Shown one piece after another: positions 1 to 64,000 of a stretch of DNA of 64,000 nt. The notes under the pieces were generated by a model. The model did no database searches. It had not been told where the DNA came from and saw nothing but the letters and a program-made list of their open reading frames with translations. Numbering within the stretch: the stretch's first letter is position 1; every line of letters begins with the position of its first letter. The DNA is from Haloechinothrix aidingensis. Lineage in GTDB: Bacteria > Actinomycetota > Actinomycetes > Mycobacteriales > Pseudonocardiaceae. Location of the stretch: contig NZ_JACCKD010000004.1 of NCBI RefSeq assembly GCF_013450155.1, positions 434,001 through 498,000 on the forward strand. Reading direction: 5' to 3'. A program made the translations under genes and the position numbers.

Positions 1-146
1 ACCCGCCCTCGCGGTGCGGTGAACGAGATGCCGGAGACCGCGGTGTTACCGCCGAACCGCACGGTCAGCTCGGTAGCCCGCAGCCCGGAAGTGTCCGCAG
101 CGGCAGCGGCATCCGCCCCGTGCTCGGTGTCCACACGGTGTGTCAT
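1..146 (-). CDS. LivG-type ABC transporter ATP-binding protein, N-terminus only
   Basis: Only the first 48 codons are inside the window; the gene continues past the left edge. It starts with ATG at 146-144 and overlaps the stop of the upstream permease in an ATGA arrangement, so it is the next gene of the same operon. After a polar, Ala-rich leader the residues run LTVRFGGNTAVSGISF, the usual first beta-strand and A-loop of a branched-chain amino acid (LivG) ATPase. Walker A lies beyond the edge. By position it should energise the fused LivH-LivM permease next to it. The substrate cannot be told from this fragment. Confidence 0.8.
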   Translation of the reverse strand, partial: MTHRVDTEHGADAAAAADTSGLRATELTVRFGGNTAVSGISFTAPRGR

Positions 147-2107
147 CGGCCTCCTTCCCGCGCGGTGCCGATACTGATCCGGTAACCGGGCCGGTCACCG
201 GCGCGGGACACGGCCCGCTCCGCCCGTTCCGCGGCGGCGCTGCCCGCGCCGATGCGTTCGGCCGCCCGCGACGGCTCGCCCTGCTGTGCCGTGCTCCCGC
301 CCGCGTGCCGCTGGGCCCTGCCTGCCTCGTGCACGGCCACCAGCAACGCGCCGAGGCCGAAGACGACCGGCATCCAGTCGGTGAGGGCGTCGCTCGTGCC
401 GTAGGTGGGCGCCACCACGAGGAACAGGGCAGCCAGCACCGGAGCGGCACCGCGCGCCGGCCCGAAGAGCACCAGCACCGCCAGCCAGGTCAGGGACTGC
501 AACGCGGAGAACGGGGTCGCGCTGGCCGCATGGCTCTGCGCGGCGTGCAGCGCCCCTGCGACCCCGGCGATCAGTGCCGACAGGCCGAACACGGTGATCC
601 GTGTCACGTTGATACCCAGGCCCAGGGTGGACAGCGTCGTCGGCGAGTCGGCAAGGGCCCGTAACAGCCTGCCCAGCCTGCTGCGGGTGATCAGCGCGAC
701 CAGGCCCAGCCCCGCGACGGTGAAGGCCAGCAGCACGTAGTAGAACGCGACATCGCTGTCGAACCCGGCCGGCCGGGTGGCAGGCAACGTGCCCTGGGCC
801 CCGAACACCCAGTCGCTGGGGTAGGCCACCTTCTCCAGCAGCAGCGCGAACCCGAACGTGGCCAGGGCCAGGAACAGCCCCGCCAGCCGGATGGCAGGGA
901 CCGCCACGATCATCCCGACAGGGACGACGACCAGCCCGGCGAGCGCCACCGCGCCGAGCCAGGGCAGTCCCACGCCGGTGGCCAGGTGGGCGAAGGTCGC
1001 CGCGCCGATCGCGACCAGTCCGGCATGTGCCAGGGAGATCTGCCCGGAGATGCGCACCAGCAGGTGCAGCGAGGTGAAGATCAGCACGAACACCAGCGCC
1101 GAGGCGTACACCGGAAGCCGGGGGCCGACCAGCAGCGGCAGCACCGCGGCCACGGCGATCGCCGCCACGGTCAGTGCGCGCGCGGTCGCCGGGCTCACCA
1201 GCGGCGCCACCGGAGCCGGGCTGGCGTGCGCTCCCGGTTCGACGAGCTTGTGCCGGGGCACCAGCAGCAGCACCACGAACAGCACCACGAACGGCATCGC
1301 CGGCGGGAGCTGAGCCAGCCACTGGTGACCGGCGACGAGGTTGGTGGCGAGCGCGGCCAGCACCCCGATCAGCAGGCCACCGGCGTAGGTCAGGGGAAGG
1401 CTGGCGAACAGCCCCACAGCCGCTGCCCCGTAGGCCTGCACCACGAGCAGCGTCAGCAGCAACGCGTCCAGCCCGATCTGCGGGGCGAGCAGCACGCCGG
1501 AGATCGCCGCGAACCAGGTCCCGATCAGCCACGCCCACCGGCGCACCGCGACCGGGTTCGTCCCGGCCAGCGACAGCAGCTCGGGGTTGTCCACCACCGC
1601 CCGCATCCGCGTACCCGTCGGCGAGGCGCGGAAGAACACGAAGAACGCCACCGCGGCGGCGGCAGCCACCCCTGCGGAGATGAGCTGGTCGATACCGACG
1701 TTGATGCCGACGATCCCGACGGACTCGGTGGGCAGGAATCGCGGGAAGCTCAGGCCCGCACCGCCGTAGTGGGCGATCAGCGCGCTCACGATCGCCAGCT
1801 GCAACCCCACGGTGGCCACGATCTTGGTCGTGACCGTCCCGCCTGCCAGGCCCCGGGTGACGCGTTCCAGCCCGACCGCGACGACCGGCGGCAACACCAC
1901 CACCGCCAGCAGCAACGCCACCGGCCACGGCAGCCCCCGCACCGTGTGCAGCTCGTAGAAGGCGAACGCCGCCACCGCCGCGATCGCGCCGTGCGCGAAG
2001 TTGAACACTCCTGAGGTCTTGTAGGTCAGCACCAGCCCCATCGCGGCCAGCCCGTACACCGAGCCACTTGTGACGCCGATGATCAGAAACGGTGCCAGCT
2101 CACCCAT
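143..2107 (-). CDS. Fused LivH-LivM branched-chain amino acid type ABC permease
   Basis: A 654-residue membrane protein in which a LivH-like half (about residues 1-290, starting ELAPFLIIGVTSGSVYGLAAMGLVLTYK-like with the hallmark GVFNFAHGA) is joined to a LivM-like half (about 310-590, with SGQISLAHAGLVAIGA). Normally these are two separate permeases that form a heterodimer. Family knowledge suggests uptake of branched-chain amino acids, amides, urea or hydrophobic acids. The last 55 residues are a charged, Ala/Arg/Glu-rich cytoplasmic tail. ATG at 2107 is preferred over an in-frame start at 2134 because it begins at the conserved N-terminus; it overlaps the upstream gene by 8 nt. No periplasmic binding protein is seen on this side of the operon. 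Confidence 0.9.
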   Translation of the reverse strand: MGELAPFLIIGVTSGSVYGLAAMGLVLTYKTSGVFNFAHGAIAAVAAFAFYELHTVRGLPWPVALLLAVVVLPPVVAVGLERVTRGLAGGTVTTKIVATVGLQLAIVSALIAHYGGAGLSFPRFLPTESVGIVGINVGIDQLISAGVAAAAAVAFFVFFRASPTGTRMRAVVDNPELLSLAGTNPVAVRRWAWLIGTWFAAISGVLLAPQIGLDALLLTLLVVQAYGAAAVGLFASLPLTYAGGLLIGVLAALATNLVAGHQWLAQLPPAMPFVVLFVVLLLVPRHKLVEPGAHASPAPVAPLVSPATARALTVAAIAVAAVLPLLVGPRLPVYASALVFVLIFTSLHLLVRISGQISLAHAGLVAIGAATFAHLATGVGLPWLGAVALAGLVVVPVGMIVAVPAIRLAGLFLALATFGFALLLEKVAYPSDWVFGAQGTLPATRPAGFDSDVAFYYVLLAFTVAGLGLVALITRSRLGRLLRALADSPTTLSTLGLGINVTRITVFGLSALIAGVAGALHAAQSHAASATPFSALQSLTWLAVLVLFGPARGAAPVLAALFLVVAPTYGTSDALTDWMPVVFGLGALLVAVHEAGRAQRHAGGSTAQQGEPSRAAERIGAGSAAAERAERAVSRAGDRPGYRISIGTAREGGR

Positions 2108-2537
2108 GGCACACCTCGCACGACCGGCCGTCACCCGGGCTCGCGGGATCCACGTGCTTGCCTGCCACGAGCGGGCAACCGGGACGGTGTACCCGCGCCA
2201 TACCCTCGGCGCGCACGAGCTCCGGCGACTCCGTCCCTGTCGCGTGCGTCGTACGCGGGACGTCCGCCGCGCGCTGTTCGAGCGAGATCAGCGCCGCGCG
2301 ACGCTCGCCGACCGCGCGACGGCCGCGCAGCAGCCACAGGCACACTCCGCCCGCGAAGATCGCGAACCCGGCGACCCCGACCTGCAACCAGCCAGCCCTG
2401 GCAAGGGCCGAGCCCGCACGCTCGGCACCGGCCCAGGCCGCCGCGATCGCGATCGGACCGACCAGCGCGGTCACCGCCAGCGTCACGATGTCGCCGTCGC
2501 GCCACGCCAGGTGACGCGCGCCCTGCTGCGAGGTCAT
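2100..2537 (-). CDS. Small two-helix membrane protein with C-terminal cysteine motif
   Basis: A 145-residue protein not recognised as a named family. Two hydrophobic segments (about 17-38 and 51-70) are followed by a cytoplasmic or external tail that ends HRPGCPLVAGK then CEVCHG. The three cysteines and two histidines in the last 30 residues look like a small metal- or redox-type site, but this is only a reading of spacing. Start ATG 2537 overlaps the upstream stop (ATGA), and its own end overlaps the permease start by 8 nt, so the three proteins are probably made in fixed ratio and may form one membrane complex. Confidence 0.75.
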   Translation of the reverse strand: MTSQQGARHLAWRDGDIVTLAVTALVGPIAIAAAWAGAERAGSALARAGWLQVGVAGFAIFAGGVCLWLLRGRRAVGERRAALISLEQRAADVPRTTHATGTESPELVRAEGMARVHRPGCPLVAGKHVDPASPGDGRSCEVCHG

Positions 2538-2863
2538 CGCGCGCCCTCCGTCGCGGCCGTGGGCAACGGCCGGGTCGGCTCGGGGGAAGGCTCGGCGGGG
2601 CGCTCCTCGCGGATCGCCCGCTCGATACGGTCCAGCTTGCGCCACTCGTCGTGCAGGTCCGCCGACAGCCACAGCGTCGCCGAGGCCCCTAGCAGGAACA
2701 ACCCGCCGAGACCCGCGCTGATGATGTAGGGAAGCTGCTCGGCCGGGTACGGCGTACCGCTGACCCGGTACCACCCGAGGGTCAGCACCACCACCCCGGC
2801 GATCAGCGCGGCCGCCGCCAGCAGACGGTCCCACTGGCTACCCGCCCGCGTCACGAGATCCAT
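2534..2863 (-). CDS. Small two-helix membrane protein
   Basis: A 109-residue protein with hydrophobic spans at about 14-34 and 44-67, followed by an amphipathic charged stretch (HDEWRKLDRIERAIREE) that could form a short coiled coil, and a Pro/Thr-rich end. No family recognised. It overlaps the upstream exported-protein gene by 13 nt and the downstream small membrane gene by 4 nt, so it belongs to the LivHM operon. Probably an accessory membrane subunit; function unknown. Confidence 0.75.
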   Translation of the reverse strand: MDLVTRAGSQWDRLLAAAALIAGVVVLTLGWYRVSGTPYPAEQLPYIISAGLGGLFLLGASATLWLSADLHDEWRKLDRIERAIREERPAEPSPEPTRPLPTAATEGAR

Positions 2864-4182
2864 CGCGTCCTCACTCCCAACAACCGCAGCAGCGTGCCGC
2901 CGGTGACCGTGGCCAGACCGCCGAACACGATGACCAGGTACACACCGGCCATGCCCATATCCATCGGTTCACTCGCCAGGCGGGTACTCGCCTCCTCCGG
3001 CGCCGCCTCCGCCTCGGGGGCCCGCGCCTCCTCCGGCGCATCCCCTTCGCTGACCGCCTTCCCTGTCCCGGCCCCACCGGCGTCCTCCGGTGCGCCTGCG
3101 GCAGCCGGTCCCTGCTCCTCGGGGACCGCAGGGGAGCCGCTGCCCTGCACTCCCGCGGGAATCTCGGCGTCCGCGCCTGCGCCGGCGGGTCCCTCCGCTA
3201 CCGTGTCGGCGGCCGCGAACGCGCGCCCGAAGGTGTAGTGCGCCGTGTAGACCGCCGTCTCCACCCGCTGCTCGGCGATGACCTCGACTCCCGCCGAGAG
3301 CACGCCCCTCGGGGTCTCGACCTCGTCCAGGTAGCGCACCCGCACACCGGCCTGTTCAAGGACCTCGTTCGGGTCCGGACCATCCGGCAGCTCGATGCCC
3401 TCACCGGCCGCCTCGACACCGTCCGGAGTGACCACCACCTCCTGGCCGCCGACCCGTGTGCGCCCTACCTCGAGCTCCGCCGTGCGCGAGAGCTCACCCC
3501 GGGAGTCCACAGCTGCCTTCGCCGAGCTACGAACCTGCCCCAGCTCCAGCACATCGTTGATCACCAGCGGCCGCGTCGTCGACGCGGCCGTCGCCTCCGA
3601 CGAACTCTCCTGCGGATCGACCACGGACGTAGCCCTCGCCCCGGCCACGGCCGCACCCGCGTCGTCCTCATCGTGGCCGCTGCCCGCGCGAGCCTCGGTC
3701 GAGGTTTCCTCGCTCCGCGAGCTCAACGTGTAGCCGTCCTCCGAGACCGAGGACTCGGGGTCGCCCGGGTGACGCGAGGAGACATAGGCCGGATATCCGG
3801 GGAACTCCTGACCGGTCTGGCCACCGAGCAACCCCGGAAGCGCCACGACGTTCGCGCCGGGGTACGGGTTGCTCGCGAACCCGGTCGACTCCCCCAATCC
3901 GTAGTCCACACAGGACTGCGCAGCCGGGGCGGCCACACCCGTGGGAGCGGACAGGAATATGTCGTCGCTTTTCGACGCCATCATCCGCACCCCCTGCGCT
4001 GCCGCGACGACGGGGCAGGAGTGCTGCTCCGTCCCCTCGCCTCCTGCGGCAACGCCCGGCACACACAGTGGCGGGAACACGGCTGCCAGCAGCACGGCCC
4101 GGCGGAACCGGCGACGCGTGGGCCGGCGTGCGGGCCGCACTGCGAGCCACTGCCGATGCCCGTCATGCCGAGGTCGTCTCAC
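2851..4182 (-). CDS. Exported, C-terminally membrane-anchored protein of the LivHM operon
   Basis: A 443-residue protein, first gene of the operon. It has an Arg-rich N-region followed by a hydrophobic stretch (about 29-47) that looks like a signal peptide, a Ser/Thr/Gly-rich region, an ordered domain (about 205-335, with many VVVTPDGVEA and RTRVGGQEV type beta segments), a long Pro/Glu/Ala-rich spacer (about 340-405) and a single hydrophobic helix near the end (about 413-434). The layout is that of a surface protein held by one C-terminal helix. GTG at 4182 is used, with a GGGAG ribosome site about 5 nt upstream. It may take the place of, or help, a solute-binding protein for the LivHM transporter; no known domain is recognised. 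Confidence 0.75.
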   Translation of the reverse strand: MRRPRHDGHRQWLAVRPARRPTRRRFRRAVLLAAVFPPLCVPGVAAGGEGTEQHSCPVVAAAQGVRMMASKSDDIFLSAPTGVAAPAAQSCVDYGLGESTGFASNPYPGANVVALPGLLGGQTGQEFPGYPAYVSSRHPGDPESSVSEDGYTLSSRSEETSTEARAGSGHDEDDAGAAVAGARATSVVDPQESSSEATAASTTRPLVINDVLELGQVRSSAKAAVDSRGELSRTAELEVGRTRVGGQEVVVTPDGVEAAGEGIELPDGPDPNEVLEQAGVRVRYLDEVETPRGVLSAGVEVIAEQRVETAVYTAHYTFGRAFAAADTVAEGPAGAGADAEIPAGVQGSGSPAVPEEQGPAAAGAPEDAGGAGTGKAVSEGDAPEEARAPEAEAAPEEASTRLASEPMDMGMAGVYLVIVFGGLATVTGGTLLRLLGVRTRWIS

Positions 4183-4511
4183 GTCTTCTCCCGGTCGACT
4201 CGTACGCGGCTACGGCCTCAGCGTGGAACCTGCGAGGGGGCGCCGGTAGGCAACGTCCTGGTGACCGGGATCGGACGTATCCCCGCGCCGGGCACGACCC
4301 GCGGCAGTGCGGATTCCCGCTCACCGGGACGTCCCGGTGAGATGCGCGCCGAGCCCCGGATACGGTGCACGCCGACAGCAGCAACGCCCCGGGCGCCCGC
4401 TCAGCCGGGCGCGCCCGGATCGCCGATCGAGTGGACGTGAACGTGACACCTTCCGCCCGCTTCACCGGCAGGCAGGCCGGGCGGGGAACCAACGGTCAGT
4501 ACGCTGGGAGC
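4183..4511. other. Divergent intergenic region, 329 bp, with perfect palindrome
   Basis: No convincing gene. It separates the minus-strand LivHM operon from the plus-strand PadR gene and must hold both promoters. The clear structure is a perfect 22-bp palindrome without a loop at 4320-4341, centre GACGTC, described in its own entry. No strong -35/-10 pair was identified. Confidence 0.6.
4320..4341. promoter_or_regulatory. Perfect 22-bp palindrome, candidate operator
   Basis: The bases CTCACCGGGAC are followed directly by their reverse complement. The site lies about 140 bp from the start of the LivHM-operon exported protein and about 170 bp from the padR start. A zero-loop palindrome suits a dimeric repressor better than a terminator. 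The bound protein is unknown; the adjacent PadR is one candidate. Confidence 0.45.
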
Positions 4512-5138
4512 ATGCCAGCACGCCGAGGATCCCCGACACATCCCGACCTGCCGGCCACCAGCTGGGCCGTGCTCGGCCTGCTGTCCTTCGGCAGGGAGCT
4601 GTCCGGCTACGACATGAAGAAGTGGGCGGACTACGGCCTGTGCTTCTTCTACTGGAGCCCGTCGTTCAGCCAGATCTACAACCAGCTCAAGCGCCTGGAA
4701 CGACACGGGTACGCCAGCTCACGCGTGATCAGCGGTACCGACTCACGGGACAAGCGCGTCTACACGATCACCGAGGACGGCAGGGAAGCGCTGGAGACGT
4801 GGGTCGCCCATGCACCCGTACACCCGCCGGTGCTCAAGCACAGCGTGCTGCTGCGCGTGTGGCTCGGGCACCTGGCGGAGTCCGGCACGCTACGCACGTT
4901 GCTCACCACACACGCAGGCGAGGCCGAACACATGCGCGCATGGGCGAACGAGGCACACGGTCAGGCCGAGGGCGAGCCCGCCTGGGCCTACCAGGCGAGC
5001 GTGTTGCGGTGGGCGGAGCGCTACTACGCCGCCCAGCGGGACAATACCGAAACCCTGCTCGCCGAGCTCGACGAGCTCGGTCACGCCTCAGCGCACGACC
5101 CGACCGGAGCCGGGGGCGAACGGTCCGCACATCCCTGA
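4512..5138 (+). CDS. PadR-family transcriptional regulator (first of two paralogues)
   Basis: A 208-residue regulator with a winged-helix N-terminal domain (about 14-95: SWAVLGLLSFGRELSGYDMKK, then SFSQIYNQLKRLERHGYA) and a helical C-terminal dimerisation domain of the PadR/Vir type. PadR proteins usually repress aromatic or phenolic-acid pathway genes and release DNA on ligand binding. ATG at 4512 is chosen because the longer in-frame start at 4365 would add an unlike, low-quality N-terminus. It lies 22 nt ahead of the acyl-CoA ligase gene and is probably co-transcribed with it. A close paralogue sits at 19283-19969, so the two PadR genes bracket most of the catabolic island. Confidence 0.9.
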   Translation: MPARRGSPTHPDLPATSWAVLGLLSFGRELSGYDMKKWADYGLCFFYWSPSFSQIYNQLKRLERHGYASSRVISGTDSRDKRVYTITEDGREALETWVAHAPVHPPVLKHSVLLRVWLGHLAESGTLRTLLTTHAGEAEHMRAWANEAHGQAEGEPAWAYQASVLRWAERYYAAQRDNTETLLAELDELGHASAHDPTGAGGERSAHP

Positions 5139-5160
5139 CGGCAGCACGGGAGTGAACACT

Positions 5161-6750
5161 ATGTCGGTGAGTAAGCAGCAGGACTGTCACCTCGAGTCGC
5201 TCGGCACGGTCCCCGCGCTGTTGGACTACGCGGCGTGCCACTACGCGGAGCTGCCCGCGGTCGTCGACGAGTCCGGCAGCATGACCTTCGCGCAGCTCGA
5301 CGAGGAGACCCGCGGCGTCGCGCGCGCGGCACGCGGACTCGGCACGCGCCCCGGCGACGCTGCAGCGATCTGGGCGCCCAACGGGCGACGGTGGATCATC
5401 ACCGCACTCGGCCTGCTACGCGCGGGCGTGACGGTCGTGCCGATCAGCACCCGGTTCCGCGGTACCGAGACCGCCGACATCCTCCGGCGCAGCCGCAGCC
5501 GCCTGCTGTTCACCGTGCGCGGGTTCCTGGGGACCGACTACATCCGGCTGCTGCGTGACACCGGAGCCGAGCTCGGCGGCCTCGCCCACACCGTGATACT
5601 CGACGGGGATACCGAGCCGTCCGAACACGACTGGGAGTCGTTCCTCGCCGCGCAGCGACATGCTCCCGCCGCGACAGGCACGCAAGGCTCGGTGACCGCG
5701 GACAGCGTCTCGGACGTGCTGTTCACATCGGGAACCACGGGCCTGCCGAAAGGCGTGATGTCCACGCACGGGCAGACCCTGAAGGTGTACGCGCGGTGGA
5801 GCGAGGTCGCCACGTTGCGGCCGGGCGACCGTTACCTGCTGATCAACCCGTTCTCGCACACATTCGGGTACAAGGCGGGCATCCTGGCCTGCGTGATGCG
5901 CGGTGTCACGATGTACCCGCTCGCCGTGTTCGACCCCGAGGTGGTGATGCGCACCATCGCGAGTGAACGGATCAGTGTCCTGCTCGGACCGCCGACGCTG
6001 TTCACGAGCATCCTGGATCACGAGCAGCTCGCCGCGCACGACCTGAGCCCGTTGCGGCTGGCCGGGACCGGGGGCGCGACCGTGCCGGTCGAGCTCGTCC
6101 GCCGAGTGCGCGAGGAGCTCGGTGTCGGCGGCATGTTCACCGCCTACGGGTTGACCGAGTCGGCAGGAGTCGTGTCGGTCTGCCCACCCGACGCCGATGC
6201 CGAGCGGGTAGCCACCACCGTCGGCCCGCCGCTTCCCGGCACCGAGCTGCGTATCGTCGGCTCCGACGGCCGAGCCGTAGCTCCCGGCGAGCACGGCGAG
6301 ATCCAGACGCGCGGCGACAACGTCATGCTCGGCTACCTGGACGACCCGGAGGCCACCCGGGCGGCGATCGACGATGACGGGTGGCTGCACACCGGCGACG
6401 TCGGCACGGTGGACCCGGACGGGTACCTCAGCATCACCGACCGCCTCAAGGACATGTTCATCGTCGGCGGGTTCAATGCCTATCCCGCCGAGATCGAGCG
6501 CGCGCTGACCGAGCACCCGGCGGTCCGCGAGGTCGCGGTCGTCGGGACACCCGACGACCGCCTCGGCGAGGTCGGCCACGCCGTTGTCGTCCCGGCGGAC
6601 GGGGAAGCGACCGACGCCGACGGGATCATCTCCTGGGCACGCGAGCGGATGGCAGGCTACAAGGTGCCCAGGAGCGTGGAGTTCCGCGAATCGCTGCCCC
6701 GCAACGCCACCGGCAAGGTCCTCAAGCGCGAACTCCGGTCCAAGGGGTGA
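5161..6750 (+). CDS. Acyl-CoA synthetase (AMP-forming), FadD3-like
   Basis: A 529-residue adenylate-forming ligase that activates a carboxylic acid with ATP and CoA. It shows the AMP-binding loop FTSGTTGLPKG (about 188-198), INPFSHTFGYKAGILAC, AYGLTES, the GDVG/DRLKDM hinge region and a C-terminal NATGKVLK with the catalytic lysine near 519. From memory the INPF-H-FGYKAGILAC and NVMLGYLDDPEATRAAID stretches are very like FadD3, the synthetase for the C/D-ring propionate left after steroid ring A/B breakdown; that assignment is inference. A GGGAG site lies about 8 nt before ATG 5161. Terminated by a long hairpin immediately after the stop. Confidence 0.88.
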   Translation: MSVSKQQDCHLESLGTVPALLDYAACHYAELPAVVDESGSMTFAQLDEETRGVARAARGLGTRPGDAAAIWAPNGRRWIITALGLLRAGVTVVPISTRFRGTETADILRRSRSRLLFTVRGFLGTDYIRLLRDTGAELGGLAHTVILDGDTEPSEHDWESFLAAQRHAPAATGTQGSVTADSVSDVLFTSGTTGLPKGVMSTHGQTLKVYARWSEVATLRPGDRYLLINPFSHTFGYKAGILACVMRGVTMYPLAVFDPEVVMRTIASERISVLLGPPTLFTSILDHEQLAAHDLSPLRLAGTGGATVPVELVRRVREELGVGGMFTAYGLTESAGVVSVCPPDADAERVATTVGPPLPGTELRIVGSDGRAVAPGEHGEIQTRGDNVMLGYLDDPEATRAAIDDDGWLHTGDVGTVDPDGYLSITDRLKDMFIVGGFNAYPAEIERALTEHPAVREVAVVGTPDDRLGEVGHAVVVPADGEATDADGIISWARERMAGYKVPRSVEFRESLPRNATGKVLKRELRSKG

Positions 6751-6801
6751 GCCGAGGGACTCCTCGGGTACATATCAGGTACCCGAGGAGTCCCTCGGCT
6801 C
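6749..6801. terminator. Bidirectional hairpin terminator, 23-bp perfect stem
   Basis: Arms 6749-6771 and 6779-6801 are perfect reverse complements around a 7-nt loop (ATATCAG). The left arm begins within the stop codon of the CoA ligase, and the right arm ends 9 nt before the stop of the convergent SDR gene. There is no U-tract, as is common in high-GC actinomycetes. It should stop transcription from both sides. Confidence 0.85.
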
Positions 6802-6809
6802 GGCCGGGC

Positions 6810-7628
6810 TCACGCCGGCTGCCGCCTCATCGACGCGGTGATGACGCGCTGGTAGCCGGAACCGAGAACTCTGGGCATCAGGTCGATCATGTAGGCGTCC
6901 GGGCCGACCAGGATCTTGGACCTCTCCTTGCGGATCCCGCGCAGGATGTGCTTGGCGGCCCTGTCGGCCGAGGTCCTGGCCAGGCGCTCGAAGTTGTCCG
7001 CCAGCTCGTCGACGTCGCGGCTCGCGCCGGCGCGCGCCTTGCGAGCGATCCCGGTCTTGATCATTCCGGGGTGGACACAGCTCACCCCGACGGGACGGCC
7101 CTCCATGCGCATCTCCTGACGCAGCGCGTCGGTGAAGCCCTTCACCGCGAACTTCGAGGCGTTGTAGGCGCTCTGCGTGGGGCACGCGGCCAGGCCGAAC
7201 ATACTGGACACGTTGGCGATGTAGCCGTCACCCGAGGCGATCACGTGCGGCAGGAACGCCTTGGTGCCGTGCACGACGCCCCAGAAGTTGATACCCATGA
7301 TCCACTCGAGGTCGTCCCACGTCGTCTCGTCGACACCGGAGGTCATCGACACCCCGGCGTTGTTGACCACGAGGTTGACCCGGCCGAAGTCAGCCAGCAC
7401 CTCCTCAGCGTGGTCGTAGACAGCCTGTCGGTCGGTGACGTCGAGCCGGTAGGCGCGTGCCTTGGCACCGGCACGTTCGCAGAGCTCCGCGGTCTCGGCA
7501 ACCGTGGACTCGCGCCTGCCGGACAGTGCGAGCCGGGCGCCCTCGTTGGCGAGCGCGACAGCCAACGACCTCCCGATTCCCGCACCCGCACCGGTGATGA
7601 CGGCGACCTTGTCGTCGAAGTTCTTCAT
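6810..7628 (-). CDS. Short-chain dehydrogenase/reductase
   Basis: A 272-residue classical SDR: cofactor loop TGAGAGIG at 12-19, NNAG at 89-92, serine near 141, YNASK at 155-159. The Arg-Arg after the second strand (SGRRES) suggests NADP(H) preference. The C-terminal 50 residues are longer than in the two neighbouring SDRs, with an amphipathic end that may sit at the membrane. It is the last gene of the minus operon 10864-6810 with another SDR, KstD and a third SDR, so a hydroxysteroid-type alcohol or ketone substrate is likely. The exact reaction is not known. Confidence 0.88.
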   Translation of the reverse strand: MKNFDDKVAVITGAGAGIGRSLAVALANEGARLALSGRRESTVAETAELCERAGAKARAYRLDVTDRQAVYDHAEEVLADFGRVNLVVNNAGVSMTSGVDETTWDDLEWIMGINFWGVVHGTKAFLPHVIASGDGYIANVSSMFGLAACPTQSAYNASKFAVKGFTDALRQEMRMEGRPVGVSCVHPGMIKTGIARKARAGASRDVDELADNFERLARTSADRAAKHILRGIRKERSKILVGPDAYMIDLMPRVLGSGYQRVITASMRRQPA

Positions 7629-7661
7629 CGGTCGTCACTCCTGCCGATCCTGTGTTGAGTC

Positions 7662-8393
7662 TTACTGGCTGGTATAGCCACCGTCGGCGACGAACTCGGA
7701 GCCGGTGCAGAAGCTCGACTCGTCGGAGATCAGGAACAGCACGAGGTTGGCCAGCTCCTCCGCTGTGCCTCGGCGCGCGAGGGGCTGGTCGGTCACCATG
7801 CCCTGCGAACGGTCGGAGTCCGCGGTCATCTCGGTCGCGACGACGCCCGGGTGCACCGAGTTGACACGGACCCCGTCCGCGCCGAACTCCTGGGCTGCGG
7901 TCTTCGTCATGCCGCGCACCGCCCATTTCGAGGCGGTGTAGCTGACGATCCCGGAGAAGGCGATGATTCCGCCGATCGACGAGATGTTCACGATCGAACC
8001 GCCTCCCGCTCGGCGCATCGAGGGCAGCACCGCCTTCATACCGAGGAACACGCCGATCTGGTTCACATCGATGACCCGCCGGTAGTCGGCCTCGTCCAAC
8101 GACTCGATCGAGCCGACGTGCACGATCCCCGCATTGTTGACCAGCCCGCTTACCGGCCCGTTCCGGTCGGTGACCTCGGCGACGACACGTTCCCACGCGT
8201 CGTGGTCGGTCACGTCGAGCTCCGCGAAGTCCGCCCGCCCGCCGAGCTCACCGGCAAGGGCCTTGCCCTCTTCGGCGAGGACGTCGGCGATGACCACGGA
8301 CGCTCCCTCCGCGACGAGCGCACGGGCGAACGCCGCGCCGAGCCCCCGCGCGCCCCCTGTGACGATCACCGTCTTACCGCTGACCCTTCCCAT
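7662..8393 (-). CDS. Short-chain dehydrogenase, hydroxysteroid dehydrogenase-like
   Basis: A 243-residue classical SDR with TGGARGLG at 12-19, NNAG at 86-89, the active-site serine at about 138, YTASK at 152-156 and a typical C-terminal FLISDESSFCTGSEFVADGG. An Asp after strand 2 (IADVLAEEG) indicates NAD(H). The overall pattern is that of bacterial 3-alpha/20-beta or 17-beta hydroxysteroid dehydrogenases. It lies 11 nt downstream of kstD in the same operon. About half its residues match the third SDR (10127-10864), so the two look like paralogues. Confidence 0.88.
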   Translation of the reverse strand: MGRVSGKTVIVTGGARGLGAAFARALVAEGASVVIADVLAEEGKALAGELGGRADFAELDVTDHDAWERVVAEVTDRNGPVSGLVNNAGIVHVGSIESLDEADYRRVIDVNQIGVFLGMKAVLPSMRRAGGGSIVNISSIGGIIAFSGIVSYTASKWAVRGMTKTAAQEFGADGVRVNSVHPGVVATEMTADSDRSQGMVTDQPLARRGTAEELANLVLFLISDESSFCTGSEFVADGGYTSQ

Positions 8394-8404
8394 GGCCTAC
8401 GCTC

Positions 8405-10111
8405 CTATCCGCTTTCCGTCGGCCCGTGCGACTCTCGCGTGCCCCCGGCGAGGTGGCGCGCCGCGATGTACCCGAACACCATCGCAGGGCCGATCGTGGC
8501 ACCGGCCCCGGCGTAGCTGTTGCCCATCACCGATGCGGAGTTGTTGCCCGCGCTGTACAGCCCGCCGATCGGCGTCCCGTCGCCGTCCAGCACGCGGGCG
8601 AGCTCGTCGGTGACCAGCCCGCCCTTGGTGCCCAGGTCCCCGGGGACCATCTCCACCGCGTAGAACGGCGGCTGGTCCACCGGCGCCAGGCACGGGTTGG
8701 GCGAGATGGTGGGGTCCCCGTAGTAGCGGTCGTATGCCGACTCGCCGCGGCCGAAGTCCTCGTCCTTGCCCTGGTGGGCGAAGCGGTTGAAACGTTCCAC
8801 CGACGCGGTGAACGTCTCCGCAGGCACGCCGATGCGCTCGGCGAGCTCGGTCAGCGAGTCGGCGCGGGTGACGATGCCGGCCTCGTAGTACTTCGCAGGG
8901 ATCTCCTGCCGGGGGAACAACCCGAGGAACAGGTACCTGTTCCGGAACCGCTGGTCCATGATGAAGTGTGCGGGGATGTGCCCGACGCCTTCCCCGTGCC
9001 TGCGGTACATCTCGTGTACGACGTCGACGTAGCAGGCCGCCTCGTTGGTAAAGCGCCGTCCGGCGTCGTTGACCATCAGCGAGCCCGGCTGCGAGCGCTC
9101 GGCGACGCAGAAGAACGGCGGGCCGTCCGGGGTCCGTACGCACGGTCCCCACCAGGCATCGTCCATCAGGTCCAGCGCGGCACCCAACCGCTTGCCCGCC
9201 TGGATGGCGTCCCCGGTGTTCCCGGGGCTTCCCACCGTCCAGTCCGTACTGACCGGGCCGCTGAGGTGTTCCCGGCGCATATCCAGGTTGTGCTCGAAGC
9301 CGCCCGCTGCCAGCACCACTCCCCGGTCCGCGCGGACCGTCACCCGCTGCCCGTCCCGCTCGGCGCGCACACCCGTCACGGCGGCACCATCGGTGGTCAG
9401 CTCGGCAAGCGGAGCTCGCAGCCAGACATCCACGCCGGCATCCCGCATCGCCAGCCACAGCCGCGCGACCAGCGCCTTGCCCATGGCGAGCGGAGCCCGC
9501 TTGGTGGCGATGTTGCGGACGGCGTTTCCCAGCACCGCCAGCGCCGTACGCTTACCCGCACGTGTGCGGGTGACCATGTTGAGGTCGTGGAACTGCGTCG
9601 CGGTGAACGCCACACCTTTCGGTAGCGACTGCGAGGACGAGTTGAGCAGGCGCAGGTCACGGCCGAGCAGGTTGCCGTCGATGGGTTCCGGCTCGATCGT
9701 GCGTCCTTGCGCCAGCCCGCCGGGAAGCTCCGGGTAGTAGTCCGCGTACCCGCGGTCGTACAGGAACCGCATGTAGGGGCTTCGCTCGGTGAGGAACGAC
9801 AGCATCTCCGCTCCGTGGTCAAGGTAGGCGTTCAGGCGATCGTCCGGCACCCGCTCGCCCACCACGGCCTTGATGTAGGTCCGGGCCAGCTCCGGATCGT
9901 CGGGCACACCCTCGCGCCGGAGGACATGGTTGTTCGGGATCCATATGCCCCCGCCCGACCGGGCTGTCGAGCCGCCGAAGAACCGGCTCTTCTCGATCAG
10001 CAGCACGGACAGGCCCTTGTAGCGTGCCGTCAGGGCCGCGGTCATACCGGCCGCACCCGATCCCGCGACGACAACATCATACTGGTAGTCCACTGAGGAC
10101 TCCCGCGTCAT
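8405..10111 (-). CDS. kstD: 3-ketosteroid delta-1-dehydrogenase-like flavoprotein
   Basis: A 568-residue FAD enzyme. Dinucleotide fold VVVAGSGAAGMTAALTA at 13-29, then SGGGIWIPNN, and near the end NSYAGAGATIGPAMVFGYIAAR, the C-terminal FAD/substrate signature of KstD proteins. KstD introduces the C1-C2 double bond in the A-ring of 3-ketosteroids; with 9-alpha-hydroxylation by KshA this opens ring B. ATG at 10111 is preferred to 10117 because GGAG lies 6 nt ahead of 10111 but directly abuts 10117. Middle gene of a four-gene operon with three SDRs. Related fumarate-reductase-type flavoproteins are the main alternative. Confidence 0.85.
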   Translation of the reverse strand: MTRESSVDYQYDVVVAGSGAAGMTAALTARYKGLSVLLIEKSRFFGGSTARSGGGIWIPNNHVLRREGVPDDPELARTYIKAVVGERVPDDRLNAYLDHGAEMLSFLTERSPYMRFLYDRGYADYYPELPGGLAQGRTIEPEPIDGNLLGRDLRLLNSSSQSLPKGVAFTATQFHDLNMVTRTRAGKRTALAVLGNAVRNIATKRAPLAMGKALVARLWLAMRDAGVDVWLRAPLAELTTDGAAVTGVRAERDGQRVTVRADRGVVLAAGGFEHNLDMRREHLSGPVSTDWTVGSPGNTGDAIQAGKRLGAALDLMDDAWWGPCVRTPDGPPFFCVAERSQPGSLMVNDAGRRFTNEAACYVDVVHEMYRRHGEGVGHIPAHFIMDQRFRNRYLFLGLFPRQEIPAKYYEAGIVTRADSLTELAERIGVPAETFTASVERFNRFAHQGKDEDFGRGESAYDRYYGDPTISPNPCLAPVDQPPFYAVEMVPGDLGTKGGLVTDELARVLDGDGTPIGGLYSAGNNSASVMGNSYAGAGATIGPAMVFGYIAARHLAGGTRESHGPTESG

Positions 10112-10126
10112 CGGCATCTCCTTGTC

Positions 10127-10864
10127 TCAGTACCCGGCGCCGCTCAGCAGCCCGCCGTCGACGACGAACTCGCTTCCCGTCGAGTAACTCGCTGCATCGG
10201 AGAGCAGGAACGCCGACATCCGAGCGACCTCGCCGGGATCGCCCCATCGAGAGATCGGGATGCTGCTGAAGAAGGCTTCCGCGTCCGCTCCCTCGGTCAT
10301 CGGGGTGGCGATCGCTCCGGGGTGTATCGAATTGACGCGGATTCCCGAGCCGCCGAGCTCACGCGCGGCCGATCTGGTCATCCCGCGAACGGCGAACTTG
10401 CTGGCACTGTAGGCCGACATACCAGCGGCACTGATGAACCCTTCGACCGAGGAGACGTTCACAATAGACCCTCCACCTGCGTCCCGCATCGGCCCGATCA
10501 CCGACTTCATCCCCAGCCAGGACCCGGCGACATTCACCTGCATGATCCGGGTGAACTCCTCGAGACTCATCTCCTCCACCGAGCGGAAGGCAAGGATGCC
10601 CGCGTTGTTGAGCAGTGCGTCGAGCTTGCCGAACCGGTCCGTGGCCTCGGCCACGGCGCGAGCCCAGTCGTCCTGACTGGTCACGTCGTGGTGCACGTAG
10701 CAGGCATCCGCACCGAGGTCCTTCACCAGCGCCCTGCCCTCCTCGTCGAGCACGTCACCGAGAACCACTCGCGCGCCCTCGCCGACGAAGTGCCGCACGC
10801 TCGCCGCACCCATGCCCCGAGCACCCCCGGTCACCAGTACGACCCTGCCGTCAAGAAGTCCCAT
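10127..10864 (-). CDS. Short-chain dehydrogenase, 20-beta-hydroxysteroid dehydrogenase-like
   Basis: A 245-residue classical SDR: TGGARGMG at 12-19, NNAG at 86-89, serine near 138, YSASK at 152-156, C-terminal FLLSDAASYSTGSEFVVDGG. It is the first gene of the minus operon (SDR, kstD, SDR, SDR), followed by kstD after 15 nt. ATG 10864 is preferred over GTG 10867, with GAGG about 8 nt upstream. The divergent gap to the monooxygenase gene contains one of the four shared TTGACA-N17 promoters, which points away from this operon but could place an operator within reach of both. Confidence 0.87.
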   Translation of the reverse strand: MGLLDGRVVLVTGGARGMGAASVRHFVGEGARVVLGDVLDEEGRALVKDLGADACYVHHDVTSQDDWARAVAEATDRFGKLDALLNNAGILAFRSVEEMSLEEFTRIMQVNVAGSWLGMKSVIGPMRDAGGGSIVNVSSVEGFISAAGMSAYSASKFAVRGMTRSAARELGGSGIRVNSIHPGAIATPMTEGADAEAFFSSIPISRWGDPGEVARMSAFLLSDAASYSTGSEFVVDGGLLSGAGY

Positions 10865-11041
10865 CACGTTGTCCTCTCGCCACGTCGTGTACTCGCCGCG
10901 CGCCGACCCGACCGCGGGGCTGTCCCGAACGCTACGTCGCGAATGTGCCGGGCAGGTACACCGCAGTCCCGCTCACCGGGATTGCCGCCACGCCCGCCCG
11001 CTGCACACGGGCACGCGCCGAACGATCTCGTTACTCGCCAG

Positions 11042-11070
11042 TTGACATATCGGATCGAAATACTTCTACT
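11042..11070 (+). promoter_or_regulatory. Promoter A of the shared regulon (monooxygenase gene)
   Basis: -35 TTGACA at 11042-11047, 17-bp spacer, -10 TCTACT at 11065-11070. Across the -10 the bases read GAAATACTTCTACTAGGTAT, close to the same region in promoters at 18191-18219, 18289-18317 and 20018-20046. The start codon of the monooxygenase is 28 nt downstream of the -10, with GGAGG in between. Confidence 0.75.
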
Positions 11071-11098
11071 AGGTATGTTCCGTCTGGAGGTAGCAAGC

Positions 11099-12229
11099 AT
11101 GAAGTTCTCGATGATCTTTGAGGCCCAGATGGCCGACCCCTCGGCCGAGCACGAGCGCCAGGTCCTGCACGACTGCGTCGAGCAGGCCGTGCTCGCCGAT
11201 CAGGTCGGTTTCGACCGGGTCTGGGCCGTAGAGCATCACGCCTTGCGGTGGTACGCGCATATGAGCGCCCCGGAGACGTTCCTGGCCTGGGTGGCGGCGC
11301 GTACCGAACGCATCCGCATCGGTCACGGTGTGGTCTGCATGCCGTTCAACTTCAACCACCCGGTCCGGGTGGCCGAGCGTGCCGCGATGCTCGATGTGCT
11401 CTCCGGGGGCCGGATGGATGTCGGTGCGGGGCGGGGTGCCACCCCGCAGGAGACCTCGTTGTGCGGGGTGGACCGGGACCGCACTTACGAGGAGATGGAC
11501 GAGGCACTGCGGATCTTCGGACAGGCCTGGCAGGACCCGGAGGGTGAGCTGTCGTGGCAGGGCGAGCTGCTCGCCATCGACCCGCACCCGATCCTGCCGC
11601 GGCCGGTGCAGCGTCCGCATCCGCCGCTGTACATGGCCTGCACAAAGAAGGACACCCTGAAGCTGGCCGCCGACTACGGTGTCGGCGCCCTGGTTCTCGG
11701 CTTCGCCGGTGTGGACGAGATCGCCGAGCTACGCCACTACTACGACCAGTGCATCAGTGAGCGTACCGGCGAGAAGCTGGTCTCCACGGTCGTCAACGAC
11801 CACTTCACCGCGCTGTGCCCCACGATCGTGCTCGACGACCGCGACAGGGCCGCGCAGATCGGGGCACGCGGGCAGCGGTTCTTCGCGCAGTCCATCAAGC
11901 ACTGGTACGGCGCCGGGCCGGTACCCGACGAGGCCGTCGACCCGGAGGTCGACGAGGTGGCGGCGATCAAGCAGGCCGCCGAGGAACACGAGGCCTACCT
12001 GCACGAGACCAAGATCCCGGTCAACGCGGCCACGACGGGGGTTTTCAACGTCGAGCACGCCTACGGTTCCGCCGATGACGCCATCGCGTACGTGGAGCGC
12101 CTCAAGGAAGCCGGAGCCGACGAGATCATGTGCCTGATCCAGATGGGCACCGTGCCACAGGAGGCATGCCTGGAGACCATCCGGCACTGGGGCGAGAAGG
12201 TGATCCCGCACTTCCGGCAGGACGGCTGA
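11099..12229 (+). CDS. Luciferase-like (LLM class) flavin-dependent monooxygenase
   Basis: A 376-residue protein of the bacterial luciferase superfamily. It has the typical start MKFSMIFEAQM, DRVWAVEHHA, RIRIGHGVV, HPVRVAERAAMLDVLSGGRMDVGAGRGATPQE and a C-terminal AYGSADDAIAYVERLKEAGADEIMC. These TIM-barrel enzymes use reduced FMN from a separate reductase to hydroxylate or Baeyer-Villiger-oxidise substrates. The HsaB-like flavin reductase at 17624 has a matching promoter, so it is a plausible partner. ATG 11099 follows CTGGAGG by 8 nt. An internal segment around residues 225-320 is longer than in the simplest family members. Substrate unknown. Confidence 0.88.
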   Translation: MKFSMIFEAQMADPSAEHERQVLHDCVEQAVLADQVGFDRVWAVEHHALRWYAHMSAPETFLAWVAARTERIRIGHGVVCMPFNFNHPVRVAERAAMLDVLSGGRMDVGAGRGATPQETSLCGVDRDRTYEEMDEALRIFGQAWQDPEGELSWQGELLAIDPHPILPRPVQRPHPPLYMACTKKDTLKLAADYGVGALVLGFAGVDEIAELRHYYDQCISERTGEKLVSTVVNDHFTALCPTIVLDDRDRAAQIGARGQRFFAQSIKHWYGAGPVPDEAVDPEVDEVAAIKQAAEEHEAYLHETKIPVNAATTGVFNVEHAYGSADDAIAYVERLKEAGADEIMCLIQMGTVPQEACLETIRHWGEKVIPHFRQDG

Positions 12230-12293
12230 GCGGGCAGGCAACTACACCCTGCGGGCCGGCCGGGCCCGCTCGACGCAGCACGAAGGAAGCACG

Positions 12294-13271
12294 ATGCCGT
12301 TGAAGCCAGAGGCGCGGGCGATCGTGGATATCGCCGCGAAGGAGTTCCCCGCGCTGGGAACCGAGGTCGTCGACGCGGACCATGCCCGCCGGATCCTCGC
12401 GCGACGACCGCAGCCCGACGTCGAGCCGATCCCGGTCGGGTGGGTGGCCGAACGTACCGTTCCCGGCTCCGAGGGATGCGGGGACGTGCGGGCGCGGGTG
12501 TACTGGCCGGGGAAGCACATCGACCGGCCGGGGGTCGTGGTGTTCTGCCACGGCGGCGGATGGGTCCTCTGCGACGTGGACACCCACGACCGGCTGTGCC
12601 GTGCCATGACCAATGCCACCGGCGCCGTCGTGGTCTCGGTGGACTACCGCCGGGCACCCGAGCATCCCTTCCCCGCCGCTGCTGTCGACGCCTACACGGT
12701 CACCAGGTGGGTTGCCGACCATCCGACCGCGCTGGGTGCCGACCCGGATCGCATCGCCGTCGCCGGGGACAGTTCCGGGGGCAACCTCGCCGCCGTGACG
12801 GCGTTGATGGCTCGCGACCGCGGCGGCCCCGACATCGCCTTCCAGCTGCTGATCTATCCCATGCTGGATCACGCGCAGGACACCGCTTCCTACCGAGACA
12901 ACGCGCACGGGTACTTCGTCACAGCCGATCACCTGCGGTGGTACTGGCAGCAGTACCTCGGCGATTCCGGTGACGGGGCGCACCCCTACGCATCGCCACT
13001 GCGCGCCGCCGACCTGTCCGGTCTACCCCCGGCGCACATCATCACCGCCGAGCTCGACCCGCTGCGCGACGAGGCTGAGGAGTACGGGCGGCGGCTGGCA
13101 GCTGCGGGAACACCTACCGATGTTCGGCGGTACGACGGGATGTTCCACGGTTTCGTCAGCATGGCCGAGCACCTACCGGACGCGGTGGCCGCAGGCTCGG
13201 CGGCGTACCGCGCGTTGGCAGCCGCGCTGGGCACCTCCCCGGAGCACCCCGATGGGGAGGCCGGCCCGTGA
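12294..13271 (+). CDS. Alpha/beta hydrolase, hormone-sensitive lipase family esterase
   Basis: A 325-residue serine esterase. Oxyanion motif HGGG at 86-89, nucleophile GDSSGG with Ser160, Asp255 in AELDPLRDE and His285 in MFHGF make a complete triad of the HSL/LipI family. Such enzymes cleave short-chain esters or lactones; in this position it may hydrolyse an ester made by a Baeyer-Villiger step of the monooxygenase 65 nt upstream. A GAAGGAAG ribosome site precedes ATG 12294. Its stop overlaps the VOC gene by 4 nt (GTGA). Confidence 0.9.
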   Translation: MPLKPEARAIVDIAAKEFPALGTEVVDADHARRILARRPQPDVEPIPVGWVAERTVPGSEGCGDVRARVYWPGKHIDRPGVVVFCHGGGWVLCDVDTHDRLCRAMTNATGAVVVSVDYRRAPEHPFPAAAVDAYTVTRWVADHPTALGADPDRIAVAGDSSGGNLAAVTALMARDRGGPDIAFQLLIYPMLDHAQDTASYRDNAHGYFVTADHLRWYWQQYLGDSGDGAHPYASPLRAADLSGLPPAHIITAELDPLRDEAEEYGRRLAAAGTPTDVRRYDGMFHGFVSMAEHLPDAVAAGSAAYRALAAALGTSPEHPDGEAGP

Positions 13272-13615
13272 ACGCGTCCCGGATGAACCCCATCCTGCCT
13301 GTCTCCGACCTGCCGCACGTCGTCGCTGTGCTCACCTCGATCCTCGGCCGCCGAGCGACGTTCGTCGACGGCGAGCGCTGGGCGCAGTTCGACCTCGGCG
13401 GCGGGCGCCTCGCCCTCGCGGCGGGTGGCGCCGCCGAGGACGGCCCGGCACTCGCGGTCAAGGTCTCCCGGCTCGACGCCACCGTAGCCAGGCTCCGCGC
13501 GGACGGGTATCGCGTCGGCGATACGGGGCGTGGCCCGCACGAACGCAGCGCCACCGTCACGGTCGACGGTGCGACCGGGTGGTCCGTGGTGCTGTACGAG
13601 CCACTCGAGCCGTGA
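13268..13615 (+). CDS. Small VOC (glyoxalase/bleomycin resistance) domain protein
   Basis: A 115-residue single VOC module: NPILPVSDLPHVVAVLTSILG at the start, WAQFDLGGGRLALA, then VSRLDATVARLRADGYRV and a final WSVVLYEPL strand. VOC modules bind metal or act as binding proteins; the usual His/Glu ligand pair is not obvious here, so a lyase or isomerase role is uncertain. GTG 13268 overlaps the esterase stop in GTGA, so the two are translationally coupled. Probable part of the monooxygenase-esterase operon. Confidence 0.8.
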   Translation: MNASRMNPILPVSDLPHVVAVLTSILGRRATFVDGERWAQFDLGGGRLALAAGGAAEDGPALAVKVSRLDATVARLRADGYRVGDTGRGPHERSATVTVDGATGWSVVLYEPLEP

Positions 13616-13658
13616 CTCGGCCCGAGCATGTCGCAGGAGAACCGACAAGGAGGTTGTG

Positions 13659-14600
13659 ATGTCACACCCGACAGGCACGCGACGGAAGCGCCGTCGCATC
13701 ACGACGGTGGCTTCCGCCGCCGCTACCACGGTGCTGGTACTGGCAACGGCAGGCGGGGGCAGCGTCCTCGCCGCCCAGAGCGGCGGTGGCGAGCCACTAC
13801 ACATCCTGCTCAGCAACGACGACGGTGTCGGCTCGCTGGGCATCGAGAGCATGCAGGACGCGCTCGAGGACGCGGGCCACCGGGTCACCGTGGTCGCCCC
13901 CAGCTCCGATCGCAGCGGGTCGGGCGGGGGCATCACCACCGAACCGTTCGACGTCGAGCGGATCGCCGACGACACCTGGGCTGTGGACGCCACCCCGGCC
14001 ACGTCCGTCGCCGTCGGGCTGGACGCGATCGTCGACGAGCCGGTGGACCTCGTTGTGTCCGGCATCAACGACGGCGCCTCGAACGCGGGCGAGACCGCTC
14101 TGGTCTCCGGCACGGTCGGTGCCACAACCTCGGCGATCTCCGAGCTGCTCGGCGGGGACGCCGTCCCGGCAGTCGCGCTCAGCTCGTGGCCGCCAGCCGA
14201 CGACGTCGAGGAGCACTTCGCGCTGATCGGCCGGTACGGTGTCGAGCTGGTCGAGGAGCTGTTCGAGCATCGGGGGAACAACCCGGTCCTGACCGAACCC
14301 CTTGCGCTGAACGTCAACTTCCCCGTCGGCCACGCCCGCGACGCAGGCGAAACAGAGGTCACCACGCAGGGCAAGGGGGCGCTCCTCCCCGGCATCGGAG
14401 CTGCCGAGTTCGGCTACACGCTTGAGGACGGCACGGCCACCATCGGCGCGGCACCGCTCGACGCGGACCAGCCGCGCGACTCCGACATCACCGCAGGCGA
14501 GGGCGGAGCCGTCACCATCACCCCGTTCGACGGCGACCTCACCGCCCCGGTGCAGCAGCGCAAGCAGGTCGAGAACGTCCTCGGCGAGCTCACCCGGTAG
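13659..14600 (+). CDS. Exported SurE-family nucleotidase/phosphatase
   Basis: A 313-residue SurE protein with an N-terminal signal peptide (RRKRRR, then a hydrophobic stretch ending ...VLAAQ, about residues 9-40). The SurE core starts HILLSNDDGVGSLGIESM, carrying the Asp-Asp metal pair, with VVAPSSDRSGSGGG, VVSGINDGASNAG and VSGTVGAT following. Cytosolic SurE enzymes dephosphorylate nucleoside monophosphates; a secreted version would work on external phosphate esters. AAGGAGG is 4-5 nt before ATG 13659. It is 43 nt after the VOC gene and converges on hsaE, with a shared inverted repeat between them. Its relation to the steroid-like genes is unclear. Confidence 0.88.
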   Translation: MSHPTGTRRKRRRITTVASAAATTVLVLATAGGGSVLAAQSGGGEPLHILLSNDDGVGSLGIESMQDALEDAGHRVTVVAPSSDRSGSGGGITTEPFDVERIADDTWAVDATPATSVAVGLDAIVDEPVDLVVSGINDGASNAGETALVSGTVGATTSAISELLGGDAVPAVALSSWPPADDVEEHFALIGRYGVELVEELFEHRGNNPVLTEPLALNVNFPVGHARDAGETEVTTQGKGALLPGIGAAEFGYTLEDGTATIGAAPLDADQPRDSDITAGEGGAVTITPFDGDLTAPVQQRKQVENVLGELTR

Positions 14601-14607
14601 CTGTCTA

Positions 14608-14671
14608 CCGCCGAGTTCACCGGGTCACACGAACGACATCCGTACCGTGCCGAGCCCGGTGAACTCGGCGG
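14608..14671. terminator. Inverted repeat between surE and hsaE, likely bidirectional terminator
   Basis: A 17-bp perfect inverted repeat: 14608-14624 (CCGCCGAGTTCACCGGG) and 14655-14671, with a 30-nt loop. The right arm is inside the last codons of hsaE and the loop holds its stop, so the structure forms in the 3' ends of both transcripts. Confidence 0.55.
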
Positions 14672-15422
14672 AGAGCGTGTCGCCCGCGCTCACGTCCACG
14701 GCCCTGGTGCACGAGCCAGGCAGCACGATGTGGCCGGCCTCGAGCCGCACCCCGAACGCCGCGACGGTTCGTGCCAGCCAGGCCACCGCGGCCGCCGGGT
14801 TGCCGAGCACGGCATCCGATCGTCCGCGGGTCACCTCGCTGCCGTCGCCCCGGTACAGCGCAGCGTCGATTCGGGTCAGGTCCAGCTCGTGCGGGGACAT
14901 GCGCCGCGCGCCGAGCACGAACCCAGCCGAGGACGCGTTGTCCGCGATCGTGTCGGCGATTCCGATCTCCCAGTCGCGGATGCGGCTGTCGATCAGCTCG
15001 ATGCCGGGCACGACCGCCTCCGTCGCGGCGAGCACATCCCGCTCGGTGCAGCCCTCACCCGGCAGTGCCTCGGCCAGGACGAACCCGACCTCCACCTCGA
15101 TGCGCGGGTAGCAGTACGGCCCGAGCGGGACCGGGGCACCCTCACCGAGCTCCATGTCGTCGAGCAGGTGCCCGTAGTCCGGCTCGTCGACCCCCATCAT
15201 CCGCTGCATCGCCGCCGACGACAGGCCCACCTTGTGTCCCACCACACGCCGGCCCGCCGCCAGTCTCCGCCGGATGTTGACCAGCTGAATCGCGTAGGCA
15301 TCACTGGCGTCGATCCCCGGGAACAACAGGCGCAACGGTTCGATCGGCGCACGGTCGCGTTCGGCACACCACAGGAAGTCGGCCGCACACGCGCGCTGCA
15401 CCTCGTCCAGCATCGCGGACAT
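14625..15422 (-). CDS. hsaE: 2-hydroxypenta-2,4-dienoate hydratase-like (HsaE/TesE family)
   Basis: A 265-residue protein of the hydratase/4-oxalocrotonate decarboxylase family. It shows GHKVGLSSAAMQRMMGVDEPDYGHL, PRIEVEVGFVL, VPGIELIDSRIRDW and DNASSAGFVLG, the metal-binding and active-site segments of MhpD/TesE hydratases. In steroid degradation HsaE adds water to the dienoate made after cleavage of the A-ring product. The gene starts directly at the hsaC stop (0 nt gap). The usual next enzymes, aldolase HsaF and dehydrogenase HsaG, are not in this operon. Confidence 0.87.
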   Translation of the reverse strand: MSAMLDEVQRACAADFLWCAERDRAPIEPLRLLFPGIDASDAYAIQLVNIRRRLAAGRRVVGHKVGLSSAAMQRMMGVDEPDYGHLLDDMELGEGAPVPLGPYCYPRIEVEVGFVLAEALPGEGCTERDVLAATEAVVPGIELIDSRIRDWEIGIADTIADNASSAGFVLGARRMSPHELDLTRIDAALYRGDGSEVTRGRSDAVLGNPAAAVAWLARTVAAFGVRLEAGHIVLPGSCTRAVDVSAGDTLSAEFTGLGTVRMSFV

Positions 15423-16319
15423 TCACGCGCCGCTGGCGCCGGACCAGTCGTGGCCCCAGTAGCTGTCCGCGGTGATCTCCTCCGCGGTGTAGTACCGCTC
15501 GTCGACGAGCAGACCGTCCGTGCCGTACTCGAGATCCCAGCCGCCGGGGGTGCGCACGTAGAAGGACACCATCTTGTCGTTGGTGTGCCTGCCGAGGGTC
15601 GCCGACAGCGGGTGGCCCGCCGCCATGACGCGGTCCAGTGCGCGCCCGACGTCGTCGAGCCCGGCCACCTCCACCATGATGTGAATCAGGCCCGGATCGC
15701 CGACCGCCCCGGCCGGGATCAACGCCAGGCTGTGATGGCGGGGATTGACGCCCATGAACCGCACCCGCATCGGTCCGTACTCCGGCGGTGTGGGAAGCCG
15801 GAACGCGCCGCGCGGCAAGAACCCCAGGACCTCGGTGTAGAAGCGGTATGCCGCATCCATATCGGTCACCGGAAGCACCGCGTGCCCCAAGCCGAGACCG
15901 TCGGTGACGAACCGGCTGTTGTGCGGCGTCACGACCGGGCTGTGATCCAGTACCGGTCCGTGGAATACCTCGACCGGGGTGCCACACGGGTCGGTGAAGC
16001 GGATGGCCTCCTCGACGCGGCGCTCGTCGGCGTCGGTCACCGGCAGCCGCTCGACCGGAGTTCCCGCCGCCTCCACCGTGTCCACCACACGCGCCAGCGC
16101 CCGCTGGTCGCGCGCCTGCCACCCGACGCCGAGCAACCGGTCCACATCACCAGGAACCAGGACGATCCGGGCGTGCCGCTCGTCCATCCGGAGGTACAGG
16201 GCGTCCGGGTCGGGTCCTGAGCCCTCCGCGAACCCCATGACGTCGAACGCGAACGTGCGCCACGCATCCGGGTCGCTGACCTGGATCCGTACGTAGCCGA
16301 GGGAGCTGATATCGCTCAT
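15423..16319 (-). CDS. hsaC: Extradiol dioxygenase, HsaC-like
   Basis: A 298-residue type I extradiol ring-cleavage dioxygenase built of two VOC domains (about 4-120 and 142-270). Iron ligands are His146 (GLGHAVLP), His213 (LIHIMVEV) and Glu264 (WDLEYG), at nearly the positions known for HsaC of Mycobacterium. The second-shell run NPRHHSLALIP and the closing SYWGHDW also match that subfamily. It cleaves a catechol next to the diol, in HsaC 3,4-DHSA. ATG 16319 is chosen over the longer 16364 start because GGAAGG lies about 9 nt upstream and it begins at the conserved SLGYVRI. Second to last gene of hsaB-kshA-hsaC-hsaE. Confidence 0.9.
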   Translation of the reverse strand: MSDISSLGYVRIQVSDPDAWRTFAFDVMGFAEGSGPDPDALYLRMDERHARIVLVPGDVDRLLGVGWQARDQRALARVVDTVEAAGTPVERLPVTDADERRVEEAIRFTDPCGTPVEVFHGPVLDHSPVVTPHNSRFVTDGLGLGHAVLPVTDMDAAYRFYTEVLGFLPRGAFRLPTPPEYGPMRVRFMGVNPRHHSLALIPAGAVGDPGLIHIMVEVAGLDDVGRALDRVMAAGHPLSATLGRHTNDKMVSFYVRTPGGWDLEYGTDGLLVDERYYTAEEITADSYWGHDWSGASGA

Positions 16320-16377
16320 AGGAGCTGTCCTTCCTGTGTCGTCGGGTGCACAGATGTCATCCACCGCAGCAACGCGG

Positions 16378-17547
16378 TCAGGAACGGGCCAGCACTCGCC
16401 CGTGCGCCACGTTCTCAGCGACCTCGGCGCGCCATGCCTCGTTCGCGCGTGTGGTATCGACCTCGAACTCGAACCGCCGAGTCATATCGTCCGTGACATC
16501 CCCGGCGTCCACGTAGAACTGCTCGTACCAGCGACGAAGCTGATACACCGGGCCGTCCTCCTCGGACAGCAACGGGTTGTCGATCCGGGACTTGCGTCGC
16601 CAGATCGCCACATCCTGCTCGAAACCCTTACCTGCACCCTCGGCGAACCGGGCGGCCATCGCGTTGGCCTCCTCATCGGACAGGCCGGGTTGCTTCTTGA
16701 CGATCGCCCCCCACTGCAGGACGAAGCTGTCGTAGCTGACCGGGTAATGGCAGTTGATCAACACCGTCTCGATGGTCCTGCCCTCGACCTCGTTCCACAG
16801 GTAGTCGATCATGTAGGACGGCCCGTAGTAGGAGGCTTCGGAGCGCAGGTAGTTCTTCCCGCCCGAGTAGCTGGTCCCGGTGTCGGCGTCGTCACGGCTT
16901 TCCGAGTGCATGTACTGCGTGGCGACATGCCCCTCGAAGATGTTCTTGAAGTACTGGGGGAAGGCGTAGTGGACGTAGAAGAAGTGCGCCATGTCCACGA
17001 CGTTGTCGATGACCTCCCGGCAGTTGGCTCCCTCGATGGTGAGCCGGTTCCACGTCCAGTCGCTCCACTCCTCGCTGAACGCGCCCTCGATGCGCGGGAT
17101 CGTCACGTGCTCCGGCGGCGGGTTGCCCTCGGGGTCGTTCCACACGAACAGCTGCTTGTTCTCCTCGAGCGTGGGCCAAGCCTGGGTACGGGCACGCAGT
17201 GGGACGCGGCGGGCGTACGGGATGGACTTGCACCTACCGTCACCGCCCCACCGCCAGTCGTGGAACGGGCAGGCGATCTCGTTGCCCTTCACCTCCCCGT
17301 CGGCCAGGTTGCCGCCCATGTGCGGGCAGTACCCGTTGAGGACGTTGATCCTGCCGTCCTGACCCTGGAAGACGACGAGCCGGGTGCCGAATGCGTCGAT
17401 CTCGTGCGGACGGCCGTCGGTGAACTCCTCGGCGAGGCCGAGACAATGCCACCCGCGGGCGAACCGCGTCGGCGGTGCGCCCGCATCGATGACCCGGGGC
17501 CCCTCGTCCGAGGTTGACCCGTTGTTCGCGGTGCTGACCTGACTCAT
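16378..17547 (-). CDS. kshA: 3-ketosteroid 9-alpha-hydroxylase oxygenase component, KshA-like
   Basis: A 389-residue Rieske oxygenase. The [2Fe-2S] ligands are Cys74, His76, Cys93 and His96 (CPHMGGNLADG to CPFHDWRW), and the mononuclear iron site is in NVVDMAHFFYVHYAFPQYF. This last run, with FKNIFEGHVATQY, is the KshA signature. KshA hydroxylates C9 of 3-ketosteroids and with KstD opens ring B. A ferredoxin reductase partner (KshB) is not in the window. GGGAGG precedes ATG 17547. Located 76 nt downstream of hsaB in the operon read from the shared promoter at 18219-18191. Confidence 0.9.
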   Translation of the reverse strand: MSQVSTANNGSTSDEGPRVIDAGAPPTRFARGWHCLGLAEEFTDGRPHEIDAFGTRLVVFQGQDGRINVLNGYCPHMGGNLADGEVKGNEIACPFHDWRWGGDGRCKSIPYARRVPLRARTQAWPTLEENKQLFVWNDPEGNPPPEHVTIPRIEGAFSEEWSDWTWNRLTIEGANCREVIDNVVDMAHFFYVHYAFPQYFKNIFEGHVATQYMHSESRDDADTGTSYSGGKNYLRSEASYYGPSYMIDYLWNEVEGRTIETVLINCHYPVSYDSFVLQWGAIVKKQPGLSDEEANAMAARFAEGAGKGFEQDVAIWRRKSRIDNPLLSEEDGPVYQLRRWYEQFYVDAGDVTDDMTRRFEFEVDTTRANEAWRAEVAENVAHGRVLARS

Positions 17548-17623
17548 CGTCGTCCTCCCGGGGTGTGTTCCTGCGGCTTGTGCGGTGAGCGGGATTCCCT
17601 GGCGAGCGGCACGCCGGGGAGGG

Positions 17624-18136
17624 TCACCCGGCCGGAACCGCCATCCGGCCGAACGACGAGCCGTAGAACAGCAACGGCGAGGCGTCCCTGCGGATCTCGG
17701 AACCGGTGATACGGGCGATCACGATCGTGTGGTCACCCCCGTCGACCTCGCGCTCGACCGAACCGTCGATCCACGCGAGCGCCCCGTCCAGCAGCGGCGA
17801 GCCGTTGGGCGAGCTCCCCCAGCCGGATCCGGTGAACTTGTCGGCACCGCTGACGGCGAACCGGCGTCCCATCTCTTCCTGGTCGGCGGCGAGGATGTTC
17901 ACGCACAGGCTGCCTGCCCGACGGATCCGCGGCCACGTCGTCGACGTCCTGCTCGGGCAGAAGCAGACGTACGGGGGCTCCAGCGACAGGGCGGAGAACG
18001 ACTGGCACGTGAAGCCGACCGGCTCTCCCTGCCGCAGCGCCGTGATGACCGTGACGCCCGTGCAGAACCGACCCAGAACAGCACGGAGATGTTCATCGTC
18101 GGCCGCGTCCGGCGTCGACGTGGTCGCGATCGTCAT
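17624..18136 (-). CDS. hsaB: Flavin reductase, HsaB-like
   Basis: A 170-residue flavin:NAD(P)H reductase domain protein (LRAVLGRFCTGVTVIT, GFTCQSFSALSLEPP, GSLCVNILAADQEEMGRRF, GGDHTIVIARI). The pattern closely follows HsaB, which supplies reduced flavin to the monooxygenase HsaA. No HsaA gene lies in the window, so it may instead serve the luciferase-like monooxygenase at 11099. First gene of the operon, about 48 nt after the predicted transcription start from promoter B. Shorter than Mycobacterium HsaB at the C-terminus. Confidence 0.87.
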   Translation of the reverse strand: MTIATTSTPDAADDEHLRAVLGRFCTGVTVITALRQGEPVGFTCQSFSALSLEPPYVCFCPSRTSTTWPRIRRAGSLCVNILAADQEEMGRRFAVSGADKFTGSGWGSSPNGSPLLDGALAWIDGSVEREVDGGDHTIVIARITGSEIRRDASPLLFYGSSFGRMAVPAG

Positions 18137-18190
18137 GTCCTGCCCTCCACACCGACGTTTCGTTTAGGTATATCCCTGTAAGGTATATCT

Positions 18191-18219
18191 ATTAGAAATA
18201 CTCGCGGCGCCACTGTCAA
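18191..18219 (-). promoter_or_regulatory. Promoter B of the shared regulon (hsaB-kshA-hsaC-hsaE)
   Basis: Read on the minus strand: -35 TTGACA at 18219-18214, 17-bp spacer, -10 TCTAAT at 18196-18191. The bases across the -10 are GAGTATTTCTAATAGATATA. It is back to back with promoter C, their -35 boxes 69 bp apart. Confidence 0.78.
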
Positions 18220-18288
18220 GGGATCGGCGCCGAAGCACGGAGTCGCAGCGACGCGCATACCGCCACGTCATTCGATGCCGTTCGATGC

Positions 18289-18317
18289 TTGACATTACTA
18301 CTAGTAATACTTCTAAT
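18289..18317 (+). promoter_or_regulatory. Promoter C of the shared regulon (iclR)
   Basis: -35 TTGACA at 18289-18294, 17-bp spacer, -10 TCTAAT at 18312-18317. The bases across the -10, GTAATACTTCTAATCTTAAC, share an uninterrupted 17-bp core (TAGTAATACTTCTAATC) with promoter D of ribBA. Because it reads into iclR, the regulator gene is probably in its own regulon. Confidence 0.78.
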
Positions 18318-18343
18318 CTTAACCTGACAGTACAGAGGGGCAG

Positions 18344-19204
18344 GTGACGCTCTCCCGGAGAGCGAGACAGGGAGGAGCAGTGACAGCGACAACCAACCCG
18401 GCCCCGGCCGCGGCTCGCACAGCACCCATACCGACATCGATGATCGAACGCATGACACTCGTGCTGGACGCGTTCGACGACTCCACGCCTTCGCTCTCCC
18501 TCGTCGGACTCTCCGAGCGCACGGGGCTTCCGCGCTCGACCGTGCACCGCATCCTCGACCAGATGGTGCGGCTACGCTGGCTCGCGCACTGCCAGGACGG
18601 GTACTGCCTCGGCATCCGCCCGCTCGAGCTGGGCGGCCTCGCCGCGGAGCACAGCCAGGTCCGCGAGGTGGTCGACCCGCTGTTGCACGAGCTGTGCGGG
18701 CAAACCGGACTGGTCGCACACCTCGCCGTCCTCGACCAGCGGGAGGTCGTCTACCTCGACAGGGCCGGTGGGCGCTTCGCGGCCGACCTGCCCACGCGAA
18801 TGGGCGGCCGGATGCCCGCCCACGCCACCGCCCTCGGCAAGGCCATGCTCGCCGGCCTCGACCCGAAGATCGTCGAGGCCAACTTCCGATCCCGTATGGC
18901 CACGCCGACCCCGAACACGGTGAGCGACATCGACACGCTGCACCGTGAGCTCGCCCGGGTGCGCAACCGGCACGGGGTGGCCATCGACAGGGAGGAAGCG
19001 CTGGCAGGCGTCACCTGCGCTGCCGCTCCGCTTCCCGGGCACCGGAGCGCACCGGCAGCGATATCCCTGTGCGGCGATGCCCGCACGATGCACCCAGAAC
19101 GCTACGCCCACCTCGTCCTGCACGTGGCGCGTGAGGCGAGCCGCGCCCTTCACCCGCATCGGCGGCGACGGGCGCCGAGCACATCCCTGGGACGGCCCGC
19201 ATGA
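18344..19204 (+). CDS. IclR-family transcriptional regulator of the catabolic island
   Basis: A 286-residue IclR protein: winged helix at about 33-90 (LSLVGLSERTGLPRSTVHRILDQM) and an effector-binding domain (VAHLAVLDQREVVYLDRAGG, PAHATALGKAML, YAHLVLHVAREAS). IclR proteins bind pathway acids or aromatics and repress or activate catabolic operons. GTG 18344 gives a 5' leader of about 20 nt from promoter C; GTG 18380, preceded by GGGAGGAG, is an equally possible start and would remove 12 poorly conserved residues. Divergent from hsaB, so it is the first candidate for binding the motif shared by promoters A-D. Confidence 0.88.
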   Translation: MTLSRRARQGGAVTATTNPAPAAARTAPIPTSMIERMTLVLDAFDDSTPSLSLVGLSERTGLPRSTVHRILDQMVRLRWLAHCQDGYCLGIRPLELGGLAAEHSQVREVVDPLLHELCGQTGLVAHLAVLDQREVVYLDRAGGRFAADLPTRMGGRMPAHATALGKAMLAGLDPKIVEANFRSRMATPTPNTVSDIDTLHRELARVRNRHGVAIDREEALAGVTCAAAPLPGHRSAPAAISLCGDARTMHPERYAHLVLHVAREASRALHPHRRRRAPSTSLGRPA

Positions 19205-19282
19205 GAGAGCAGGTTCCGGCCGTATCCGGCTCGCCGGTCCGGCAGATAGCGCGTAATATGCCTAAGCGATATACTCCGCCGC

Positions 19283-19969
19283 GTGAACGAGCAACCGGAG
19301 CGGGACGAGGACCAGCCTGCCGTCGCTGACCTACCGCCGACCAGCTGGGCCGTCCTCGGCATGTTGTCGTACGCCGACGAGCTGTCCGGCTACGACATCA
19401 AGAAGTGGGCGGACTGGAGCCTGCAGTTCTTCTACTGGAGCCCGTCCTACAGCCAGATCTACGGCGAGCTGAAGCGACTGGAACGGCTGGGCTACGCGCA
19501 CTCCCGGACCGTACTCGGTGACGACGGGCTTCGCGGCAAGCGGATGTACGCCATCACCCAGGAGGGCCTGCACGCGGCCTCGCAGTGGGTCAACCACGCT
19601 CCTGTCGAGGCCCCTGTACTCAAACACAGCGTGATCCTGCGCGCCTGGCTCGGGCACATCGCCGAACCGGCGCGGCTACGCGAAGTGCTCCAGGAGCACG
19701 TGGACTACGCGGAGAGGATGCGCCAGTTCGCGCAGACCGATGCCGATGGCGCCGCCGCCAATCCGGCTTGGGCCTACCCGACAGCCGTGCTGCGCTGGTG
19801 TACCCGTTACTACGAGGCCGAGCGGGACTTCGCCAAGGCGCTGCTCGCGGATATCGAGGCGCTCGCCGAGCAGCCGCCCGCACGAGGAGCCTCTCCCGCC
19901 CCCGCGGTCAGCTCCACCCGCGGCACGACCCGGCCGAGCGGGACCGGGCGGCGTAAACCCCGCGGCTGA
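19283..19969 (+). CDS. PadR-family transcriptional regulator (second paralogue)
   Basis: A 228-residue PadR/Vir-type regulator, clearly paralogous to the one at 4512: both have SWAVLG-LS--ELSGYD-KKWAD, FFYWSPS-SQIY, LKRLER-GYA-SR and PVLKHSV-LR-WLGH. A basic, Pro/Ser/Arg-rich tail of about 35 residues is extra here. The GTG start lies 7 nt after a TATACT box at 19270-19275, so the mRNA is probably leaderless. The overlapping ATAT-GCCTAAGCG-ATAT at 19256-19272 is a candidate autoregulatory site. It sits just before ribBA and may control promoters A-D together with or instead of IclR. Confidence 0.9.
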   Translation: MNEQPERDEDQPAVADLPPTSWAVLGMLSYADELSGYDIKKWADWSLQFFYWSPSYSQIYGELKRLERLGYAHSRTVLGDDGLRGKRMYAITQEGLHAASQWVNHAPVEAPVLKHSVILRAWLGHIAEPARLREVLQEHVDYAERMRQFAQTDADGAAANPAWAYPTAVLRWCTRYYEAERDFAKALLADIEALAEQPPARGASPAPAVSSTRGTTRPSGTGRRKPRG

Positions 19970-20017
19970 TCTGCCGGCCCACTGCCCTGCCACGCATCAC
20001 CTCCACCGGGCGCGGGC

Positions 20018-20046
20018 TTGACATTTCGATTAGTAATACTTCTAAT
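20018..20046 (+). promoter_or_regulatory. Promoter D of the shared regulon (ribBA-TRAP)
   Basis: -35 TTGACA at 20018-20023, 17-bp spacer, -10 TCTAAT at 20041-20046. The inverted repeat GATTAGTA-ATAC-TTCTAATC (20028-20047; one mismatch between the arms) covers the -10 and is the most symmetrical version of the shared element. ribBA starts 25 nt downstream with a clear GGAGG. Confidence 0.8.
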
Positions 20047-20071
20047 CATTATGTATCAGGTGGAGGTGGTC

Positions 20072-21373
20072 ATGAGCATCCAGCCCGTCGCCGCGCGAGC
20101 ACACCCCGGCGTGCCCGGTGAACGTACCGGCGTCCCGTTCGACCAGCCGCAACGCGGCGTGGCCGACCTCGCCGCCGGTCGCATGATCGTCGTGGTCGAT
20201 GACGAGGACCGGGAGAACGAAGGGGACATCGTCCTCGCCGCCGAGATGGCCACGGCAGCCAACGTCGGATTCATGGTGCGCCACACCAGCGGCGTCCTGT
20301 GTGTACCGATGGAGGAGCGACGGGCCGATGCCCTTCACCTGCCGCCGATGACGCCGGTCAACGAGGACTCCAAGGGCACCGCCTACACGGTGTCGGTGGA
20401 TGCGGCCGACGGCATCGGAACCGGCATCTCCGCTGCGGACCGGGCGCACACCATCAGGACCCTCGCGGGCCGGGCCACAGACCCCGCCGACCTCAACCGG
20501 CCCGGGCACGTCTTCCCGTTGCGCGCGGTCGAGCACGGCGTGCTCCGCAGGCCGGGCCACACCGAGGCCGCCGTCGACCTCGCGCGGCTGGCGGGCCTGT
20601 CCCCCGCGTGCGTCATCGGTGAGATCGTCCGCGACGACGGCTCTGTCGCGTCACTACCGGAGCTGACCACGTTCGCGCGGCAACACGGCATGGCGATCGT
20701 GTCCATCGCCGACCTGGTCGAGCACCGGCGGCGCACGGAGCGCACCCTCACCCGGCATGCGGAAGCAGACCTGCCGACCCGCTACGGGAGCTTCCGCGCG
20801 GTCGGTTACCAGGACGCGGTCTCCGGCACCGAGCACGTCGCGCTCACCTACGGCGACCCGGCCGGTGACGGCGTGCTCGTCCGCGTCCATTCGGAGTGCC
20901 TTACAGGGGACGCGTTCGGCTCCCTGCGATGCGACTGCGGCGACCAGTTCGACGCGGCGCTCGCTGCGATCGCACACGAGGGCCGCGGGGCACTGGTATA
21001 CCTGCGCGACCACGAGGGGCGCGGTATCGGGCTGACCCAGAAGCTACGCGCCTACCAGTTGCAGGACGCCGGCGCCGACACCGTGGACGCGAACGTGACC
21101 CTCGGGTTACCCGTCGACGCCCGCGACTACGCACCCGCGACGCAGATACTCGCCGACCTCGGCACGCGCACTGTCCGGCTGTTGAGCAACAACCCGGCGA
21201 AGGAAGCCGGCCTGAGCGAGCGCGGCATCGGCGTCGTCAGCCGCCAACCGCTGCACACCGCACGGACCGAGTACAACATTCGCTACCTGCGCACCAAGCG
21301 CGACCGGTTGCATCACCACCTGGCCGGTCTCGACCTCGATCCGGCGACACCGGATCGATGCGCACACCCATGA
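20072..21373 (+). CDS. ribBA: Bifunctional riboflavin enzyme RibBA
   Basis: A 433-residue fusion of 3,4-dihydroxy-2-butanone-4-phosphate synthase (about 20-215; [46 protein letters not shown]) and GTP cyclohydrolase II (about 230-420; zinc cysteines in [19 protein letters not shown], then [13 protein letters not shown] and [12 protein letters not shown]). Both are first steps of riboflavin synthesis. No ribD, ribE or ribH is adjacent, so this is a stand-alone extra copy rather than the main rib operon. It has one of the four shared promoters, which suggests flavin supply for the flavin-dependent enzymes of the island. GGAGG lies 5 nt before ATG 20072. It runs into the TRAP transporter genes. 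Confidence 0.93.
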
Positions 21374-21404
21374 GCCCCGCTCCGCGAGCACGGGAGAGAA
21401 GCCG

Positions 21405-22697
21405 ATGAGCATCAACCAATCACACCCAGGTCGCAGGCGAACCGTTCCGTTCGCGCTGCCACTGGCCACCGCCCTCCTACTTTCGGCGTGCGTCCAGTCC
21501 ACAAGCGATGGAGCATCCGCCGGAGGACCCGGCGTCGAGCACGGCGCGTCGAAGGAGGCCTACGTCGACGCGCTCGCAGGAGCGGGACAGGTCACGCTGA
21601 CCATGCAGACCGCGGGCAGCCCCGGCCACTACACCAGCCGGGCGACGGAGCAGTACGCCGAGACCGTCGAGGAGTGGTCCGGCGGAACGGTCGAGATCGA
21701 GATCGCCTACGGGGACGCTGTCGCACCTGCGACCGAGATCCCGGATGCGCTCGCCGACGGCAGGCTCGACCTCGGGCTCGTGCTCCCGCTGTACGACCCG
21801 TCGCGGTACCCGGTCAACAACGCGCTCGCCGACATCAGCTTTCTCGGCACGCACAGCCCCGTTGTCGGGACGTTGGAGACGACAGCGGGCTTCCTGGAAG
21901 CCGCGTTCGATACTCCCGAGCTGACCGAGGAGCTGGAAGGCGAGGGCATCATGCCGCTGCTTCCCTACGCGCCGACGGACTCCGTCGGCATGGCCTGCAC
22001 CGAACCCCGCACCGGCGCCGACGAGCTACACGGATCGCAGGTCCGGGTCAGTGGCTCGGTGCACGGAGAGCAAACCGAGGCGCTCGGGATGACGCCGGTC
22101 TCGCTGTCCTACGAGGAGATGTACGAGGCCCTGCAACGCGGCACCATCGACTGCGCCGCCGCGGCACTGTGGGTGGGGGAATTCGCCGGCTTCCTTCCGG
22201 TCGCGCCGGAGTTCACGGTCGGCAGCGAAGCGGCCCTGTCCCGCATCCCGTACAGCCTCGGCATCGGCATGTCGACGTGGGAAGACCTGCCCCTGGCGGC
22301 ACAGCAGCTTCTGCACGACAGGCTGGACGTCTTCATCGAGGGCATGCTCCGGCACGGCATCTGGGAAGGCATCACAGAGGCACTCGAGGCAGTCGACGAG
22401 AACGGAGGGTCCGTCCGCGGCTACGGCGCGCAGGCACGAGAGGAGCTGCACGCGGTCAACGAGACGATCCTCGACGACGTGCGTGCCACTGACGCGCTCG
22501 CCGACGGCGAGACGTTCGTGCGCGACACCCGGGAGTCCGTGCGGCACTGGCACGATGTCGTCACCGGCGAGCTCGGCTACGCCGACGAGGGCGGATACGG
22601 CGACTTCGCCGAGTGGTACTCCCCTGCGGAGATCGACCTGACGCCGTTCCTCGACCGGCTCGACTCGGATGTGCTGCGCGAGCAGCGCCCGGACTGA
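21405..22697 (+). CDS. TRAP transporter substrate-binding lipoprotein (DctP type)
   Basis: A 430-residue periplasmic binding protein with a lipoprotein signal (LLLSAC, lipid Cys29) and the DctP fold (VTLTMQTAGSPGHY near the start, LPYAPTDSVGMACTEPR, LHGSQVRVSG, PVSLSYEEMYEALQRGTIDCAA). TRAP receptors bind organic acids, including aromatic and sterol-type acids. It is longer than most DctP proteins, with an extended C-terminal region. First gene of dctPQM, 31 nt after ribBA and probably on the same transcript. Confidence 0.88.
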   Translation: MSINQSHPGRRRTVPFALPLATALLLSACVQSTSDGASAGGPGVEHGASKEAYVDALAGAGQVTLTMQTAGSPGHYTSRATEQYAETVEEWSGGTVEIEIAYGDAVAPATEIPDALADGRLDLGLVLPLYDPSRYPVNNALADISFLGTHSPVVGTLETTAGFLEAAFDTPELTEELEGEGIMPLLPYAPTDSVGMACTEPRTGADELHGSQVRVSGSVHGEQTEALGMTPVSLSYEEMYEALQRGTIDCAAAALWVGEFAGFLPVAPEFTVGSEAALSRIPYSLGIGMSTWEDLPLAAQQLLHDRLDVFIEGMLRHGIWEGITEALEAVDENGGSVRGYGAQAREELHAVNETILDDVRATDALADGETFVRDTRESVRHWHDVVTGELGYADEGGYGDFAEWYSPAEIDLTPFLDRLDSDVLREQRPD

Positions 22698-22730
22698 CCC
22701 GCGATCGCAGGAACCCGGGGAGGTCGAGTC

Positions 22731-23216
22731 ATGGCGCGGCAACGGTGGCTGCGGGCGAGTGGCGCGGCGGCCGAGTACGTCGCCGCTGCGGCGTTGCTGG
22801 TGATGGCGGTGCACATCGTGGGCAACGCCCTGCTGCGATCGCTGCTGAACCACCCGCTGAGCGGGACGAACGAGTACGTGTCGTACTGGTACCTGCCGGT
22901 CGTGGCCCTGCTCGGGTTCGTGGCCGCGCAGCGCCGGGACCAGCACATCGAGGCGCGGCTGCTGTTCGACCGGTTGCGGCACCGCAACCGGATCGAGGTC
23001 CATCTGGCGGGGCGCATCGTCGTGCTGGTGCTGTGCCTCGGCTTCGCCGGGTACGGCGCGCAGGAGGCCGTGGACAACTGGCGCATCGGGCTCACCGGCG
23101 GGGTGAGTGAGGTGGTCGTCTGGCCCGTCACCTTCGCCGTCCCCGCGGCCTTCGCGGCGCTCGCCGGGCAGACCCTCGCGGACATGCTCACCACTTCCGG
23201 AAGGGAGTCACTATGA
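22731..23216 (+). CDS. TRAP transporter small permease (DctQ type)
   Basis: A 161-residue membrane protein with four hydrophobic segments (starting near residues 16, 50, 87 and 130), the size and pattern of DctQ subunits (SGTNEYVSYWYLPVVALLGFVAAQRRDQHIEARLLFDRL-like charged loop). It forms the membrane complex with DctM. GGGGAGG is about 8 nt ahead of ATG 22731; its stop overlaps dctM in ATGA. Confidence 0.87.
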   Translation: MARQRWLRASGAAAEYVAAAALLVMAVHIVGNALLRSLLNHPLSGTNEYVSYWYLPVVALLGFVAAQRRDQHIEARLLFDRLRHRNRIEVHLAGRIVVLVLCLGFAGYGAQEAVDNWRIGLTGGVSEVVVWPVTFAVPAAFAALAGQTLADMLTTSGRESL

Positions 23217-24727
23217 CCGGCTCCCGGGTCGAGCGGGATGGTCCCGGTACGTCCCTCGCGGCAGGCGCGGCTCCGCGCGCCGGTGTCGCGGGCGGCCCCG
23301 GCGCCCACCGGAAGGGGGCATGGTGGCCCCGTGTCGCGGCGCCTGCCGTGGCGGCCATCTGTGTGCTGCTGATGTTCGGACCGTTCACCCGCGAGACCGT
23401 GGGCGCGGCGGCGATCCTGGCGACCGTCCTGCTGATCTTCCTCAAGGTGCCGGTGGGCATCGCGTTGGCGGCGCCTGCCGTGGCCGCGCTCTACGCGTTA
23501 CGCGGCCCGCGCACGTTGGAGACCATGCTGGCAACGGTGCCGTTCGACGCGGTGAGCCAGTGGACACTCGGCGTCATCCCGATGTTCGTGTTCATGGGAC
23601 TGTTGCTCGCCAGGTCCGGTGTCACCGACACCCTCTACACCGCGGCGCGACACTGGCTCGGCTGGCTGCCCGGCGGCCTTGCCATCGGAACCACGGCCGC
23701 GGGGACCGGCCTCGCCGCGGTCAGCGGGTCGACGGTAGCCACCACCTACACGCTCGCCAGGATCGGGATCCCGGAGATGCTGCGGGCAGGCTACGACCGC
23801 CGAGTCGCTGTGGGGTCGGTCATCGTCGCCGGCTTGCCCGGCCAGCTCATCCCGCCAAGCATCTTCCTGGTGATCTACGCGGGCATCGCACAGGTGCCGG
23901 TAGGGCCGCAGCTCATCGCCGGAATCGGGCCGGGCCTGCTGGTGGCGTTCGGTTACGCGACGATGATCCTCGCACTGTGCCGGCTCCGCCCTTCCCTGGC
24001 CGGGCGGGGAACCGGCACACGCCTGGACGGCTCGACCTGGCATACCCGGCTGCGCAGCGCGGCACGGTGCTGGCCGGTACCCGTGCTGATAACCGCCGTT
24101 GTCGGCAGCATGTTCACCGGCGTGCTCACCGCTACCGAGGCAGGCGCGGCCGGCGCGCTCGGCGCGCTGCTGCTGACCCTGTGGTACAAGCGCACGGACA
24201 GGCCGCTGTCGGCGGTCGCAGGCGCCGCGACCGACACCGTAGCCACGGTCGGCTCCGTCTTCCTGCTGTTGATCGGCGCGATGATCCTCTCGCGGCTGCT
24301 TGCCGTATCCGGGATCGGAACCGGGTTCGCCCAGTGGGTCACCGAGCTCGGCCTGGGGCGTGTATCGTTCCTTCTCCTGCTCGTGGCGGCCTACCTGGTA
24401 TTCGGCACGTTCATGGACCCCCTGTCCATCATGTTGCTGACCGTGCCCCTGCTCGTCCCCACTCTCGACACGATGGACATCTCGCTGCTGTGGTTCGGTG
24501 TGTTCGTCGTGTTCCTCGCGGAGCTGGCGATCGTGACGCCGCCGGTCGGCATCCTGTCCTTCATCGTGCACCGGATCGTCGCCGACCCCGAGGTCAACGG
24601 CGGGCAGACGATCACGCTCGGGGACATCTTCCGCGCTGTCGCCTGGTTCCTGCCGGTCACGCTGGTGATCTGCGTACTGCTCATCGTCTGGCCCGGCATC
24701 GCCACGTTCCTGCCGGAGCTGATGTGA
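23213..24727 (+). CDS. TRAP transporter large permease (DctM type)
   Basis: A 504-residue protein with about 12-13 membrane helices and the DctM signatures LKVPVGIALAAPAVAAL, IPMFVFMGLLLARSG, GTGLAAVSGSTVATTYTLARIGIPEMLRAGYD, GLPGQLIPPSIFLVIYAGI and TATEAGAAGALGALL. It couples solute uptake to the sodium or proton gradient. A polar N-terminal stretch of about 40 residues precedes the first helix and is longer than usual. Last gene of ribBA-dctPQM; a 67-bp convergent gap follows with no clear terminator. Confidence 0.9.
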   Translation: MTGSRVERDGPGTSLAAGAAPRAGVAGGPGAHRKGAWWPRVAAPAVAAICVLLMFGPFTRETVGAAAILATVLLIFLKVPVGIALAAPAVAALYALRGPRTLETMLATVPFDAVSQWTLGVIPMFVFMGLLLARSGVTDTLYTAARHWLGWLPGGLAIGTTAAGTGLAAVSGSTVATTYTLARIGIPEMLRAGYDRRVAVGSVIVAGLPGQLIPPSIFLVIYAGIAQVPVGPQLIAGIGPGLLVAFGYATMILALCRLRPSLAGRGTGTRLDGSTWHTRLRSAARCWPVPVLITAVVGSMFTGVLTATEAGAAGALGALLLTLWYKRTDRPLSAVAGAATDTVATVGSVFLLLIGAMILSRLLAVSGIGTGFAQWVTELGLGRVSFLLLLVAAYLVFGTFMDPLSIMLLTVPLLVPTLDTMDISLLWFGVFVVFLAELAIVTPPVGILSFIVHRIVADPEVNGGQTITLGDIFRAVAWFLPVTLVICVLLIVWPGIATFLPELM

Positions 24728-24794
24728 GTTGGCACTACGCCCGCATGCCGTAGGGTACGGATACGCTGAGCGCGGACAGGTACAACCGCAGGCG

Positions 24795-26423
24795 TTACTC
24801 GGTCAAGCGTACCGTCCTGCCGCCGACGACCGTACGCATCACCCGCGCCCGTAGCAGCGACTCCGGAGGCCTGCCGAACGTGTCGGAGTCGACGACCACG
24901 AAGTCCGCGAGCACGCCCGCGCGCAACGTGCCGAACCGCTCCTCCGCGTGGCAGGCCCAGGCCGAGTCACGTGTGCCGTGCACGATGGACTCGTCCAGCG
25001 GCAACGCGTAGTGCGGCAGGAACGCCGGCAGCTCCGGATCGGCAGCCGAGCGTCGCGTGCTGGCGATGTACATGTTCGGCAGCGGCGCGTGCGGGGCTGT
25101 CGGCGCGTCGGTACCGAAGGCGAGCCGGGCACCCGACGCGGTCATCTCCGGCCAGGCGAACCCCCTGTCGACCCGCTCGTCTCCGAGCATCGCCCGCCAG
25201 TTCTCCATGATCGACGGGTCGGCGTGTACCGGCTGCATGGATGCCGTGACTCCCAGCTCGGCCAAGCGGCCGACGTCGCTGGGGTCGACGTACTCCAGGT
25301 GCTCGATGCGGTGCCTGTGCCGCGACGGCCCGTTGACCTCCCTGGCGTGCTCCAGCGCGTCCAGGGCCGTGCGCACCGCGCCGTCCCCGATCGCGTGCAG
25401 CGCGATCTGCAGGCCCTCGGCGTCGGCAGCAGCCACCACGGGAGCCAGGGCCTCATAGGGCCAGATCGCCTCGGCGTTGCTGCCGTCCGCGTAGGGGCGC
25501 GTCATCGCGGCCGTGCAACCGTCGATGACGCCGTCGACGACGAACTTCACCCCGGTGACGCGCAGGTGATCGGAGCGGTACGTCCGGGCGAGCTCGGCTG
25601 CGCTGCGCACGTGTGCCAGCTCCTCTTCCGTGCTGCCCGAGCGGGGAACCAGCCAGTGCGCGACCACCCTCAGGTCCAGGTTCCCGGCCTGCTCGGCGCG
25701 CACCATCGCCGCGAGGGCACGCTCGTCCAGCGCCATATCGACCGCGCAGGTGACCCCGCTGGAGAGGTAGGCGTGCACGGCCGTGGCCAGCGCACTGTCG
25801 CGTTCGGATTCGCTCGTCAGTTCAGCGAGCCTGTCCCGCACGGCCATCGCCGCGGTCTCCTGGAGGTGGCCGGTGGGCTCACCGGTTTCCGGGTCACGGA
25901 CGATCTGCCCACCGACCGGGTCCGGGGTCGCCGCGGTGATACCCAGTTCTTCCAGCGCGGCCGTGTTGAGCCACATCGAATGGTAGTCCGCGGCGTCCAG
26001 GTACACCGGCCGATCGGCGAGCACCTCGTCGAGCACGGCCCGGTGCGGGGTCCCGTCCGGCACCGCCGAGAACGACCAGCCACGTCCGCGCACGCGGGGC
26101 GCGGCGGGATGCTCGTGCGCCCATGCGCCGACCAGGCCCCGGATCTCGTCGAGGTCGCTCGCCCCGGTCAGGTCCGCCTGGCTCAACGCCTCACCACACA
26201 TCACCACGTGGGCGTGGCCGTCGACGAAGCCGGGCAGCACGAGCGCGCCTGCCAGGTCGATCTCGCGTGCCTCCGCACCGGCGTACCGGCGGACCTCACC
26301 GGTGCCGCCGACGGCGGCGATGTACTCACCGCGCACGGCGAACGCCTCCGCCCACGGCCGTTCCGCGTCGCCGGTGAACACGCGGCCGTTGACGTAACAC
26401 TCCACGGCTGAGCCATCGGTCAC
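24795..26423 (-). CDS. YtcJ/NfdA-type amidohydrolase (cytosolic)
   Basis: A 542-residue amidohydrolase-3 family enzyme. Metal motif DGHAHV (69-73), then DGVIDGCTAAM, HAIGDGAV, RIEHLEYV and FGTDAPTAP are the ordered metal and active-site segments. Relatives deformylate N-substituted formamides or hydrolyse other amides. No signal peptide. GTG 26423 overlaps the stop of the NCS1 permease in GTGA, so import and hydrolysis are coupled. A longer in-frame reading up to 27761 only reads through the permease in the wrong frame. One of three such amidohydrolases in the window (see 27936 and 57700). Confidence 0.88.
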   Translation of the reverse strand: MTDGSAVECYVNGRVFTGDAERPWAEAFAVRGEYIAAVGGTGEVRRYAGAEAREIDLAGALVLPGFVDGHAHVVMCGEALSQADLTGASDLDEIRGLVGAWAHEHPAAPRVRGRGWSFSAVPDGTPHRAVLDEVLADRPVYLDAADYHSMWLNTAALEELGITAATPDPVGGQIVRDPETGEPTGHLQETAAMAVRDRLAELTSESERDSALATAVHAYLSSGVTCAVDMALDERALAAMVRAEQAGNLDLRVVAHWLVPRSGSTEEELAHVRSAAELARTYRSDHLRVTGVKFVVDGVIDGCTAAMTRPYADGSNAEAIWPYEALAPVVAAADAEGLQIALHAIGDGAVRTALDALEHAREVNGPSRHRHRIEHLEYVDPSDVGRLAELGVTASMQPVHADPSIMENWRAMLGDERVDRGFAWPEMTASGARLAFGTDAPTAPHAPLPNMYIASTRRSAADPELPAFLPHYALPLDESIVHGTRDSAWACHAEERFGTLRAGVLADFVVVDSDTFGRPPESLLRARVMRTVVGGRTVRLTE

Positions 26424-27898
26424 GGGACGGGCTCTCCTTCCACACTCGCGGGCCCGCCTGCCGGGCCGCGCGGGACGTAACCGCCCTTGACCGCAGGCCG
26501 GACCCACACCGCGGTGGCCACGGCGTAGACCGCAGCGGTCACGACGAATGCCGGTACGGATGCCGAGGTGTACCGGAACGCGGCGGCCGCCTCGAACGTC
26601 ATCGGGTTCAACAGCAGGTAGTACGTCACCACCCCGGCACCGAGCGCCAGGAACGCAGCCGGGTTGACCCCGCGCCAGAAGGAGTACCGCGAGCGCCCCT
26701 CGTCGGCGTAGAGCTCGCGCACGTCCAGCTGCGCGCGGCGAAGCAGGTAGTAGTCGGTGAGGTACACCGCGGTCAGCGGGGCCATCGCCAGCCCGACCCA
26801 GGCGACGAACGTGAAGAAGTTGTCGTAGAGCGCAGCAGGCCAGAACACCACGACCCCGGCAGGGGTGTACAGCAGCGCGACGAACAGCGGCCACGGGATC
26901 CGCCGCAGCGCGGACCCACCGGCGCGGATCAGCGCGAGGCTTCCCGAGTAGGTCTGCGCCACCATGCTGGTGACGTTGGCGAACGCCACGAACAGCAGCG
27001 CGAGCGCGCCAAGCACGACCCCGCCGAGCGGGACCATCCACACCGTCGGGTCGACATCGCCGAGCACCAACGCCGCGAGCGTTCCCACCGTGCCCGCGAC
27101 CACGCTCGCCAGGAAGATCCCGATCAGGTTGGGCCAGAAGGCGTTGCGCTGGGTGGTGGTCAGCCGCGCCAGGTTCCCCATGATGGTCCACCAGGAGAAC
27201 CCCGTCGCGAAGCTCAGCTCGAGCGCGATGGTGAAGTTGAGCCCCTTGTCGGCGAACGCGTCGAGCGGAGGCGCCGCGGCGAGCTCGGCGAGGGAGTGCT
27301 CGCGCAGCAGCACGACGAGCATCAGCACGGTGAGCACCGCCAGCGCCGGAGCCACGATCTTGTTGATCCACTCGATCGACACCGGACCGCGTACCAGGGT
27401 CATCCACGACACCGCCAGCGCGAGCAACGACATGGCGATCACCATCGGGCCCGCCGGGTCGAATTCCACGCCGAACACCGCGCCGAGCACATTGGTCACC
27501 GCACGGCCGACCATGATGGCCAGCACGCCGTTCCACCCCGCTATCATGACCGGCATCAGCAGCACGAGCAGGATCCGTACCCCGTTGATGCCGAACACCG
27601 AGCGCAGCGCGGTGTACTGCTCGAGACCGTACTTGGCCGACGGCAGGCACGTCGCAAGGGCGACGAGGGACACGCCGACGAGGTTGCCGATCACCGTGGC
27701 CGCGATCGCGGTGCGGATCCCGACGAACATCGCGATGGTCCCTCCGGTGAGGAAGGCCCATGTCGCGATCGCCAGTCCCACGTTGACCGAGGTGAACTTC
27801 CAGAACCCCCAGATCCGCTCGCCGGGCAGCACGGGAAGCTCGGTGAACTCCCCCGCCGTCGCGGCCGCACGGTCCGGTTTGCGCGGCGCCCGGGCCAT
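26420..27898 (-). CDS. NCS1-family permease (first copy)
   Basis: A 492-residue transporter with 12 expected helices and NCS1 marks (ERIWGFWKFTSVNVGLAIATWAFLTGG, GWNGVLAIMVGRAVTNVLG, TGFSWWTIMGNLARLT). NCS1 proteins import nucleobases, hydantoins, allantoin, thiamine or related nitrogen compounds. ATG 27898 is chosen: GAGGGTGG is about 10 nt upstream, while GTG 27910 lies inside that site. Roughly three quarters of residues match the second copy at 29997. It is linked to the secreted amidohydrolase upstream through a 13-codon ORF and to the cytosolic amidohydrolase downstream by overlap. Confidence 0.9.
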   Translation of the reverse strand: MARAPRKPDRAAATAGEFTELPVLPGERIWGFWKFTSVNVGLAIATWAFLTGGTIAMFVGIRTAIAATVIGNLVGVSLVALATCLPSAKYGLEQYTALRSVFGINGVRILLVLLMPVMIAGWNGVLAIMVGRAVTNVLGAVFGVEFDPAGPMVIAMSLLALAVSWMTLVRGPVSIEWINKIVAPALAVLTVLMLVVLLREHSLAELAAAPPLDAFADKGLNFTIALELSFATGFSWWTIMGNLARLTTTQRNAFWPNLIGIFLASVVAGTVGTLAALVLGDVDPTVWMVPLGGVVLGALALLFVAFANVTSMVAQTYSGSLALIRAGGSALRRIPWPLFVALLYTPAGVVVFWPAALYDNFFTFVAWVGLAMAPLTAVYLTDYYLLRRAQLDVRELYADEGRSRYSFWRGVNPAAFLALGAGVVTYYLLLNPMTFEAAAAFRYTSASVPAFVVTAAVYAVATAVWVRPAVKGGYVPRGPAGGPASVEGEPVP

Positions 27899-27939
27899 CA
27901 CAGGAACCACCCTCGCTTGTTACGCGGCACGATCGTCAC
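27898..27939 (-). CDS. Possible 13-residue coupling peptide
   Basis: A GTG at 27939-27937 overlaps the amidohydrolase stop (GTGA), has GAGGAGG a few nt upstream inside that gene, and opens a 13-residue frame MTIVPRNKRGWFL whose TGA overlaps the permease ATG (TGATG). The geometry is that of a translational coupling leader or the relic of a small gene. Whether the peptide itself matters cannot be said. Confidence 0.4.
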   Translation of the reverse strand: MTIVPRNKRGWFL

Positions 27940-29900
27940 GACCTATCCTCCTCACGCTCGGGTTGCAGTCTGGAGTGGACGACCTCGCCGCCCACCATGG
28001 TGTGCAGCACTGTCGTCTCCGAGATGTCGTCGCGCGGTACGTCGAACAGGTTCTGGTCGAGCACGAGCAGGTCGGCCAGCTTCCCGCGCTCCAGCGATCC
28101 CGTGACCTCGTCCTGGTGCATGGCGTAGGCGGCGTCGATCGTCATCCCCCGGATCGCCTCGGCCAGTGACAAGCCGGGATCCTCGTTGAGAGTTCCCGCG
28201 TACTCGGGGTACTCCGGACCCCAGTCGGCGGCCCGGAGCACGGCCACTTCGAGCGCGAAGAACTGGTCGAGCGGGTCGACGGGGTAGTCGCTCCCGAAGG
28301 CGATCCTGGCTCCCGCCTCGTGCAACTGCCCTTCCGGCTGGTACCAGTCCCACCGCTCGGGACCGAGGTAGGGCTTCACGGCGTCCGTCGAGTCCGGAGC
28401 GGGTTTGGCCCACTGGTAGGACATCACGGGCAGGACGCCGAGCTGCTCGAAACGTCCGAAGTCGTCCGGATGCACGATCTCGGCGTGCTCGACGGAGGGG
28501 CGCGAGTCGGTACCGTGCCCGGCGCCACGGGCACGTCCCTGCCCGTAGCCGTGCCCGGATCCCGCGCCGTCCTCGTGCCCACGGCCCTGGGTGCTGTCAT
28601 CGCGCATGGCCGCGAAGCTGTCCAGGGACGACCGGACGGCCCGGGAACCGATCGCGTGGACCTTGGTCTGGTAACCGGCCTGATCGAGCGTGGTCACCAT
28701 CTCGGCAAGAGCGTCCGGGTCGATGTAGAGCTCTCCGTCGTTGTCGCCCGGTACCCACTCCGGCTCATCGTCGGTGCCCACGTTCTCGCGATACGGCTCC
28801 AGCAACGCGGCCGTCTGGGCCGGATGCTGCGAGATCCCGTCCATGAAGTACTTCACACCGTCGATCGAGACGCCGGGCTCGGCGACCACGCGCGGTCCCG
28901 CGACGTGGTCCGAGCGCCACCGGTGGACCTGCTGGGGGAGCTGGTCGAGATTCTCGAGCTCCGCGCGCATCCGGTCGAGCTCGTCGACGAACCGGTCCAG
29001 ATCCTCCCCGGTGGCCGCCTGCCCCCGAATCGCGAAGTGGGCACGCGACGTCAGCCCGCCGTCCTCACGGAGCCGAACGAAGTTCTCGACCGTCTCGCCG
29101 CTCGCGCCCGGCACGAAGAAACTGGTGATGCCCTCCTCGGCGAAGGTCTCCATGCCGCGGCCCGCCGCCACGACCGGGTCCACCGGCGGAGGTGGCGGGA
29201 TGACTTCGTCCACGAGCTGCTGCGCCCCGTCGTACAGCCATCCGTCCGGTTCGCCGTCACCGTCCCTACCGATCACGCCGTCGGGCGGGTCCTCGGTCTC
29301 GGACGTGATCCCGGCCAGCTCGAGCGCACGCGAGTTGGCCAGCGCGGAATGCGCGAAGACCGAGTACACGATGACGGGCCGGTCGGTGTCGAGCGCGTCC
29401 AGTGTGTCCTTGTCCACCTCGGCCCCTCTGGGGCGCAGGAACTGGATGTACCAGTTGTCGACGGGAAGCCAGTCGTCAGCGCCCGTGCCGAACTCGGGGT
29501 TGTTCGCACACTCCTCGATGCGGGCCTCGAACTCCGCGACGGTCAACGGCTGGTAGTCGAGGTCGCATCGCGGATGCCCCTCCGAGATGCCGTGGATGTG
29601 GGCGTCGTGAATTCCCGGCATGACCATCCGGCCGTCGAGATCGATCACCTCGGTGCCGGCACCGATGAAGCCCTCCGCACCACGGTCGTTGCCCACGTAG
29701 ACGATGACACCGTCTTCGACCGCGACCGCCTCGGCGACCGACCCCCTCGCATCGGCGGTGTAGACGAACCCGTGCAGCAACACCGTGTCGGCCCCCGCGC
29801 CGGACTCGCTGTCTGCCGCGGCTCCCGTGGCTCCGGTCGCGGTGGTCAGAGCCAGGGCTACCGCCCCGATGGCAACGCAGATACGACGCATCGTCCGCAT
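27936..29900 (-). CDS. Exported YtcJ-type amidohydrolase
   Basis: A 654-residue amidohydrolase-3 protein with an N-terminal signal peptide (MRTMRRICV, hydrophobic core, cleavage near AAADS). Core motifs are GIHDAHIHG (metal), GVKYFMDGIS, KVHAIGSRAVR, EHAEIVHPDD and FGSDYPVDPL. It carries an inserted Gly/His/Arg-rich stretch at about residues 435-465 that is absent from its cytosolic relatives. AGGAGG is 9 nt ahead of ATG 29900. Location outside the membrane, followed by an NCS1 importer, suggests that it releases the imported compound. It lies between the two NCS1 genes, 96 nt from the upstream one. Confidence 0.87.
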   Translation of the reverse strand: MRTMRRICVAIGAVALALTTATGATGAAADSESGAGADTVLLHGFVYTADARGSVAEAVAVEDGVIVYVGNDRGAEGFIGAGTEVIDLDGRMVMPGIHDAHIHGISEGHPRCDLDYQPLTVAEFEARIEECANNPEFGTGADDWLPVDNWYIQFLRPRGAEVDKDTLDALDTDRPVIVYSVFAHSALANSRALELAGITSETEDPPDGVIGRDGDGEPDGWLYDGAQQLVDEVIPPPPPVDPVVAAGRGMETFAEEGITSFFVPGASGETVENFVRLREDGGLTSRAHFAIRGQAATGEDLDRFVDELDRMRAELENLDQLPQQVHRWRSDHVAGPRVVAEPGVSIDGVKYFMDGISQHPAQTAALLEPYRENVGTDDEPEWVPGDNDGELYIDPDALAEMVTTLDQAGYQTKVHAIGSRAVRSSLDSFAAMRDDSTQGRGHEDGAGSGHGYGQGRARGAGHGTDSRPSVEHAEIVHPDDFGRFEQLGVLPVMSYQWAKPAPDSTDAVKPYLGPERWDWYQPEGQLHEAGARIAFGSDYPVDPLDQFFALEVAVLRAADWGPEYPEYAGTLNEDPGLSLAEAIRGMTIDAAYAMHQDEVTGSLERGKLADLLVLDQNLFDVPRDDISETTVLHTMVGGEVVHSRLQPEREEDRS

Positions 29901-29996
29901 CGCAGGACACCTCCTGTTTATCGGCTCGCTGACTCGCCTGCGACCACCGCGCCTGTCGACCGGCACGCCGCTGTACGGATCGCGAGGGTCTGTGGG

Positions 29997-31517
29997 TTAA
30001 CGCACCGCAGCCGGTCGCTCGGTATCGGCGGCATCCGGCCCAGCGGGCACCGACGCTGCTGCCCCGGTGGGCGGGCCGTAGCCGCCCTTGCCCGCTCGGG
30101 CCACCCACAGCACCGTCAGCGCTGCGTGCAGCACGGCCGTGACGACAAGGGACGGGACCGATGCGGTCAGGTACCGGAACGCCTCGGCCGACTCGAAGGT
30201 CACCGGGTCGAGCAGCAGGTAGTAGGTCAGCGAGCCCGCCGCGACCGCGACGAGCGCTGCCGGGTTGAACCCGCGCCAGAAGGAGTACACCGAGACCCCG
30301 TCGGGCTCGTAGAGCTCACGCACCAGCAGGCGGCGCCGCCGCAGCACGAAGAAGTCCGTGATGTAGACCGCCGTCAGCGGCGCCATCGCCAGCCCCACCC
30401 ACGCCATGAACTTGAAGAACTGGTCGTAGAGCACCTCGGGCCAGAACGACATCACCGCGGCGGGCGTGAACAGCAGCGCGACGAACAGCGGCCACGGGAT
30501 GCGCCGGACCACCGAGCCCGCCGCCCGCACCAGCGCGAGCCCTTCGGCGTAGGTCTGCGAGACCATGCTCGTGACGTTGGCGAAGGCGATGAACAGCAGC
30601 GCGAGCGCGCCGAGCGCCACACCGCCGATCGGGATCATCCACACCGTGGGGTCCTCCGACCCCACCACCAGCGCGGCGAAGGTGCCGACGGCACCCGCGA
30701 CCACGGTGGCCCCGAACAGGCCCACGATGTTCGGCCAGAACGCGTTGCGCTGGCTCGTGGTCAGGCGGGCGAGGTTGCCCATCATGGTCCACCAGGAGAA
30801 CCCCGTCGCGAAGCTCAGCTCCACGGCCGCGGCGAAGTTGAGCTGGTCGTCGGCGTAGGCCTCGAGGGGTTGCGCCGCGGCCAGCTCGCCGAGCGAGTGA
30901 TGTCCCAGCAACAGGACAAGCATGACCACCGTCAGCACCGACAGCACCGGCGCGACGAGCTTGTTCACCCACTCCAGCGAGACCGGCCCGCGGGAGAGGA
31001 CCAGCCACGACATCGCGACCGCGAGCAACGACAGCGCGATCACGACCGGCCCGTTCGGGTCGAACTCGGTGCCGAACGCGGCACCGAGCACATTGGTCAC
31101 GGCCCGGCCGAACATGATCGCCAGGATCGCGTTCCAGCCCGCGAGCGAGACCGGGAGCATCACGGCGATGAGCACGCGCACACCGTTGGTACCGAACACC
31201 GAGCGCAGCGCGGTGTACTGTTCCAGCCCGTACTTGGCCGACGGCAGGCAGGTCGACAGCGCGACAAGGACCACGCCGACCAGGTTGCCGATCACCGTGG
31301 CCGCGATAGCCGTCTTCGCCCCGGCGAACAGCGCGATCGACCCGCCGGTGAGGAAGGCCCAGGTCGCGATCGCCACGCCGACGTTGACGGAGGTGAACTT
31401 CCAGAACCCCCAGATCCGCTCGCGGACGAGCACGGGGAGTTCGGTGAACTCGCCTGCCACCGACGAGTCACGGCTGGGATCCGATGTCACAGACGCCTTC
31501 ACCACGGGTACCCCCAT
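29997..31517 (-). CDS. NCS1-family permease (second copy)
   Basis: A 506-residue NCS1 transporter, paralogous over its full length to the copy at 26420 (GEFTELPVL-RERIWGFWKFTSVNVG, CLPSAKYGLEQYTALRSVFG-NGVR, ELSFATGFSWWT-MGNLARLTT-QRNAFWPN are shared). ATG 31517 lies inside the preceding small gene; GTG 31502, which forms a GTGA overlap with that gene's stop, is an alternative. Downstream of aguA, aguB and a 56-residue membrane protein, so it may import agmatine-, carbamoyl- or guanidine-type compounds; substrate is inference. Confidence 0.9.
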   Translation of the reverse strand: MGVPVVKASVTSDPSRDSSVAGEFTELPVLVRERIWGFWKFTSVNVGVAIATWAFLTGGSIALFAGAKTAIAATVIGNLVGVVLVALSTCLPSAKYGLEQYTALRSVFGTNGVRVLIAVMLPVSLAGWNAILAIMFGRAVTNVLGAAFGTEFDPNGPVVIALSLLAVAMSWLVLSRGPVSLEWVNKLVAPVLSVLTVVMLVLLLGHHSLGELAAAQPLEAYADDQLNFAAAVELSFATGFSWWTMMGNLARLTTSQRNAFWPNIVGLFGATVVAGAVGTFAALVVGSEDPTVWMIPIGGVALGALALLFIAFANVTSMVSQTYAEGLALVRAAGSVVRRIPWPLFVALLFTPAAVMSFWPEVLYDQFFKFMAWVGLAMAPLTAVYITDFFVLRRRRLLVRELYEPDGVSVYSFWRGFNPAALVAVAAGSLTYYLLLDPVTFESAEAFRYLTASVPSLVVTAVLHAALTVLWVARAGKGGYGPPTGAAASVPAGPDAADTERPAAVR

Positions 31518-31669
31518 GCGAGCATCGCGATGATCAGGACAAGGCTCGCCGCGGCCAGCCATGCCAGCTCGCGCCCCGGAAGGTCCGCCCGTGCGGGGTC
31601 GTGGAAGTCGGGGTCTTCGATGATGTCCAGTCTGCGGTCGAGCTCGCGGCGGAACTCTGCGGAGTCCAT
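31499..31669 (-). CDS. 56-residue single-helix membrane protein
   Basis: A small gene not listed by simple long-ORF criteria. The protein starts MDSAEFRRELDRRLD, has a charged N-terminal 35 residues and one hydrophobic helix (AWLAAASLVLIIAMLAWG) before ending GYPW. GGAGGA lies about 6 nt before ATG 31669 and the gene begins directly after aguB (1 nt gap), then overlaps the NCS1 start by 19 nt. Tiny one-helix partners are known for several secondary transporters, so it is a candidate accessory subunit of the second NCS1 permease. No counterpart with a helix exists at the first NCS1 copy. Confidence 0.75.
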   Translation of the reverse strand: MDSAEFRRELDRRLDIIEDPDFHDPARADLPGRELAWLAAASLVLIIAMLAWGYPW

Positions 31670-31670
31670 C

Positions 31671-32621
31671 TCAGTCCTCCTCGGTCAGCGCGCCGTAGGT
31701 GTCGGGGCGCCGGGTCTGCAGGAACGGGAAGAGATCCAGCCAGTCACGGCGCTGGTCCAGATCGAGCGGGGCAACAAGGACCGCGTCCGCGTCGCGCGGG
31801 GCGGAGGCGAGCACGCGGCCGTACGGGTCGGAGATGAAGGACGACCCGTAGAAGCTGATCACGCCCTCGTCGCCCCAGCGGTTGGGCACCACCATGAACG
31901 TGCCGTTGGCGATGCCGTTGCCGATGATCACCTGGCGCCACAGTGGCTGGGTGTCGAAGTCGGGATGGTCGGGTTCTGACCCGATCGCGGTCGGGTACAC
32001 CAGCACCTCGGCACCGCCGAGCGAGTAGGCCCGTGCCACCTCGGGGAACCACTGGTCCCAGCAGGTCGGCAGGCCGAACCGGGCACCGGTCGGGGTGAGC
32101 GTGCCGGGCAGCTCGACGACCGGGTACGCGTCGCCGCCCGCGGGCCCTCCCCTGAAGTAGCGGTCCTCGTAGTAACCGGCCGTCTTCGGGATGTGCAGCT
32201 TGCGGGTGCGCCCGAGCAGCGTCCCGTCCGGAGCGACCAGGATCGCCGTGTTGTAGCCGCGCCCGTCCGGCCCGTCCGCCCACTCGAACAGCGAGGCGTG
32301 CACCGCGACACCGGCATCGGCTGCCGCCTTCGCCGCGAACGTGTACGTCGGGCCGGTCTCGAGGTCCTCGGCGGTCGCCGCGGCGTCGCCCTCCGGCAGG
32401 GTGTCGGCCGGGTACCGCGACAGTGTCAGCTCGGGCAGGCACACCACGCGAGCGCCCGCGCCCGCGGCGAGCTCGATGCCCTCGGCGAGTACCCGCTGAT
32501 GCTCGTCGGCGTCGGCGTGCCACCGGGTCTGCACGAGCCCGACCGCGAGCGGGTCCCGCTCCGGCTCGGTGACCCTGGCCGGGGACGGTCGGCGTTGCGC
32601 CGTGATCAGCCGCATGTCCAT
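31671..32621 (-). CDS. aguB: N-carbamoylputrescine amidase (AguB-like nitrilase)
   Basis: A 316-residue nitrilase-superfamily enzyme with the full Glu64-Lys141-Cys187 triad (LPELTLS, RTRKLHIPK, PTCWDQWFPE). The run CWDQWFPE-AR is typical of AguB, which removes the carbamoyl group from N-carbamoylputrescine to give putrescine, CO2 and ammonia. It follows aguA after 13 nt, which strongly supports the role. Starts at ATG 32621 or 32615; GAGGAG lies 3 or 9 nt upstream respectively, so 32615 may be the real one. Confidence 0.9.
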   Translation of the reverse strand: MDMRLITAQRRPSPARVTEPERDPLAVGLVQTRWHADADEHQRVLAEGIELAAGAGARVVCLPELTLSRYPADTLPEGDAAATAEDLETGPTYTFAAKAAADAGVAVHASLFEWADGPDGRGYNTAILVAPDGTLLGRTRKLHIPKTAGYYEDRYFRGGPAGGDAYPVVELPGTLTPTGARFGLPTCWDQWFPEVARAYSLGGAEVLVYPTAIGSEPDHPDFDTQPLWRQVIIGNGIANGTFMVVPNRWGDEGVISFYGSSFISDPYGRVLASAPRDADAVLVAPLDLDQRRDWLDLFPFLQTRRPDTYGALTEED

Positions 32622-32634
32622 TCGCTCCTCGTAC

Positions 32635-33735
32635 TCACGGACCCTCTGCGGGTGCCGGTTGTTGCTGGGTGATGCAGTGGACGCCGCCGCCGAAGGCGAA
32701 CATCTCGCGCGCGGCGACCCGCTCGACCACCCGTCCCGGGTAGGCACGCCGCAGCACGTCGGCGGCGACCTCGTCGTGCGGGTCGTCGAACGCGGGCAGC
32801 ACGACCACCCCGTTGGCGACGTAATGGTTGACGTAGGAGTAGTCGGTCGGCCGCCCGTCGGTCTCGTAGCCTGCCTCGGGGGCTGGCAGCTCCACGACCT
32901 CGAGCTGCCTGCCCCGCGCATCGGTACTGCCACGCAGCAGCGCGGCGGCCTCGGCGGAGACCTCGTGGTCGGGATGGTCCGGGTCGTTCTGGGTGTGCAC
33001 GGCCACGACCCCCGGCCGCAGGAAGGTGGCGAGCAGATCCACGTGCCCCCGCGTACCGAACGTGTCGTAGTCGCGGCTGAGCCCGCGCGGCAGCCAGATG
33101 GCCGCGGACGTACCGAGCCGGGCGTGTACCTCGGCCTCCACCTCCGCGCGGGTCCAGCCGGGGTTGCGCCGGTGGTCGAGCTGCACCGTGTCGGTGAGCA
33201 GGACGGTGCCCTGCCCGTCGGTGTGGATGCCGCCGCCCTCGGTGACCAGCGGGGACGGCCGTGCCGGGCACCCGGCCAGCTCCGTCACGTGGCCGGCGAG
33301 GTGGGCGTCGCGCTCCCATTCCGCCCAGTCCTGGTCACCCCAGCCGTTGAACACCCAGTCGACCGCGGCCACGCCCGAGGCCGACGCCGCGTCCCGCACG
33401 AACGTGGGGCCGGAGTCGCGGATCCACGCGTCGTCGATGGGCAGCTCGACCACGTCCACCTCGGCGGGCACCATCGACCGTGCCGCGCCCGCCTGGCCGG
33501 TGCCTGCGACCAGCGTGACCGGCTCGTACCGCACCAGCGTGCGTGCCACCTCGGCCCACGCGCGGCGGGCAGCGCGCAGCGTGGCCGACCCCTCATCGCC
33601 GAACGTGTCGTTCGGTGGCGGGAAGGCCATCCAGGTGCGCTCGTGGGCGCACCACTCGGCGGGCATCAGCGCGCCTGCGCCGGGTGATTCTCCGTCCGCG
33701 ACACCCCCGGCTATCCCGGGAGCCGGTTCGGCCAT
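32635..33735 (-). CDS. aguA: Agmatine deiminase (AguA)
   Basis: A 366-residue member of the agmatine deiminase/PPAD family. It has WCAHERTWMAFPPP, DDAWIRDSGPTFV, VTEGGGIHTDGQGT, RGHVDLLATF and the C-terminal GGGVHCITQQQP with catalytic Cys354. It turns agmatine into N-carbamoylputrescine. ATG 33735 has GGAGAG 6 nt upstream; the longer start at 33786 would run into the divergent lrp gene. First gene of the minus operon aguA-aguB-small membrane protein-NCS1 and onward. The gap to the divergent Lrp gene is only 24 bp. Confidence 0.93.
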   Translation of the reverse strand: MAEPAPGIAGGVADGESPGAGALMPAEWCAHERTWMAFPPPNDTFGDEGSATLRAARRAWAEVARTLVRYEPVTLVAGTGQAGAARSMVPAEVDVVELPIDDAWIRDSGPTFVRDAASASGVAAVDWVFNGWGDQDWAEWERDAHLAGHVTELAGCPARPSPLVTEGGGIHTDGQGTVLLTDTVQLDHRRNPGWTRAEVEAEVHARLGTSAAIWLPRGLSRDYDTFGTRGHVDLLATFLRPGVVAVHTQNDPDHPDHEVSAEAAALLRGSTDARGRQLEVVELPAPEAGYETDGRPTDYSYVNHYVANGVVVLPAFDDPHDEVAADVLRRAYPGRVVERVAAREMFAFGGGVHCITQQQPAPAEGP

Positions 33736-33759
33736 GGTCACTCTCCCTACAATGAGCGC

Positions 33760-34245
33760 GTGGTCAATCAGAACACGACTGCGCACGCCGCCGGATCACC
33801 TGTGCTGGACGAGGTGTCCAAGCTGATCATCGAGCAGCTGCAGCAGGACGGGCGCCGGTCGTACGGCGCGATCGGCAAGGCCGTCGGGCTGTCCGAGGCG
33901 GCGGTACGGCAGCGGGTGCAACGGCTCACCGAGGCCGGTGTGATCCAGATCGTGGCCGTCACCGACCCCATGCAGGTCGGCCTGTTCCGGCAGGCCATGC
34001 TCGCCATCAACGTCGACGGACCGCTCGAGCCACTCGCCGACGCGCTCGCCGAGATGGACGAAGTGGACTACGTCGTGATCTGCACCGGCCGCTTCGACGT
34101 GCTCTGCGAGGTGGTCTGCGCCGATGACTCCGACCTGCTGGACCTGGTCTCCAACCGTATCCGCACGCTGGCCGGGGTGCGCAACGTCGAGACGTTGACC
34201 TACCTGAAGCTGCGCAAGCAGACCTACCAGTGGGGTACCCGCTAG
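33760..34245 (+). CDS. Lrp/AsnC-family regulator (first of two)
   Basis: A 161-residue Lrp protein: helix-turn-helix (SYGAIGKAVGLSEAAVRQRVQRLTEAGVIQ, about 35-63) and a RAM effector domain (FRQAMLAINVDGPLEP, VICTGRFDVLCEVVC). GTG 33760 lies 6 nt after TACAAT (33748-33753), so the message is probably leaderless. Divergent from aguA and convergent with the aldehyde dehydrogenase at 34258 (12-nt gap). About three quarters identical to the second Lrp at 35884. Likely senses an amino acid or polyamine intermediate and controls this block. Confidence 0.92.
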   Translation: MVNQNTTAHAAGSPVLDEVSKLIIEQLQQDGRRSYGAIGKAVGLSEAAVRQRVQRLTEAGVIQIVAVTDPMQVGLFRQAMLAINVDGPLEPLADALAEMDEVDYVVICTGRFDVLCEVVCADDSDLLDLVSNRIRTLAGVRNVETLTYLKLRKQTYQWGTR

Positions 34246-34257
34246 GAACCGCACGGC

Positions 34258-35703
34258 TCAGCCGCTGATGTCGGTCATGACGTGCTTGACCCGGGTGTAG
34301 TCCTCGAGCCCGTACATCGACAGGTCCTTGCCGTAGCCCGACTTGCCGAAGCCGCCGTGCGGCATCTCGGCGATCAGCGGGATGTGGGTGTTGATCCACA
34401 CGCAGCCGAAGTCGAGCCGCTTGGACATCCGCATCGCGCGCCCGTGGTCGCGGGTCCACACCGAGGAGGCCAGCCCGTAGTCCACCCCGTTGGCCAGCCG
34501 GACTGCCTCGTCCTCACCGGAGAACCGCTGCACGGTCAGCACCGGTCCGAAGACCTCCTGCTGGATGATCTCGTCGTCCTGTTTCAGGCCGGAGACCACC
34601 GTCGGGGCGTAGAAGAAGCCGCGGTCACCGACCCTGCTCCCGCCGTGGTGGACCGAGGCGTGGTCGGGCAGCCTGTCCACGAAGCCCGCGACACGGTCGA
34701 GCTGCGCTGCCGAGTTCAGCGGCCCGTACGCGGCCTCCGGGTCGTCCGGTCCCGCGGTCCGGGTGCCCGCGGCCTGCTCGGCGAGCGCGGCGACGAGATC
34801 GTCGTGCACCTCCTCGGATGCCAGCACGCGGGCGGCCGCGGTGCAGTCCTGTCCGGCGTTGAAGTACCCGGCCTCGGCGATGGCGGCCGCGGCCGCCGGG
34901 ACGTCGGCGTCGTCGAAGACCACCACCGGCGCCTTGCCGCCGAGCTCCAGGTGCACCCGCTTGAGGTCGGCGGCAGCGGCCTCGGCGACCTCCGTGCCCG
35001 CGCGCACCGAGCCGGTGATGGAGACCATGTCCGGGGTCTCGTGTGTGGTCAGCAGCCTACCGGTGTCGCGGTCGCCGCAGACCACGTTGAGCACGCCCTG
35101 CGGCAGGAACTCCGCGGCGATCTCGGCGAGCAGCACGGTCGTGGCAGGCGTGGTGTCGGAGGGTTTGAGCACCACGGTGTTGCCCGCTGCCAGGGCGGGG
35201 GCGATCTTCCAGATCGCCATCAGCAGCGGGTAGTTCCACGGGGTGACCTGGGCGCACACCCCGACCGGCTCGCGGCGCACGAACGAGGTGAGACCGTCCA
35301 TGTACTCGCCTGCCGACTTGCCTTCCAGCACCCGCGACGCGCCCGCGAAGAACCGCAGGTGGTCGAGCACCATGGTCAGCTCCTCGGCTCGCGTCACAGC
35401 GAGGGGCTTACCGGTGTTCTCCGACTCGGTGGCCACGATCTCGTCGGCGCGCGCCTCGAGCGCGTCGGCCAGCCTGGACAGCGCGAGCTGCCGCGTGGCA
35501 GGGGTGGCGTCGCGCCACCCGCCGAACGCTCCGGAGGCCGCGGCGAACGCTCTGTCCACATCGGCCTGCCCGGCGAGCGCGGAGGTCGCGTACACCTCGC
35601 CGGTAGCCGGGTTGACGACGTCCAGCGTGCGACCGTCCACGGAGTCGGCGTGCGCACCGCCGATGAAATGGCGGAAGGTTTTCTTCTGGCTGGGCTCACT
35701 CAT
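34258..35703 (-). CDS. Gamma-aminobutyraldehyde-type dehydrogenase (first copy)
   Basis: A 481-residue NAD-dependent aldehyde dehydrogenase. PWNYPLLMAIWKIAPALAAGN, LELGGKAPVV (general base Glu) and FNAGQDCTAA (catalytic Cys) are visible; the NAGQDCTA context is typical of aminobutyraldehyde dehydrogenases (PatD-like), which oxidise 4-aminobutanal from putrescine to GABA. Very like the copy at 38142; their last 45 residues are almost identical. Transcribed divergently from the second lrp, with a palindromic site (35788-35804) in the gap. Confidence 0.88.
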   Translation of the reverse strand: MSEPSQKKTFRHFIGGAHADSVDGRTLDVVNPATGEVYATSALAGQADVDRAFAAASGAFGGWRDATPATRQLALSRLADALEARADEIVATESENTGKPLAVTRAEELTMVLDHLRFFAGASRVLEGKSAGEYMDGLTSFVRREPVGVCAQVTPWNYPLLMAIWKIAPALAAGNTVVLKPSDTTPATTVLLAEIAAEFLPQGVLNVVCGDRDTGRLLTTHETPDMVSITGSVRAGTEVAEAAAADLKRVHLELGGKAPVVVFDDADVPAAAAAIAEAGYFNAGQDCTAAARVLASEEVHDDLVAALAEQAAGTRTAGPDDPEAAYGPLNSAAQLDRVAGFVDRLPDHASVHHGGSRVGDRGFFYAPTVVSGLKQDDEIIQQEVFGPVLTVQRFSGEDEAVRLANGVDYGLASSVWTRDHGRAMRMSKRLDFGCVWINTHIPLIAEMPHGGFGKSGYGKDLSMYGLEDYTRVKHVMTDISG

Positions 35704-35787
35704 CGATCGTCCTCACACAGACCAGCTCGGCGGCATCTCTTGCCGTGGCATGGAACACCACCGAATCCGTCGTGTCAATAGATAGAT

Positions 35788-35804
35788 ACAACTAAAGCCG
35801 TTGT
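35788..35804. promoter_or_regulatory. 17-bp palindromic site 1, candidate Lrp operator
   Basis: ACAACTAAAGCCGTTGT, arms ACAAC/GTTGT around 7 bp. It has the same length and spacing as the sites at 36373 and 38048. Lies between the divergent aldehyde dehydrogenase and second lrp, where a local AT-rich stretch also begins. Confidence 0.6.
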
Positions 35805-35883
35805 TGATCGCCCAGTACCAAGCGATTTCAGAAGCGCAAGACGGGCCCGCGTACTTGCCCGGCGGCGTCGTGTCGACGATGAT

Positions 35884-36369
35884 GTGCCGGTGCAATCCAA
35901 CGGCAAGCAGACACAGCGCAACGACACCCTCGACGAGACGGCGAAGAAGATCATCGAGCAGCTCCAGGAGGACGGCCGCCGCTCCTACGGCGCCATCGGG
36001 GCGACGATCGGACTCTCGGAGGCCGCCGTACGGCAGCGGGTGCAGCGCCTGACCCAGAGCGGCGTCATGCAGATCGTGGCGGTCACCGACCCGATGCAGG
36101 TCGGCCTGTTCCGGCAGGCGATGGTCGGCCTGAAGATCGACGGGCCGCTCGAGCCGGTCGCCGACGCCCTCGGCGCGATGGACGAGATCGACTACGTGGT
36201 GATGTGCTCCGGACGGTTCGATCTGCTGTGCGAGATCGTCTGCACGGACGACGAGCACCTGCTGGAGCTGATCTCGCAGCGCATCCGCTCGCTGCACGGG
36301 GTCCGCGACATCGAGACGATGGTGTACCTGAAGCTGCACAAGCAGTCATATCAGTGGGGAACTCGCTAG
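35884..36369 (+). CDS. Lrp/AsnC-family regulator (second of two)
   Basis: A 161-residue Lrp protein with helix-turn-helix SYGAIGATIGLSEAAVRQRVQRLTQSGVMQ and RAM domain (FRQAMVGLKIDGPLEP, VMCSGRFDLLCEIVC), a paralogue of the one at 33760; both end YQWGTR. Start GTG 35884; no strong ribosome site is seen. A perfect 17-bp palindrome follows the stop by 3 nt, ahead of the aminotransferase gene, and another lies about 80 bp upstream, so autoregulation and control of both neighbours is likely. Confidence 0.9.
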   Translation: MPVQSNGKQTQRNDTLDETAKKIIEQLQEDGRRSYGAIGATIGLSEAAVRQRVQRLTQSGVMQIVAVTDPMQVGLFRQAMVGLKIDGPLEPVADALGAMDEIDYVVMCSGRFDLLCEIVCTDDEHLLELISQRIRSLHGVRDIETMVYLKLHKQSYQWGTR

Positions 36370-36372
36370 TTT

Positions 36373-36389
36373 GCAACTAAATTAGTTGC
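36373..36389. promoter_or_regulatory. 17-bp perfect palindrome, site 2, candidate Lrp operator
   Basis: GCAACTAAATTAGTTGC: eight-base arms around one central A, perfect. It is 3 nt after the second lrp stop and 95 nt before the aminotransferase start, in an AT-rich promoter-like region. Best example of the element also seen at 35788 and 38048. Confidence 0.7.
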
Positions 36390-36483
36390 TTAAATTGCGA
36401 TCATGTGCGATAAACGTCGTACAGCTCAGCGCTGACCGCTAACCCGGTGCACCTTCCGACGACCCACATCGCACGAGGACATC

Positions 36484-37920
36484 ATGAGCAACAGCAGCGA
36501 CGCCGGCACGAGCAGTGCCCCCAGCAGTGCCCCCAGTAGCGCCTCCAGTAGCGCTTCCAGCAGTGCCGAGAGCCTCTCCGCATCGGCGCGCGACCACCTG
36601 TGGATGCACTTCACCCGGCACACCGATGCCACGACGGACATCCCCGTGATCACGCGTGGCGAGGGAGCCTACGTCTGGGACGCCAACGGCAAGCGGTACC
36701 TCGACGGGCTCGCCGGGCTCTTCGCGGTCCAGGTCGGGCACGGGCGGCAGGAGCTCGCCGAGGCCGCCGCGAAGCAGACCCGCGAGCTGGCCTACTTCCC
36801 GCTGTGGGGGCACGCGCATCCCGGATCCATCGAGCTCGCCGAACGGCTGGCCACCGACGCCCCCGGCGACCTCAACCGGGTGTTCTTCACCGTCAGTGGC
36901 GGCGAGGCGGTCGAGACCGCATGGAAGCTCGCCAAGCAGTACTTCAAGCTGACCGGCAAGCCGACCAAGCACAAGGTGGTCAGCCGGTCGCTCGCCTACC
37001 ACGGCACGTCGGCAGGGGCGCTGTCCATCACCGGGCTACCCGGCGCCAAGCAGGACTTCGAACCGCTCGTACCGAGCACCGTGCGTGTGCCGAGCACGAA
37101 CTTCTACCGGGCGCCCGAGCACGCGGACGACTACGCGGCCTTCGGCCGGTGGGCAGCCGACCAGATCGCCCAGGCCATCGAGCTCGAGGGGCCGGACACG
37201 GTCGCGGCGGTCTTCCTCGAACCGCTGCAGAACACCGGTGGCTGTTTCCCCCCACCGCCCGGCTACTTCGAGCGCGTCCGCGAGATCTGCGACCGCTACG
37301 ACGTGCTCCTGGTCTCCGACGAGGTCATCTGCGCCTTCGGCAGGCTGGGGCAGGACTTCGGGGCGCGCAGGTACGGCTACCAGCCGGACATCCTCACCAC
37401 CGCGAAGGGCCTCACCTCCGGGTATGCCCCGCTCGGCGCCGTACTCGTCAGCGACACCATCGCGGAGCCGTTCCGCACCGGCACGACGACGTTCATGCAC
37501 GGTTCCACCTACGGCGGGCACCCGGTGTCCTGTGCCGTCGCGCTCGCCAACCTGGACATCCTGGAACGCGACGGCATCTACCAGCACGTACAGGACAACG
37601 AGCAGGCATTCCGCTCGACCCTGGAGCGGTTGCTCGACCTGCCGATCGTCGGTGACGTGCGCGGCGCGGGCTTCTTCTACGGCATCGAGCTCGTCAAGGA
37701 CAAGACCACCAAGGAGAGCTTCACCGACGCCGAGTGCGAGCGGATCCTGCGCGGGCACGTCTCCCCCGCGCTGTTCGACCGCGGCCTGTACTGCCGCGCG
37801 GACGACCGCGGCGAGCCCGTCATCCAGCTGTCGCCCCCGCTGATCTGCGAGCAGCACAACTTCGACGAGATGGAGCAGATCCTGCGCAGCGCGCTGACCG
37901 AGGCGTGGCAGCTGCTGTAG
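36484..37920 (+). CDS. Class III aminotransferase, putrescine/diamine-pyruvate type
   Basis: A 478-residue PLP enzyme of the omega-aminotransferase group (GLAGLFAVQVGHGRQELAEAAA, FFTVSGGEAVETAWKLAKQYF, SLAYHGTSAGALSITG, SDEVICAFGRLG, TTAKGLTSGYAPLGAV with the PLP lysine). In this context it should move an amino group from putrescine to pyruvate or a similar acceptor, giving 4-aminobutanal for the flanking aldehyde dehydrogenases. The first 35 residues are a Ser/Ala/Pro-rich tail coded by a 12-bp tandem repeat and are not part of the fold. GAGGAC precedes ATG 36484. Followed by a strong hairpin. Confidence 0.9.
   Translation: MSNSSDAGTSSAPSSAPSSASSSASSSAESLSASARDHLWMHFTRHTDATTDIPVITRGEGAYVWDANGKRYLDGLAGLFAVQVGHGRQELAEAAAKQTRELAYFPLWGHAHPGSIELAERLATDAPGDLNRVFFTVSGGEAVETAWKLAKQYFKLTGKPTKHKVVSRSLAYHGTSAGALSITGLPGAKQDFEPLVPSTVRVPSTNFYRAPEHADDYAAFGRWAADQIAQAIELEGPDTVAAVFLEPLQNTGGCFPPPPGYFERVREICDRYDVLLVSDEVICAFGRLGQDFGARRYGYQPDILTTAKGLTSGYAPLGAVLVSDTIAEPFRTGTTTFMHGSTYGGHPVSCAVALANLDILERDGIYQHVQDNEQAFRSTLERLLDLPIVGDVRGAGFFYGIELVKDKTTKESFTDAECERILRGHVSPALFDRGLYCRADDRGEPVIQLSPPLICEQHNFDEMEQILRSALTEAWQLL
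36511..36570 (+). repeat. 12-bp tandem repeat inside aminotransferase gene
   Basis: Five in-frame units of 12 bp, the first two identical (AGCAGTGCCCCC), the next ones AGTAGCGCCTCC and AGTAGCGCTTCC, the fifth diverged at its end. They encode Ser-Ser-Ala-Pro or Ser-Ser-Ala-Ser repeats in the N-terminal tail. Copy number could vary between strains. Confidence 0.85.
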
Positions 37921-37939
37921 GACACCGCTCCCCGAGCCC

Positions 37940-37979
37940 GCCGCTGGTGGCACCGGAGACTGCCGGTGCCACCAGCGGC
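37940..37979. terminator. Hairpin terminator after the aminotransferase
   Basis: A 17-bp perfect stem (37940-37956 with 37963-37979) around a 6-nt loop AGACTG, starting 19 nt after the stop codon. No U-tract. Separates the aminotransferase from the operator and promoter region of the next dehydrogenase gene. Confidence 0.85.
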
Positions 37980-38047
37980 ACATCTGTATCTAATTTCGTT
38001 GTATCAATTGCATCTATCAATCTAATCAGTCGCGTAACCAATTTTTT

Positions 38048-38064
38048 GCAACTGAATCCGTTGC
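38048..38064. promoter_or_regulatory. 17-bp palindromic site 3, candidate Lrp operator
   Basis: GCAACTGAATCCGTTGC, arms GCAAC/GTTGC around 7 bp, in an AT-rich stretch (37981-38064) 78 nt before the second aldehyde dehydrogenase gene. Same length and half-sites as the elements at 35788 and 36373. Confidence 0.65.
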
Positions 38065-38141
38065 ATCCGGGAGCGGCCTGTGTCAGCCTGACAGGCCAGA
38101 GCACCGTGCCCCGAATCACACCCTGCCGGGAGAGCTGACCA

Positions 38142-39605
38142 GTGGTTACCACCTCACCCCAGATCCGCAGGCTGCGGAACTTCGTCGACGGGCAGTACTC
38201 CGACACGGCCGAGGGCCGCACGGCGGAGGTCATCAACCCCGCGACCGCGGGCGTACTCGCCGAAGCCCCCGACTCGGGACCCGCCGACGTCGACGCGGCC
38301 TGCAGGGCCGCGGCAGCCGCGTTCGACGGCGGCTGGCGCGACAGCACGCCCGCACAGCGGCAGATCGCGCTGTCCAGGTTCGCGGACGCCGTCGAGGCAC
38401 GGGCCGACGAGCTGATCGCCGCGGAGGTGGACAACTGCGGCAAGCCTGCCGGCCCGACACGCGACGAGGAGCTGTTCCAGGTCACCGACGCGCTACGGTT
38501 CTTCGCAGGCGCTGCCCGGAACCTGGACGGCAAGGCCGCGGGCGAGTACCTGGCCGGGCACACCTCCTGGGTCAGGCGCGAGCCGCTCGGCGTCATCGGA
38601 GCGATCACCCCGTGGAACTACCCGATGGCCATGGCCGCGTGGAAGATCGGGCCCGCACTGGCCGCGGGCAACACGGTCGTGCTCAAGCCCTCCGACACCA
38701 CACCGGTCTCCACCCTGCTGCTCGCCGAGATCGCCGCGGAGTTCTTCCCGCCAGGCGTGTTCAACGTGATCTGCGGCGGCCGGGACACCGGTCGCGCGCT
38801 GGTGGAGCACCCCGTGCCCCGGATGGTCTCGCTGACAGGGTCCACCCGTGCCGGGACCGAGGTGGCCGGTTCCGCTGCCGCCGACCTCAAGCGGGTGCAC
38901 CTGGAGCTCGGCGGGAAGGCTCCGGTCGTTGTCTTCGACGACGCCGACATCGCCTCCGCCGCTGCCGGAATCGCCGAGGCCGGGTACTTCAACGCGGGCC
39001 AGGACTGCACCGCGGCCACCAGGGTGCTGGCCGCCCCCGGCATTCACGACGAGCTCGCCGCCGCGCTCGCCGAGCAGGCGGCCAAGACGGTCACAGCCGG
39101 TCCGCGGGATGCCGAGGCCGAGCGGGCCGACTACGGACCGCTGAACAACGCCGGCCAGCTCGCCCGCGTGGCCGGCTTCGTCGACCGCGCGCCAGGGCAC
39201 GCGCGGGTGCTGGCTGGCGGCAGCACGCTCGACCGCCCCGGGTACTTCTACTCCCCCACCGTGGTCTCCGGGCTACGGCAGGGCGACGAGATGGTCACCG
39301 ACGAGATCTTCGGCCCGGTTATCACGGTGCAGCGGTTCACCGACGAGGACACCGCCGTGCGGTGGGCCAACTCCGTCGAGTACGGGCTCGCCTCCTCGGT
39401 GTGGACCCGCGACCACGCCCGCGCCCTTCGGGTGTCCCGCAGGCTCGACTTCGGCTGCGTGTGGATCAACACGCACATCCCGCTGATCGCGGAGATGCCG
39501 CACGGAGGGTTCAAGCACTCGGGCTACGGCAAGGACCTGTCGATGTACGGGCTCGAGGACTACACCCGCGTCAAGCACGTCATGAGCTACATCGGTCGGG
39601 ACTGA
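38142..39605 (+). CDS. Gamma-aminobutyraldehyde-type dehydrogenase (second copy)
   Basis: A 487-residue aldehyde dehydrogenase paralogous to that at 34258 (PWNYPMAMAAWKIGPALAAGN, LELGGKAPVV, FNAGQDCTAA). GTG 38142 follows GGGAGAG by about 7 nt. It heads a transcript into potA 15 nt downstream, so oxidation of 4-aminobutanal and polyamine uptake are expressed together. Which of the two copies handles which aldehyde is not evident. Confidence 0.88.
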   Translation: MVTTSPQIRRLRNFVDGQYSDTAEGRTAEVINPATAGVLAEAPDSGPADVDAACRAAAAAFDGGWRDSTPAQRQIALSRFADAVEARADELIAAEVDNCGKPAGPTRDEELFQVTDALRFFAGAARNLDGKAAGEYLAGHTSWVRREPLGVIGAITPWNYPMAMAAWKIGPALAAGNTVVLKPSDTTPVSTLLLAEIAAEFFPPGVFNVICGGRDTGRALVEHPVPRMVSLTGSTRAGTEVAGSAAADLKRVHLELGGKAPVVVFDDADIASAAAGIAEAGYFNAGQDCTAATRVLAAPGIHDELAAALAEQAAKTVTAGPRDAEAERADYGPLNNAGQLARVAGFVDRAPGHARVLAGGSTLDRPGYFYSPTVVSGLRQGDEMVTDEIFGPVITVQRFTDEDTAVRWANSVEYGLASSVWTRDHARALRVSRRLDFGCVWINTHIPLIAEMPHGGFKHSGYGKDLSMYGLEDYTRVKHVMSYIGRD

Positions 39606-39620
39606 CCGGAAAGGACCCGC

Positions 39621-40838
39621 ATGACCATCACCGCACACGAGCGTGCCGACATGTCCCGCTCCCCGATCGCCGGCACCGACCCGACACCGGCCATCAGCCT
39701 GCACGGGGTGTCCAAGGTCTACCGCTCCGGCAGCGAGACCGTCACCGCCGTACGCGAGGTGGACCTCAACATCGAACGCGGCGAGTTCTTCTCCCTGCTC
39801 GGGCCGTCCGGCTGTGGCAAGACGACCACGATGCGGATGATCGCCGGATTCGACGACCCCACGGACGGAGAGGTGCGGCTGACCGGAAACGACGTCACCG
39901 GGGTACCGCCCAACCACCGCGACGTGAACATGGTCTTCCAGAGCTACGCGCTGTTCCCGCACATGAGCGTGCACGACAACGTCGCGTTCGGACTCAAGCG
40001 CAGCGGAGTGGCCAAGCGGGAGATCTCCGGACGCGTCGGCGAGATGCTCGACCTCGTCGAGCTGGGCGACCGGGCGGGTCACAAGCCCGCCCAGCTCTCC
40101 GGCGGGCAGCAGCAGCGGGTCGCCCTTGCCCGCGCGCTGGTCAACCGGCCGAGCGCGCTGCTGCTGGACGAGCCGCTCGGCGCGCTCGACCTCAAGCTGC
40201 GCCAGTCGATGCAGAGCGAGCTCAAACGCATCCAGCGCGAGGTCGGCATCACCTTCGTCTACGTCACCCACGACCAGGGTGAGGCGCTGACCATGTCGGA
40301 CCGGATCGCGGTGATGAACGAGGGCATCGTCGAACAGCTCGGCTCCCCCGCCGAGGTGTACGAGCGGCCCGCCACCCGGTTCGTCGCGGGTTTCATCGGA
40401 ACCTCCAACCTGCTCACCGGCACGGCGGGCGAGGCGCGCGACGGGGGATCCGACGTCCGGCTGGCCGACGACCACGTCGTGCGGGCCGGAACCGCGCTCC
40501 TGCCGGGGGCCGCCGTCGACATGACCGTGCGCCCGGAGAAGATCCGGATCACCACGCACGAACCGGACGCCGCGCTGAGCCGGGTCCGCGGCACCGTCAC
40601 CGACACCGTCTACCTCGGCTCGGCCACGCACTACACGGTGCGGCTGGCCGACGGCACCGAGATCGTCGTCTTCTGCCAGAACACCTCCGACGCGCTCGAG
40701 GTCGCCGAGGCCGGATCAGCCGTGTGGTTGTCCTGGCAGCCGCAGCATTCCTACGTCCTGCCGGAGGCGCACGCGTCCCGTCCGGCACCGCACACCCCTG
40801 CCGACCCTTCCGACGAGGAGACCCACAACCATGCGTGA
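39621..40838 (+). CDS. potA: Spermidine/putrescine ABC transporter ATPase (PotA)
   Basis: A 405-residue ATPase: Walker [10 protein letters not shown] (61-69), Q-loop [13 protein letters not shown], signature LSGGQQQR, Walker [12 protein letters not shown], switch THDQ, then a C-terminal TOBE regulatory domain (about 285-380, [10 protein letters not shown]). The His/Pro-rich last 25 residues are unusual. Start ATG 39621 has AAAGGA upstream. It overlaps potD by 8 nt. Order is potA-potD-potB-potC. Confidence 0.92.
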
Positions 40839-42072
40839 CCACCACCCCCGCCCCGCCCTGCCCCCCGCCCTGCACAGGGGCATGACCCAAGCCCGACTCA
40901 GCCGCCGAGGCATGCTGCAGCTCAGCGGACTCGCCGCGGCCGGATTCGCGCTGTCCGCCTGCGGCATCGGCGGGCAGAAGTCCGAGGCCGTCGACGCCGA
41001 GGACTTCTGGGCAGGCAAGGAGGAAACCGGGCACCTCCGGTTCGCCAACTGGCCGCTCTACATGGACTCCGAGCGCACCCAGCTCAAGAAGTTCACCGAG
41101 GCCACCGGCATCACCGTGGACTACAAGGAGGACGTGCAGGAGAACGCGTCGTTCTTCGGCAAGATCCAGCCGCGGCTGGCCAACGGCGACTCGATCGGCT
41201 ACGACATGATGGTGCTCACCAACGGCATGGAGCTGGCCAAGCTCATCGCGCTGGGCTACCTCGCGCCGCTGGACCACGCCCGGCTGCCGAACTTCGCCGA
41301 GCACGCGGGCGAGCTCTACAAAGACCCCGACTACGACCCCGGCAACACCTACACGGTCCCCTACGCCTCCGGTATCACCGGGATCGCCTACAACCCCGAC
41401 TTCGTCGATCGCGAGATCACCAGCATCGCGGACCTGTGGGACCCCGCGTTCGAGGGCAAGGTCGGGATGTTCGCCGACCCCCAGGAGATCGCGAACTTCG
41501 GGCTGCTGCGCAACGGCGTCAACCCCGCGGAGTCCGGCATGTCCGACTGGGAGGAGGCCGCGGACGCGCTCCGCGAGCAGCGCGAGGCCGGGATCGTCCG
41601 CGCGTACTACGAGCAGGACTTCATCCAGCCGCTGACCAACGGCGACATCTGGATGGCCATGGCCTGGTCGGGCGACATCTTCCAGCAGAACGCCGAGGAG
41701 GGCACCAACCTGCAGTTCGTCGTGCCCACCGAGGGAGCGACACTGTGGACGGACCTGATGATGATACCGGTCACCTCCGAGGCGCCCGTCGACGCGCTCG
41801 AGCTGATGAACTTCCTGTACCGGCCGCAGATCGCCGCGGGGCTGACCGAGTACATCGGCTACGTCCCGCCGGTGCCCGAGACCCAGCGGCTGCTGCGCGA
41901 GCGCGCCGAGGACGCCTCCGGTGACGACCGCGAGTACCTCGAGGAGCTGTCCGCGAGCCCGCTGGTCTTCCCGTCCGATGCGGACTACGACAAGCTGCAC
42001 AGCTACGTCACGCTCGCCCCCGAGGAGCAGGAGGACTTCAACTCCCTGTTCCAGGCCGTCACCCAGTCGTAA
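40831..42072 (+). CDS. potD: Polyamine-binding lipoprotein (PotD), Tat-type signal
   Basis: A 413-residue solute-binding protein of the PotD/PotF family (LRFANWPLYMD, PYASGITGIAYNPDFV, LWDPAFEGKVGMFADPQE, AYYEQDFIQPLTNGDIWMAMAWSGD). The leader carries twin arginines (LSRRGML, residues 23-29) and a lipobox LSAC with Cys44, so it is probably exported folded and lipid-anchored. ATG 40831 or an internal ATG at about residue 18 are possible starts. Acidic residues in the ligand pocket were not assigned, so putrescine versus spermidine cannot be decided. Confidence 0.92.
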   Translation: MRDHHPRPALPPALHRGMTQARLSRRGMLQLSGLAAAGFALSACGIGGQKSEAVDAEDFWAGKEETGHLRFANWPLYMDSERTQLKKFTEATGITVDYKEDVQENASFFGKIQPRLANGDSIGYDMMVLTNGMELAKLIALGYLAPLDHARLPNFAEHAGELYKDPDYDPGNTYTVPYASGITGIAYNPDFVDREITSIADLWDPAFEGKVGMFADPQEIANFGLLRNGVNPAESGMSDWEEAADALREQREAGIVRAYYEQDFIQPLTNGDIWMAMAWSGDIFQQNAEEGTNLQFVVPTEGATLWTDLMMIPVTSEAPVDALELMNFLYRPQIAAGLTEYIGYVPPVPETQRLLRERAEDASGDDREYLEELSASPLVFPSDADYDKLHSYVTLAPEEQEDFNSLFQAVTQS

Positions 42073-42080
42073 CGAGAACC

Positions 42081-42938
42081 ATGGTGAAACGCAAACTCGT
42101 CCCGTACCTGCTGGCACTGCCCGGGTGGTCGTGGCTGGCGCTGTTCTTCGTCGCCCCGATCGCAGGCATGCTGGCGCTGTCGTTGACAACCGGCGATGTG
42201 ATCACCGGGTTCCGGCAGACCTTCCACGTCGCCAACTACGTCGACGCGATAGCCACCTACTGGGAGCAGATCAGCAGATCGCTGCTCTACGGCGGCTCCG
42301 CGACCGTGGTGTGCCTGCTGCTCGGCTTCCCGATGGCCTACTGGATCGCGTTCCGGGGCGGCAAGCACAAGTCCACCTACCTGCTGCTGATCCTGCTGCC
42401 GTTCTTCGTCTCGTTCGTGCTGCGCACGATCTCGTGGAAGTTCACGCTCAGCGACAACGGCGTGGTGCTTGGCACGCTCAAGAGTATCGGCCTCGCGCCG
42501 GACGACCTCGCCGTGCTCAACAGCGCCCCCGCGGTGGTACTCGGTCTCGCCTACAACTTCCTGCCGTTCATGGTGCTGCCCATCTACGCCGTGCTGGAAC
42601 GCATGGATCCCCGGCTGGTCGAGGCCGCCTACGACCTCTACGCCACCCGCACGCAGGCCTTCCTGCGGGTCATCCTGCCGATCGCGCTGCCAGGCGTGTT
42701 CGCGGGCGGGCTGATGACGTTCATCCCCACCAGCGCCGACTACGTCAACGCCTCGGTGCTCGGCGGCACGCACAACACCATGGTCGGCAACATCATCCGG
42801 ACCGAGTACCTGGTGAACAACGCGTACCCGACCGCGGCGGCGATCACCTTCACGCTGATGGGGCTGCTGCTGCTCGGGATCTTCAGCTATGCCCGTGCCC
42901 TCGGCACCGAGCGGGTCATGGAGGTGCAAGCCCGATGA
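42081..42938 (+). CDS. potB: Polyamine ABC transporter permease (PotB)
   Basis: A 285-residue permease with six helices (first at about 11-34) and the EAA-type loop EAAYDLYATRTQAFLRVILPIALPG that contacts PotA. SFVLRTISWKFTLSDNG is the typical PotB/PotH segment. ATG 42081 lies 8 nt after potD, and the stop overlaps potC in ATGA. Confidence 0.92.
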   Translation: MVKRKLVPYLLALPGWSWLALFFVAPIAGMLALSLTTGDVITGFRQTFHVANYVDAIATYWEQISRSLLYGGSATVVCLLLGFPMAYWIAFRGGKHKSTYLLLILLPFFVSFVLRTISWKFTLSDNGVVLGTLKSIGLAPDDLAVLNSAPAVVLGLAYNFLPFMVLPIYAVLERMDPRLVEAAYDLYATRTQAFLRVILPIALPGVFAGGLMTFIPTSADYVNASVLGGTHNTMVGNIIRTEYLVNNAYPTAAAITFTLMGLLLLGIFSYARALGTERVMEVQAR

Positions 42939-43777
42939 GTACCGACACCGCGCACCCGGTCCGGCCGGACACGACGCCCCGGGCGGCCCCCGCGGCCCGT
43001 CCGCGCCGCAGGATCGACTGGGGCAAGTACTTCACCTGGGCCGTACTCGCCTGGCTGTTCGTCCCGATCACGTTCATGATCGCGTTCAGCTTCAACGACG
43101 TCTCCGGCAGGCACAACGTCCGGTGGGAGGGTTTCACGCTGCGCTGGTACGGGCAGGCCTTCGCCTACAGGGACCTGACCGAGGCGCTGCTGTACTCGCT
43201 GGCGATCGCGCTGCTGACGATGCTGATCGCCGGAATCATCGGCAGCCTGCTCGGGCTGGCGCTCGGCAGGCACCGCTTCCACGGCAAGAACTCCACCAAC
43301 GTCGTCATGTTCGCCGCGATCTCCGCACCCGAGGTGGTGATCGGTGCGGCGCTGCTGTCGCTGTTCCTGCTCGCGGGCGTGAAGGCAGGCTTCGTCACGA
43401 TCGTGATCGCGCACGTGATGTTCACCGTGTCGTTCGTGGCCATCACCGTGCGGGCCCGCGTGATCACGCTCGACCCGAAGCTCGAGGAGGCCGCGCGGGA
43501 CCTCGGCGCGGGGCCGTGGACCACGTTCCGCCTCGTGACACTGCCCATGCTCACCCCGGCGATCATGGCGGGCGGGCTGCTGGCGTTCGCACTGTCCATC
43601 GACGACTACATCATCACGTCCTTCGTCAGCGGCGAGGTCACCACGTTCCCGCTGTGGATCTGGGGATCGACACGCGTCGGTATCCCGCCGCAGGTGAACG
43701 TGATGGGCACGCTCATCTTCGTCGTCGGCGTGCTGCTCGCGGTCGTCAACGTGATCGTCGCCCGCCGCAGGCGGTAG
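42935..43777 (+). CDS. potC: Polyamine ABC transporter permease (PotC)
   Basis: A 280-residue permease, partner of PotB. A 35-residue Pro/Arg-rich cytoplasmic start precedes the first helix (YFTWAVLAWLFVPITFMIAF), and the EAA loop reads EEAARDLGAGPWTTFRLVTLPMLTP. FSIDDYIITSFVSG-type sequence near the end is conserved in PotC. ATG 42935 overlaps the potB stop. Confidence 0.92.
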   Translation: MSTDTAHPVRPDTTPRAAPAARPRRRIDWGKYFTWAVLAWLFVPITFMIAFSFNDVSGRHNVRWEGFTLRWYGQAFAYRDLTEALLYSLAIALLTMLIAGIIGSLLGLALGRHRFHGKNSTNVVMFAAISAPEVVIGAALLSLFLLAGVKAGFVTIVIAHVMFTVSFVAITVRARVITLDPKLEEAARDLGAGPWTTFRLVTLPMLTPAIMAGGLLAFALSIDDYIITSFVSGEVTTFPLWIWGSTRVGIPPQVNVMGTLIFVVGVLLAVVNVIVARRRR

Positions 43778-43809
43778 CCCGTGGCACACACCGAACGGAG
43801 GGATCTCCC

Positions 43810-45234
43810 GTGGCAGCCGTGACCACTGATCGCGCAACGGCGGCGTGGGCGGACGCGAAGCCCGCCGCGTTCTGGCTCGACCCCGATGTGCCCGGCCACG
43901 AACCCGGACCGGAGGCGCCCGCGCTGACCGGGTCGACGACCGCGGACCTCGTGGTCGTCGGCGGCGGCTACAGCGGGCTGTGGACCGCGTTGCTCGCCAA
44001 GGAGCGCGATCCCGACCGCGACGTGCTGCTGCTGGAGGCAGGCACCGTCGGCTGGGCGGCCTCCGGCCGCAACGGCGGGTTCTGTGCCGCCAGCCTCACC
44101 CACGGCTTCGCCAACGGGGCGGCCCGCTGGCCGGGCGAGATCGACGAGCTGGAACGGCTCGGCATGGCCAACCTCGACGCCATCGAGGACACGGTACGCC
44201 GCTACGGCATCGACTGCGAGTTCGAACGCACCGGCGAGCTCCTCGTCGCCACCACGCGATGGCAGGCCGACGAGCTCGCCGCCTCGGCAGAGGAGATCCG
44301 GCGCCGCGGCGGAACGGCGGAGGTACTCGACGCCGAACGCACCCGCGGGATGGTCGACTCCCCGACCTACCTGGCCGGGCTGTACGAGCGCGACGAGGTA
44401 GCGATGCTGCACCCGGCCAAGCTGGCATGGGGCCTGCGCGACGCGTGCCGGGAGCTCGGCGTGCGGCTGCACGAGCGCAGCCGGGTCCGGACGCTCTCCG
44501 GCCGGGGACCGGACCTGGTCGTGCAGACCGCCGAGGCCACCGTGCGAGCACGACGGGTGGCGTGGGCGGCAGGGGCCTTTCCCGGGCCGCTGCGGCGGCT
44601 ACGCCACTACCTCGCCCCCGTCTACGACTACGCGCTGGTGACCGAGCCGCTGACCGACAAGCAGCTGGAGACGATCGGCTGGCGCGGGCGGCACGGCATC
44701 TCGGACGCGGGCAACCTGTTCCACTACTACCGGCTCACCGCGGACAACCGGATCCTGTGGGGCGGCTACGACATCGTGCACCACCTCGGCGGGCGGATCC
44801 GCCCCGAGTTCGACCAGCGACCGGCGACGTTCACCAGGCTGGCCGAGCACTTCTTCCGGACCTTCCCGCAACTGGACGGGCTGCGGTTCACGCACCGCTG
44901 GGGCGGGGTGATCGACACGTGCAGCCGCTTCAGCCCGTTCTTCGGCACGGCCCACGGCGGGCGGCTCGCCTACGCCGCGGGCTACACCGGCCTCGGCGTC
45001 GGCGCGACCCGCTTCGGCGCCCAGGTGATGCTGGACAAGCTCGACGGTGCGCGCACGGAGCGCACGCGGCTGGAGATGGTGCGCCGCAAGCCGCTGCCGT
45101 TCCCGCCGGAGCCGGTCCGCTCGGCGGGCATCTGGGCGACGCTGCGCGCCAGCGAGGCGGCCGACCGCAACGACGGGAAGCGCAACCTCTGGCTGCGCAC
45201 GCTCGACCGCATCGGCCTCGGCTTCACCAGCTGA
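43810..45234 (+). CDS. FAD-dependent amine oxidase/dehydrogenase, PuuB-like
   Basis: A 474-residue DAO-family flavoprotein: FAD fold LVVVGGGYSGLWTALLAKERD (about 45-65), then GTVGWAASGRNGGFC, and a C-terminal THRWGGVIDTCSRFSPFFG and YAAGYTGLGVGATRFGA. Close in layout to gamma-glutamylputrescine oxidase PuuB, but no gamma-glutamylputrescine synthetase (PuuA) is present here, so it may oxidise a free amine. GTG 43810 follows GGAGG by about 9 nt, 32 nt after potC. A tail of about 60 residues after the FAD domain is not typical. Last gene of the potADBC transcript. Confidence 0.85.
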   Translation: MAAVTTDRATAAWADAKPAAFWLDPDVPGHEPGPEAPALTGSTTADLVVVGGGYSGLWTALLAKERDPDRDVLLLEAGTVGWAASGRNGGFCAASLTHGFANGAARWPGEIDELERLGMANLDAIEDTVRRYGIDCEFERTGELLVATTRWQADELAASAEEIRRRGGTAEVLDAERTRGMVDSPTYLAGLYERDEVAMLHPAKLAWGLRDACRELGVRLHERSRVRTLSGRGPDLVVQTAEATVRARRVAWAAGAFPGPLRRLRHYLAPVYDYALVTEPLTDKQLETIGWRGRHGISDAGNLFHYYRLTADNRILWGGYDIVHHLGGRIRPEFDQRPATFTRLAEHFFRTFPQLDGLRFTHRWGGVIDTCSRFSPFFGTAHGGRLAYAAGYTGLGVGATRFGAQVMLDKLDGARTERTRLEMVRRKPLPFPPEPVRSAGIWATLRASEAADRNDGKRNLWLRTLDRIGLGFTS

Positions 45235-45252
45235 GCGGCCCCTCGCCTCAGC
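45230..45252. terminator. Short inverted repeat between convergent genes
   Basis: GCTGAG (45230-45235) and CTCAGC (45247-45252) around 11 nt span the stops of the oxidase and of the convergent PIN gene. A weak stem, but the only structure in the 13-nt gap. Confidence 0.35.
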
Positions 45253-45655
45253 CGGGCGCCGCCACCGGCAGCCCGGCCTCCTCGGCCGCGGCGATCATTC
45301 GCTTGTCGTAGGTGACGAACCGGACCAGTGCCGCACCCAAGCTCAGCGCGGCGGTGACGTGCACGGCGTCGAGTGACCTCAGCCGCGTCCCTGGCAACAC
45401 GGTCCCCGCATCGTCGAACGTCTTCGCAGGCAGCGCGACGTGGGCACACCGGTGTAACCATTGCTCGGCACGTTGGTGTGTTTCCGCGTCCGCGTCCGAG
45501 GCATACAGGCCTCGGCGCAGTTCCGTCCGCGTGAGGTGGCTGGTGATCTGCCGGGCAGGGGCATGCCGTACCAACCACGACTTCAGCACCTCGGACTCGA
45601 CCTCGTCCTGGAACAGTTTGATCGCTGCGCACGTATCGAGATAGAGGAAGTTCAC
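45248..45655 (-). CDS. PIN-domain toxin (VapC-like ribonuclease)
   Basis: A 135-residue PIN nuclease with the four acidic residues in place: Asp7 (YLDTCA), Glu45 (RTELRRG), Asp96 (SLDAVHV) and Asp117 (VTYDKRM). VapC toxins cut specific RNAs and are silenced by the partner antitoxin. It is fully intact. ATG 45655 overlaps the antitoxin stop (ATGA), the usual antitoxin-first order. Confidence 0.9.
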   Translation of the reverse strand: MNFLYLDTCAAIKLFQDEVESEVLKSWLVRHAPARQITSHLTRTELRRGLYASDADAETHQRAEQWLHRCAHVALPAKTFDDAGTVLPGTRLRSLDAVHVTAALSLGAALVRFVTYDKRMIAAAEEAGLPVAAPG

Positions 45656-45975
45656 CCCGCATCACGCTCTTCGTCGCGGAGCGCGATGACGGCGTCGCTG
45701 CCGCGGCGCGTTCCCGAGGGCGACGGTTCGGGAGGCATGTCCGCGGCCTCGGCGGCGGACGGCAACCCGTCCAGGGCGTCCGGGTCAAGGATGCCGTCGG
45801 CGACGGCATCCTTGACCGCCTCCTCGGCCGGATCCGGCGGCAGGATGCGACCGACCGTCGCACCCCGCCTCGTGACAACGAACGAGTGCCCGTGACGGGC
45901 GCGGTCGAACACATCGGCTGCGTTTCGCTGCAGCTCACGTATCGTGATGCGTTCCTCGTTCGCCTCGTCGTCCAT
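45652..45975 (-). CDS. Phd/YefM-type antitoxin
   Basis: A 107-residue antitoxin: ITIRELQRNAADVFDRARHGHSFVVTRRGATVGRILPP is the Phd/YefM DNA-binding and dimer domain, and the acidic C-terminal half should wrap the PIN toxin. ATG 45975 is 7 nt after a TATGAT box that has TTGGAT 18 bp upstream on the minus strand, so the mRNA is probably leaderless; two ATG codons 9 and 12 nt upstream are alternatives. The C-terminal region is longer than in most Phd proteins. Confidence 0.88.
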   Translation of the reverse strand: MDDEANEERITIRELQRNAADVFDRARHGHSFVVTRRGATVGRILPPDPAEEAVKDAVADGILDPDALDGLPSAAEAADMPPEPSPSGTRRGSDAVIALRDEERDAG

Positions 45976-46049
45976 GTCTGACATCATAATCGATTGCCTG
46001 ACAACGATCCAACGCGCCGAACTCGACGATCGCTTGGTCGCATCGACCC

Positions 46050-47672
46050 CTACCGTCGGGTGGCCTCGCTCGCCAGCACGGCCAGGTGCAGCGAGGTACG
46101 GACCTCGGGGTCGGCCAGGTCGGCACCGAGGATGCGCTCGATCCGCTGCAGCCGCTCGTAGAAGGCCGGGCGCGAGAGGTGCAGCGCAGCCGCTGCGGCG
46201 GCCTTGTTCCCGCTGTGCTCGACGAAGGCCCGCAGCGTGCCGAGCAGGGTGGTCCCGTTGTCGCCGTCGTAGGCGGCCAGCGCGCCCAGCTCCCGCTCGG
46301 CGAAGGCGGCTACCCGGTCGTCGTCGCCGAGCAGGTGCAGCAGGCCGCGCACGTGCACGTCGCGGAGCCGGTGGCAGGGCCGCTCCTCGCGGACCCCCGC
46401 GGCGGCAGCGGCGACGTGGTCGGCCTCGGCGATGCTCCGCCGGACCGCGGCGGGGTCGGTGACCTCGCTGCCGGCCGCGACCGTCGCCGGGGTGGCGCGC
46501 GGCATGGCGGCCACCGCCCGGTGGATCCGCGCGGCGAAGCCGTCCGTGACAGCCGTCGCGTCCGCGTCGCGCGGCAGCGACAGCAGGCATCCCACGGTGT
46601 TGTCGCTGGTCACGCCGATCAACGCGGGCACATCGGCCTGGCGCGCCGCCGAGGAGGCCACGTCGGCCAGATCCCGGACGGCCTCCTGCGCGGCCAGCGT
46701 GGCCGGCCCGGCCTCGCGCACGGCGCGCGGGGTCACGGTGATGCCCACCAGTAGCCGTTCCCGCACCGGCACGCCCGCCTCGGCGCACCGGTCGAGCACC
46801 GTCGCCTCCGGCTCCGAGGTCCCCGACAGCGCGGTCAGCAGTGTGCGGTGGGTCTGCCGCTCCAGGCTCTCCCTGTCCCGTGTGGCCAGGCGGTCCAGCG
46901 CAAGCGCGGCGGCCGCGCGCTCCAGCAGCACCACCTCGCGCCGGGACGGCTCATCGGGTGCCAGCAGCACCAGCCGACCCCAGTCGTCGCCGCGCGCGCC
47001 CACCGAGGTCACCAGCCAGCCCTGCTCCTGGTGGTACGCGGTGCGCTGGCCGTGACCGACCGCCCGGGAGCGCTGCTCCCAGCCGGCGAGCAGCTCGCCG
47101 GGGTCGTCCCCCGCGAGGTCGTAGCCGAGGATCTGGTGCCGGATCGACTCCAGCACCACGGGCAGCCCGGCCATGCGGACGAGAACGCCCAGGATCTCGG
47201 ACTGCCCGGCACCGGAGACGCTCAGCGCCGTGAAGGTCTCGTGGATGTGCTCGGTGGCACGCAGCTCGGCGAGCTGCGCGTCCACGATGAGCTCGCCGAC
47301 GTGCTGCGCGACGGTCACGAAGCGGGTCTCGCGGCGGAGCGCGACCAGCGGCAGCCCCGCGGCCTCGCAGGCCTCGCGCAGCGCGGCAGGCAGCTCGCCC
47401 GTCCAGCGGCGGCCCAGCTCGACCACGAGGCCCGCGACGTCGACCTCGGCCAGCTCCCCGACGTAACCGGCGAGCGCCGCGCCGTCGTCCGGCAACGCGA
47501 TCCCGGTGGTCAGGACCAGCTCGCCACCGCGAAGCAGGTGCGCGATATCGGCCAGCTCCGCGGAGTGCACCCAGCGCACCGGCCGGGACAGGCCCGCGGA
47601 CCCGGCGACGACACGCGGCGCCGCCCGCCGCATCACGGGCATCGCCAGCACCTCGGACACCGTGGGAAGCAT
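46050..47672 (-). CDS. PucR-family regulator (first of two)
   Basis: A 540-residue activator of the PucR/CdaR type: N-terminal purine-catabolism domain (MLPTVSEVLAMPVMRRAAPRVVAG, then ELVLTTGIALPDD), a central GGDEF-like region, and a C-terminal helix-turn-helix (NKAAAAAALHLSRPAFYERLQRIERILG). Family members activate amine, purine or GABA use. ATG 47672 matches the conserved N-terminus better than GTG 47705. Divergent from the aminotransferase at 47817 across 144 bp. A sequence in that gap recurs in front of the second PucR gene. Confidence 0.9.
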   Translation of the reverse strand: MLPTVSEVLAMPVMRRAAPRVVAGSAGLSRPVRWVHSAELADIAHLLRGGELVLTTGIALPDDGAALAGYVGELAEVDVAGLVVELGRRWTGELPAALREACEAAGLPLVALRRETRFVTVAQHVGELIVDAQLAELRATEHIHETFTALSVSGAGQSEILGVLVRMAGLPVVLESIRHQILGYDLAGDDPGELLAGWEQRSRAVGHGQRTAYHQEQGWLVTSVGARGDDWGRLVLLAPDEPSRREVVLLERAAAALALDRLATRDRESLERQTHRTLLTALSGTSEPEATVLDRCAEAGVPVRERLLVGITVTPRAVREAGPATLAAQEAVRDLADVASSAARQADVPALIGVTSDNTVGCLLSLPRDADATAVTDGFAARIHRAVAAMPRATPATVAAGSEVTDPAAVRRSIAEADHVAAAAAGVREERPCHRLRDVHVRGLLHLLGDDDRVAAFAERELGALAAYDGDNGTTLLGTLRAFVEHSGNKAAAAAALHLSRPAFYERLQRIERILGADLADPEVRTSLHLAVLASEATRR

Positions 47673-47709
47673 GCCTCGCTCGCTCTCGTCGAATCCCGGC
47701 TCCACACTA

Positions 47710-47734
47710 CAGAGTGTCTGACTATCGCCGAAAC
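47710..47734. promoter_or_regulatory. Element shared by both PucR/aminotransferase gaps, copy 1
   Basis: Reads CAGAGTGTC, 4 bases, TATCG, CC, GAAAC. The second gap has CAGTGTGTC, 5 bases, TATCG, GAAAC at 52208-52231. AGTGTC (47713-47718) also pairs with GACACT (47739-47744) as an inverted repeat. Probable regulator site between divergent promoters. Confidence 0.5.
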
Positions 47735-47816
47735 TGCTGACACTGTGTCGGTTCCGTCCCGGCGGTCCCGGGAGGTTTGGTTGTGTCAGGCCCTGTTACC
47801 GAGCCGGGAGGTCCCC

Positions 47817-49121
47817 ATGCCGCACGACGAGCTGCTGCACCGCCACCGCGCGGTGATGCCGGGCTGGCTGAGCCTCTACTACGACGAACCGATCGAGATC
47901 ACCGGCGGGCACGGCAGGCACGTCACCGACGGGACCGGCCGTACCTACCTCGACTTCTTCGCGGGCATCCTCACCAACGCCATCGGCTACGACATCGGCG
48001 AGATCTCCGAGGCGATCCGTAGCCAGCTCGACACCGGTGTGGTGCACACCTCGACGCTGTACCTGATCCGCAGGCAGGTGGAGCTGGCCGAGCGCATCGC
48101 AGAGCTGTCCGGCATCGACGACGCGAAGGTGTTCTTCACCAGCTCCGGCACCGAGGCGAACGAGGCAGCGCTGCTGCTCGCCACCCAGTACCGGCGCTCC
48201 AACCAGGTGCTCGCGCTGCGCAACTCCTACCACGGCAGGGCGTTCGCCACGACCGGGATCACCGGCAACCGGGGATGGTCGCCATCGGCGCTGAGCCCGC
48301 TCCAGGTCAGCTACGTGCATGGCGGCTACCGCTACCGCGGCCCGCTGCGTGGACTGTCCGATGCCGACTACATCCGCGCCTGCACCGAGGACCTTCGTGA
48401 GGTGCTGGCCACCACCACGGCGGGCGACGTGGCGTGCATGATCGCCGAGCCCATCCAGGGAGTCGGCGGGTTCGCCACCCCACCGGACGGGCTGTTCGCC
48501 GCGTACGCCGAGGTCCTCGGCGAGTACGGCATCCCGTTCATCTCCGACGAGGTACAGACCGGCTGGGGCCGCACAGGGGAGCACTTCTGGGGCATCGGCG
48601 CGCACGGGCTCACCCCGGACGCGATGACGTTCGCCAAGGGGCTCGGCAACGGGCTGGCGATCGGTGGCGTCGTGGCAAGGGGCGAGCTGATGGACTGCCT
48701 CACCGCGAACTCGATCTCGACCTTCGGCGGCAACCCCCTGTCGACGACGGCGGCCACGGCGACGCTCGACTACCTGCTCTCGCACGACCTGCAGGCCAAC
48801 GCCGCCGAGCGGGGCGCGTTCCTGCTGCGGCGGCTACGCGAGGCCGGGCGACCGGACGGGGTGGTCGGCGAGGTGCGCGGCAAGGGACTGATGATCGGCA
48901 TCGAGCTGGTCGAGCCCGGCACGACCGAGCCGTCCCCGCGCGCGGCCACGGCCGTGCTCGAGGCGACACGGGCGGCGGGGCTGCTTGTCGGCAAGGGCGG
49001 GCTGCACGGCAACGTGATCCGGCTGGCTCCCCCGATGACCCTGACGGCGGACGAGGCAACCGAGGGGTCGCGGATCCTGCTGGACGCGATCGCCACGACG
49101 GACAAGGAGCTCACCGCATGA
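47817..49121 (+). CDS. Class III aminotransferase, AGXT2/beta-alanine-pyruvate-like
   Basis: A 434-residue PLP enzyme (KVFFTSSGTEANEAALLLATQYRR, LRNSYHGRAFATTGITGNRGW, FISDEVQTGWGRTGEHFWG, TFAKGLGNGLAIGGVVA with the PLP lysine). The pattern is nearest to alanine-glyoxylate aminotransferase 2 and beta-alanine aminotransferases. Its stop overlaps a MmsA-type dehydrogenase, so the product is probably malonate or methylmalonate semialdehyde from beta-alanine or 3-aminoisobutyrate. GGGAGG lies 6 nt ahead of ATG 47817. Confidence 0.88.
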   Translation: MPHDELLHRHRAVMPGWLSLYYDEPIEITGGHGRHVTDGTGRTYLDFFAGILTNAIGYDIGEISEAIRSQLDTGVVHTSTLYLIRRQVELAERIAELSGIDDAKVFFTSSGTEANEAALLLATQYRRSNQVLALRNSYHGRAFATTGITGNRGWSPSALSPLQVSYVHGGYRYRGPLRGLSDADYIRACTEDLREVLATTTAGDVACMIAEPIQGVGGFATPPDGLFAAYAEVLGEYGIPFISDEVQTGWGRTGEHFWGIGAHGLTPDAMTFAKGLGNGLAIGGVVARGELMDCLTANSISTFGGNPLSTTAATATLDYLLSHDLQANAAERGAFLLRRLREAGRPDGVVGEVRGKGLMIGIELVEPGTTEPSPRAATAVLEATRAAGLLVGKGGLHGNVIRLAPPMTLTADEATEGSRILLDAIATTDKELTA

Positions 49122-50614
49122 CCACGCAGCGCGTCACGCACTGGATCGGCGGCGCCGACCGGGATCACCCCGCCGAGCGCACCGCCGAGGTCTACGATCC
49201 GGCGACCGGCCAGGTGACGGCACGGGTGGACCTCGCATCGGCGTCCGATATCGACAGCGCCGTCGCCGCGGCCTCCCGGGCGTTTCCCGGCTGGCGGGAC
49301 ACCTCGCTGTCCCGCCGCACCGCCGTACTGTTCGCGTTCCGGCAGCTGCTCGCCGAGCGGGCCGACGAGCTTGCCGAGGCGATCACCGCAGAGCACGGCA
49401 AGGTGCTCGACGACGCGGCAGGTGAGGTGCGGCGCGGACTCGACGTCGTCGACTTCGCCTGCGGGCTCGGGCACCTGCTCAAGGGCGAGTTCACCGAGAA
49501 CGCCTCCGGCGGCGTGGACGTCTACTCGCTGAAGCAGCCGCTCGGCGTCGTCTCGGTGATCTCCCCGTTCAACTTCCCCGTCATGGTGCCGCTGTGGTTC
49601 GTTCCGCTCGCCATCGCCTGCGGCAACACGGTCGTGCTCAAGCCGAGCGAGAAGGACCCGTCCGCCTCCGTGCTGCTCGCCCGGCTGCTCGCCGAGGCGG
49701 GTCTGCCCGACGGCGTGTGCAACGTGGTGCACGGCGACAGCGTCGCCGTGGACGCGCTGCTGGAGCACCCGGATGTCGCCGCGGTCTCGTTCGTCGGGTC
49801 GACCCCGGTCGCGCGGCACGTCTACGAGACGGGCACGCGGCACGGCAAGCGGGTCCAGGCGCTCGGCGGGGCGAAGAACCACATGGTGGTGCTGCCGGAC
49901 GCCGACCTGGACCTCGCGGCGGACGCGGCGGTCAACGCGGGGTTCGGCTCCGCGGGCGAGCGCTGCATGGCGGTCTCGGCGCTGGTCGCCGTCGAGCCGA
50001 TCGGCGACGAGCTGGTCGGCAGGATCGCCGAGCGGATGGCCGAGCTGCGTACCGGCGACGGCAGGCGGGGCTGCGACATGGGCCCGCTCGTCACGCGCGC
50101 GCACCGCGACCGCGTGTCATCCTATGTGGATGCCGGCATCGCCGAGGGCGCCTCGCTCGTCGCCGACGGCCGCACCGTTCGACCGGACGGCAACGGCGCG
50201 GGTTTCTGGCTCGGGCCGACCCTGTTCGACCACGTCACGCCGCAGATGAGCGTCTACACCGACGAGATCTTCGGGCCCGTGCTGTCCGTGCTGCGCGCAC
50301 CGTCCTACGAGGCCGCCGTGGAGCTGGTGAACAGCAACCCCTACGGCAACGGCACGGCGATCTTCACCAACGACGGCAGGGCGGCGCGGCGCTACCGCAA
50401 CGAGGTCGAGGTCGGCATGGTCGGCATCAACGTGCCCATCCCGGTGCCCGTCGCCTACTACTCGTTCGGCGGGTGGAAGGCCTCATTGTTCGGCGACACC
50501 CACGCCTACGGTACCGACGGGGTGCGCTTCTACACCCGGACCAAGGCCGTCACCTCCCGCTGGCCCGACCCGGGCGACGCGGGGATCGATCTCGGGTTCC
50601 CGCGCAACGGGTGA
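49118..50614 (+). CDS. mmsA: (Methyl)malonate-semialdehyde dehydrogenase, CoA-acylating (MmsA-like)
   Basis: A 498-residue aldehyde dehydrogenase of the MmsA/IolA class: SPFNFPVMVPLWFVPLAIACGNTVVLKPSEKDPSA, LGGAKNHMVVLPDADLDLA in place of the usual ELGGK glutamate, catalytic Cys in GSAGERCMA, and the final SFGGWKASLFGDTHAYG. These enzymes make acetyl- or propionyl-CoA from malonate or methylmalonate semialdehyde without the general base. ATG overlaps the aminotransferase stop. Converges with the second PucR gene across a repeat-bearing gap. Confidence 0.92.
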   Translation: MTTQRVTHWIGGADRDHPAERTAEVYDPATGQVTARVDLASASDIDSAVAAASRAFPGWRDTSLSRRTAVLFAFRQLLAERADELAEAITAEHGKVLDDAAGEVRRGLDVVDFACGLGHLLKGEFTENASGGVDVYSLKQPLGVVSVISPFNFPVMVPLWFVPLAIACGNTVVLKPSEKDPSASVLLARLLAEAGLPDGVCNVVHGDSVAVDALLEHPDVAAVSFVGSTPVARHVYETGTRHGKRVQALGGAKNHMVVLPDADLDLAADAAVNAGFGSAGERCMAVSALVAVEPIGDELVGRIAERMAELRTGDGRRGCDMGPLVTRAHRDRVSSYVDAGIAEGASLVADGRTVRPDGNGAGFWLGPTLFDHVTPQMSVYTDEIFGPVLSVLRAPSYEAAVELVNSNPYGNGTAIFTNDGRAARRYRNEVEVGMVGINVPIPVPVAYYSFGGWKASLFGDTHAYGTDGVRFYTRTKAVTSRWPDPGDAGIDLGFPRNG

Positions 50615-50635
50615 ACCGGCACGCGGTGCCGCCGG

Positions 50636-50700
50636 GGCCGGCACGGTGTGCCGGACGGCCCGACACGGTGTGTTCGAGGGCCCGACACGGCGGGCTAGCC
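50636..50700. repeat. 22-bp tandem repeat, three units, in a convergent gap
   Basis: Three imperfect units of about 22 bp start at 50636, 50657 and 50679; the last two share GGCCCGACACGG exactly. The same core in reverse complement (CCGTGTCGGGC) forms the repeat at 56777-56842. The final unit runs into the 3' end of the PucR gene. Confidence 0.7.
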
Positions 50701-52188
50701 GGGGTCGAGCTGTTGCAGGGCGAGCCAGAGCTCGGCGCGGGTGTCCGGTGAGTCGAGGTCGGCGCCGGTGAGCTCGGCGACCTTGCCGATGCGGTTGCGC
50801 AGGGTGTGCCGGTGCACGCCGAGGCGTGCTGCCGCGGGATCCCACTGGCCGTGCTGGCGCAGCCACTCCCGCAGCGAGCCGAGCAGGTCGCCCCGCCCGG
50901 TGCCGTCGTGCCGCAGGACCGGCGCCAGCAGCGACTCGGCGAACGCCTCCGCTTCGGCACGCGGGACGAGGCCGAGCAGGCCCTGCCGCGCCAGCTCGGA
51001 GAACCGCAGCACGCCCGCGCCGGTCCGCCGCGCCGCGCCCGCCGCCCGTACGGCCTGCCGGTGTGCCTGCTCGGCCGCGGCATAACCGGCCGGTTCGGAC
51101 ACTCCCAGGTGCAGATCGCCGACCCTGCCGGGGATCCGCTCATGGTCGCCGGTCTCCGCAGGGGTCACCACCAGCACGTACCCGTCGACCTCGGCGACGA
51201 ACCACCGTGTCCCGCGCGGCGGCGCCGCCAGCAGCTCGACCGCGGCCCGCAGCGCGGCAGGCTCGCCGGCGAGGGCCACCACCCGCACCGGCTCCTCCGG
51301 CAACGGGCCGAACACCTGTGCCGCGGTCTCGCGCGCGGCCTCGGGACGACCGGCGAGGATCAGCCGCATCAGCGCGGTGCGCAGGTGCCACAGGGTGTCG
51401 CCATGGTCCTGTGAGCCGGCGACGACCAGGGTCAGCAGCGCGGCGGCGCTGCTGAGCACGTGCTGGTCGGTGCGGCCGAGCGGGCGGGAGCGGCCCACGA
51501 CGAGATAGGCGCGCGAGCGGTCACCCAGCGTCTGGGCCGAGACCTGCTCGGCGCCGAGTGAGAACGACGAGCTGGCCGGTCCCCGGCGTGCGCGCAGCCG
51601 GTCGACCTCGCCGGAGACCTCGGCCACGCGCCGGGAGGCCGCCGACGGCGCAGCGTGCAGTACCTCACCGGTGCTGTCCAGCAGCAGCACCCAGCCGTCC
51701 AGCAGCCGGGCCAGCCGCCGCACCACCCCGGCCCGCCCGGAGGTGGCCAGCGCGGCCTTGGTCAGCTCCTGCCTCGCGGAGTTCGTGGTGGTCACCTCGG
51801 CGTAGGCGTCGGCGGCCAGCGCCGCGGATACGGACTTGCTGATCGCGATGAACGGGGTGGGCCTCGGCACCTCGACGAGCGGAAGCCCCGCGGCCTCCGC
51901 CGCCTCGACCAGCCCTTCCGGCACCTCCTGGTGCGACAGGCCGGTACCGAAGCCGAGCGCGGCGCCCCCGCTGTCGACGAAGCGGCGCACGAACCCCGCG
52001 AGGTCGCTGCCGCCGCTCATCGTCAGGCCCGTGGTCAGCAGCAGCTCGCCGCCCTCGAGGAACGGTGTCGGGTCGGTCAGCTCGCTGACATGCACCCAGG
52101 TGACGGGCCGGTCCAGCGCGTCCTCGCCCGCGCGGACCCGCAGCCCGAGCTGCCGCTCGCCGACCAGATCCCGCACGGTCGCAGGCAT
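50695..52188 (-). CDS. PucR-family regulator (second of two)
   Basis: A 497-residue PucR-type activator: N-terminal domain (MPATVRDLVGERQLGLRVRAG, then GGELLLTTGLTMSGG) and C-terminal helix-turn-helix (DPAAARLGVHRHTLRNRIGKVAELTG). GAGGTGG is 5 nt before ATG 52188. Divergent from gabT across 132 bp, mirroring the first PucR/aminotransferase pair. Likely the activator of gabT and the dehydrogenase after it, in the way GabR-like PucR proteins work in other actinomycetes. Confidence 0.9.
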   Translation of the reverse strand: MPATVRDLVGERQLGLRVRAGEDALDRPVTWVHVSELTDPTPFLEGGELLLTTGLTMSGGSDLAGFVRRFVDSGGAALGFGTGLSHQEVPEGLVEAAEAAGLPLVEVPRPTPFIAISKSVSAALAADAYAEVTTTNSARQELTKAALATSGRAGVVRRLARLLDGWVLLLDSTGEVLHAAPSAASRRVAEVSGEVDRLRARRGPASSSFSLGAEQVSAQTLGDRSRAYLVVGRSRPLGRTDQHVLSSAAALLTLVVAGSQDHGDTLWHLRTALMRLILAGRPEAARETAAQVFGPLPEEPVRVVALAGEPAALRAAVELLAAPPRGTRWFVAEVDGYVLVVTPAETGDHERIPGRVGDLHLGVSEPAGYAAAEQAHRQAVRAAGAARRTGAGVLRFSELARQGLLGLVPRAEAEAFAESLLAPVLRHDGTGRGDLLGSLREWLRQHGQWDPAAARLGVHRHTLRNRIGKVAELTGADLDSPDTRAELWLALQQLDPG

Positions 52189-52207
52189 CGCACCCACCTC
52201 GATTCGA

Positions 52208-52249
52208 CAGTGTGTCCATCATATCGGAAACAAATATCCAGATCCGATA
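52208..52249. promoter_or_regulatory. PucR/gabT intergenic element: shared motif copy 2 and inverted repeat
   Basis: 52208-52231 is the second copy of the CAG-GTGTC ... TATCG-GAAAC element seen at 47710. It overlaps an inverted repeat TATCGGA (52222-52228) and TCCGATA (52243-52249) with a 14-bp spacer. Candidate binding site for the divergent PucR regulator. Confidence 0.55.
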
Positions 52250-52320
52250 CTGACCGGATGTGCGCCGCTCGACGAGTATGGGCGTCGACCACGCTCAGCT
52301 CAGTACCGAGAAAGGGCAGC

Positions 52321-53643
52321 ATGACCACCACAGCGCAGACGAGCGACCGGCTGAGAACGGCCATACCCGGACCACAGTCCGCGGCACTGCAACGCCGCCG
52401 CGAGCGAGCGGTGGCGAGTGGGGTCCCGTCGGTGCTGCCCGCCGCGGCCGAACGCGGCGGGGACGGCCTGCTGGTCGACGCGGACGGCAACGAGCTGATC
52501 GACCTGGCATCCGGCATCGCGGTCACCAGCGCGGGCAACCCCGCCCCCGCCGTCGCGGACGCGGTGGCCGGGCAGGCGTCCCTGTTCACGCACGCCTGCT
52601 TCATGGTCACCCCGTACGAGGGGTATGTGCGGGTGTGCGAGCAGCTGGCCGAGCTCACCCCGGGAGAGCACGAGAAGCGCTCGGCGCTGTTCAACTCCGG
52701 CTCCGAGGCCGTGGAGAACGCCGTCAAGATCGCCAGGCACGCCACGGGGCGGCAGGCCGTCGTGGTCTTCGACCACGCCTACCACGGCCGGACGAACCTC
52801 ACGATGGCGCTGACCGCGAAGAACATGCCGTACAAGCACCGGTTCGGACCGTTCGCGCCCGAGGTCTACCGCGTACCGATGTCCTACCCGTTCCGGGATC
52901 CGGCCGGGATGACCGGTGAGCAGGCAGCGGCGCGGGCCACCACGCAGATGGCCAAGCACGTCGGCGCGGACAACATCGCCGCCGTACTGATCGAGCCGAT
53001 CCAGGGCGAGGGCGGTTTCGTCGTTCCCGCGCCGGGGTTCCTGCGCGCGGTGGCCGACTGGTGCAGCGACAACGGCGTGCTGCTGATCGCCGACGAGATC
53101 CAGACCGGTTTCTGCCGCACGGGGGCGTGGTTCGCCTGCGAGCACGAGGACGTCGTTCCCGACCTGGTCACCACGGCGAAGGGGATGGCAGGGGGCCTGC
53201 CGCTGGCCGCCGTGACCGGGCACGCCGACGTGATGGACGCGGTGCACGCCGGTGGCCTCGGCGGCACCTACGGCGGCAACCCGATCGCCTGCGCGGCGGC
53301 GCTGGCCACCATCGAGACCATGCGCACCCGCGACCTCGCTGCCGCGGCCGGCCGGATCGAGCGCGCCGCCCTACAGCGGCTGCGTGCCCTCGCCGAGGGA
53401 GACAACGGGATCGGCGAGGTCCGCGGCAGGGGCGCGATGCTGGCCGTGGAGTTCGCGGGCGCCGACGGCGAGCCCGACGCCGAGCGCGCGACCCGCGTCG
53501 CCAAGGCCTGTCACGAGGCCGGGGTGATCGTGCTGACCTGCGGCACCTACGGCAACGTCGTTCGCTTGCTACCGCCGCTGGTGATCGGCGAGCAGCTGCT
53601 GGACGAGGGACTGTCCGTTCTCGAACACGCCATCACGGCCTGA
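52321..53643 (+). CDS. gabT: 4-aminobutyrate aminotransferase (GabT)
   Basis: A 440-residue PLP enzyme with the GabT pattern (SALFNSGSEAVENAVKIARHATGR, DHAYHGRTNLTMALTAKNMPYKHRFGPF, LIEPIQGEGGFVVPAPGF, ADEIQTGFCRTGAWFACEHE, TTAKGMAGGLPLAAVTG with the lysine). It converts GABA and 2-oxoglutarate to succinate semialdehyde and glutamate. It stands 16 nt before an aldehyde dehydrogenase gene. GABA is the product of the putrescine block upstream, so the two loci form one route. Confidence 0.93.
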   Translation: MTTTAQTSDRLRTAIPGPQSAALQRRRERAVASGVPSVLPAAAERGGDGLLVDADGNELIDLASGIAVTSAGNPAPAVADAVAGQASLFTHACFMVTPYEGYVRVCEQLAELTPGEHEKRSALFNSGSEAVENAVKIARHATGRQAVVVFDHAYHGRTNLTMALTAKNMPYKHRFGPFAPEVYRVPMSYPFRDPAGMTGEQAAARATTQMAKHVGADNIAAVLIEPIQGEGGFVVPAPGFLRAVADWCSDNGVLLIADEIQTGFCRTGAWFACEHEDVVPDLVTTAKGMAGGLPLAAVTGHADVMDAVHAGGLGGTYGGNPIACAAALATIETMRTRDLAAAAGRIERAALQRLRALAEGDNGIGEVRGRGAMLAVEFAGADGEPDAERATRVAKACHEAGVIVLTCGTYGNVVRLLPPLVIGEQLLDEGLSVLEHAITA

Positions 53644-53659
53644 GGAACAGGAGATCGCC

Positions 53660-55090
53660 ATGACCATCACCCCGTTCTGGGTCGACGGCAAGCCGTGCAC
53701 CAGCGCGGAGCACCTCGAGGTGCGCAGCCCCTACGACGGGTCGCTCGCCGGGACCACCTGCCACGCGGGACCGTCCGATATGGAGCACGCGGTCGCCTCG
53801 GCGCACGCCGCGCGGCACGAGGTCGCACACCTGCCAGCGCACGTGCGCGCGGGCGCCCTCGAACACGTCGCGCGCAGGCTGGCCGAACGCGCCGAGGAGG
53901 TCGCCGCGCTGATCACCGCCGAGTCGGGCAAACCCGTCAGGTGGTCGCGCGCCGAGGTGACGCGCGGTATCTCCACGTTCCGGTGGGCCGCGGAGGAGGC
54001 GCGCAGACTCTCCGGTGAGCTGCAGCGGCTGGACACCGACCCGGCGGCGACGGGCCGGATGGCGCTGGTGCGGCGGGTCTCGCGGGGGCCCGTGCTGGCG
54101 ATCACGCCGTTCAACTTCCCGCTCAACCTGGTGGCGCACAAGGTGGCTCCGGCGATCGCGGCCGGCTCGCCGGTCGTGGTCAAGCCGGCGCCCGCGACCC
54201 CGCTGACCGCCCTGCTGCTCGGCGAGCTGCTCGCCGAGACCGACCTGCCCGCCGGGGCGTGGTCGGTGCTGCCGGTACCGAACGACGCGGCAGGCGTGCT
54301 CGTGGACGACCCCCGGCTGCCGGTCGTGTCGTTCACCGGTTCCGGGCCGGTCGGCTGGGCGATCCGCGACCGCGTGCCGCGCAAGCACGTGACACTGGAG
54401 CTCGGCGGTAACGCGGCGGCCGTGGTCTGTCCGGACTGGACGGACCTGGACGGCGCTGCGAAGCGCATCGCCACGTTCGCCACCTACCAGGGTGGCCAAT
54501 CGTGCATCGCCGTGCAGCGGGTGTACGCGCACCGCGACGTCTACGACGAGCTGGCCGAGCGGGTCGTCGCGGCCGTCGCCGAGCTGGGCACCGGTGATCC
54601 CACCGACCCCGGCACGGCGGTGGGTCCGCTGATCAGCGAGGAGGCGGCCCAGCGGGCACAGGGCTGGGTGGCCGATGCCGTGGCGGACGGCGCCCGCGTG
54701 CTGGCCGGTGGCACCCGCGACGGGGCCACCCTCGCCCCCACGGTGCTGGCAGGCGCGCCCGAGCACTGCGCGGTCAACTCCGACGAGGTGTTCGCCCCCG
54801 TGCTCACCCTCGCCCCCGTCGACTCGGTCGGCGAGGCGTTCGACCGGGTCAACGACTCCCGGTTCGGCCTGCAGACCGGGGTGTTCACCCACGACGTGCG
54901 ACTCGCCTTCCGCGCGTCCGCCGAGCTCGAGGTCGGTGGGGTCATCGTCGGCGACGTGCCCAGCTACCGCGCCGACCAGATGCCCTACGGCGGGCTGAAG
55001 GACTCCGGGACCGGCAGGGAGGGCCTGGCCTCGGCGATCGCCGACCTCACCGAGGAACGCGTGCTCGTGCTCACCGGCCTGGAGCTGTAG
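53660..55090 (+). CDS. Aldehyde dehydrogenase, probable succinate-semialdehyde dehydrogenase
   Basis: A 476-residue aldehyde dehydrogenase: TPFNFPLNLVAHKVAPAIAAGSPVVVKPA, LELGGNAAAVV (base Glu), YQGGQSCIAVQR (nucleophile Cys), and the C-terminal GGLKDSGTGREG. Sequence is nearer to the lactaldehyde/phosphonoacetaldehyde/sulfolactaldehyde group than to classic GabD, but its place after gabT makes succinate semialdehyde the best guess. GGAG is about 9 nt ahead of ATG 53660. Confidence 0.85.
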   Translation: MTITPFWVDGKPCTSAEHLEVRSPYDGSLAGTTCHAGPSDMEHAVASAHAARHEVAHLPAHVRAGALEHVARRLAERAEEVAALITAESGKPVRWSRAEVTRGISTFRWAAEEARRLSGELQRLDTDPAATGRMALVRRVSRGPVLAITPFNFPLNLVAHKVAPAIAAGSPVVVKPAPATPLTALLLGELLAETDLPAGAWSVLPVPNDAAGVLVDDPRLPVVSFTGSGPVGWAIRDRVPRKHVTLELGGNAAAVVCPDWTDLDGAAKRIATFATYQGGQSCIAVQRVYAHRDVYDELAERVVAAVAELGTGDPTDPGTAVGPLISEEAAQRAQGWVADAVADGARVLAGGTRDGATLAPTVLAGAPEHCAVNSDEVFAPVLTLAPVDSVGEAFDRVNDSRFGLQTGVFTHDVRLAFRASAELEVGGVIVGDVPSYRADQMPYGGLKDSGTGREGLASAIADLTEERVLVLTGLEL

Positions 55091-55112
55091 GCGCGGGCGT
55101 CACCGGCAGCGG

Positions 55113-55808
55113 TTACCTGACGGCCTCGGCGTCGGCGAAGGTCATCCCCAGGCGGCCGATGCTGCTGGTACCCAGCGCCGCCTTCGGCAGCCCGAGCCGC
55201 CGCAGCTCCTCGGCGATCGGGTGCTCGCCGAGCTCCATCCGCACCCCGCCGGGCCGGGAGCGCACACCGCCCGGACGCATGATCCACGGGGTGCGGCGCA
55301 GCTCGCCGTCCAGGCAGGTATAGGCGTCCACAGAGGTGCGAGCGATCCGGCCCGGCACGGGCAGGCCCCGGCCGATACGCAGGTCGACGACGCCCTGCCC
55401 GCCCGCGCTGAGCACGCAGCGCTGGTCCGGCCCGTCGAGCTCCAGGTGAATGTCGGCCATCTCCTTCGGAAAGCCCCAGATCACCCGGCCCGCCTCCAGC
55501 GTGAACTCCTGGTTGACCGGCAGCCAGTGAATGAACGCGCCGACCTCCCGTTTCGACGCCCCGGGTGGGCGGGCGAGGAACGCGACGGCGAACTCGTGGT
55601 ACGGCCCCAGATCGCTGTCGACATAGCGCACGAACGCGAGCGAGCACACCGCCCTGCCCGGCACGGGCTCGACGACGTCCAGCCCCGAGTAGTCGATGAT
55701 CGACCGTGCCGTCCGTGCCGGTACCAGGAACATGGCCGAGCACGCGCTCGCCTGCCGCACCTCGACCGGCATGGTGACCCGCTCGCCCTGAATGAGATGA
55801 CTCGCCAT
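55113..55808 (-). CDS. Acetoacetate decarboxylase-family protein
   Basis: A 231-residue ADC-like protein. WGFPKEMADIHLE holds the lysine (115) that in true decarboxylases forms the Schiff base with the keto acid; YHEFAVAFLA and VGAFIHWLPVNQEFTLEAGR are conserved surroundings. Many family members are not decarboxylases but hydratase- or aldolase-like, so the reaction is open. Divergent from an SDR across 124 bp that contains a perfect palindrome 10 nt upstream of this start. Confidence 0.82.
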   Translation of the reverse strand: MASHLIQGERVTMPVEVRQASACSAMFLVPARTARSIIDYSGLDVVEPVPGRAVCSLAFVRYVDSDLGPYHEFAVAFLARPPGASKREVGAFIHWLPVNQEFTLEAGRVIWGFPKEMADIHLELDGPDQRCVLSAGGQGVVDLRIGRGLPVPGRIARTSVDAYTCLDGELRRTPWIMRPGGVRSRPGGVRMELGEHPIAEELRRLGLPKAALGTSSIGRLGMTFADAEAVR

Positions 55809-55817
55809 AACTCTAGT

Positions 55818-55829
55818 AGAACATGTTCT
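55818..55829. promoter_or_regulatory. AGAACATGTTCT palindrome, TetR/KstR-like operator
   Basis: A perfect 12-bp palindrome, within TAGAACATGTTCTT. This fits the TnnAACnnGTTnnA form remembered for the steroid regulator KstR at all but the last base. It is 10 nt from the start of the ADC-like gene and about 100 nt from the divergent SDR. Confidence 0.5.
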
Positions 55830-55864
55830 TGCTAGTTCGTCACTAGTCCCGCACAATGCTTGCC

Positions 55865-55936
55865 ATGACCAACGATCACGTTCACTCGACCAGGAGAACC
55901 TGTTCCCCTTCGGCGCTCGGGCTGCGCGCATCATGA
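55865..55936 (+). CDS. Possible 23-residue upstream ORF coupled to the SDR
   Basis: ATG 55865 opens a 23-codon frame (MTNDHVHSTRRTCSPSALGL, then RAS) whose TGA overlaps the SDR start in ATGA. A CACAAT box lies about 8 nt ahead of the ATG, so it could be leaderless. Either a coupling leader or chance; the peptide has no known likeness. Confidence 0.35.
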   Translation: MTNDHVHSTRRTCSPSALGLRAS

Positions 55937-56769
55937 GCGTCGAGGGCATGGGCGTCCTGGTCACAGGGGGTGGCAGCGGTATCGGCCTCGGCGTGGCGCG
56001 GCACCTCGCGGCCGAGGGAGCGCACGTCACCGTCTGCGGCCGTACGGAGGCCACGCTGGCCAGCGCGGTCGAGGAGATCTCCGCGCATGCCGCCGGGGGC
56101 AGCCGCGCGGGATACGTGGTCGCCGACGTCTCCGATGAGGACGCCGTCGCGAGCGCGGTCGCACGGGCGAGCGAGCGCGCCGGTGGCCGGCTGGACGGCG
56201 TGGTGACCTGCGCGGGCGGGAACAGCTGGGTCGGCCCCATCACCCAGATGCCGATCGAGCAGTGGAACGGCGCGCTGGAAACGAACCTGACCGGCACGAT
56301 GCTGGCGCTCAAGCACGCGGGCGCGTACATGGCCAAGGCGGGCGGGGGCGCCATCGTCGGCATCTCGTCGATCGCCAGCTCCAACACCCACCGCTGGTTC
56401 GGCCCCTACGGCGTGACCAAGGCAGGTGTCGACCACCTCTGCCAGCTGGCCGCCGACGAGCTCGGGCCGAGCAACGTGCGCGTGAACTGTGTCCGCCCCG
56501 GCCTGGTCCGCACCGAGATGGTCGAGGCCATCACCGGATCCGACAACCCGGTCCGCGACGACTACGAGTCGTGCATACCACTCCCCCGCATCGGGGAGGT
56601 CGGCGACATCGCCGCCGCGGTCCGCTTCCTCATCGGCCCGGAGTCGAGCTGGCTCACCGGCCAGGTGATCAATGTGGATGGTGGACACTCGCTACGCAGG
56701 GGCCCCGACCTCCGGCCGTGGCTGGAACCCGCCTACGGCGAGGATGGCCTGCGCGGCATCGTCAGCTGA
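55933..56769 (+). CDS. Short-chain dehydrogenase/reductase
   Basis: A 278-residue SDR: TGGGSGIG (11-18), TCAGG in place of NNAG, serine in ISSIASS and YGVTK as catalytic Tyr/Lys. Arg after strand 2 (CGRTEA) suggests NADP(H). C-terminal 25 residues (LRRGPDLRPWLEPAYGEDG) are extra compared with minimal SDRs. Paired divergently with the ADC-like gene, so a beta-keto or hydroxy acid substrate is plausible. Confidence 0.86.
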   Translation: MSVEGMGVLVTGGGSGIGLGVARHLAAEGAHVTVCGRTEATLASAVEEISAHAAGGSRAGYVVADVSDEDAVASAVARASERAGGRLDGVVTCAGGNSWVGPITQMPIEQWNGALETNLTGTMLALKHAGAYMAKAGGGAIVGISSIASSNTHRWFGPYGVTKAGVDHLCQLAADELGPSNVRVNCVRPGLVRTEMVEAITGSDNPVRDDYESCIPLPRIGEVGDIAAAVRFLIGPESSWLTGQVINVDGGHSLRRGPDLRPWLEPAYGEDGLRGIVS

Positions 56770-56776
56770 CCGCTCG

Positions 56777-56842
56777 CCGTGTCGGGCGTGCGGACATGCC
56801 GTGTCGGGCGTGCGGACATGGTGTGTCGGGCGCGTGGGCAGG
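56777..56842. repeat. 22-bp tandem repeat, two perfect units and one diverged
   Basis: 56777-56798 and 56799-56820 are identical 22-bp units beginning CCGTGTCGGGCGTGCGGAC; 56821-56842 is a diverged third unit. It fills the convergent gap between the SDR and the IclR gene. The core is the reverse complement of the repeat at 50636-50700. Confidence 0.85.
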
Positions 56843-56849
56843 ATGTGTC

Positions 56850-57617
56850 TCAGCTCACCCGCACCTCGGAGGCCGGGCCGTTGTCGTCGAGCAGGCCCTC
56901 GAGATCACCCGCCGCGTCCGCCGCCGCCCGCTGCGCGTGCGCGACGGCGTCGCTGTCGAAGTCCTGCACGAACCCGGTGACCGACACGGCGGCGCGGCAG
57001 TGCCCGCCCGCCCCGCGCACCGGCACCGCGACGTCGGCGATGAGCGGGTCCAGCCCACCCGAGCTGAACGCGTAACCCGCCTGCCGGACGTCCTCGAGCC
57101 GTGCGCGCAGCTCCGGGACGTCGATACCCGCCTCCGTCGCGGACTCCAGAAAGGACTCGCGCCGCGCCGGATCGCTGAACGCGAGCAGCACGAGGCCGCT
57201 CGCCGAGCGCCACGGGTCGAAGACCTCTCCCCCGAACCCCAGGAACCGCTGGTAACGCTCGGAACGCACCGTCTCGATGACCCGGCAGCCGCCTTCCTCG
57301 AGCACCTCGATACCGGCGATGCGCTCGGTGTCGGTAGCCACCCTGCTGAGCATCGGCCGGGCCACGTCGGCCAGGGCGTGGCGCGCAGCGGGGCCCTGGG
57401 TCATACGCAGCAACGCCCAGCCGAGCATGTAGCGGTCGTTGCCGTCGCGCACCACGAAGTTCCGCGCGATCAGCTCGGCCAGCGAGCGGTACGCGGTCGC
57501 GCGGTGCAGGTCCACGCGCTCGGCCAGCTCGGAGAGCCGCAGCGGGCTCTCCGCGTCCGCAAGCGCGGTCAGCAGGTCAAGGGCCTTGGCGACCGCGCTC
57601 CGATCGGTCCGCGCCAC
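56850..57617 (-). CDS. IclR-family transcriptional regulator (second)
   Basis: A 255-residue IclR protein: winged helix LRLSELAERVDLHRATAYRSLAELIARNFV (about 26-56) and effector domain (RIAGIEVLEEGGCRVIETV, SASGLVLLAFSDPARRE, VAVPVRGAGGHCRAAVSVTG). Divergent from the amidohydrolase at 57700 with an 82-bp gap holding a GTAACGTTAC palindrome, so it probably controls that gene. Confidence 0.9.
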   Translation of the reverse strand: MARTDRSAVAKALDLLTALADAESPLRLSELAERVDLHRATAYRSLAELIARNFVVRDGNDRYMLGWALLRMTQGPAARHALADVARPMLSRVATDTERIAGIEVLEEGGCRVIETVRSERYQRFLGFGGEVFDPWRSASGLVLLAFSDPARRESFLESATEAGIDVPELRARLEDVRQAGYAFSSGGLDPLIADVAVPVRGAGGHCRAAVSVTGFVQDFDSDAVAHAQRAAADAAGDLEGLLDDNGPASEVRVS

Positions 57618-57653
57618 GTCCGTCCTCCTCTTGCCGCACTACCTCCACCGCGA

Positions 57654-57691
57654 GTAACGTTACACGAAACCAATGTTGTCGTCTACGTAAC
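57654..57691. promoter_or_regulatory. GTAACGTTAC palindrome region, candidate IclR operator
   Basis: GTAACGTTAC (57654-57663) is a perfect 10-bp palindrome, and GTAAC recurs at 57687-57691, forming a wider inverted pair with GTTAC. Located in the middle of the divergent IclR/amidohydrolase gap. Confidence 0.45.
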
Positions 57692-57699
57692 CAGGTGCG

Positions 57700-59364
57700 A
57701 TGTCAGGTATCGATCTCCTCTTCCACTCCGGACATATCACCACGCTCGACGGTGCGGGCACCGTAGCCGAGGCGGTCGCGGTCGCCGATGGCCGCATCCG
57801 CGCTGTGGGCACGAACACCGACATCATGGCGCTGGCGGGCCCCGGCACGCGGCGGATCGATCTCGCGGGCGGTTCGGTACTTCCCGGCATCAACGACTCC
57901 CACCTGCACCTGCAGTTCTTCGGGCTGTCGCGCCCCCCGTTCAGTATCGACCTCAGCGACCGTGCCGTCTCCAGCGTTCGCGAGATCCGCGAGCATATCG
58001 CCGGCCAGGCCCGCACCCGCCCGCCGGGCGGGTGGATCCGCGGCTGGGGCTGGACCGAGCGCCACCTCCGCGAGCTGGCCGAGCGCGGCTCCGGGCCGAC
58101 CCGCGACGACCTGGACCCGGTGAGCCCGGACCATCCCGTGCTGCTCACGCACTTCTCGGGCCACGCGGCCTGGGCCAACTCGCGCGCACTCGAGATCGCG
58201 GGCGTCACCGCGGCCACCCCCGACCCGGACGGTGGCAGGGTGGTCCGTGACCCGGCCACCGCGGAGCCGACCGGTGAGCTGCACGAGACAGCAGTGGCGC
58301 TGGTCGCCGACCGGGTACCGGAACCGACGCCCGCCGAGCGCCGCGAGGCGACCGCGGCAGCCATGGCCGAGCTCAACGCGCTCGGCGTCACCAGCGTCAC
58401 CGACCCGGTCGTCACCCCGCCGATGCTGCGCGACTACCTCGCCATGCACAGGGATGGCGCGCTGCGCACCCGGGTGACCACGCTGCTGAACTGGACCTGG
58501 CCCTCGGTCACCACGTCGGCAGCGACCATCGATGAGGCGATGCGCTACGCCGGTACGGGCAGCGGGCTCGGCGACGACTGGCTGAGCATCGGCGGGTGCA
58601 AGCTCTTCGCCGACGGCATCCCCGCGCTGCGCTCGGCGTGGATGTCCCGGCCGTACGACGACGGCTGCTGCGGGTCACTTGTCACCGAGGGCGGCGACGA
58701 CGCGCAGCGGCTGTCCTCGCTGGCCACGCTGATCGAGACGCTGCACAGGCACCGCTTCCAGGTTCAGGTGCACGCGACAGGCGACCGCGCGTGCGACGGC
58801 GTCGTGGATGCCCTCGCCGCCGCGGCCGAGGCGGACCCGTGGCCCGACGCACGGCACGTGCTCATCCACGCGAACCTGCCCGGCGAGCGCGCGATGAAGC
58901 TCATGGCGGCACACGGCTTCGTCGCCAACACCCAGGCGTTGATCAAGTGGCAGGTCTCCGACGCGCTGCGCGGCGTCGTGGACGAGCCGACGTGGCACCG
59001 CAACATCCCGGTGCGGTCCTTACTGGACGCCGGGGTCGTCGTCGCGGACAGCTCGGACGCGCCGGTGACCTACCCGGACTGGCGGCAGGGTGTCGAGACG
59101 CTCGTGCTGCGGCGGACCCGGCACGAGGGCGCGGTCAGCGGCGCCGACCAGCGCCTCACCCGCGAGCAGGCGCTGCGCGCCTGGACGAACGCGCCCGCCT
59201 ACCAGGAGGGCCGCGAGCGCACCAAGGGCCACATCGCCCCCGGTGCACTCGCCGACCTCACCGTCCTCGCCGAGGACGTCCTCGCCGTCGACGACGAGGA
59301 GCTACACGCCGTCACGCCGGTGATGACGGTCGTCGGCGGGGACATCGTGCACGACGCCCGGTGA
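57700..59364 (+). CDS. YtcJ-type amidohydrolase (third copy)
   Basis: A 554-residue amidohydrolase-3 enzyme: GINDSHLHLQ (metal), CKLFADGIPALRSAWM, QVHATGDRACDG, HVLIHANLPGE and DSSDAPVTYPDW. No signal peptide. It converges with the ABC transporter operon with only 2 nt between stops, so the transporter may bring in its substrate, just as NCS1 permeases accompany the other two copies. Possible role is hydrolysis of an N-acyl or formamide compound. Confidence 0.88.
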   Translation: MSGIDLLFHSGHITTLDGAGTVAEAVAVADGRIRAVGTNTDIMALAGPGTRRIDLAGGSVLPGINDSHLHLQFFGLSRPPFSIDLSDRAVSSVREIREHIAGQARTRPPGGWIRGWGWTERHLRELAERGSGPTRDDLDPVSPDHPVLLTHFSGHAAWANSRALEIAGVTAATPDPDGGRVVRDPATAEPTGELHETAVALVADRVPEPTPAERREATAAAMAELNALGVTSVTDPVVTPPMLRDYLAMHRDGALRTRVTTLLNWTWPSVTTSAATIDEAMRYAGTGSGLGDDWLSIGGCKLFADGIPALRSAWMSRPYDDGCCGSLVTEGGDDAQRLSSLATLIETLHRHRFQVQVHATGDRACDGVVDALAAAAEADPWPDARHVLIHANLPGERAMKLMAAHGFVANTQALIKWQVSDALRGVVDEPTWHRNIPVRSLLDAGVVVADSSDAPVTYPDWRQGVETLVLRRTRHEGAVSGADQRLTREQALRAWTNAPAYQEGRERTKGHIAPGALADLTVLAEDVLAVDDEELHAVTPVMTVVGGDIVHDAR

Positions 59365-59366
59365 TC

Positions 59367-60173
59367 TCACCCCTTGCGGATCAGCTCGAACACGCGGCTG
59401 CGCAGCTCGGTGAACGCCGGGTCGGCCTTGGTCCGCACCTGGTCGCGCGGGGCAGCCAGGTTCACCGGGATGATCTCGCGAACCCGGCACGGTGAGCTGC
59501 CCAGCACCACGACCCGGTCGGCGAGGTAGACCGCCTCGTCGATGTCGTGGGTAACGAAGACGACCGTGACGCCGAACTGGGCGCGTACCCGCTGCGCGAG
59601 GTCCTCCAGCTCGAACCGGGTCTGCGCGTCCACCGAGGCGAACGGCTCGTCCATGACGAGCACCTCGGGCTGGTAGGCCAGCGCGCGGGCGATGGCCACC
59701 CGCTGCTGCATCCCGCCGGAGAGCTGCCACGGGTAGTGGCGCCGCGAGTCCGCCAGGCTGACGGCCTCGAGCGCCTCGCGTGTCCGCTCGCCGCGCTCGC
59801 GTTTGGACACGCCCTTGTTGCGCAGCGGCAGGGTGATGTTCTTCTCCACCGTCAGCCACGGCATCAACGAGCGCGTGTACTCCTGGAAGACCAGCGCCAG
59901 CTTCTCCGGCGGCCCGGTGATCGCTTCACCATCCAGGCAGGCCCGGCCGGATGTCGGCGGTAGCAGGCCGGACAGGCACTTCAGCAGCGTCGTCTTGCCC
60001 GCACCGGACGGCCCGACGATGCAGACGAACTCGCCGGCGTTCACGTCGAACGTGAGCCCGTCGAGCACCGTCTTGGCATTCGACCCGCTGCCGTACGTCT
60101 TGCAGAGGCCCTCGATGGTCAGGCGGCGCTCCGCCTGCTGGGGAACGTTGGGTTCAGTCACGACTTCCGTCAT
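59367..60173 (-). CDS. ABC transporter ATPase, SsuB/TauB type
   Basis: A 268-residue ATPase: Walker A GPSGAGKTT (54-62), VFQEYTRSLMPWLTV, signature LSGGMQQR, Walker B EVLVMDEPFASVD, switch THDIDEAV. This is the nitrate/sulfonate/taurine/NMT1 group. ATG 60173 is used; a start at 60320 would add the 3' end of the permease gene in another frame. Last gene of a four-gene minus operon. Confidence 0.9.
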   Translation of the reverse strand: MTEVVTEPNVPQQAERRLTIEGLCKTYGSGSNAKTVLDGLTFDVNAGEFVCIVGPSGAGKTTLLKCLSGLLPPTSGRACLDGEAITGPPEKLALVFQEYTRSLMPWLTVEKNITLPLRNKGVSKRERGERTREALEAVSLADSRRHYPWQLSGGMQQRVAIARALAYQPEVLVMDEPFASVDAQTRFELEDLAQRVRAQFGVTVVFVTHDIDEAVYLADRVVVLGSSPCRVREIIPVNLAAPRDQVRTKADPAFTELRSRVFELIRKG

Positions 60174-60183
60174 CTTAGTGTTC

Positions 60184-60969
60184 CTATGCGGTCTTCGCTT
60201 GCTCGCGCATGCCGGTGTGCCAGTGCAGGATGCGGCGTTCGGCCAGCGTGAACAGGCGGTTGAACAGGTAGCCGAGCAGGCCGAGCAGCAGCATGCCCGC
60301 CCACATGTCGGTGATGGCAAAGGTCTGCTGCGCCAGGATCGTCAAGTACCCGATACCCTCGGTGGAGGCGAGCATCTCGCTGGTGATCATGACCACGAAC
60401 GCGATCACCAGGCTCACCTGCAGGCCACCCAGGATCTGCGGGGCAGCGGCCGGGAGCGTGACCCGCAGCAGCCGGTCCCGACCCGAGATCCGGTACACGC
60501 GGGTGACTTCGGCCAGCACCGGGTCGGCCGCGCGGACCCCGTCCAGCGTGGCGATCAGTGTGGCGAATACCGCGCTGAAGGCGATGATCGTCATCTTCAT
60601 CCCCGGCCCGAACCCCAGCAGCAGGATCGCGAGCGGCACGAGTGCGACCGGTGGGACGGAACGCAGGAAGTGCACGATGGGTTCGAGGGCACGGCGTGCG
60701 ATGGGGAGTTGCGCCATGATCACGCCACACGCGATGCCGACCAGCGCCGCGAGCGTGTACCCGACGAGCAGGTTCCGCAAGCTCGGCAGCACGTCGCTGA
60801 CGAACTGATCGAACAGCCACATCTCCTGGAACCGCACCAGGATCTCGGACAGCGGTGGGTAGAACTGCAGCCCGGCGCTGCCCGACCAGAACCACCACAC
60901 CACGACGACGAGAACCGGCAACCACAGCTCCACCGCGAGCGAACGCAGGCGCGTGCTCACCGCCTTCAT
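60184..60969 (-). CDS. ABC transporter permease, SsuC type (second)
   Basis: A 261-residue permease with six helices and the loop EVTRVYRISGRDRLLRVTLPAAAPQILGG. It overlaps the preceding permease by 4 nt (ATGA) and differs from it enough to act as the other half of a heterodimer. SsuABC-type systems usually have a single permease gene, so a pair is a small departure. Confidence 0.9.
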   Translation of the reverse strand: MKAVSTRLRSLAVELWLPVLVVVVWWFWSGSAGLQFYPPLSEILVRFQEMWLFDQFVSDVLPSLRNLLVGYTLAALVGIACGVIMAQLPIARRALEPIVHFLRSVPPVALVPLAILLLGFGPGMKMTIIAFSAVFATLIATLDGVRAADPVLAEVTRVYRISGRDRLLRVTLPAAAPQILGGLQVSLVIAFVVMITSEMLASTEGIGYLTILAQQTFAITDMWAGMLLLGLLGYLFNRLFTLAERRILHWHTGMREQAKTA

Positions 60970-61784
60970 GCCGTCACCTCCCCGCGCACGGACGGATGCC
61001 AGTGCAGCATCCACTTCTCGAAGGCGTGCAGCGCGGTGTTGAAGCCGAGGCCGACCCCGCCCATCACCGCAACCAGCGCATACATCTCGCTGTACAGCCC
61101 GGCATTCTGGGTGACGAACAGCTCGTGGCCGATCCCCGGCGCGCCTCCGACCAGCTCCGATACCACGGCGATCACGAACGCCGCGGAGCCGGCGATCCGC
61201 ACGCCGGTCACGATGAACGCGGCCGCACCCGGCAACACGATCTGTACGGCCCGCTGGGCAGTCCCGAAACCGAACGACCGCGCCGTGTCGATCAGCACGG
61301 GATCGGCATCGCGTACCCCGGCGACGGTCTGGATCAGGATCGGCCACACGCACCCGTACAACACGAGCACCACACCCATCTCCGCGCTCGGGCCGAGCAG
61401 CAGGATGACGAGCGGCATGATCACGATCGGCGGGATCGGCTTGAGGATCTCGATGATCAGCCTCGTGCTCCGGTAGGCGAACTCGACCGAGCCGAGCAGC
61501 ACCCCGAGCACGACGCCGGCGCCGATCGCCAGGGCGAGCCCCATCAGCGCGGTGGTCAGGGTCTGCCCGAGCGAGGACCAGAAGGCGCCGGTCGCGAGCA
61601 GGCCGAGCAGGCTCCGCACGATCTCGACGACCGTGGGAAACGGCGCGTCCGCCAGCGGGCCACGCGCGGCGAGCTCCCACGCCAGCAGGCACGCGACCAC
61701 CGCCGTCGAACCGACAGCCACACCGCTGCCGGTCCACCGCGTGGCAACCGGCGCCATCCGGTCTCGTGTCACAGTGATCGCCAT
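60966..61784 (-). CDS. ABC transporter permease, SsuC type (first)
   Basis: A 272-residue permease with six helices and the loop DTARSFGFGTAQRAVQIVLPGAAAFIVTG. Starts 4 nt after the binding protein gene. Pairs with the permease downstream. GPSAEMGVVLVLYGCVWPILIQ is the conserved central part of the family. Confidence 0.9.
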   Translation of the reverse strand: MAITVTRDRMAPVATRWTGSGVAVGSTAVVACLLAWELAARGPLADAPFPTVVEIVRSLLGLLATGAFWSSLGQTLTTALMGLALAIGAGVVLGVLLGSVEFAYRSTRLIIEILKPIPPIVIMPLVILLLGPSAEMGVVLVLYGCVWPILIQTVAGVRDADPVLIDTARSFGFGTAQRAVQIVLPGAAAFIVTGVRIAGSAAFVIAVVSELVGGAPGIGHELFVTQNAGLYSEMYALVAVMGGVGLGFNTALHAFEKWMLHWHPSVRGEVTA

Positions 61785-61788
61785 CGTC

Positions 61789-62808
61789 CTACTCCACGAC
61801 CAGATCCTCGAGTTCCGGAACCTCGTCCAGGTAACCGAGCTCCACCATGACGTCAGCGGCCCGCTCGATCTCAGCCGTCGCCACGTCGGTCGGCCAGTAC
61901 GGCGGCTTGCCCTTTTTCAGGACGTCGACCGGGATCTGCGAGATGTCCGATGCCTGCTGCAGCGCCGTGTCCAGGTTGTCGTTGGCGTACCCGTTGGACT
62001 GGTTGATGGCGTTCTTGAAACCCTCCACGGCATCCGGGTTCTGCTCGGCGACCTCGGTCGAGGTCACCCAGAGCCCCACGGCGCCTTCGCGGAACAACCC
62101 GATGGCGGGGAAGTCGATGATCTGCGCGCCCTGCTGCTCCACCGCTTGCTCGATGAACGGCGTCACCTGGCCCACGGCGTCGACACGGCCTTCCTTCAGG
62201 GCCGAATTCATGTCCTGGAAGCTCAGCGCGATCCACTCGACGGCCGAGGGGTCTCCCCCGTCCTGGGTGACGGAGGAAGCGATCGTCACCTCCATCTGCG
62301 CCTTACGCGCAGGCACGGCAACGGTCTTGCCTTCCAGATCGGCGGGCGAGGAGATGTCGCTCCCCTCTCCCACGAGAACCGCCGTGTCATCCGGACTGTC
62401 TTCGGGCTCCTGTCCCGCCTCGACCCACGTCTCGTAGGCGTCGTCCCGGTACCCGTCGGCGGCGGCGACGACCTTCAAGTCAATGCCCTCGGACAGCGCG
62501 GTGAGCATCGGCGTGGCGGGGGTGTAGGCGAACTGCACCTCGCCGCCCTGCAGCGCGGCCATCGCGCCCGCCGGGTTGGGGACGTTCTGCACGTCGACCT
62601 CCACGCCCTCATCGGCGAAAAACCCTTGGTCGATGCCGAGGTGCAGCGCGCCGGTCGAATAGATCGGCAGCGCTCCGACGGTCACCTGCTGGGTTCCATC
62701 CTGCGCCTGGTCAACCTCTGTGGCTTCCTCTTCGGTCGGTCCGCAGGCGGACAGCACACCGACGGCACCGGCCACGGCGAGCACCATGAGATGCTTGTGC
62801 GTTCGCAT
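61789..62808 (-). CDS. NMT1/SsuA-type substrate-binding lipoprotein
   Basis: A 339-residue binding protein with lipobox VLSAC (lipid Cys22) and an NMT1/SsuA fold (GALHLGIDQGFFADEGVEVDVQNVPNPAGAMAALQGGEVQFAYTP-like start, DLEGKTVAVPA). Such proteins bind sulfonates, pyrimidine precursors, nitrate, phthalate or amides. AGGAG lies about 5 nt ahead of ATG 62808. First gene of the operon; two TTGTTAC direct repeats sit in its upstream region. Confidence 0.9.
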   Translation of the reverse strand: MRTHKHLMVLAVAGAVGVLSACGPTEEEATEVDQAQDGTQQVTVGALPIYSTGALHLGIDQGFFADEGVEVDVQNVPNPAGAMAALQGGEVQFAYTPATPMLTALSEGIDLKVVAAADGYRDDAYETWVEAGQEPEDSPDDTAVLVGEGSDISSPADLEGKTVAVPARKAQMEVTIASSVTQDGGDPSAVEWIALSFQDMNSALKEGRVDAVGQVTPFIEQAVEQQGAQIIDFPAIGLFREGAVGLWVTSTEVAEQNPDAVEGFKNAINQSNGYANDNLDTALQQASDISQIPVDVLKKGKPPYWPTDVATAEIERAADVMVELGYLDEVPELEDLVVE

Positions 62809-62841
62809 CCGTTCTCCTCAGGACTGCTCGGAATCGCGGTG

Positions 62842-62869
62842 TTGTTACTGAGACCGCAATATTTGTTAC
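62842..62869. promoter_or_regulatory. TTGTTAC direct repeats, 21 bp apart
   Basis: TTGTTAC at 62842-62848 and 62863-62869, two helical turns apart, in the divergent gap between the ABC operon and lysR. Candidate regulator-binding half-sites. Confidence 0.4.
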
Positions 62870-62964
62870 CTGATACGAGCAGTAAAGCATGTGCTCGACG
62901 TCACCGGAAAGGCTTCAGTCGTGTCGATTGGGACTCGGCTCAGACGAGTTTTCGACAGTTCCGG

Positions 62965-62977
62965 TAGACAGTGTCTA
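62965..62977. promoter_or_regulatory. TAGACAGTGTCTA palindrome, candidate LysR site
   Basis: A perfect 13-bp palindrome, 17 nt before the lysR start. It fits the T-N11-A form of LysR binding sites and is placed for autoregulation. Confidence 0.55.
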
Positions 62978-62993
62978 TGGCTAGGGTGGTGTC

Positions 62994-63890
62994 GTGGAAC
63001 GTCGCCAGATCGAGTACTTCCTCGCCGTCGTCGAGAACGGCGGGTTCACCGCCGCGGCCAGCGCGCTGCACGTCGCGCAGCCCTCGCTCTCACACGCCAT
63101 CAAGGTCCTCGAGCGCGATCTGGGCGCCGAGCTGTTCCACCGCCTGCCGCGCGGGGTGCGCCTCACCGCCGCAGGGGAAGCCCTGATCGACTCCGCCCGC
63201 CGGACCCTGCGGGACATGGAGACGGCACGCGCGACCGTCCGCGAGGTCACCGGGCTCATGGCAGGCAGGCTCGACCTGGTCAGCCTGCCCACGCTGGCAC
63301 TGGACCCGCTGGCGGTCGTGATCGGCCGCTTCCGGCGAGCCTACCCGGAGGTACGGATCCGGCTCGCGCAGTCCGAGCTCGGCGACGAGGTCCGCGAGTC
63401 CGTGCGCACCGGCGCGGCCGAGCTGGGTCTCGCCGACACCACCACCCGAAGCTTCGAGGAGCTCGAGGCGGTTCCCATCGGTAACCAGGAGCTGATCGCC
63501 ACGTTGCCGCCGGGGACCCCGGCCCCGCCCGCCGGTGTGCTCACGGTCGACGAGCTACTGGACCGGGAGCTGATCACCGGCTTTCCCGGCACCCTTGTCC
63601 GTGATCTGGTCACCCGCGAGGCGCGCCGGCGCGGCAGGGAACCCAACGTGGTGGTCGAGCTCGGGCACCGGGAGTCGGCGTTGCACATGATCGCCGCCGG
63701 TGCGGGCTCCGGCGTCCTCCCGCGACCGCTGGCCAAGCTGGCCGAGCTGGAAGGGGCCGTGCTGGTCTCCGTCGACCCTGCCGTTGAGCGCGAGATCCAC
63801 CTCGTGCGCAGGCCGGGCACGCTCTCACCCGCGGCACAGGCGTTCCAGCGGATGCTGCTTGCCGAGGAGACCTCGCACAACGAGACATAG
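62994..63890 (+). CDS. LysR-family transcriptional regulator
   Basis: A 298-residue LysR protein: helix-turn-helix at about 3-62 (QIEYFLAVVENGGFTAAASALHVAQPSLSHAIKVLERDLG) and a two-lobed effector domain (about 90-290). GTG 62994; no clear ribosome site, and a TAGGGT box lies about 6 nt upstream, so it may be leaderless. Divergent from the SsuA-type operon, which it probably controls. Confidence 0.9.
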   Translation: MERRQIEYFLAVVENGGFTAAASALHVAQPSLSHAIKVLERDLGAELFHRLPRGVRLTAAGEALIDSARRTLRDMETARATVREVTGLMAGRLDLVSLPTLALDPLAVVIGRFRRAYPEVRIRLAQSELGDEVRESVRTGAAELGLADTTTRSFEELEAVPIGNQELIATLPPGTPAPPAGVLTVDELLDRELITGFPGTLVRDLVTREARRRGREPNVVVELGHRESALHMIAAGAGSGVLPRPLAKLAELEGAVLVSVDPAVEREIHLVRRPGTLSPAAQAFQRMLLAEETSHNET

Positions 63891-64000
63891 ATCAGTTCTA
63901 TCGGAAGCACCGAAAACAGATCTTTGTGCTTATCCGTCCGGCAGGGGTGCAATCGAGGCACGTGCCGCGGATGCAGCGGCTCCCAGGCGGATGAGGAGGC
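63891..64000. other. Right-hand edge, no gene recognised
   Basis: The last 110 bp hold no convincing coding region or terminator. The sequence ends in ATGAGGAGGC, which could be the ribosome site of a plus-strand gene starting beyond the edge. Confidence 0.4.

Follow-up and report, generated by a model that had tools for sequence, protein, structure and literature searches.

Genes at the locus

The window analysed here, 64,000 nucleotides of Haloechinothrix aidingensis DNA, carries six consecutive minus-strand genes in the order aguA-aguB-NCS1B-AH2-NCS1A-AH1 (24795-33735; table 1). The original prediction concerned the downstream half of this run, AH1 to NCS1B, in which two close NCS1 permease paralogues were said to alternate with two YtcJ-type amidohydrolases, one exported and one cytosolic. 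All four genes are confirmed, as is their order. Genes for AguA-like and AguB-like proteins, recognized by Pfam and, below the cut-offs, NCBIfam profiles, lie directly upstream of NCS1B on the same strand; these agmatine-deiminase-like and N-carbamoylputrescine-amidase-like genes had been missed. Four bases are common to the AH1 start and the NCS1A stop. The surrounding island contains aminobutyraldehyde dehydrogenases, an aminotransferase that would act on an amine, Lrp regulators and a Pot-type importer, which is kept alongside the operon in L022 and L028 (L numbers denote loci; G numbers denote genomes, samples drawn evenly from larger groups). A promoter scan of both strands gave no promoter, and such a scan is uninformative in a high-GC actinomycete. 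A third hydrolase, AH3, does converge on an ABC importer, as had been described, with AH3 on the plus strand and the importer genes on the minus strand.

Table 1. Genes of the operon, its surrounding island and the AH3 region.
Feature	Position	Strand	Evidence or remark
AH1, cytosolic Amidohydro_3 (YtcJ-type) metal amidohydrolase	24795..26423	-	PF07969 315 bits; GTG start
NCS1A, MetT-like NCS1 permease	26420..27910	-	PF02133 87.0 bits; alternative ATG 27898
AH2, exported Amidohydro_3 amidohydrolase	27936..29900	-	PF07969 241 bits; signal peptide by eye
NCS1B, MetT-like NCS1 permease	29997..31562	-	PF02133 83.7 bits; alternative ATG 31517
AguB-like N-carbamoylputrescine amidase	31671..32615	-	PF00795 158 bits; TIGR03381 198.8 bits (equivalog cut-off 410.25)
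AguA-like agmatine deiminase	32635..33735	-	PF04371 348 bits; TIGR03380 297.9 bits (equivalog cut-off 381.8)
Lrp/AsnC-type regulator 1, divergent from aguA	33760..34245	+	67-68% tblastn relatives in L024, L028, L029
ALDH1, aminobutyraldehyde dehydrogenase	34258..35703	-	NF010000 708.9 bits (cut-off 615 passed)
Lrp/AsnC-type regulator 2	35884..36369	+	PF01037/PF22482
Class-III aminotransferase, putative putrescine/polyamine aminotransferase	36484..37920	+	PF00202 310 bits; NF005102 808 bits (cut-off 574 passed)
ALDH2, second aminobutyraldehyde-type dehydrogenase	38142..39605	+	68-80% to copies in L022, L027, L028, L029
PotA, PotD, PotB-like polyamine-type ABC importer	39621..42938	+	PF00005/PF08402, PF13416, PF00528
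PotC-like reading, after PotB-like gene	from 42889	+	
AH3, third Amidohydro_3 hydrolase, outside operon	57700..59364	+	PF07969 322 bits
ABC importer facing AH3: ATPase	59367-60320	-	
ABC importer facing AH3: permease	60966-61784	-	
ABC importer facing AH3: NMT1-type binding protein	61789-62808	-	

The permeases

NCS1A and NCS1B are 71% identical over 491 residues and are sisters in the permease trees; by sequence they are a tandem duplication of this lineage. Both exceed the PF02133 gathering score of 23.5. Against TIGR00800 (NCS1 nucleobase:cation symporters) they reach 102.5 and 92.7 bits, under the curated cut-off of 353.1. The AF2 model of NCS1B (pLDDT 84.5) has helix breaks at 66-67 and 256-257, corresponding to the broken TM1 and TM6 of the NCS1 fold, and its best Foldseek matches are the hydantoin permease Mhp1 (2X79, E 2.3e-14) and the cytosine permease CodB (7QOA, E 2.6e-12). 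Trp117 and Trp220 of Mhp1 pair with W143 and W257 of NCS1B, a pairing made uncertain by a profile alignment that shifts the register; Q42, Q121 and N318 of Mhp1, read in the same uncertain helix register, are not kept in the window permeases. Nucleobase or allantoin transport is not favoured, because the curated cut-offs are missed and these Mhp1 hydrogen-bonding residues are lost. Glu248 of NCS1B, invariant in 24/24 rows, was considered as a cation-binding residue and dropped, since the model places it about two turns ahead of the TM6 break.

The assignment of both proteins to a MetT-like class of NCS1 permeases is well supported by sequence comparison. MetT is a recently found metformin importer of the NCS1 family (PMC13390362, in its available part). 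The permeases of metformin plasmids pMET-2 and pKHPS1, which are identical to each other, share 43% identity with the window copies. A 100/100 branch separates thirty rows, the window and metformin-plasmid permeases among them, from two rows that represent the other NCS1 group linked to AH1; branching inside the 30 is partly open, and the tree was built without Mhp1, CodB and MetT itself. The first permease tree and the 24 rows of the Trp check omit L029, L038, L040 and L069, whose aligned stretch continued beyond a stop close to the C-terminus, and L051, whose match was split.

Alanine mutants of MetT W43, W117 and W231 retain 2-11% of uptake (PMC13390362, available part). These residues, mapped via the pMET-2 permease, whose numbering is one higher for the last two, correspond to W68, W143 and W257 of NCS1B; all three are also present in NCS1A and in 24/24 clade rows. 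Both window copies carry Thr where MetT has F47, and at the T260 position NCS1B has Thr and NCS1A has Ser; both positions vary across the clade. The pMET-2 permease likewise has Ser in place of Thr260, so its sequence is not identical to that of MetT. Of the compounds tested, metformin and 1-methylbiguanide were the only ones that required MetT, and growth on metformin was not rescued by two homologues (70% and 92%), according to the same available text (PMC13390362). Because this range is narrow and the homologues failed, clade membership gives no ligand.

The window permeases thus resemble MetT in grouping with the permease beside metformin-hydrolase genes on Pseudomonas plasmids, in keeping the three essential Trp residues and in lying near guanidine-hydrolysing enzymes. 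They differ in their partners, which are an agmatine deiminase and an amidohydrolase, with no metformin hydrolase. An agmatinase-family gene stands within about five genes of MetT-like relatives in the 6 plasmid records examined (of 19 matched), and relatives near such genes occur in Ensifer, Roseateles, Gemmobacter, Thioclava and Leucobacter. In Leucobacter the gene lies at most 3 kb from the permease in 10/11 loci and does not directly adjoin it; several MetT-like relatives instead adjoin monoamine-oxidase-like or C-N-hydrolase-like genes.

The conserved unit

The conserved unit is NCS1 plus AH1. An AH1 gene adjoins the permease homologue in 9/9 loci at 61% identity or more and in 0/16 at 45% or less; in the remaining one of these 26 loci the permease (56%) is cut by the contig end. 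The "pairs" of the original prediction resolve into a duplicated permease and a distantly related hydrolase. Loci found by the NCS1 query are biased to NCS1 neighbours. In a search with AH1 only, a transporter gene adjoins the orthologue in 11/11 assessable other genomes; 2 of these genomes had turned up in the NCS1 search too. These partner transporters fall into four groups: MetT-like NCS1, another NCS1 group, MFS and oligopeptide-type ABC transporters. The AH1 of L076 starts at base 38 of its contig, leaving no scorable neighbour, and that of L031 is cut by a contig end and absent from the amidohydrolase tree. The amidohydrolase tree and the first permease tree omit L030, L032, L053, L054, L062 and L037, which are the same contigs as L024, L022, L034, L033, L036 and L025.

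These counts bear on a rival account, in which the permeases take up agmatine itself or some other free guanidine, while AH1 contributes a secondary activity within the same regulon, directed at a lactam, ureide or other amide that has no relation to agmatine. The stretches examined in Ensifer, Roseateles, Gemmobacter and Thioclava have MetT-like permeases near agmatinase-family genes and no AH1, so transport of guanidines does not require AH1 as a companion; the AH1 gene in turn adjoins other transporter families. Against this stand the 9/9 association of AH1 with the closest permeases and the four-base overlap of AH1 with NCS1A, and the account is rather unlikely.

The amidohydrolases

AH1, AH2 and AH3 all exceed the PF07969 gathering score of 29.7, and in an alignment the six metal/Lys residues (H, H, K, H, H, D) are kept in each (H70, H72, K293, H343, H375 and D439 in AH1). 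They are not close copies, since their pairwise identity is only 28-30% (AH2 29% and AH3 29.6% to AH1). The family profile and these metal-site residues are shared with Amidohydro_3/YtcJ-like metal amidohydrolases (PF07969), a family that includes metal-dependent bile salt hydrolases (PMC13081902, available part); AH1 and AH2 differ in being set in a polyamine-catabolism island. The AF2 model of AH1 has a pLDDT of 94.8; among the families listed by VIA-align, the nearest solved folds are 3IGH and 3ICJ, both uncharacterized. Thirty AH1-specific positions were listed, from which no substrate code is readable without a ligand-bound structure. PADLOC gave no match for AH1 or AH2.

AH2 begins with MRTMRRICVAIGAVALALTTATGATGA, judged by eye to be a signal peptide. 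The contrast drawn earlier between an exported and a cytosolic enzyme holds: peak 12-residue hydropathy in the first 50 residues is 2.9 for AH2 against 1.1 for AH1 (1.4 for AH3). An obligatory two-step hydrolysis of one compound, by AH2 outside and then AH1 inside, each with its own permease, had been proposed; the signal peptide agrees with it, as does the location of the AH2 gene, flanked by the two permease genes and on their strand. None of the other NCS1-AH1 loci that were examined, however, showed an AH2 orthologue, and for that reason the obligate scheme is unsupported. In a sample of 397 genomes from the order, AH2 has no match at E<=1e-75 in any of the other 396. The nearest relative found (about 50%, in G594) lacks a permease of the MetT-like clade, and lacks agu genes, within about 9 kb; the permeases that would serve the two steps are a lineage duplication. 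A 40-residue AH2-like match in L024 is part of a second, broken amidohydrolase reading that comes after AH1. The two-step scheme is accordingly quite improbable. What stands of the proposed hydrolysis of an imported nitrogen compound is a cytosolic hydrolase with its own importer (11/11); the two-stage part does not. AH2 may be an accessory of this lineage that trims larger or less permeable conjugates outside.

AH3 was set aside as a member of the same system: it is placed in another branch of the amidohydrolase tree, has 30% identity, and stands with its own IclR-type regulator and NMT1-type importer.

The agmatine and putrescine setting

An island for conversion of agmatine to putrescine and on to GABA is, from sequence, well supported as the pathway setting. 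Both Agu proteins score under their NCBIfam equivalog cut-offs (table 1). The best PDB matches of AguA are the agmatine deiminases 3H7C and 1VKP; over 342 aligned residues of 3H7C it keeps HCITQQQP and RDSGPTF, which we take to be the active-site Cys motif and the guanidine-binding stretch. AguB best matches the N-carbamoylputrescine amidohydrolase 5H8I, with the CWDQWFPE stretch aligned.

AguA-AguB adjoins NCS1-AH1 in five other genomes: Haloechinothrix halophila, three Actinophytocola MAGs and Amycolatopsis palatopharyngis. Pseudonocardia nigra has an agmatinase (above its cut-off) and an ALDH in place of AguA-AguB. A separate tie of AH1 to putrescine is found in G402 (L073), where AH1 shares a cluster with genes for a putrescine oxidase (945 bits against 2YG3) and an ALDH1 relative at 57%. 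Relatives of ALDH1 or ALDH2 lie within about 9 kb at 6/21 AH1 loci, the window included, and at 4/20 loci of PF07969 relatives at 35-42% (20 of 37 such matches). The base rate is 11 ALDH1 relatives of at least 55% in 41.3 Mb from 6 genomes; it is if anything too high, because the genomes were picked among those with matches and 6/11 of the dehydrogenases are copies near amidohydrolases.

AH1-type enzymes could instead be broad nitrogen-scavenging amide hydrolases, with the agmatine genes as mere neighbours in this lineage. As far as the contigs reach, 13/21 AH1 loci have no recognized polyamine gene within about 9 kb, among them both Blastococcus loci, Pseudonocardia TRM90224, G069, G072, G168 and G227, so AH1 may serve other substrates too. 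The variety of AH1 partner transporters also fits scavenging. The putrescine links, however, recur in differently built forms (AguAB, agmatinase with ALDH, putrescine oxidase with ALDH) and extend to the more distant PF07969 relatives, and scavenging as a full explanation is improbable.

Proposed mechanism

Gene order, family membership, co-conservation, permease grouping and Trp conservation were computed here; every substrate and direction of transport we infer. The operon, with its genes presumably co-transcribed, seems made for breakdown of agmatine and putrescine. Our preferred reading, with a probability of roughly one half, is an agmatine/putrescine salvage operon whose MetT-like permeases take up a compound of guanidinium or cationic amine type and whose AH1 frees the amine from its amide. 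(i) Larger or less permeable conjugates would possibly be trimmed outside by exported AH2. (ii) NCS1A and NCS1B would bring in a guanidinium-bearing or other cationic amine compound by way of a Trp cage; this compound would probably be an agmatine or putrescine amide. (iii) Cytosolic AH1 would cut the amide bond, and its product would most likely be agmatine or putrescine freed of an acyl group, although the sequence itself does not fix this substrate. On the acyl side, the gene of a Pseudarthrobacter AH1 orthologue (59%) comes after genes with CoA-ligase, enoyl-CoA hydratase and 3-hydroxyacyl-CoA dehydrogenase annotations. (iv) AguA and then AguB would convert agmatine via N-carbamoylputrescine to putrescine. 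(v) The neighbouring aminotransferase and aminobutyraldehyde dehydrogenases would take putrescine to GABA. The guanidino compounds and N-acyl polyamines of the substrate list proposed earlier point in the right direction.

A further proposal is more doubtful: that exported and cytosolic amidohydrolases with guanidinium-specific NCS1 importers form a dedicated salvage system for agmatine/putrescine amides, such as plant hydroxycinnamoyl-agmatines, and that the MetT-like subclade originally served such import and not that of nucleobases, with the metformin importer recruited from it.

Relation to known systems

The closest described parallel is the agmatine deiminase pathway of Arthrobacter sp. 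Rue61a (PMC3534580, available part), which has AguA-/AguB-like genes and genes for putrescine-to-GABA oxidation. The operon here adds MetT-like NCS1 permeases and Amidohydro_3 hydrolases, and its Agu proteins fall short of the equivalog scores. No described pathway joining agmatine, NCS1 and amidohydrolase was found in a literature search resting mostly on titles and abstract openings, with subscription journals largely uncovered.

MetT itself was characterized with a drug (PMC13390362, available part). Its relatives recur near guanidine hydrolases (AguA and the agmatinase family) in Actinomycetota and Pseudomonadota, and agmatine and its amides are therefore a concrete, testable ligand proposal. 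Few members of the very large YtcJ-type amidohydrolase family have been tested; one study downloaded 110,952 PF07969 sequences (PMC13081902, available part). For one branch of this family, the recurrent tie to putrescine catabolism offers a short list of substrates to test.

Probable operon and catabolic island

The source genome (4.84 Mb, 15 contigs) carries six genes head to tail on the minus strand, from 33735 to 24795: aguA-like, aguB-like, NCS1B, AH2, NCS1A and AH1. NCS1A and NCS1B are permeases resembling the metformin importer MetT; AH1 and AH2 are YtcJ-type amidohydrolases (PF07969). The two hydrolases and two permeases of the original prediction are present as observed, and form the last four genes of this run. 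Gaps calculated from the coordinates are 19, 108, 96 and 25 bases, followed by a 4-base overlap, and we infer a single transcript. Agmatine is converted through N-carbamoylputrescine, putrescine and aminobutyraldehyde to GABA, an established route to which the window gene set can be matched. The AguA-like and AguB-like proteins score below their NCBIfam equivalog cut-offs (298 versus 382 and 199 versus 410). By judgement rather than computation, the probability that these genes form an agmatine/putrescine catabolic island is about 0.9.

Features of the window and of side loci with their coordinates
Locus	Feature	Coordinates	Strand	Remarks
Window	RibBA-like gene, then whole TRAP transporter (DctP, DctQ, DctM)	20018-24727		directed toward AH1 end of operon
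Window	AH1	24795-26423	-	
Window	NCS1A	26420-27910	-	
Window	AH2	27936-29900	-	
Window	NCS1B	29997-31562	-	
Window	Lrp regulator 1			upstream of six-gene run
Window	Aminobutyraldehyde dehydrogenase (ALDH1)	34258-35703	-	upstream; NF010000, 709 bits, above cut-off
Window	Lrp regulator 2			upstream
Window	Class-III aminotransferase			upstream; NF005102, 808 bits, above cut-off
Window	Second aminobutyraldehyde-type dehydrogenase (ALDH2)	38142-39605	+	upstream
Window	PotA/PotD/PotB-type importer			upstream
Window	AH3, third PF07969 amidohydrolase	57700-59364	+	
L022	FAD amine-oxidase-like gene (all family matches weak), agmatinase (above its cut-off), NhaC-type antiporter	13-4298		Haloechinothrix halophila, just past agu operon
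L024	Broken second amidohydrolase reading straight after AH1	8500-9306		Actinophytocola MAG; another tandem of such enzymes
L026	RibBA, two Lrp genes, luciferase-like protein (by eye), remote MetT-like NCS1 (33-37%), AH3-like amidohydrolase	2634-11868		
L061	As L026	1735-11122		L026 and L061 from two families of the order; luciferase-like proteins 54% alike
L027	MetT-like NCS1 subgroup (49-54%) beside monoamine-oxidase-like gene	288-3485		same in L055, L056, L057
L100	PF07969 enzyme (35% to AH1), with Pot-type importer genes on one side, two aminotransferases and a 73% aminobutyraldehyde-type dehydrogenase on the other	3177-15927		G705, outside the order
L104, L105	Agmatinase, aldehyde dehydrogenase, small ORF, MetT-like NCS1, choline-dehydrogenase-like gene	6054-12064		plasmids of Ensifer, Roseateles, Gemmobacter (with L106)
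L106	Same order, with other genes in place of the aldehyde dehydrogenase	5330-12129		

Conservation of the permease–hydrolase pair

A profile built from six permeases (A1: both window copies and those of genomes G004, G069, G029 and G006) recovered 26 loci from the genome collection. An AH1 orthologue stands directly behind the permease in all nine loci with a permease of at least 61% identity (that of L031 truncated by a contig end), and in none of the 16 with 45% or less. At the locus with a 56% permease, the contig stops 122 bases past that gene. AguA–AguB immediately precede NCS1–AH1 in Haloechinothrix halophila, three Actinophytocola MAGs and Amycolatopsis palatopharyngis. The same place is taken in Pseudonocardia nigra by an APC permease, an agmatinase (above its cut-off) and an aminobutyraldehyde-type dehydrogenase, and in two Blastococcus and Pseudonocardia TRM90224 by a TetR gene. 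The system is rare: at E<=1e-60, hits to the permease profile come from only 9/397 sampled genomes of the order and 4/396 of the phylum, the window's own included in each. The L022 gene set of H. halophila is reminiscent of the arginine monooxygenase route.

An AH1-only search of the order identified orthologues of 47-64% identity that can be assessed in 11 genomes besides the window's; a twelfth, G248, is truncated by its contig. Every one adjoins a transporter gene, which is of the other NCS1 group in six, MetT-like NCS1 in two, MFS in two and an oligopeptide-type ABC importer in one. Two plasmid records agree (Tsukamurella with the other NCS1 group, Pseudarthrobacter with ABC). AH1 is therefore a cytosolic hydrolase linked to import, and the importer itself is exchangeable. 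That part of the original prediction is supported; its stepwise outside-then-inside deamidation scheme is not supported. AH2 is predicted to be exported, from a signal peptide recognized by eye, and its closest relative found (G594, about 50%) lacks MetT-like-permease or agu neighbours within about 9 kb. AH2 looks like a late addition to the operon.

The permeases

NCS1A and NCS1B are mutual nearest kin in both trees (support 84/87 and 93/88), which gives moderate support to a duplication within this lineage. The predicted NCS1B model (pLDDT 84.5) best matches Mhp1 and CodB. Permease relatives at 38-46% occur in 19 plasmid records, including pMET-2 and pKHPS1 of metformin-degrading Pseudomonas, whose permeases are identical. 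On both plasmids the permease is separated from an agmatinase-family gene by hypA, hypB and a TetR gene. A cytosine permease is reported alongside these genes, within regions >90% alike across the four metformin degraders compared (PMC9800807). MetT of Aminobacter, which belongs to a distinct clade within NCS1, is reported to import metformin (Km 15.9 uM), with transport reduced to 2.2% by W43A, 9.0% by W117A and 11.2% by W231A (PMC13390362). An NCS1 homologue of strain MD1 is likewise reported as essential for growth on metformin (PMC9699525).

All 24 clade rows, both window copies among them, keep the tryptophans equivalent to these three transport-critical ones; in NCS1B they are W68, W143 and W257. 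In the pMET-2 permease, through which the mapping to MetT was made, the second and third of these residues are numbered one higher than in MetT, and the MetT T260 position is Ser. Unlike MetT, the window permeases have Thr at the F47 position, so metformin itself is not predicted as their substrate.

Agmatinase-family genes lie near related permeases in Ensifer, Roseateles, Gemmobacter and Thioclava; 10/11 Leucobacter loci have one no more than 3 kb away. Counter to a simple rule, monoamine-oxidase-like genes adjoin permease relatives in L027 and L055-L057; that of L055 scores 319 bits to 8P84, and the others are 64-93% alike to it. Genes near the permeases of L058 and L059 resemble C-N hydrolases by eye. 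The window permeases probably import a guanidinium or cationic amine, in our judgement and not by computation. Close to the permease, L057 and Pseudomonas capeferrum L052 both carry a shared flavoenzyme (56%), which by eye resembles TMADH. The L104-L106 cluster might encode a guanidino-alcohol pathway. For L026/L061, the gene content suggests that an imported nitrogen compound is cleaved in a flavin-dependent reaction.

The hydrolases

AH1, AH2 and AH3 are 28-30% identical, and each keeps all six metal-site residues. The predicted AH1 model is of high confidence (94.8). Its nearest solved structures, 3IGH and 3ICJ, are both uncharacterised (Z 46-48); a broad set follows, with amide-cutting carboxypeptidases, prolidases and ochratoxinases at Z 32-35, barely above deaminases (Z 31-32).

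A polyamine gene (agu, agmatinase, putrescine oxidase or >=55% aminobutyraldehyde-type dehydrogenase) lies at most about 9 kb away, to the extent that the contigs allow, at 8/21 AH1 loci and is absent from that distance at 13. The 21 are drawn from the window, from named genomes and from G genomes, with duplicates removed and plasmids left out. In G402 (L073), AH1 clusters with a 57% ALDH1, an APC permease, a second amidohydrolase and a putrescine-oxidase-like gene (945 bits to Rhodococcus putrescine oxidase 2YG3). Among PF07969 relatives at 35-42% to AH1, such a >=55% dehydrogenase lies near 4/20 loci (20 of 37 matches in that range from the AH1 search); in L080, one of these, an agmatinase-family gene adjoins it. 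Because ALDH1 relatives of >=55% number 11 in 41.3 Mb (six genomes), chance would place one in ~0.5% of such stretches, a rate giving no formal probability for loci related by descent.

The Pseudarthrobacter AH1 orthologue follows, on the same strand, genes annotated CoA-ligase, enoyl-CoA hydratase and 3-hydroxyacyl-CoA dehydrogenase, for which none of the matches listed reaches its NCBIfam cut-off. HpaB-like and flavin-reductase-like genes lie nearby in G069. These neighbours fit, and hint at, an AH1 substrate with an aromatic or fatty acyl amide. A link between agmatine deiminase and plant hydroxycinnamoyl amides in Frankia is proposed as a hypothesis by the authors of another study (PMC9956245). 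Release of agmatine or putrescine from an amide by AH1 is a tentative suggestion, again judged and not computed.

Biological meaning

No published description of this gene layout was found in the open-access literature. The best reading is an agmatine/putrescine salvage operon with MetT-like permeases and amide hydrolases.
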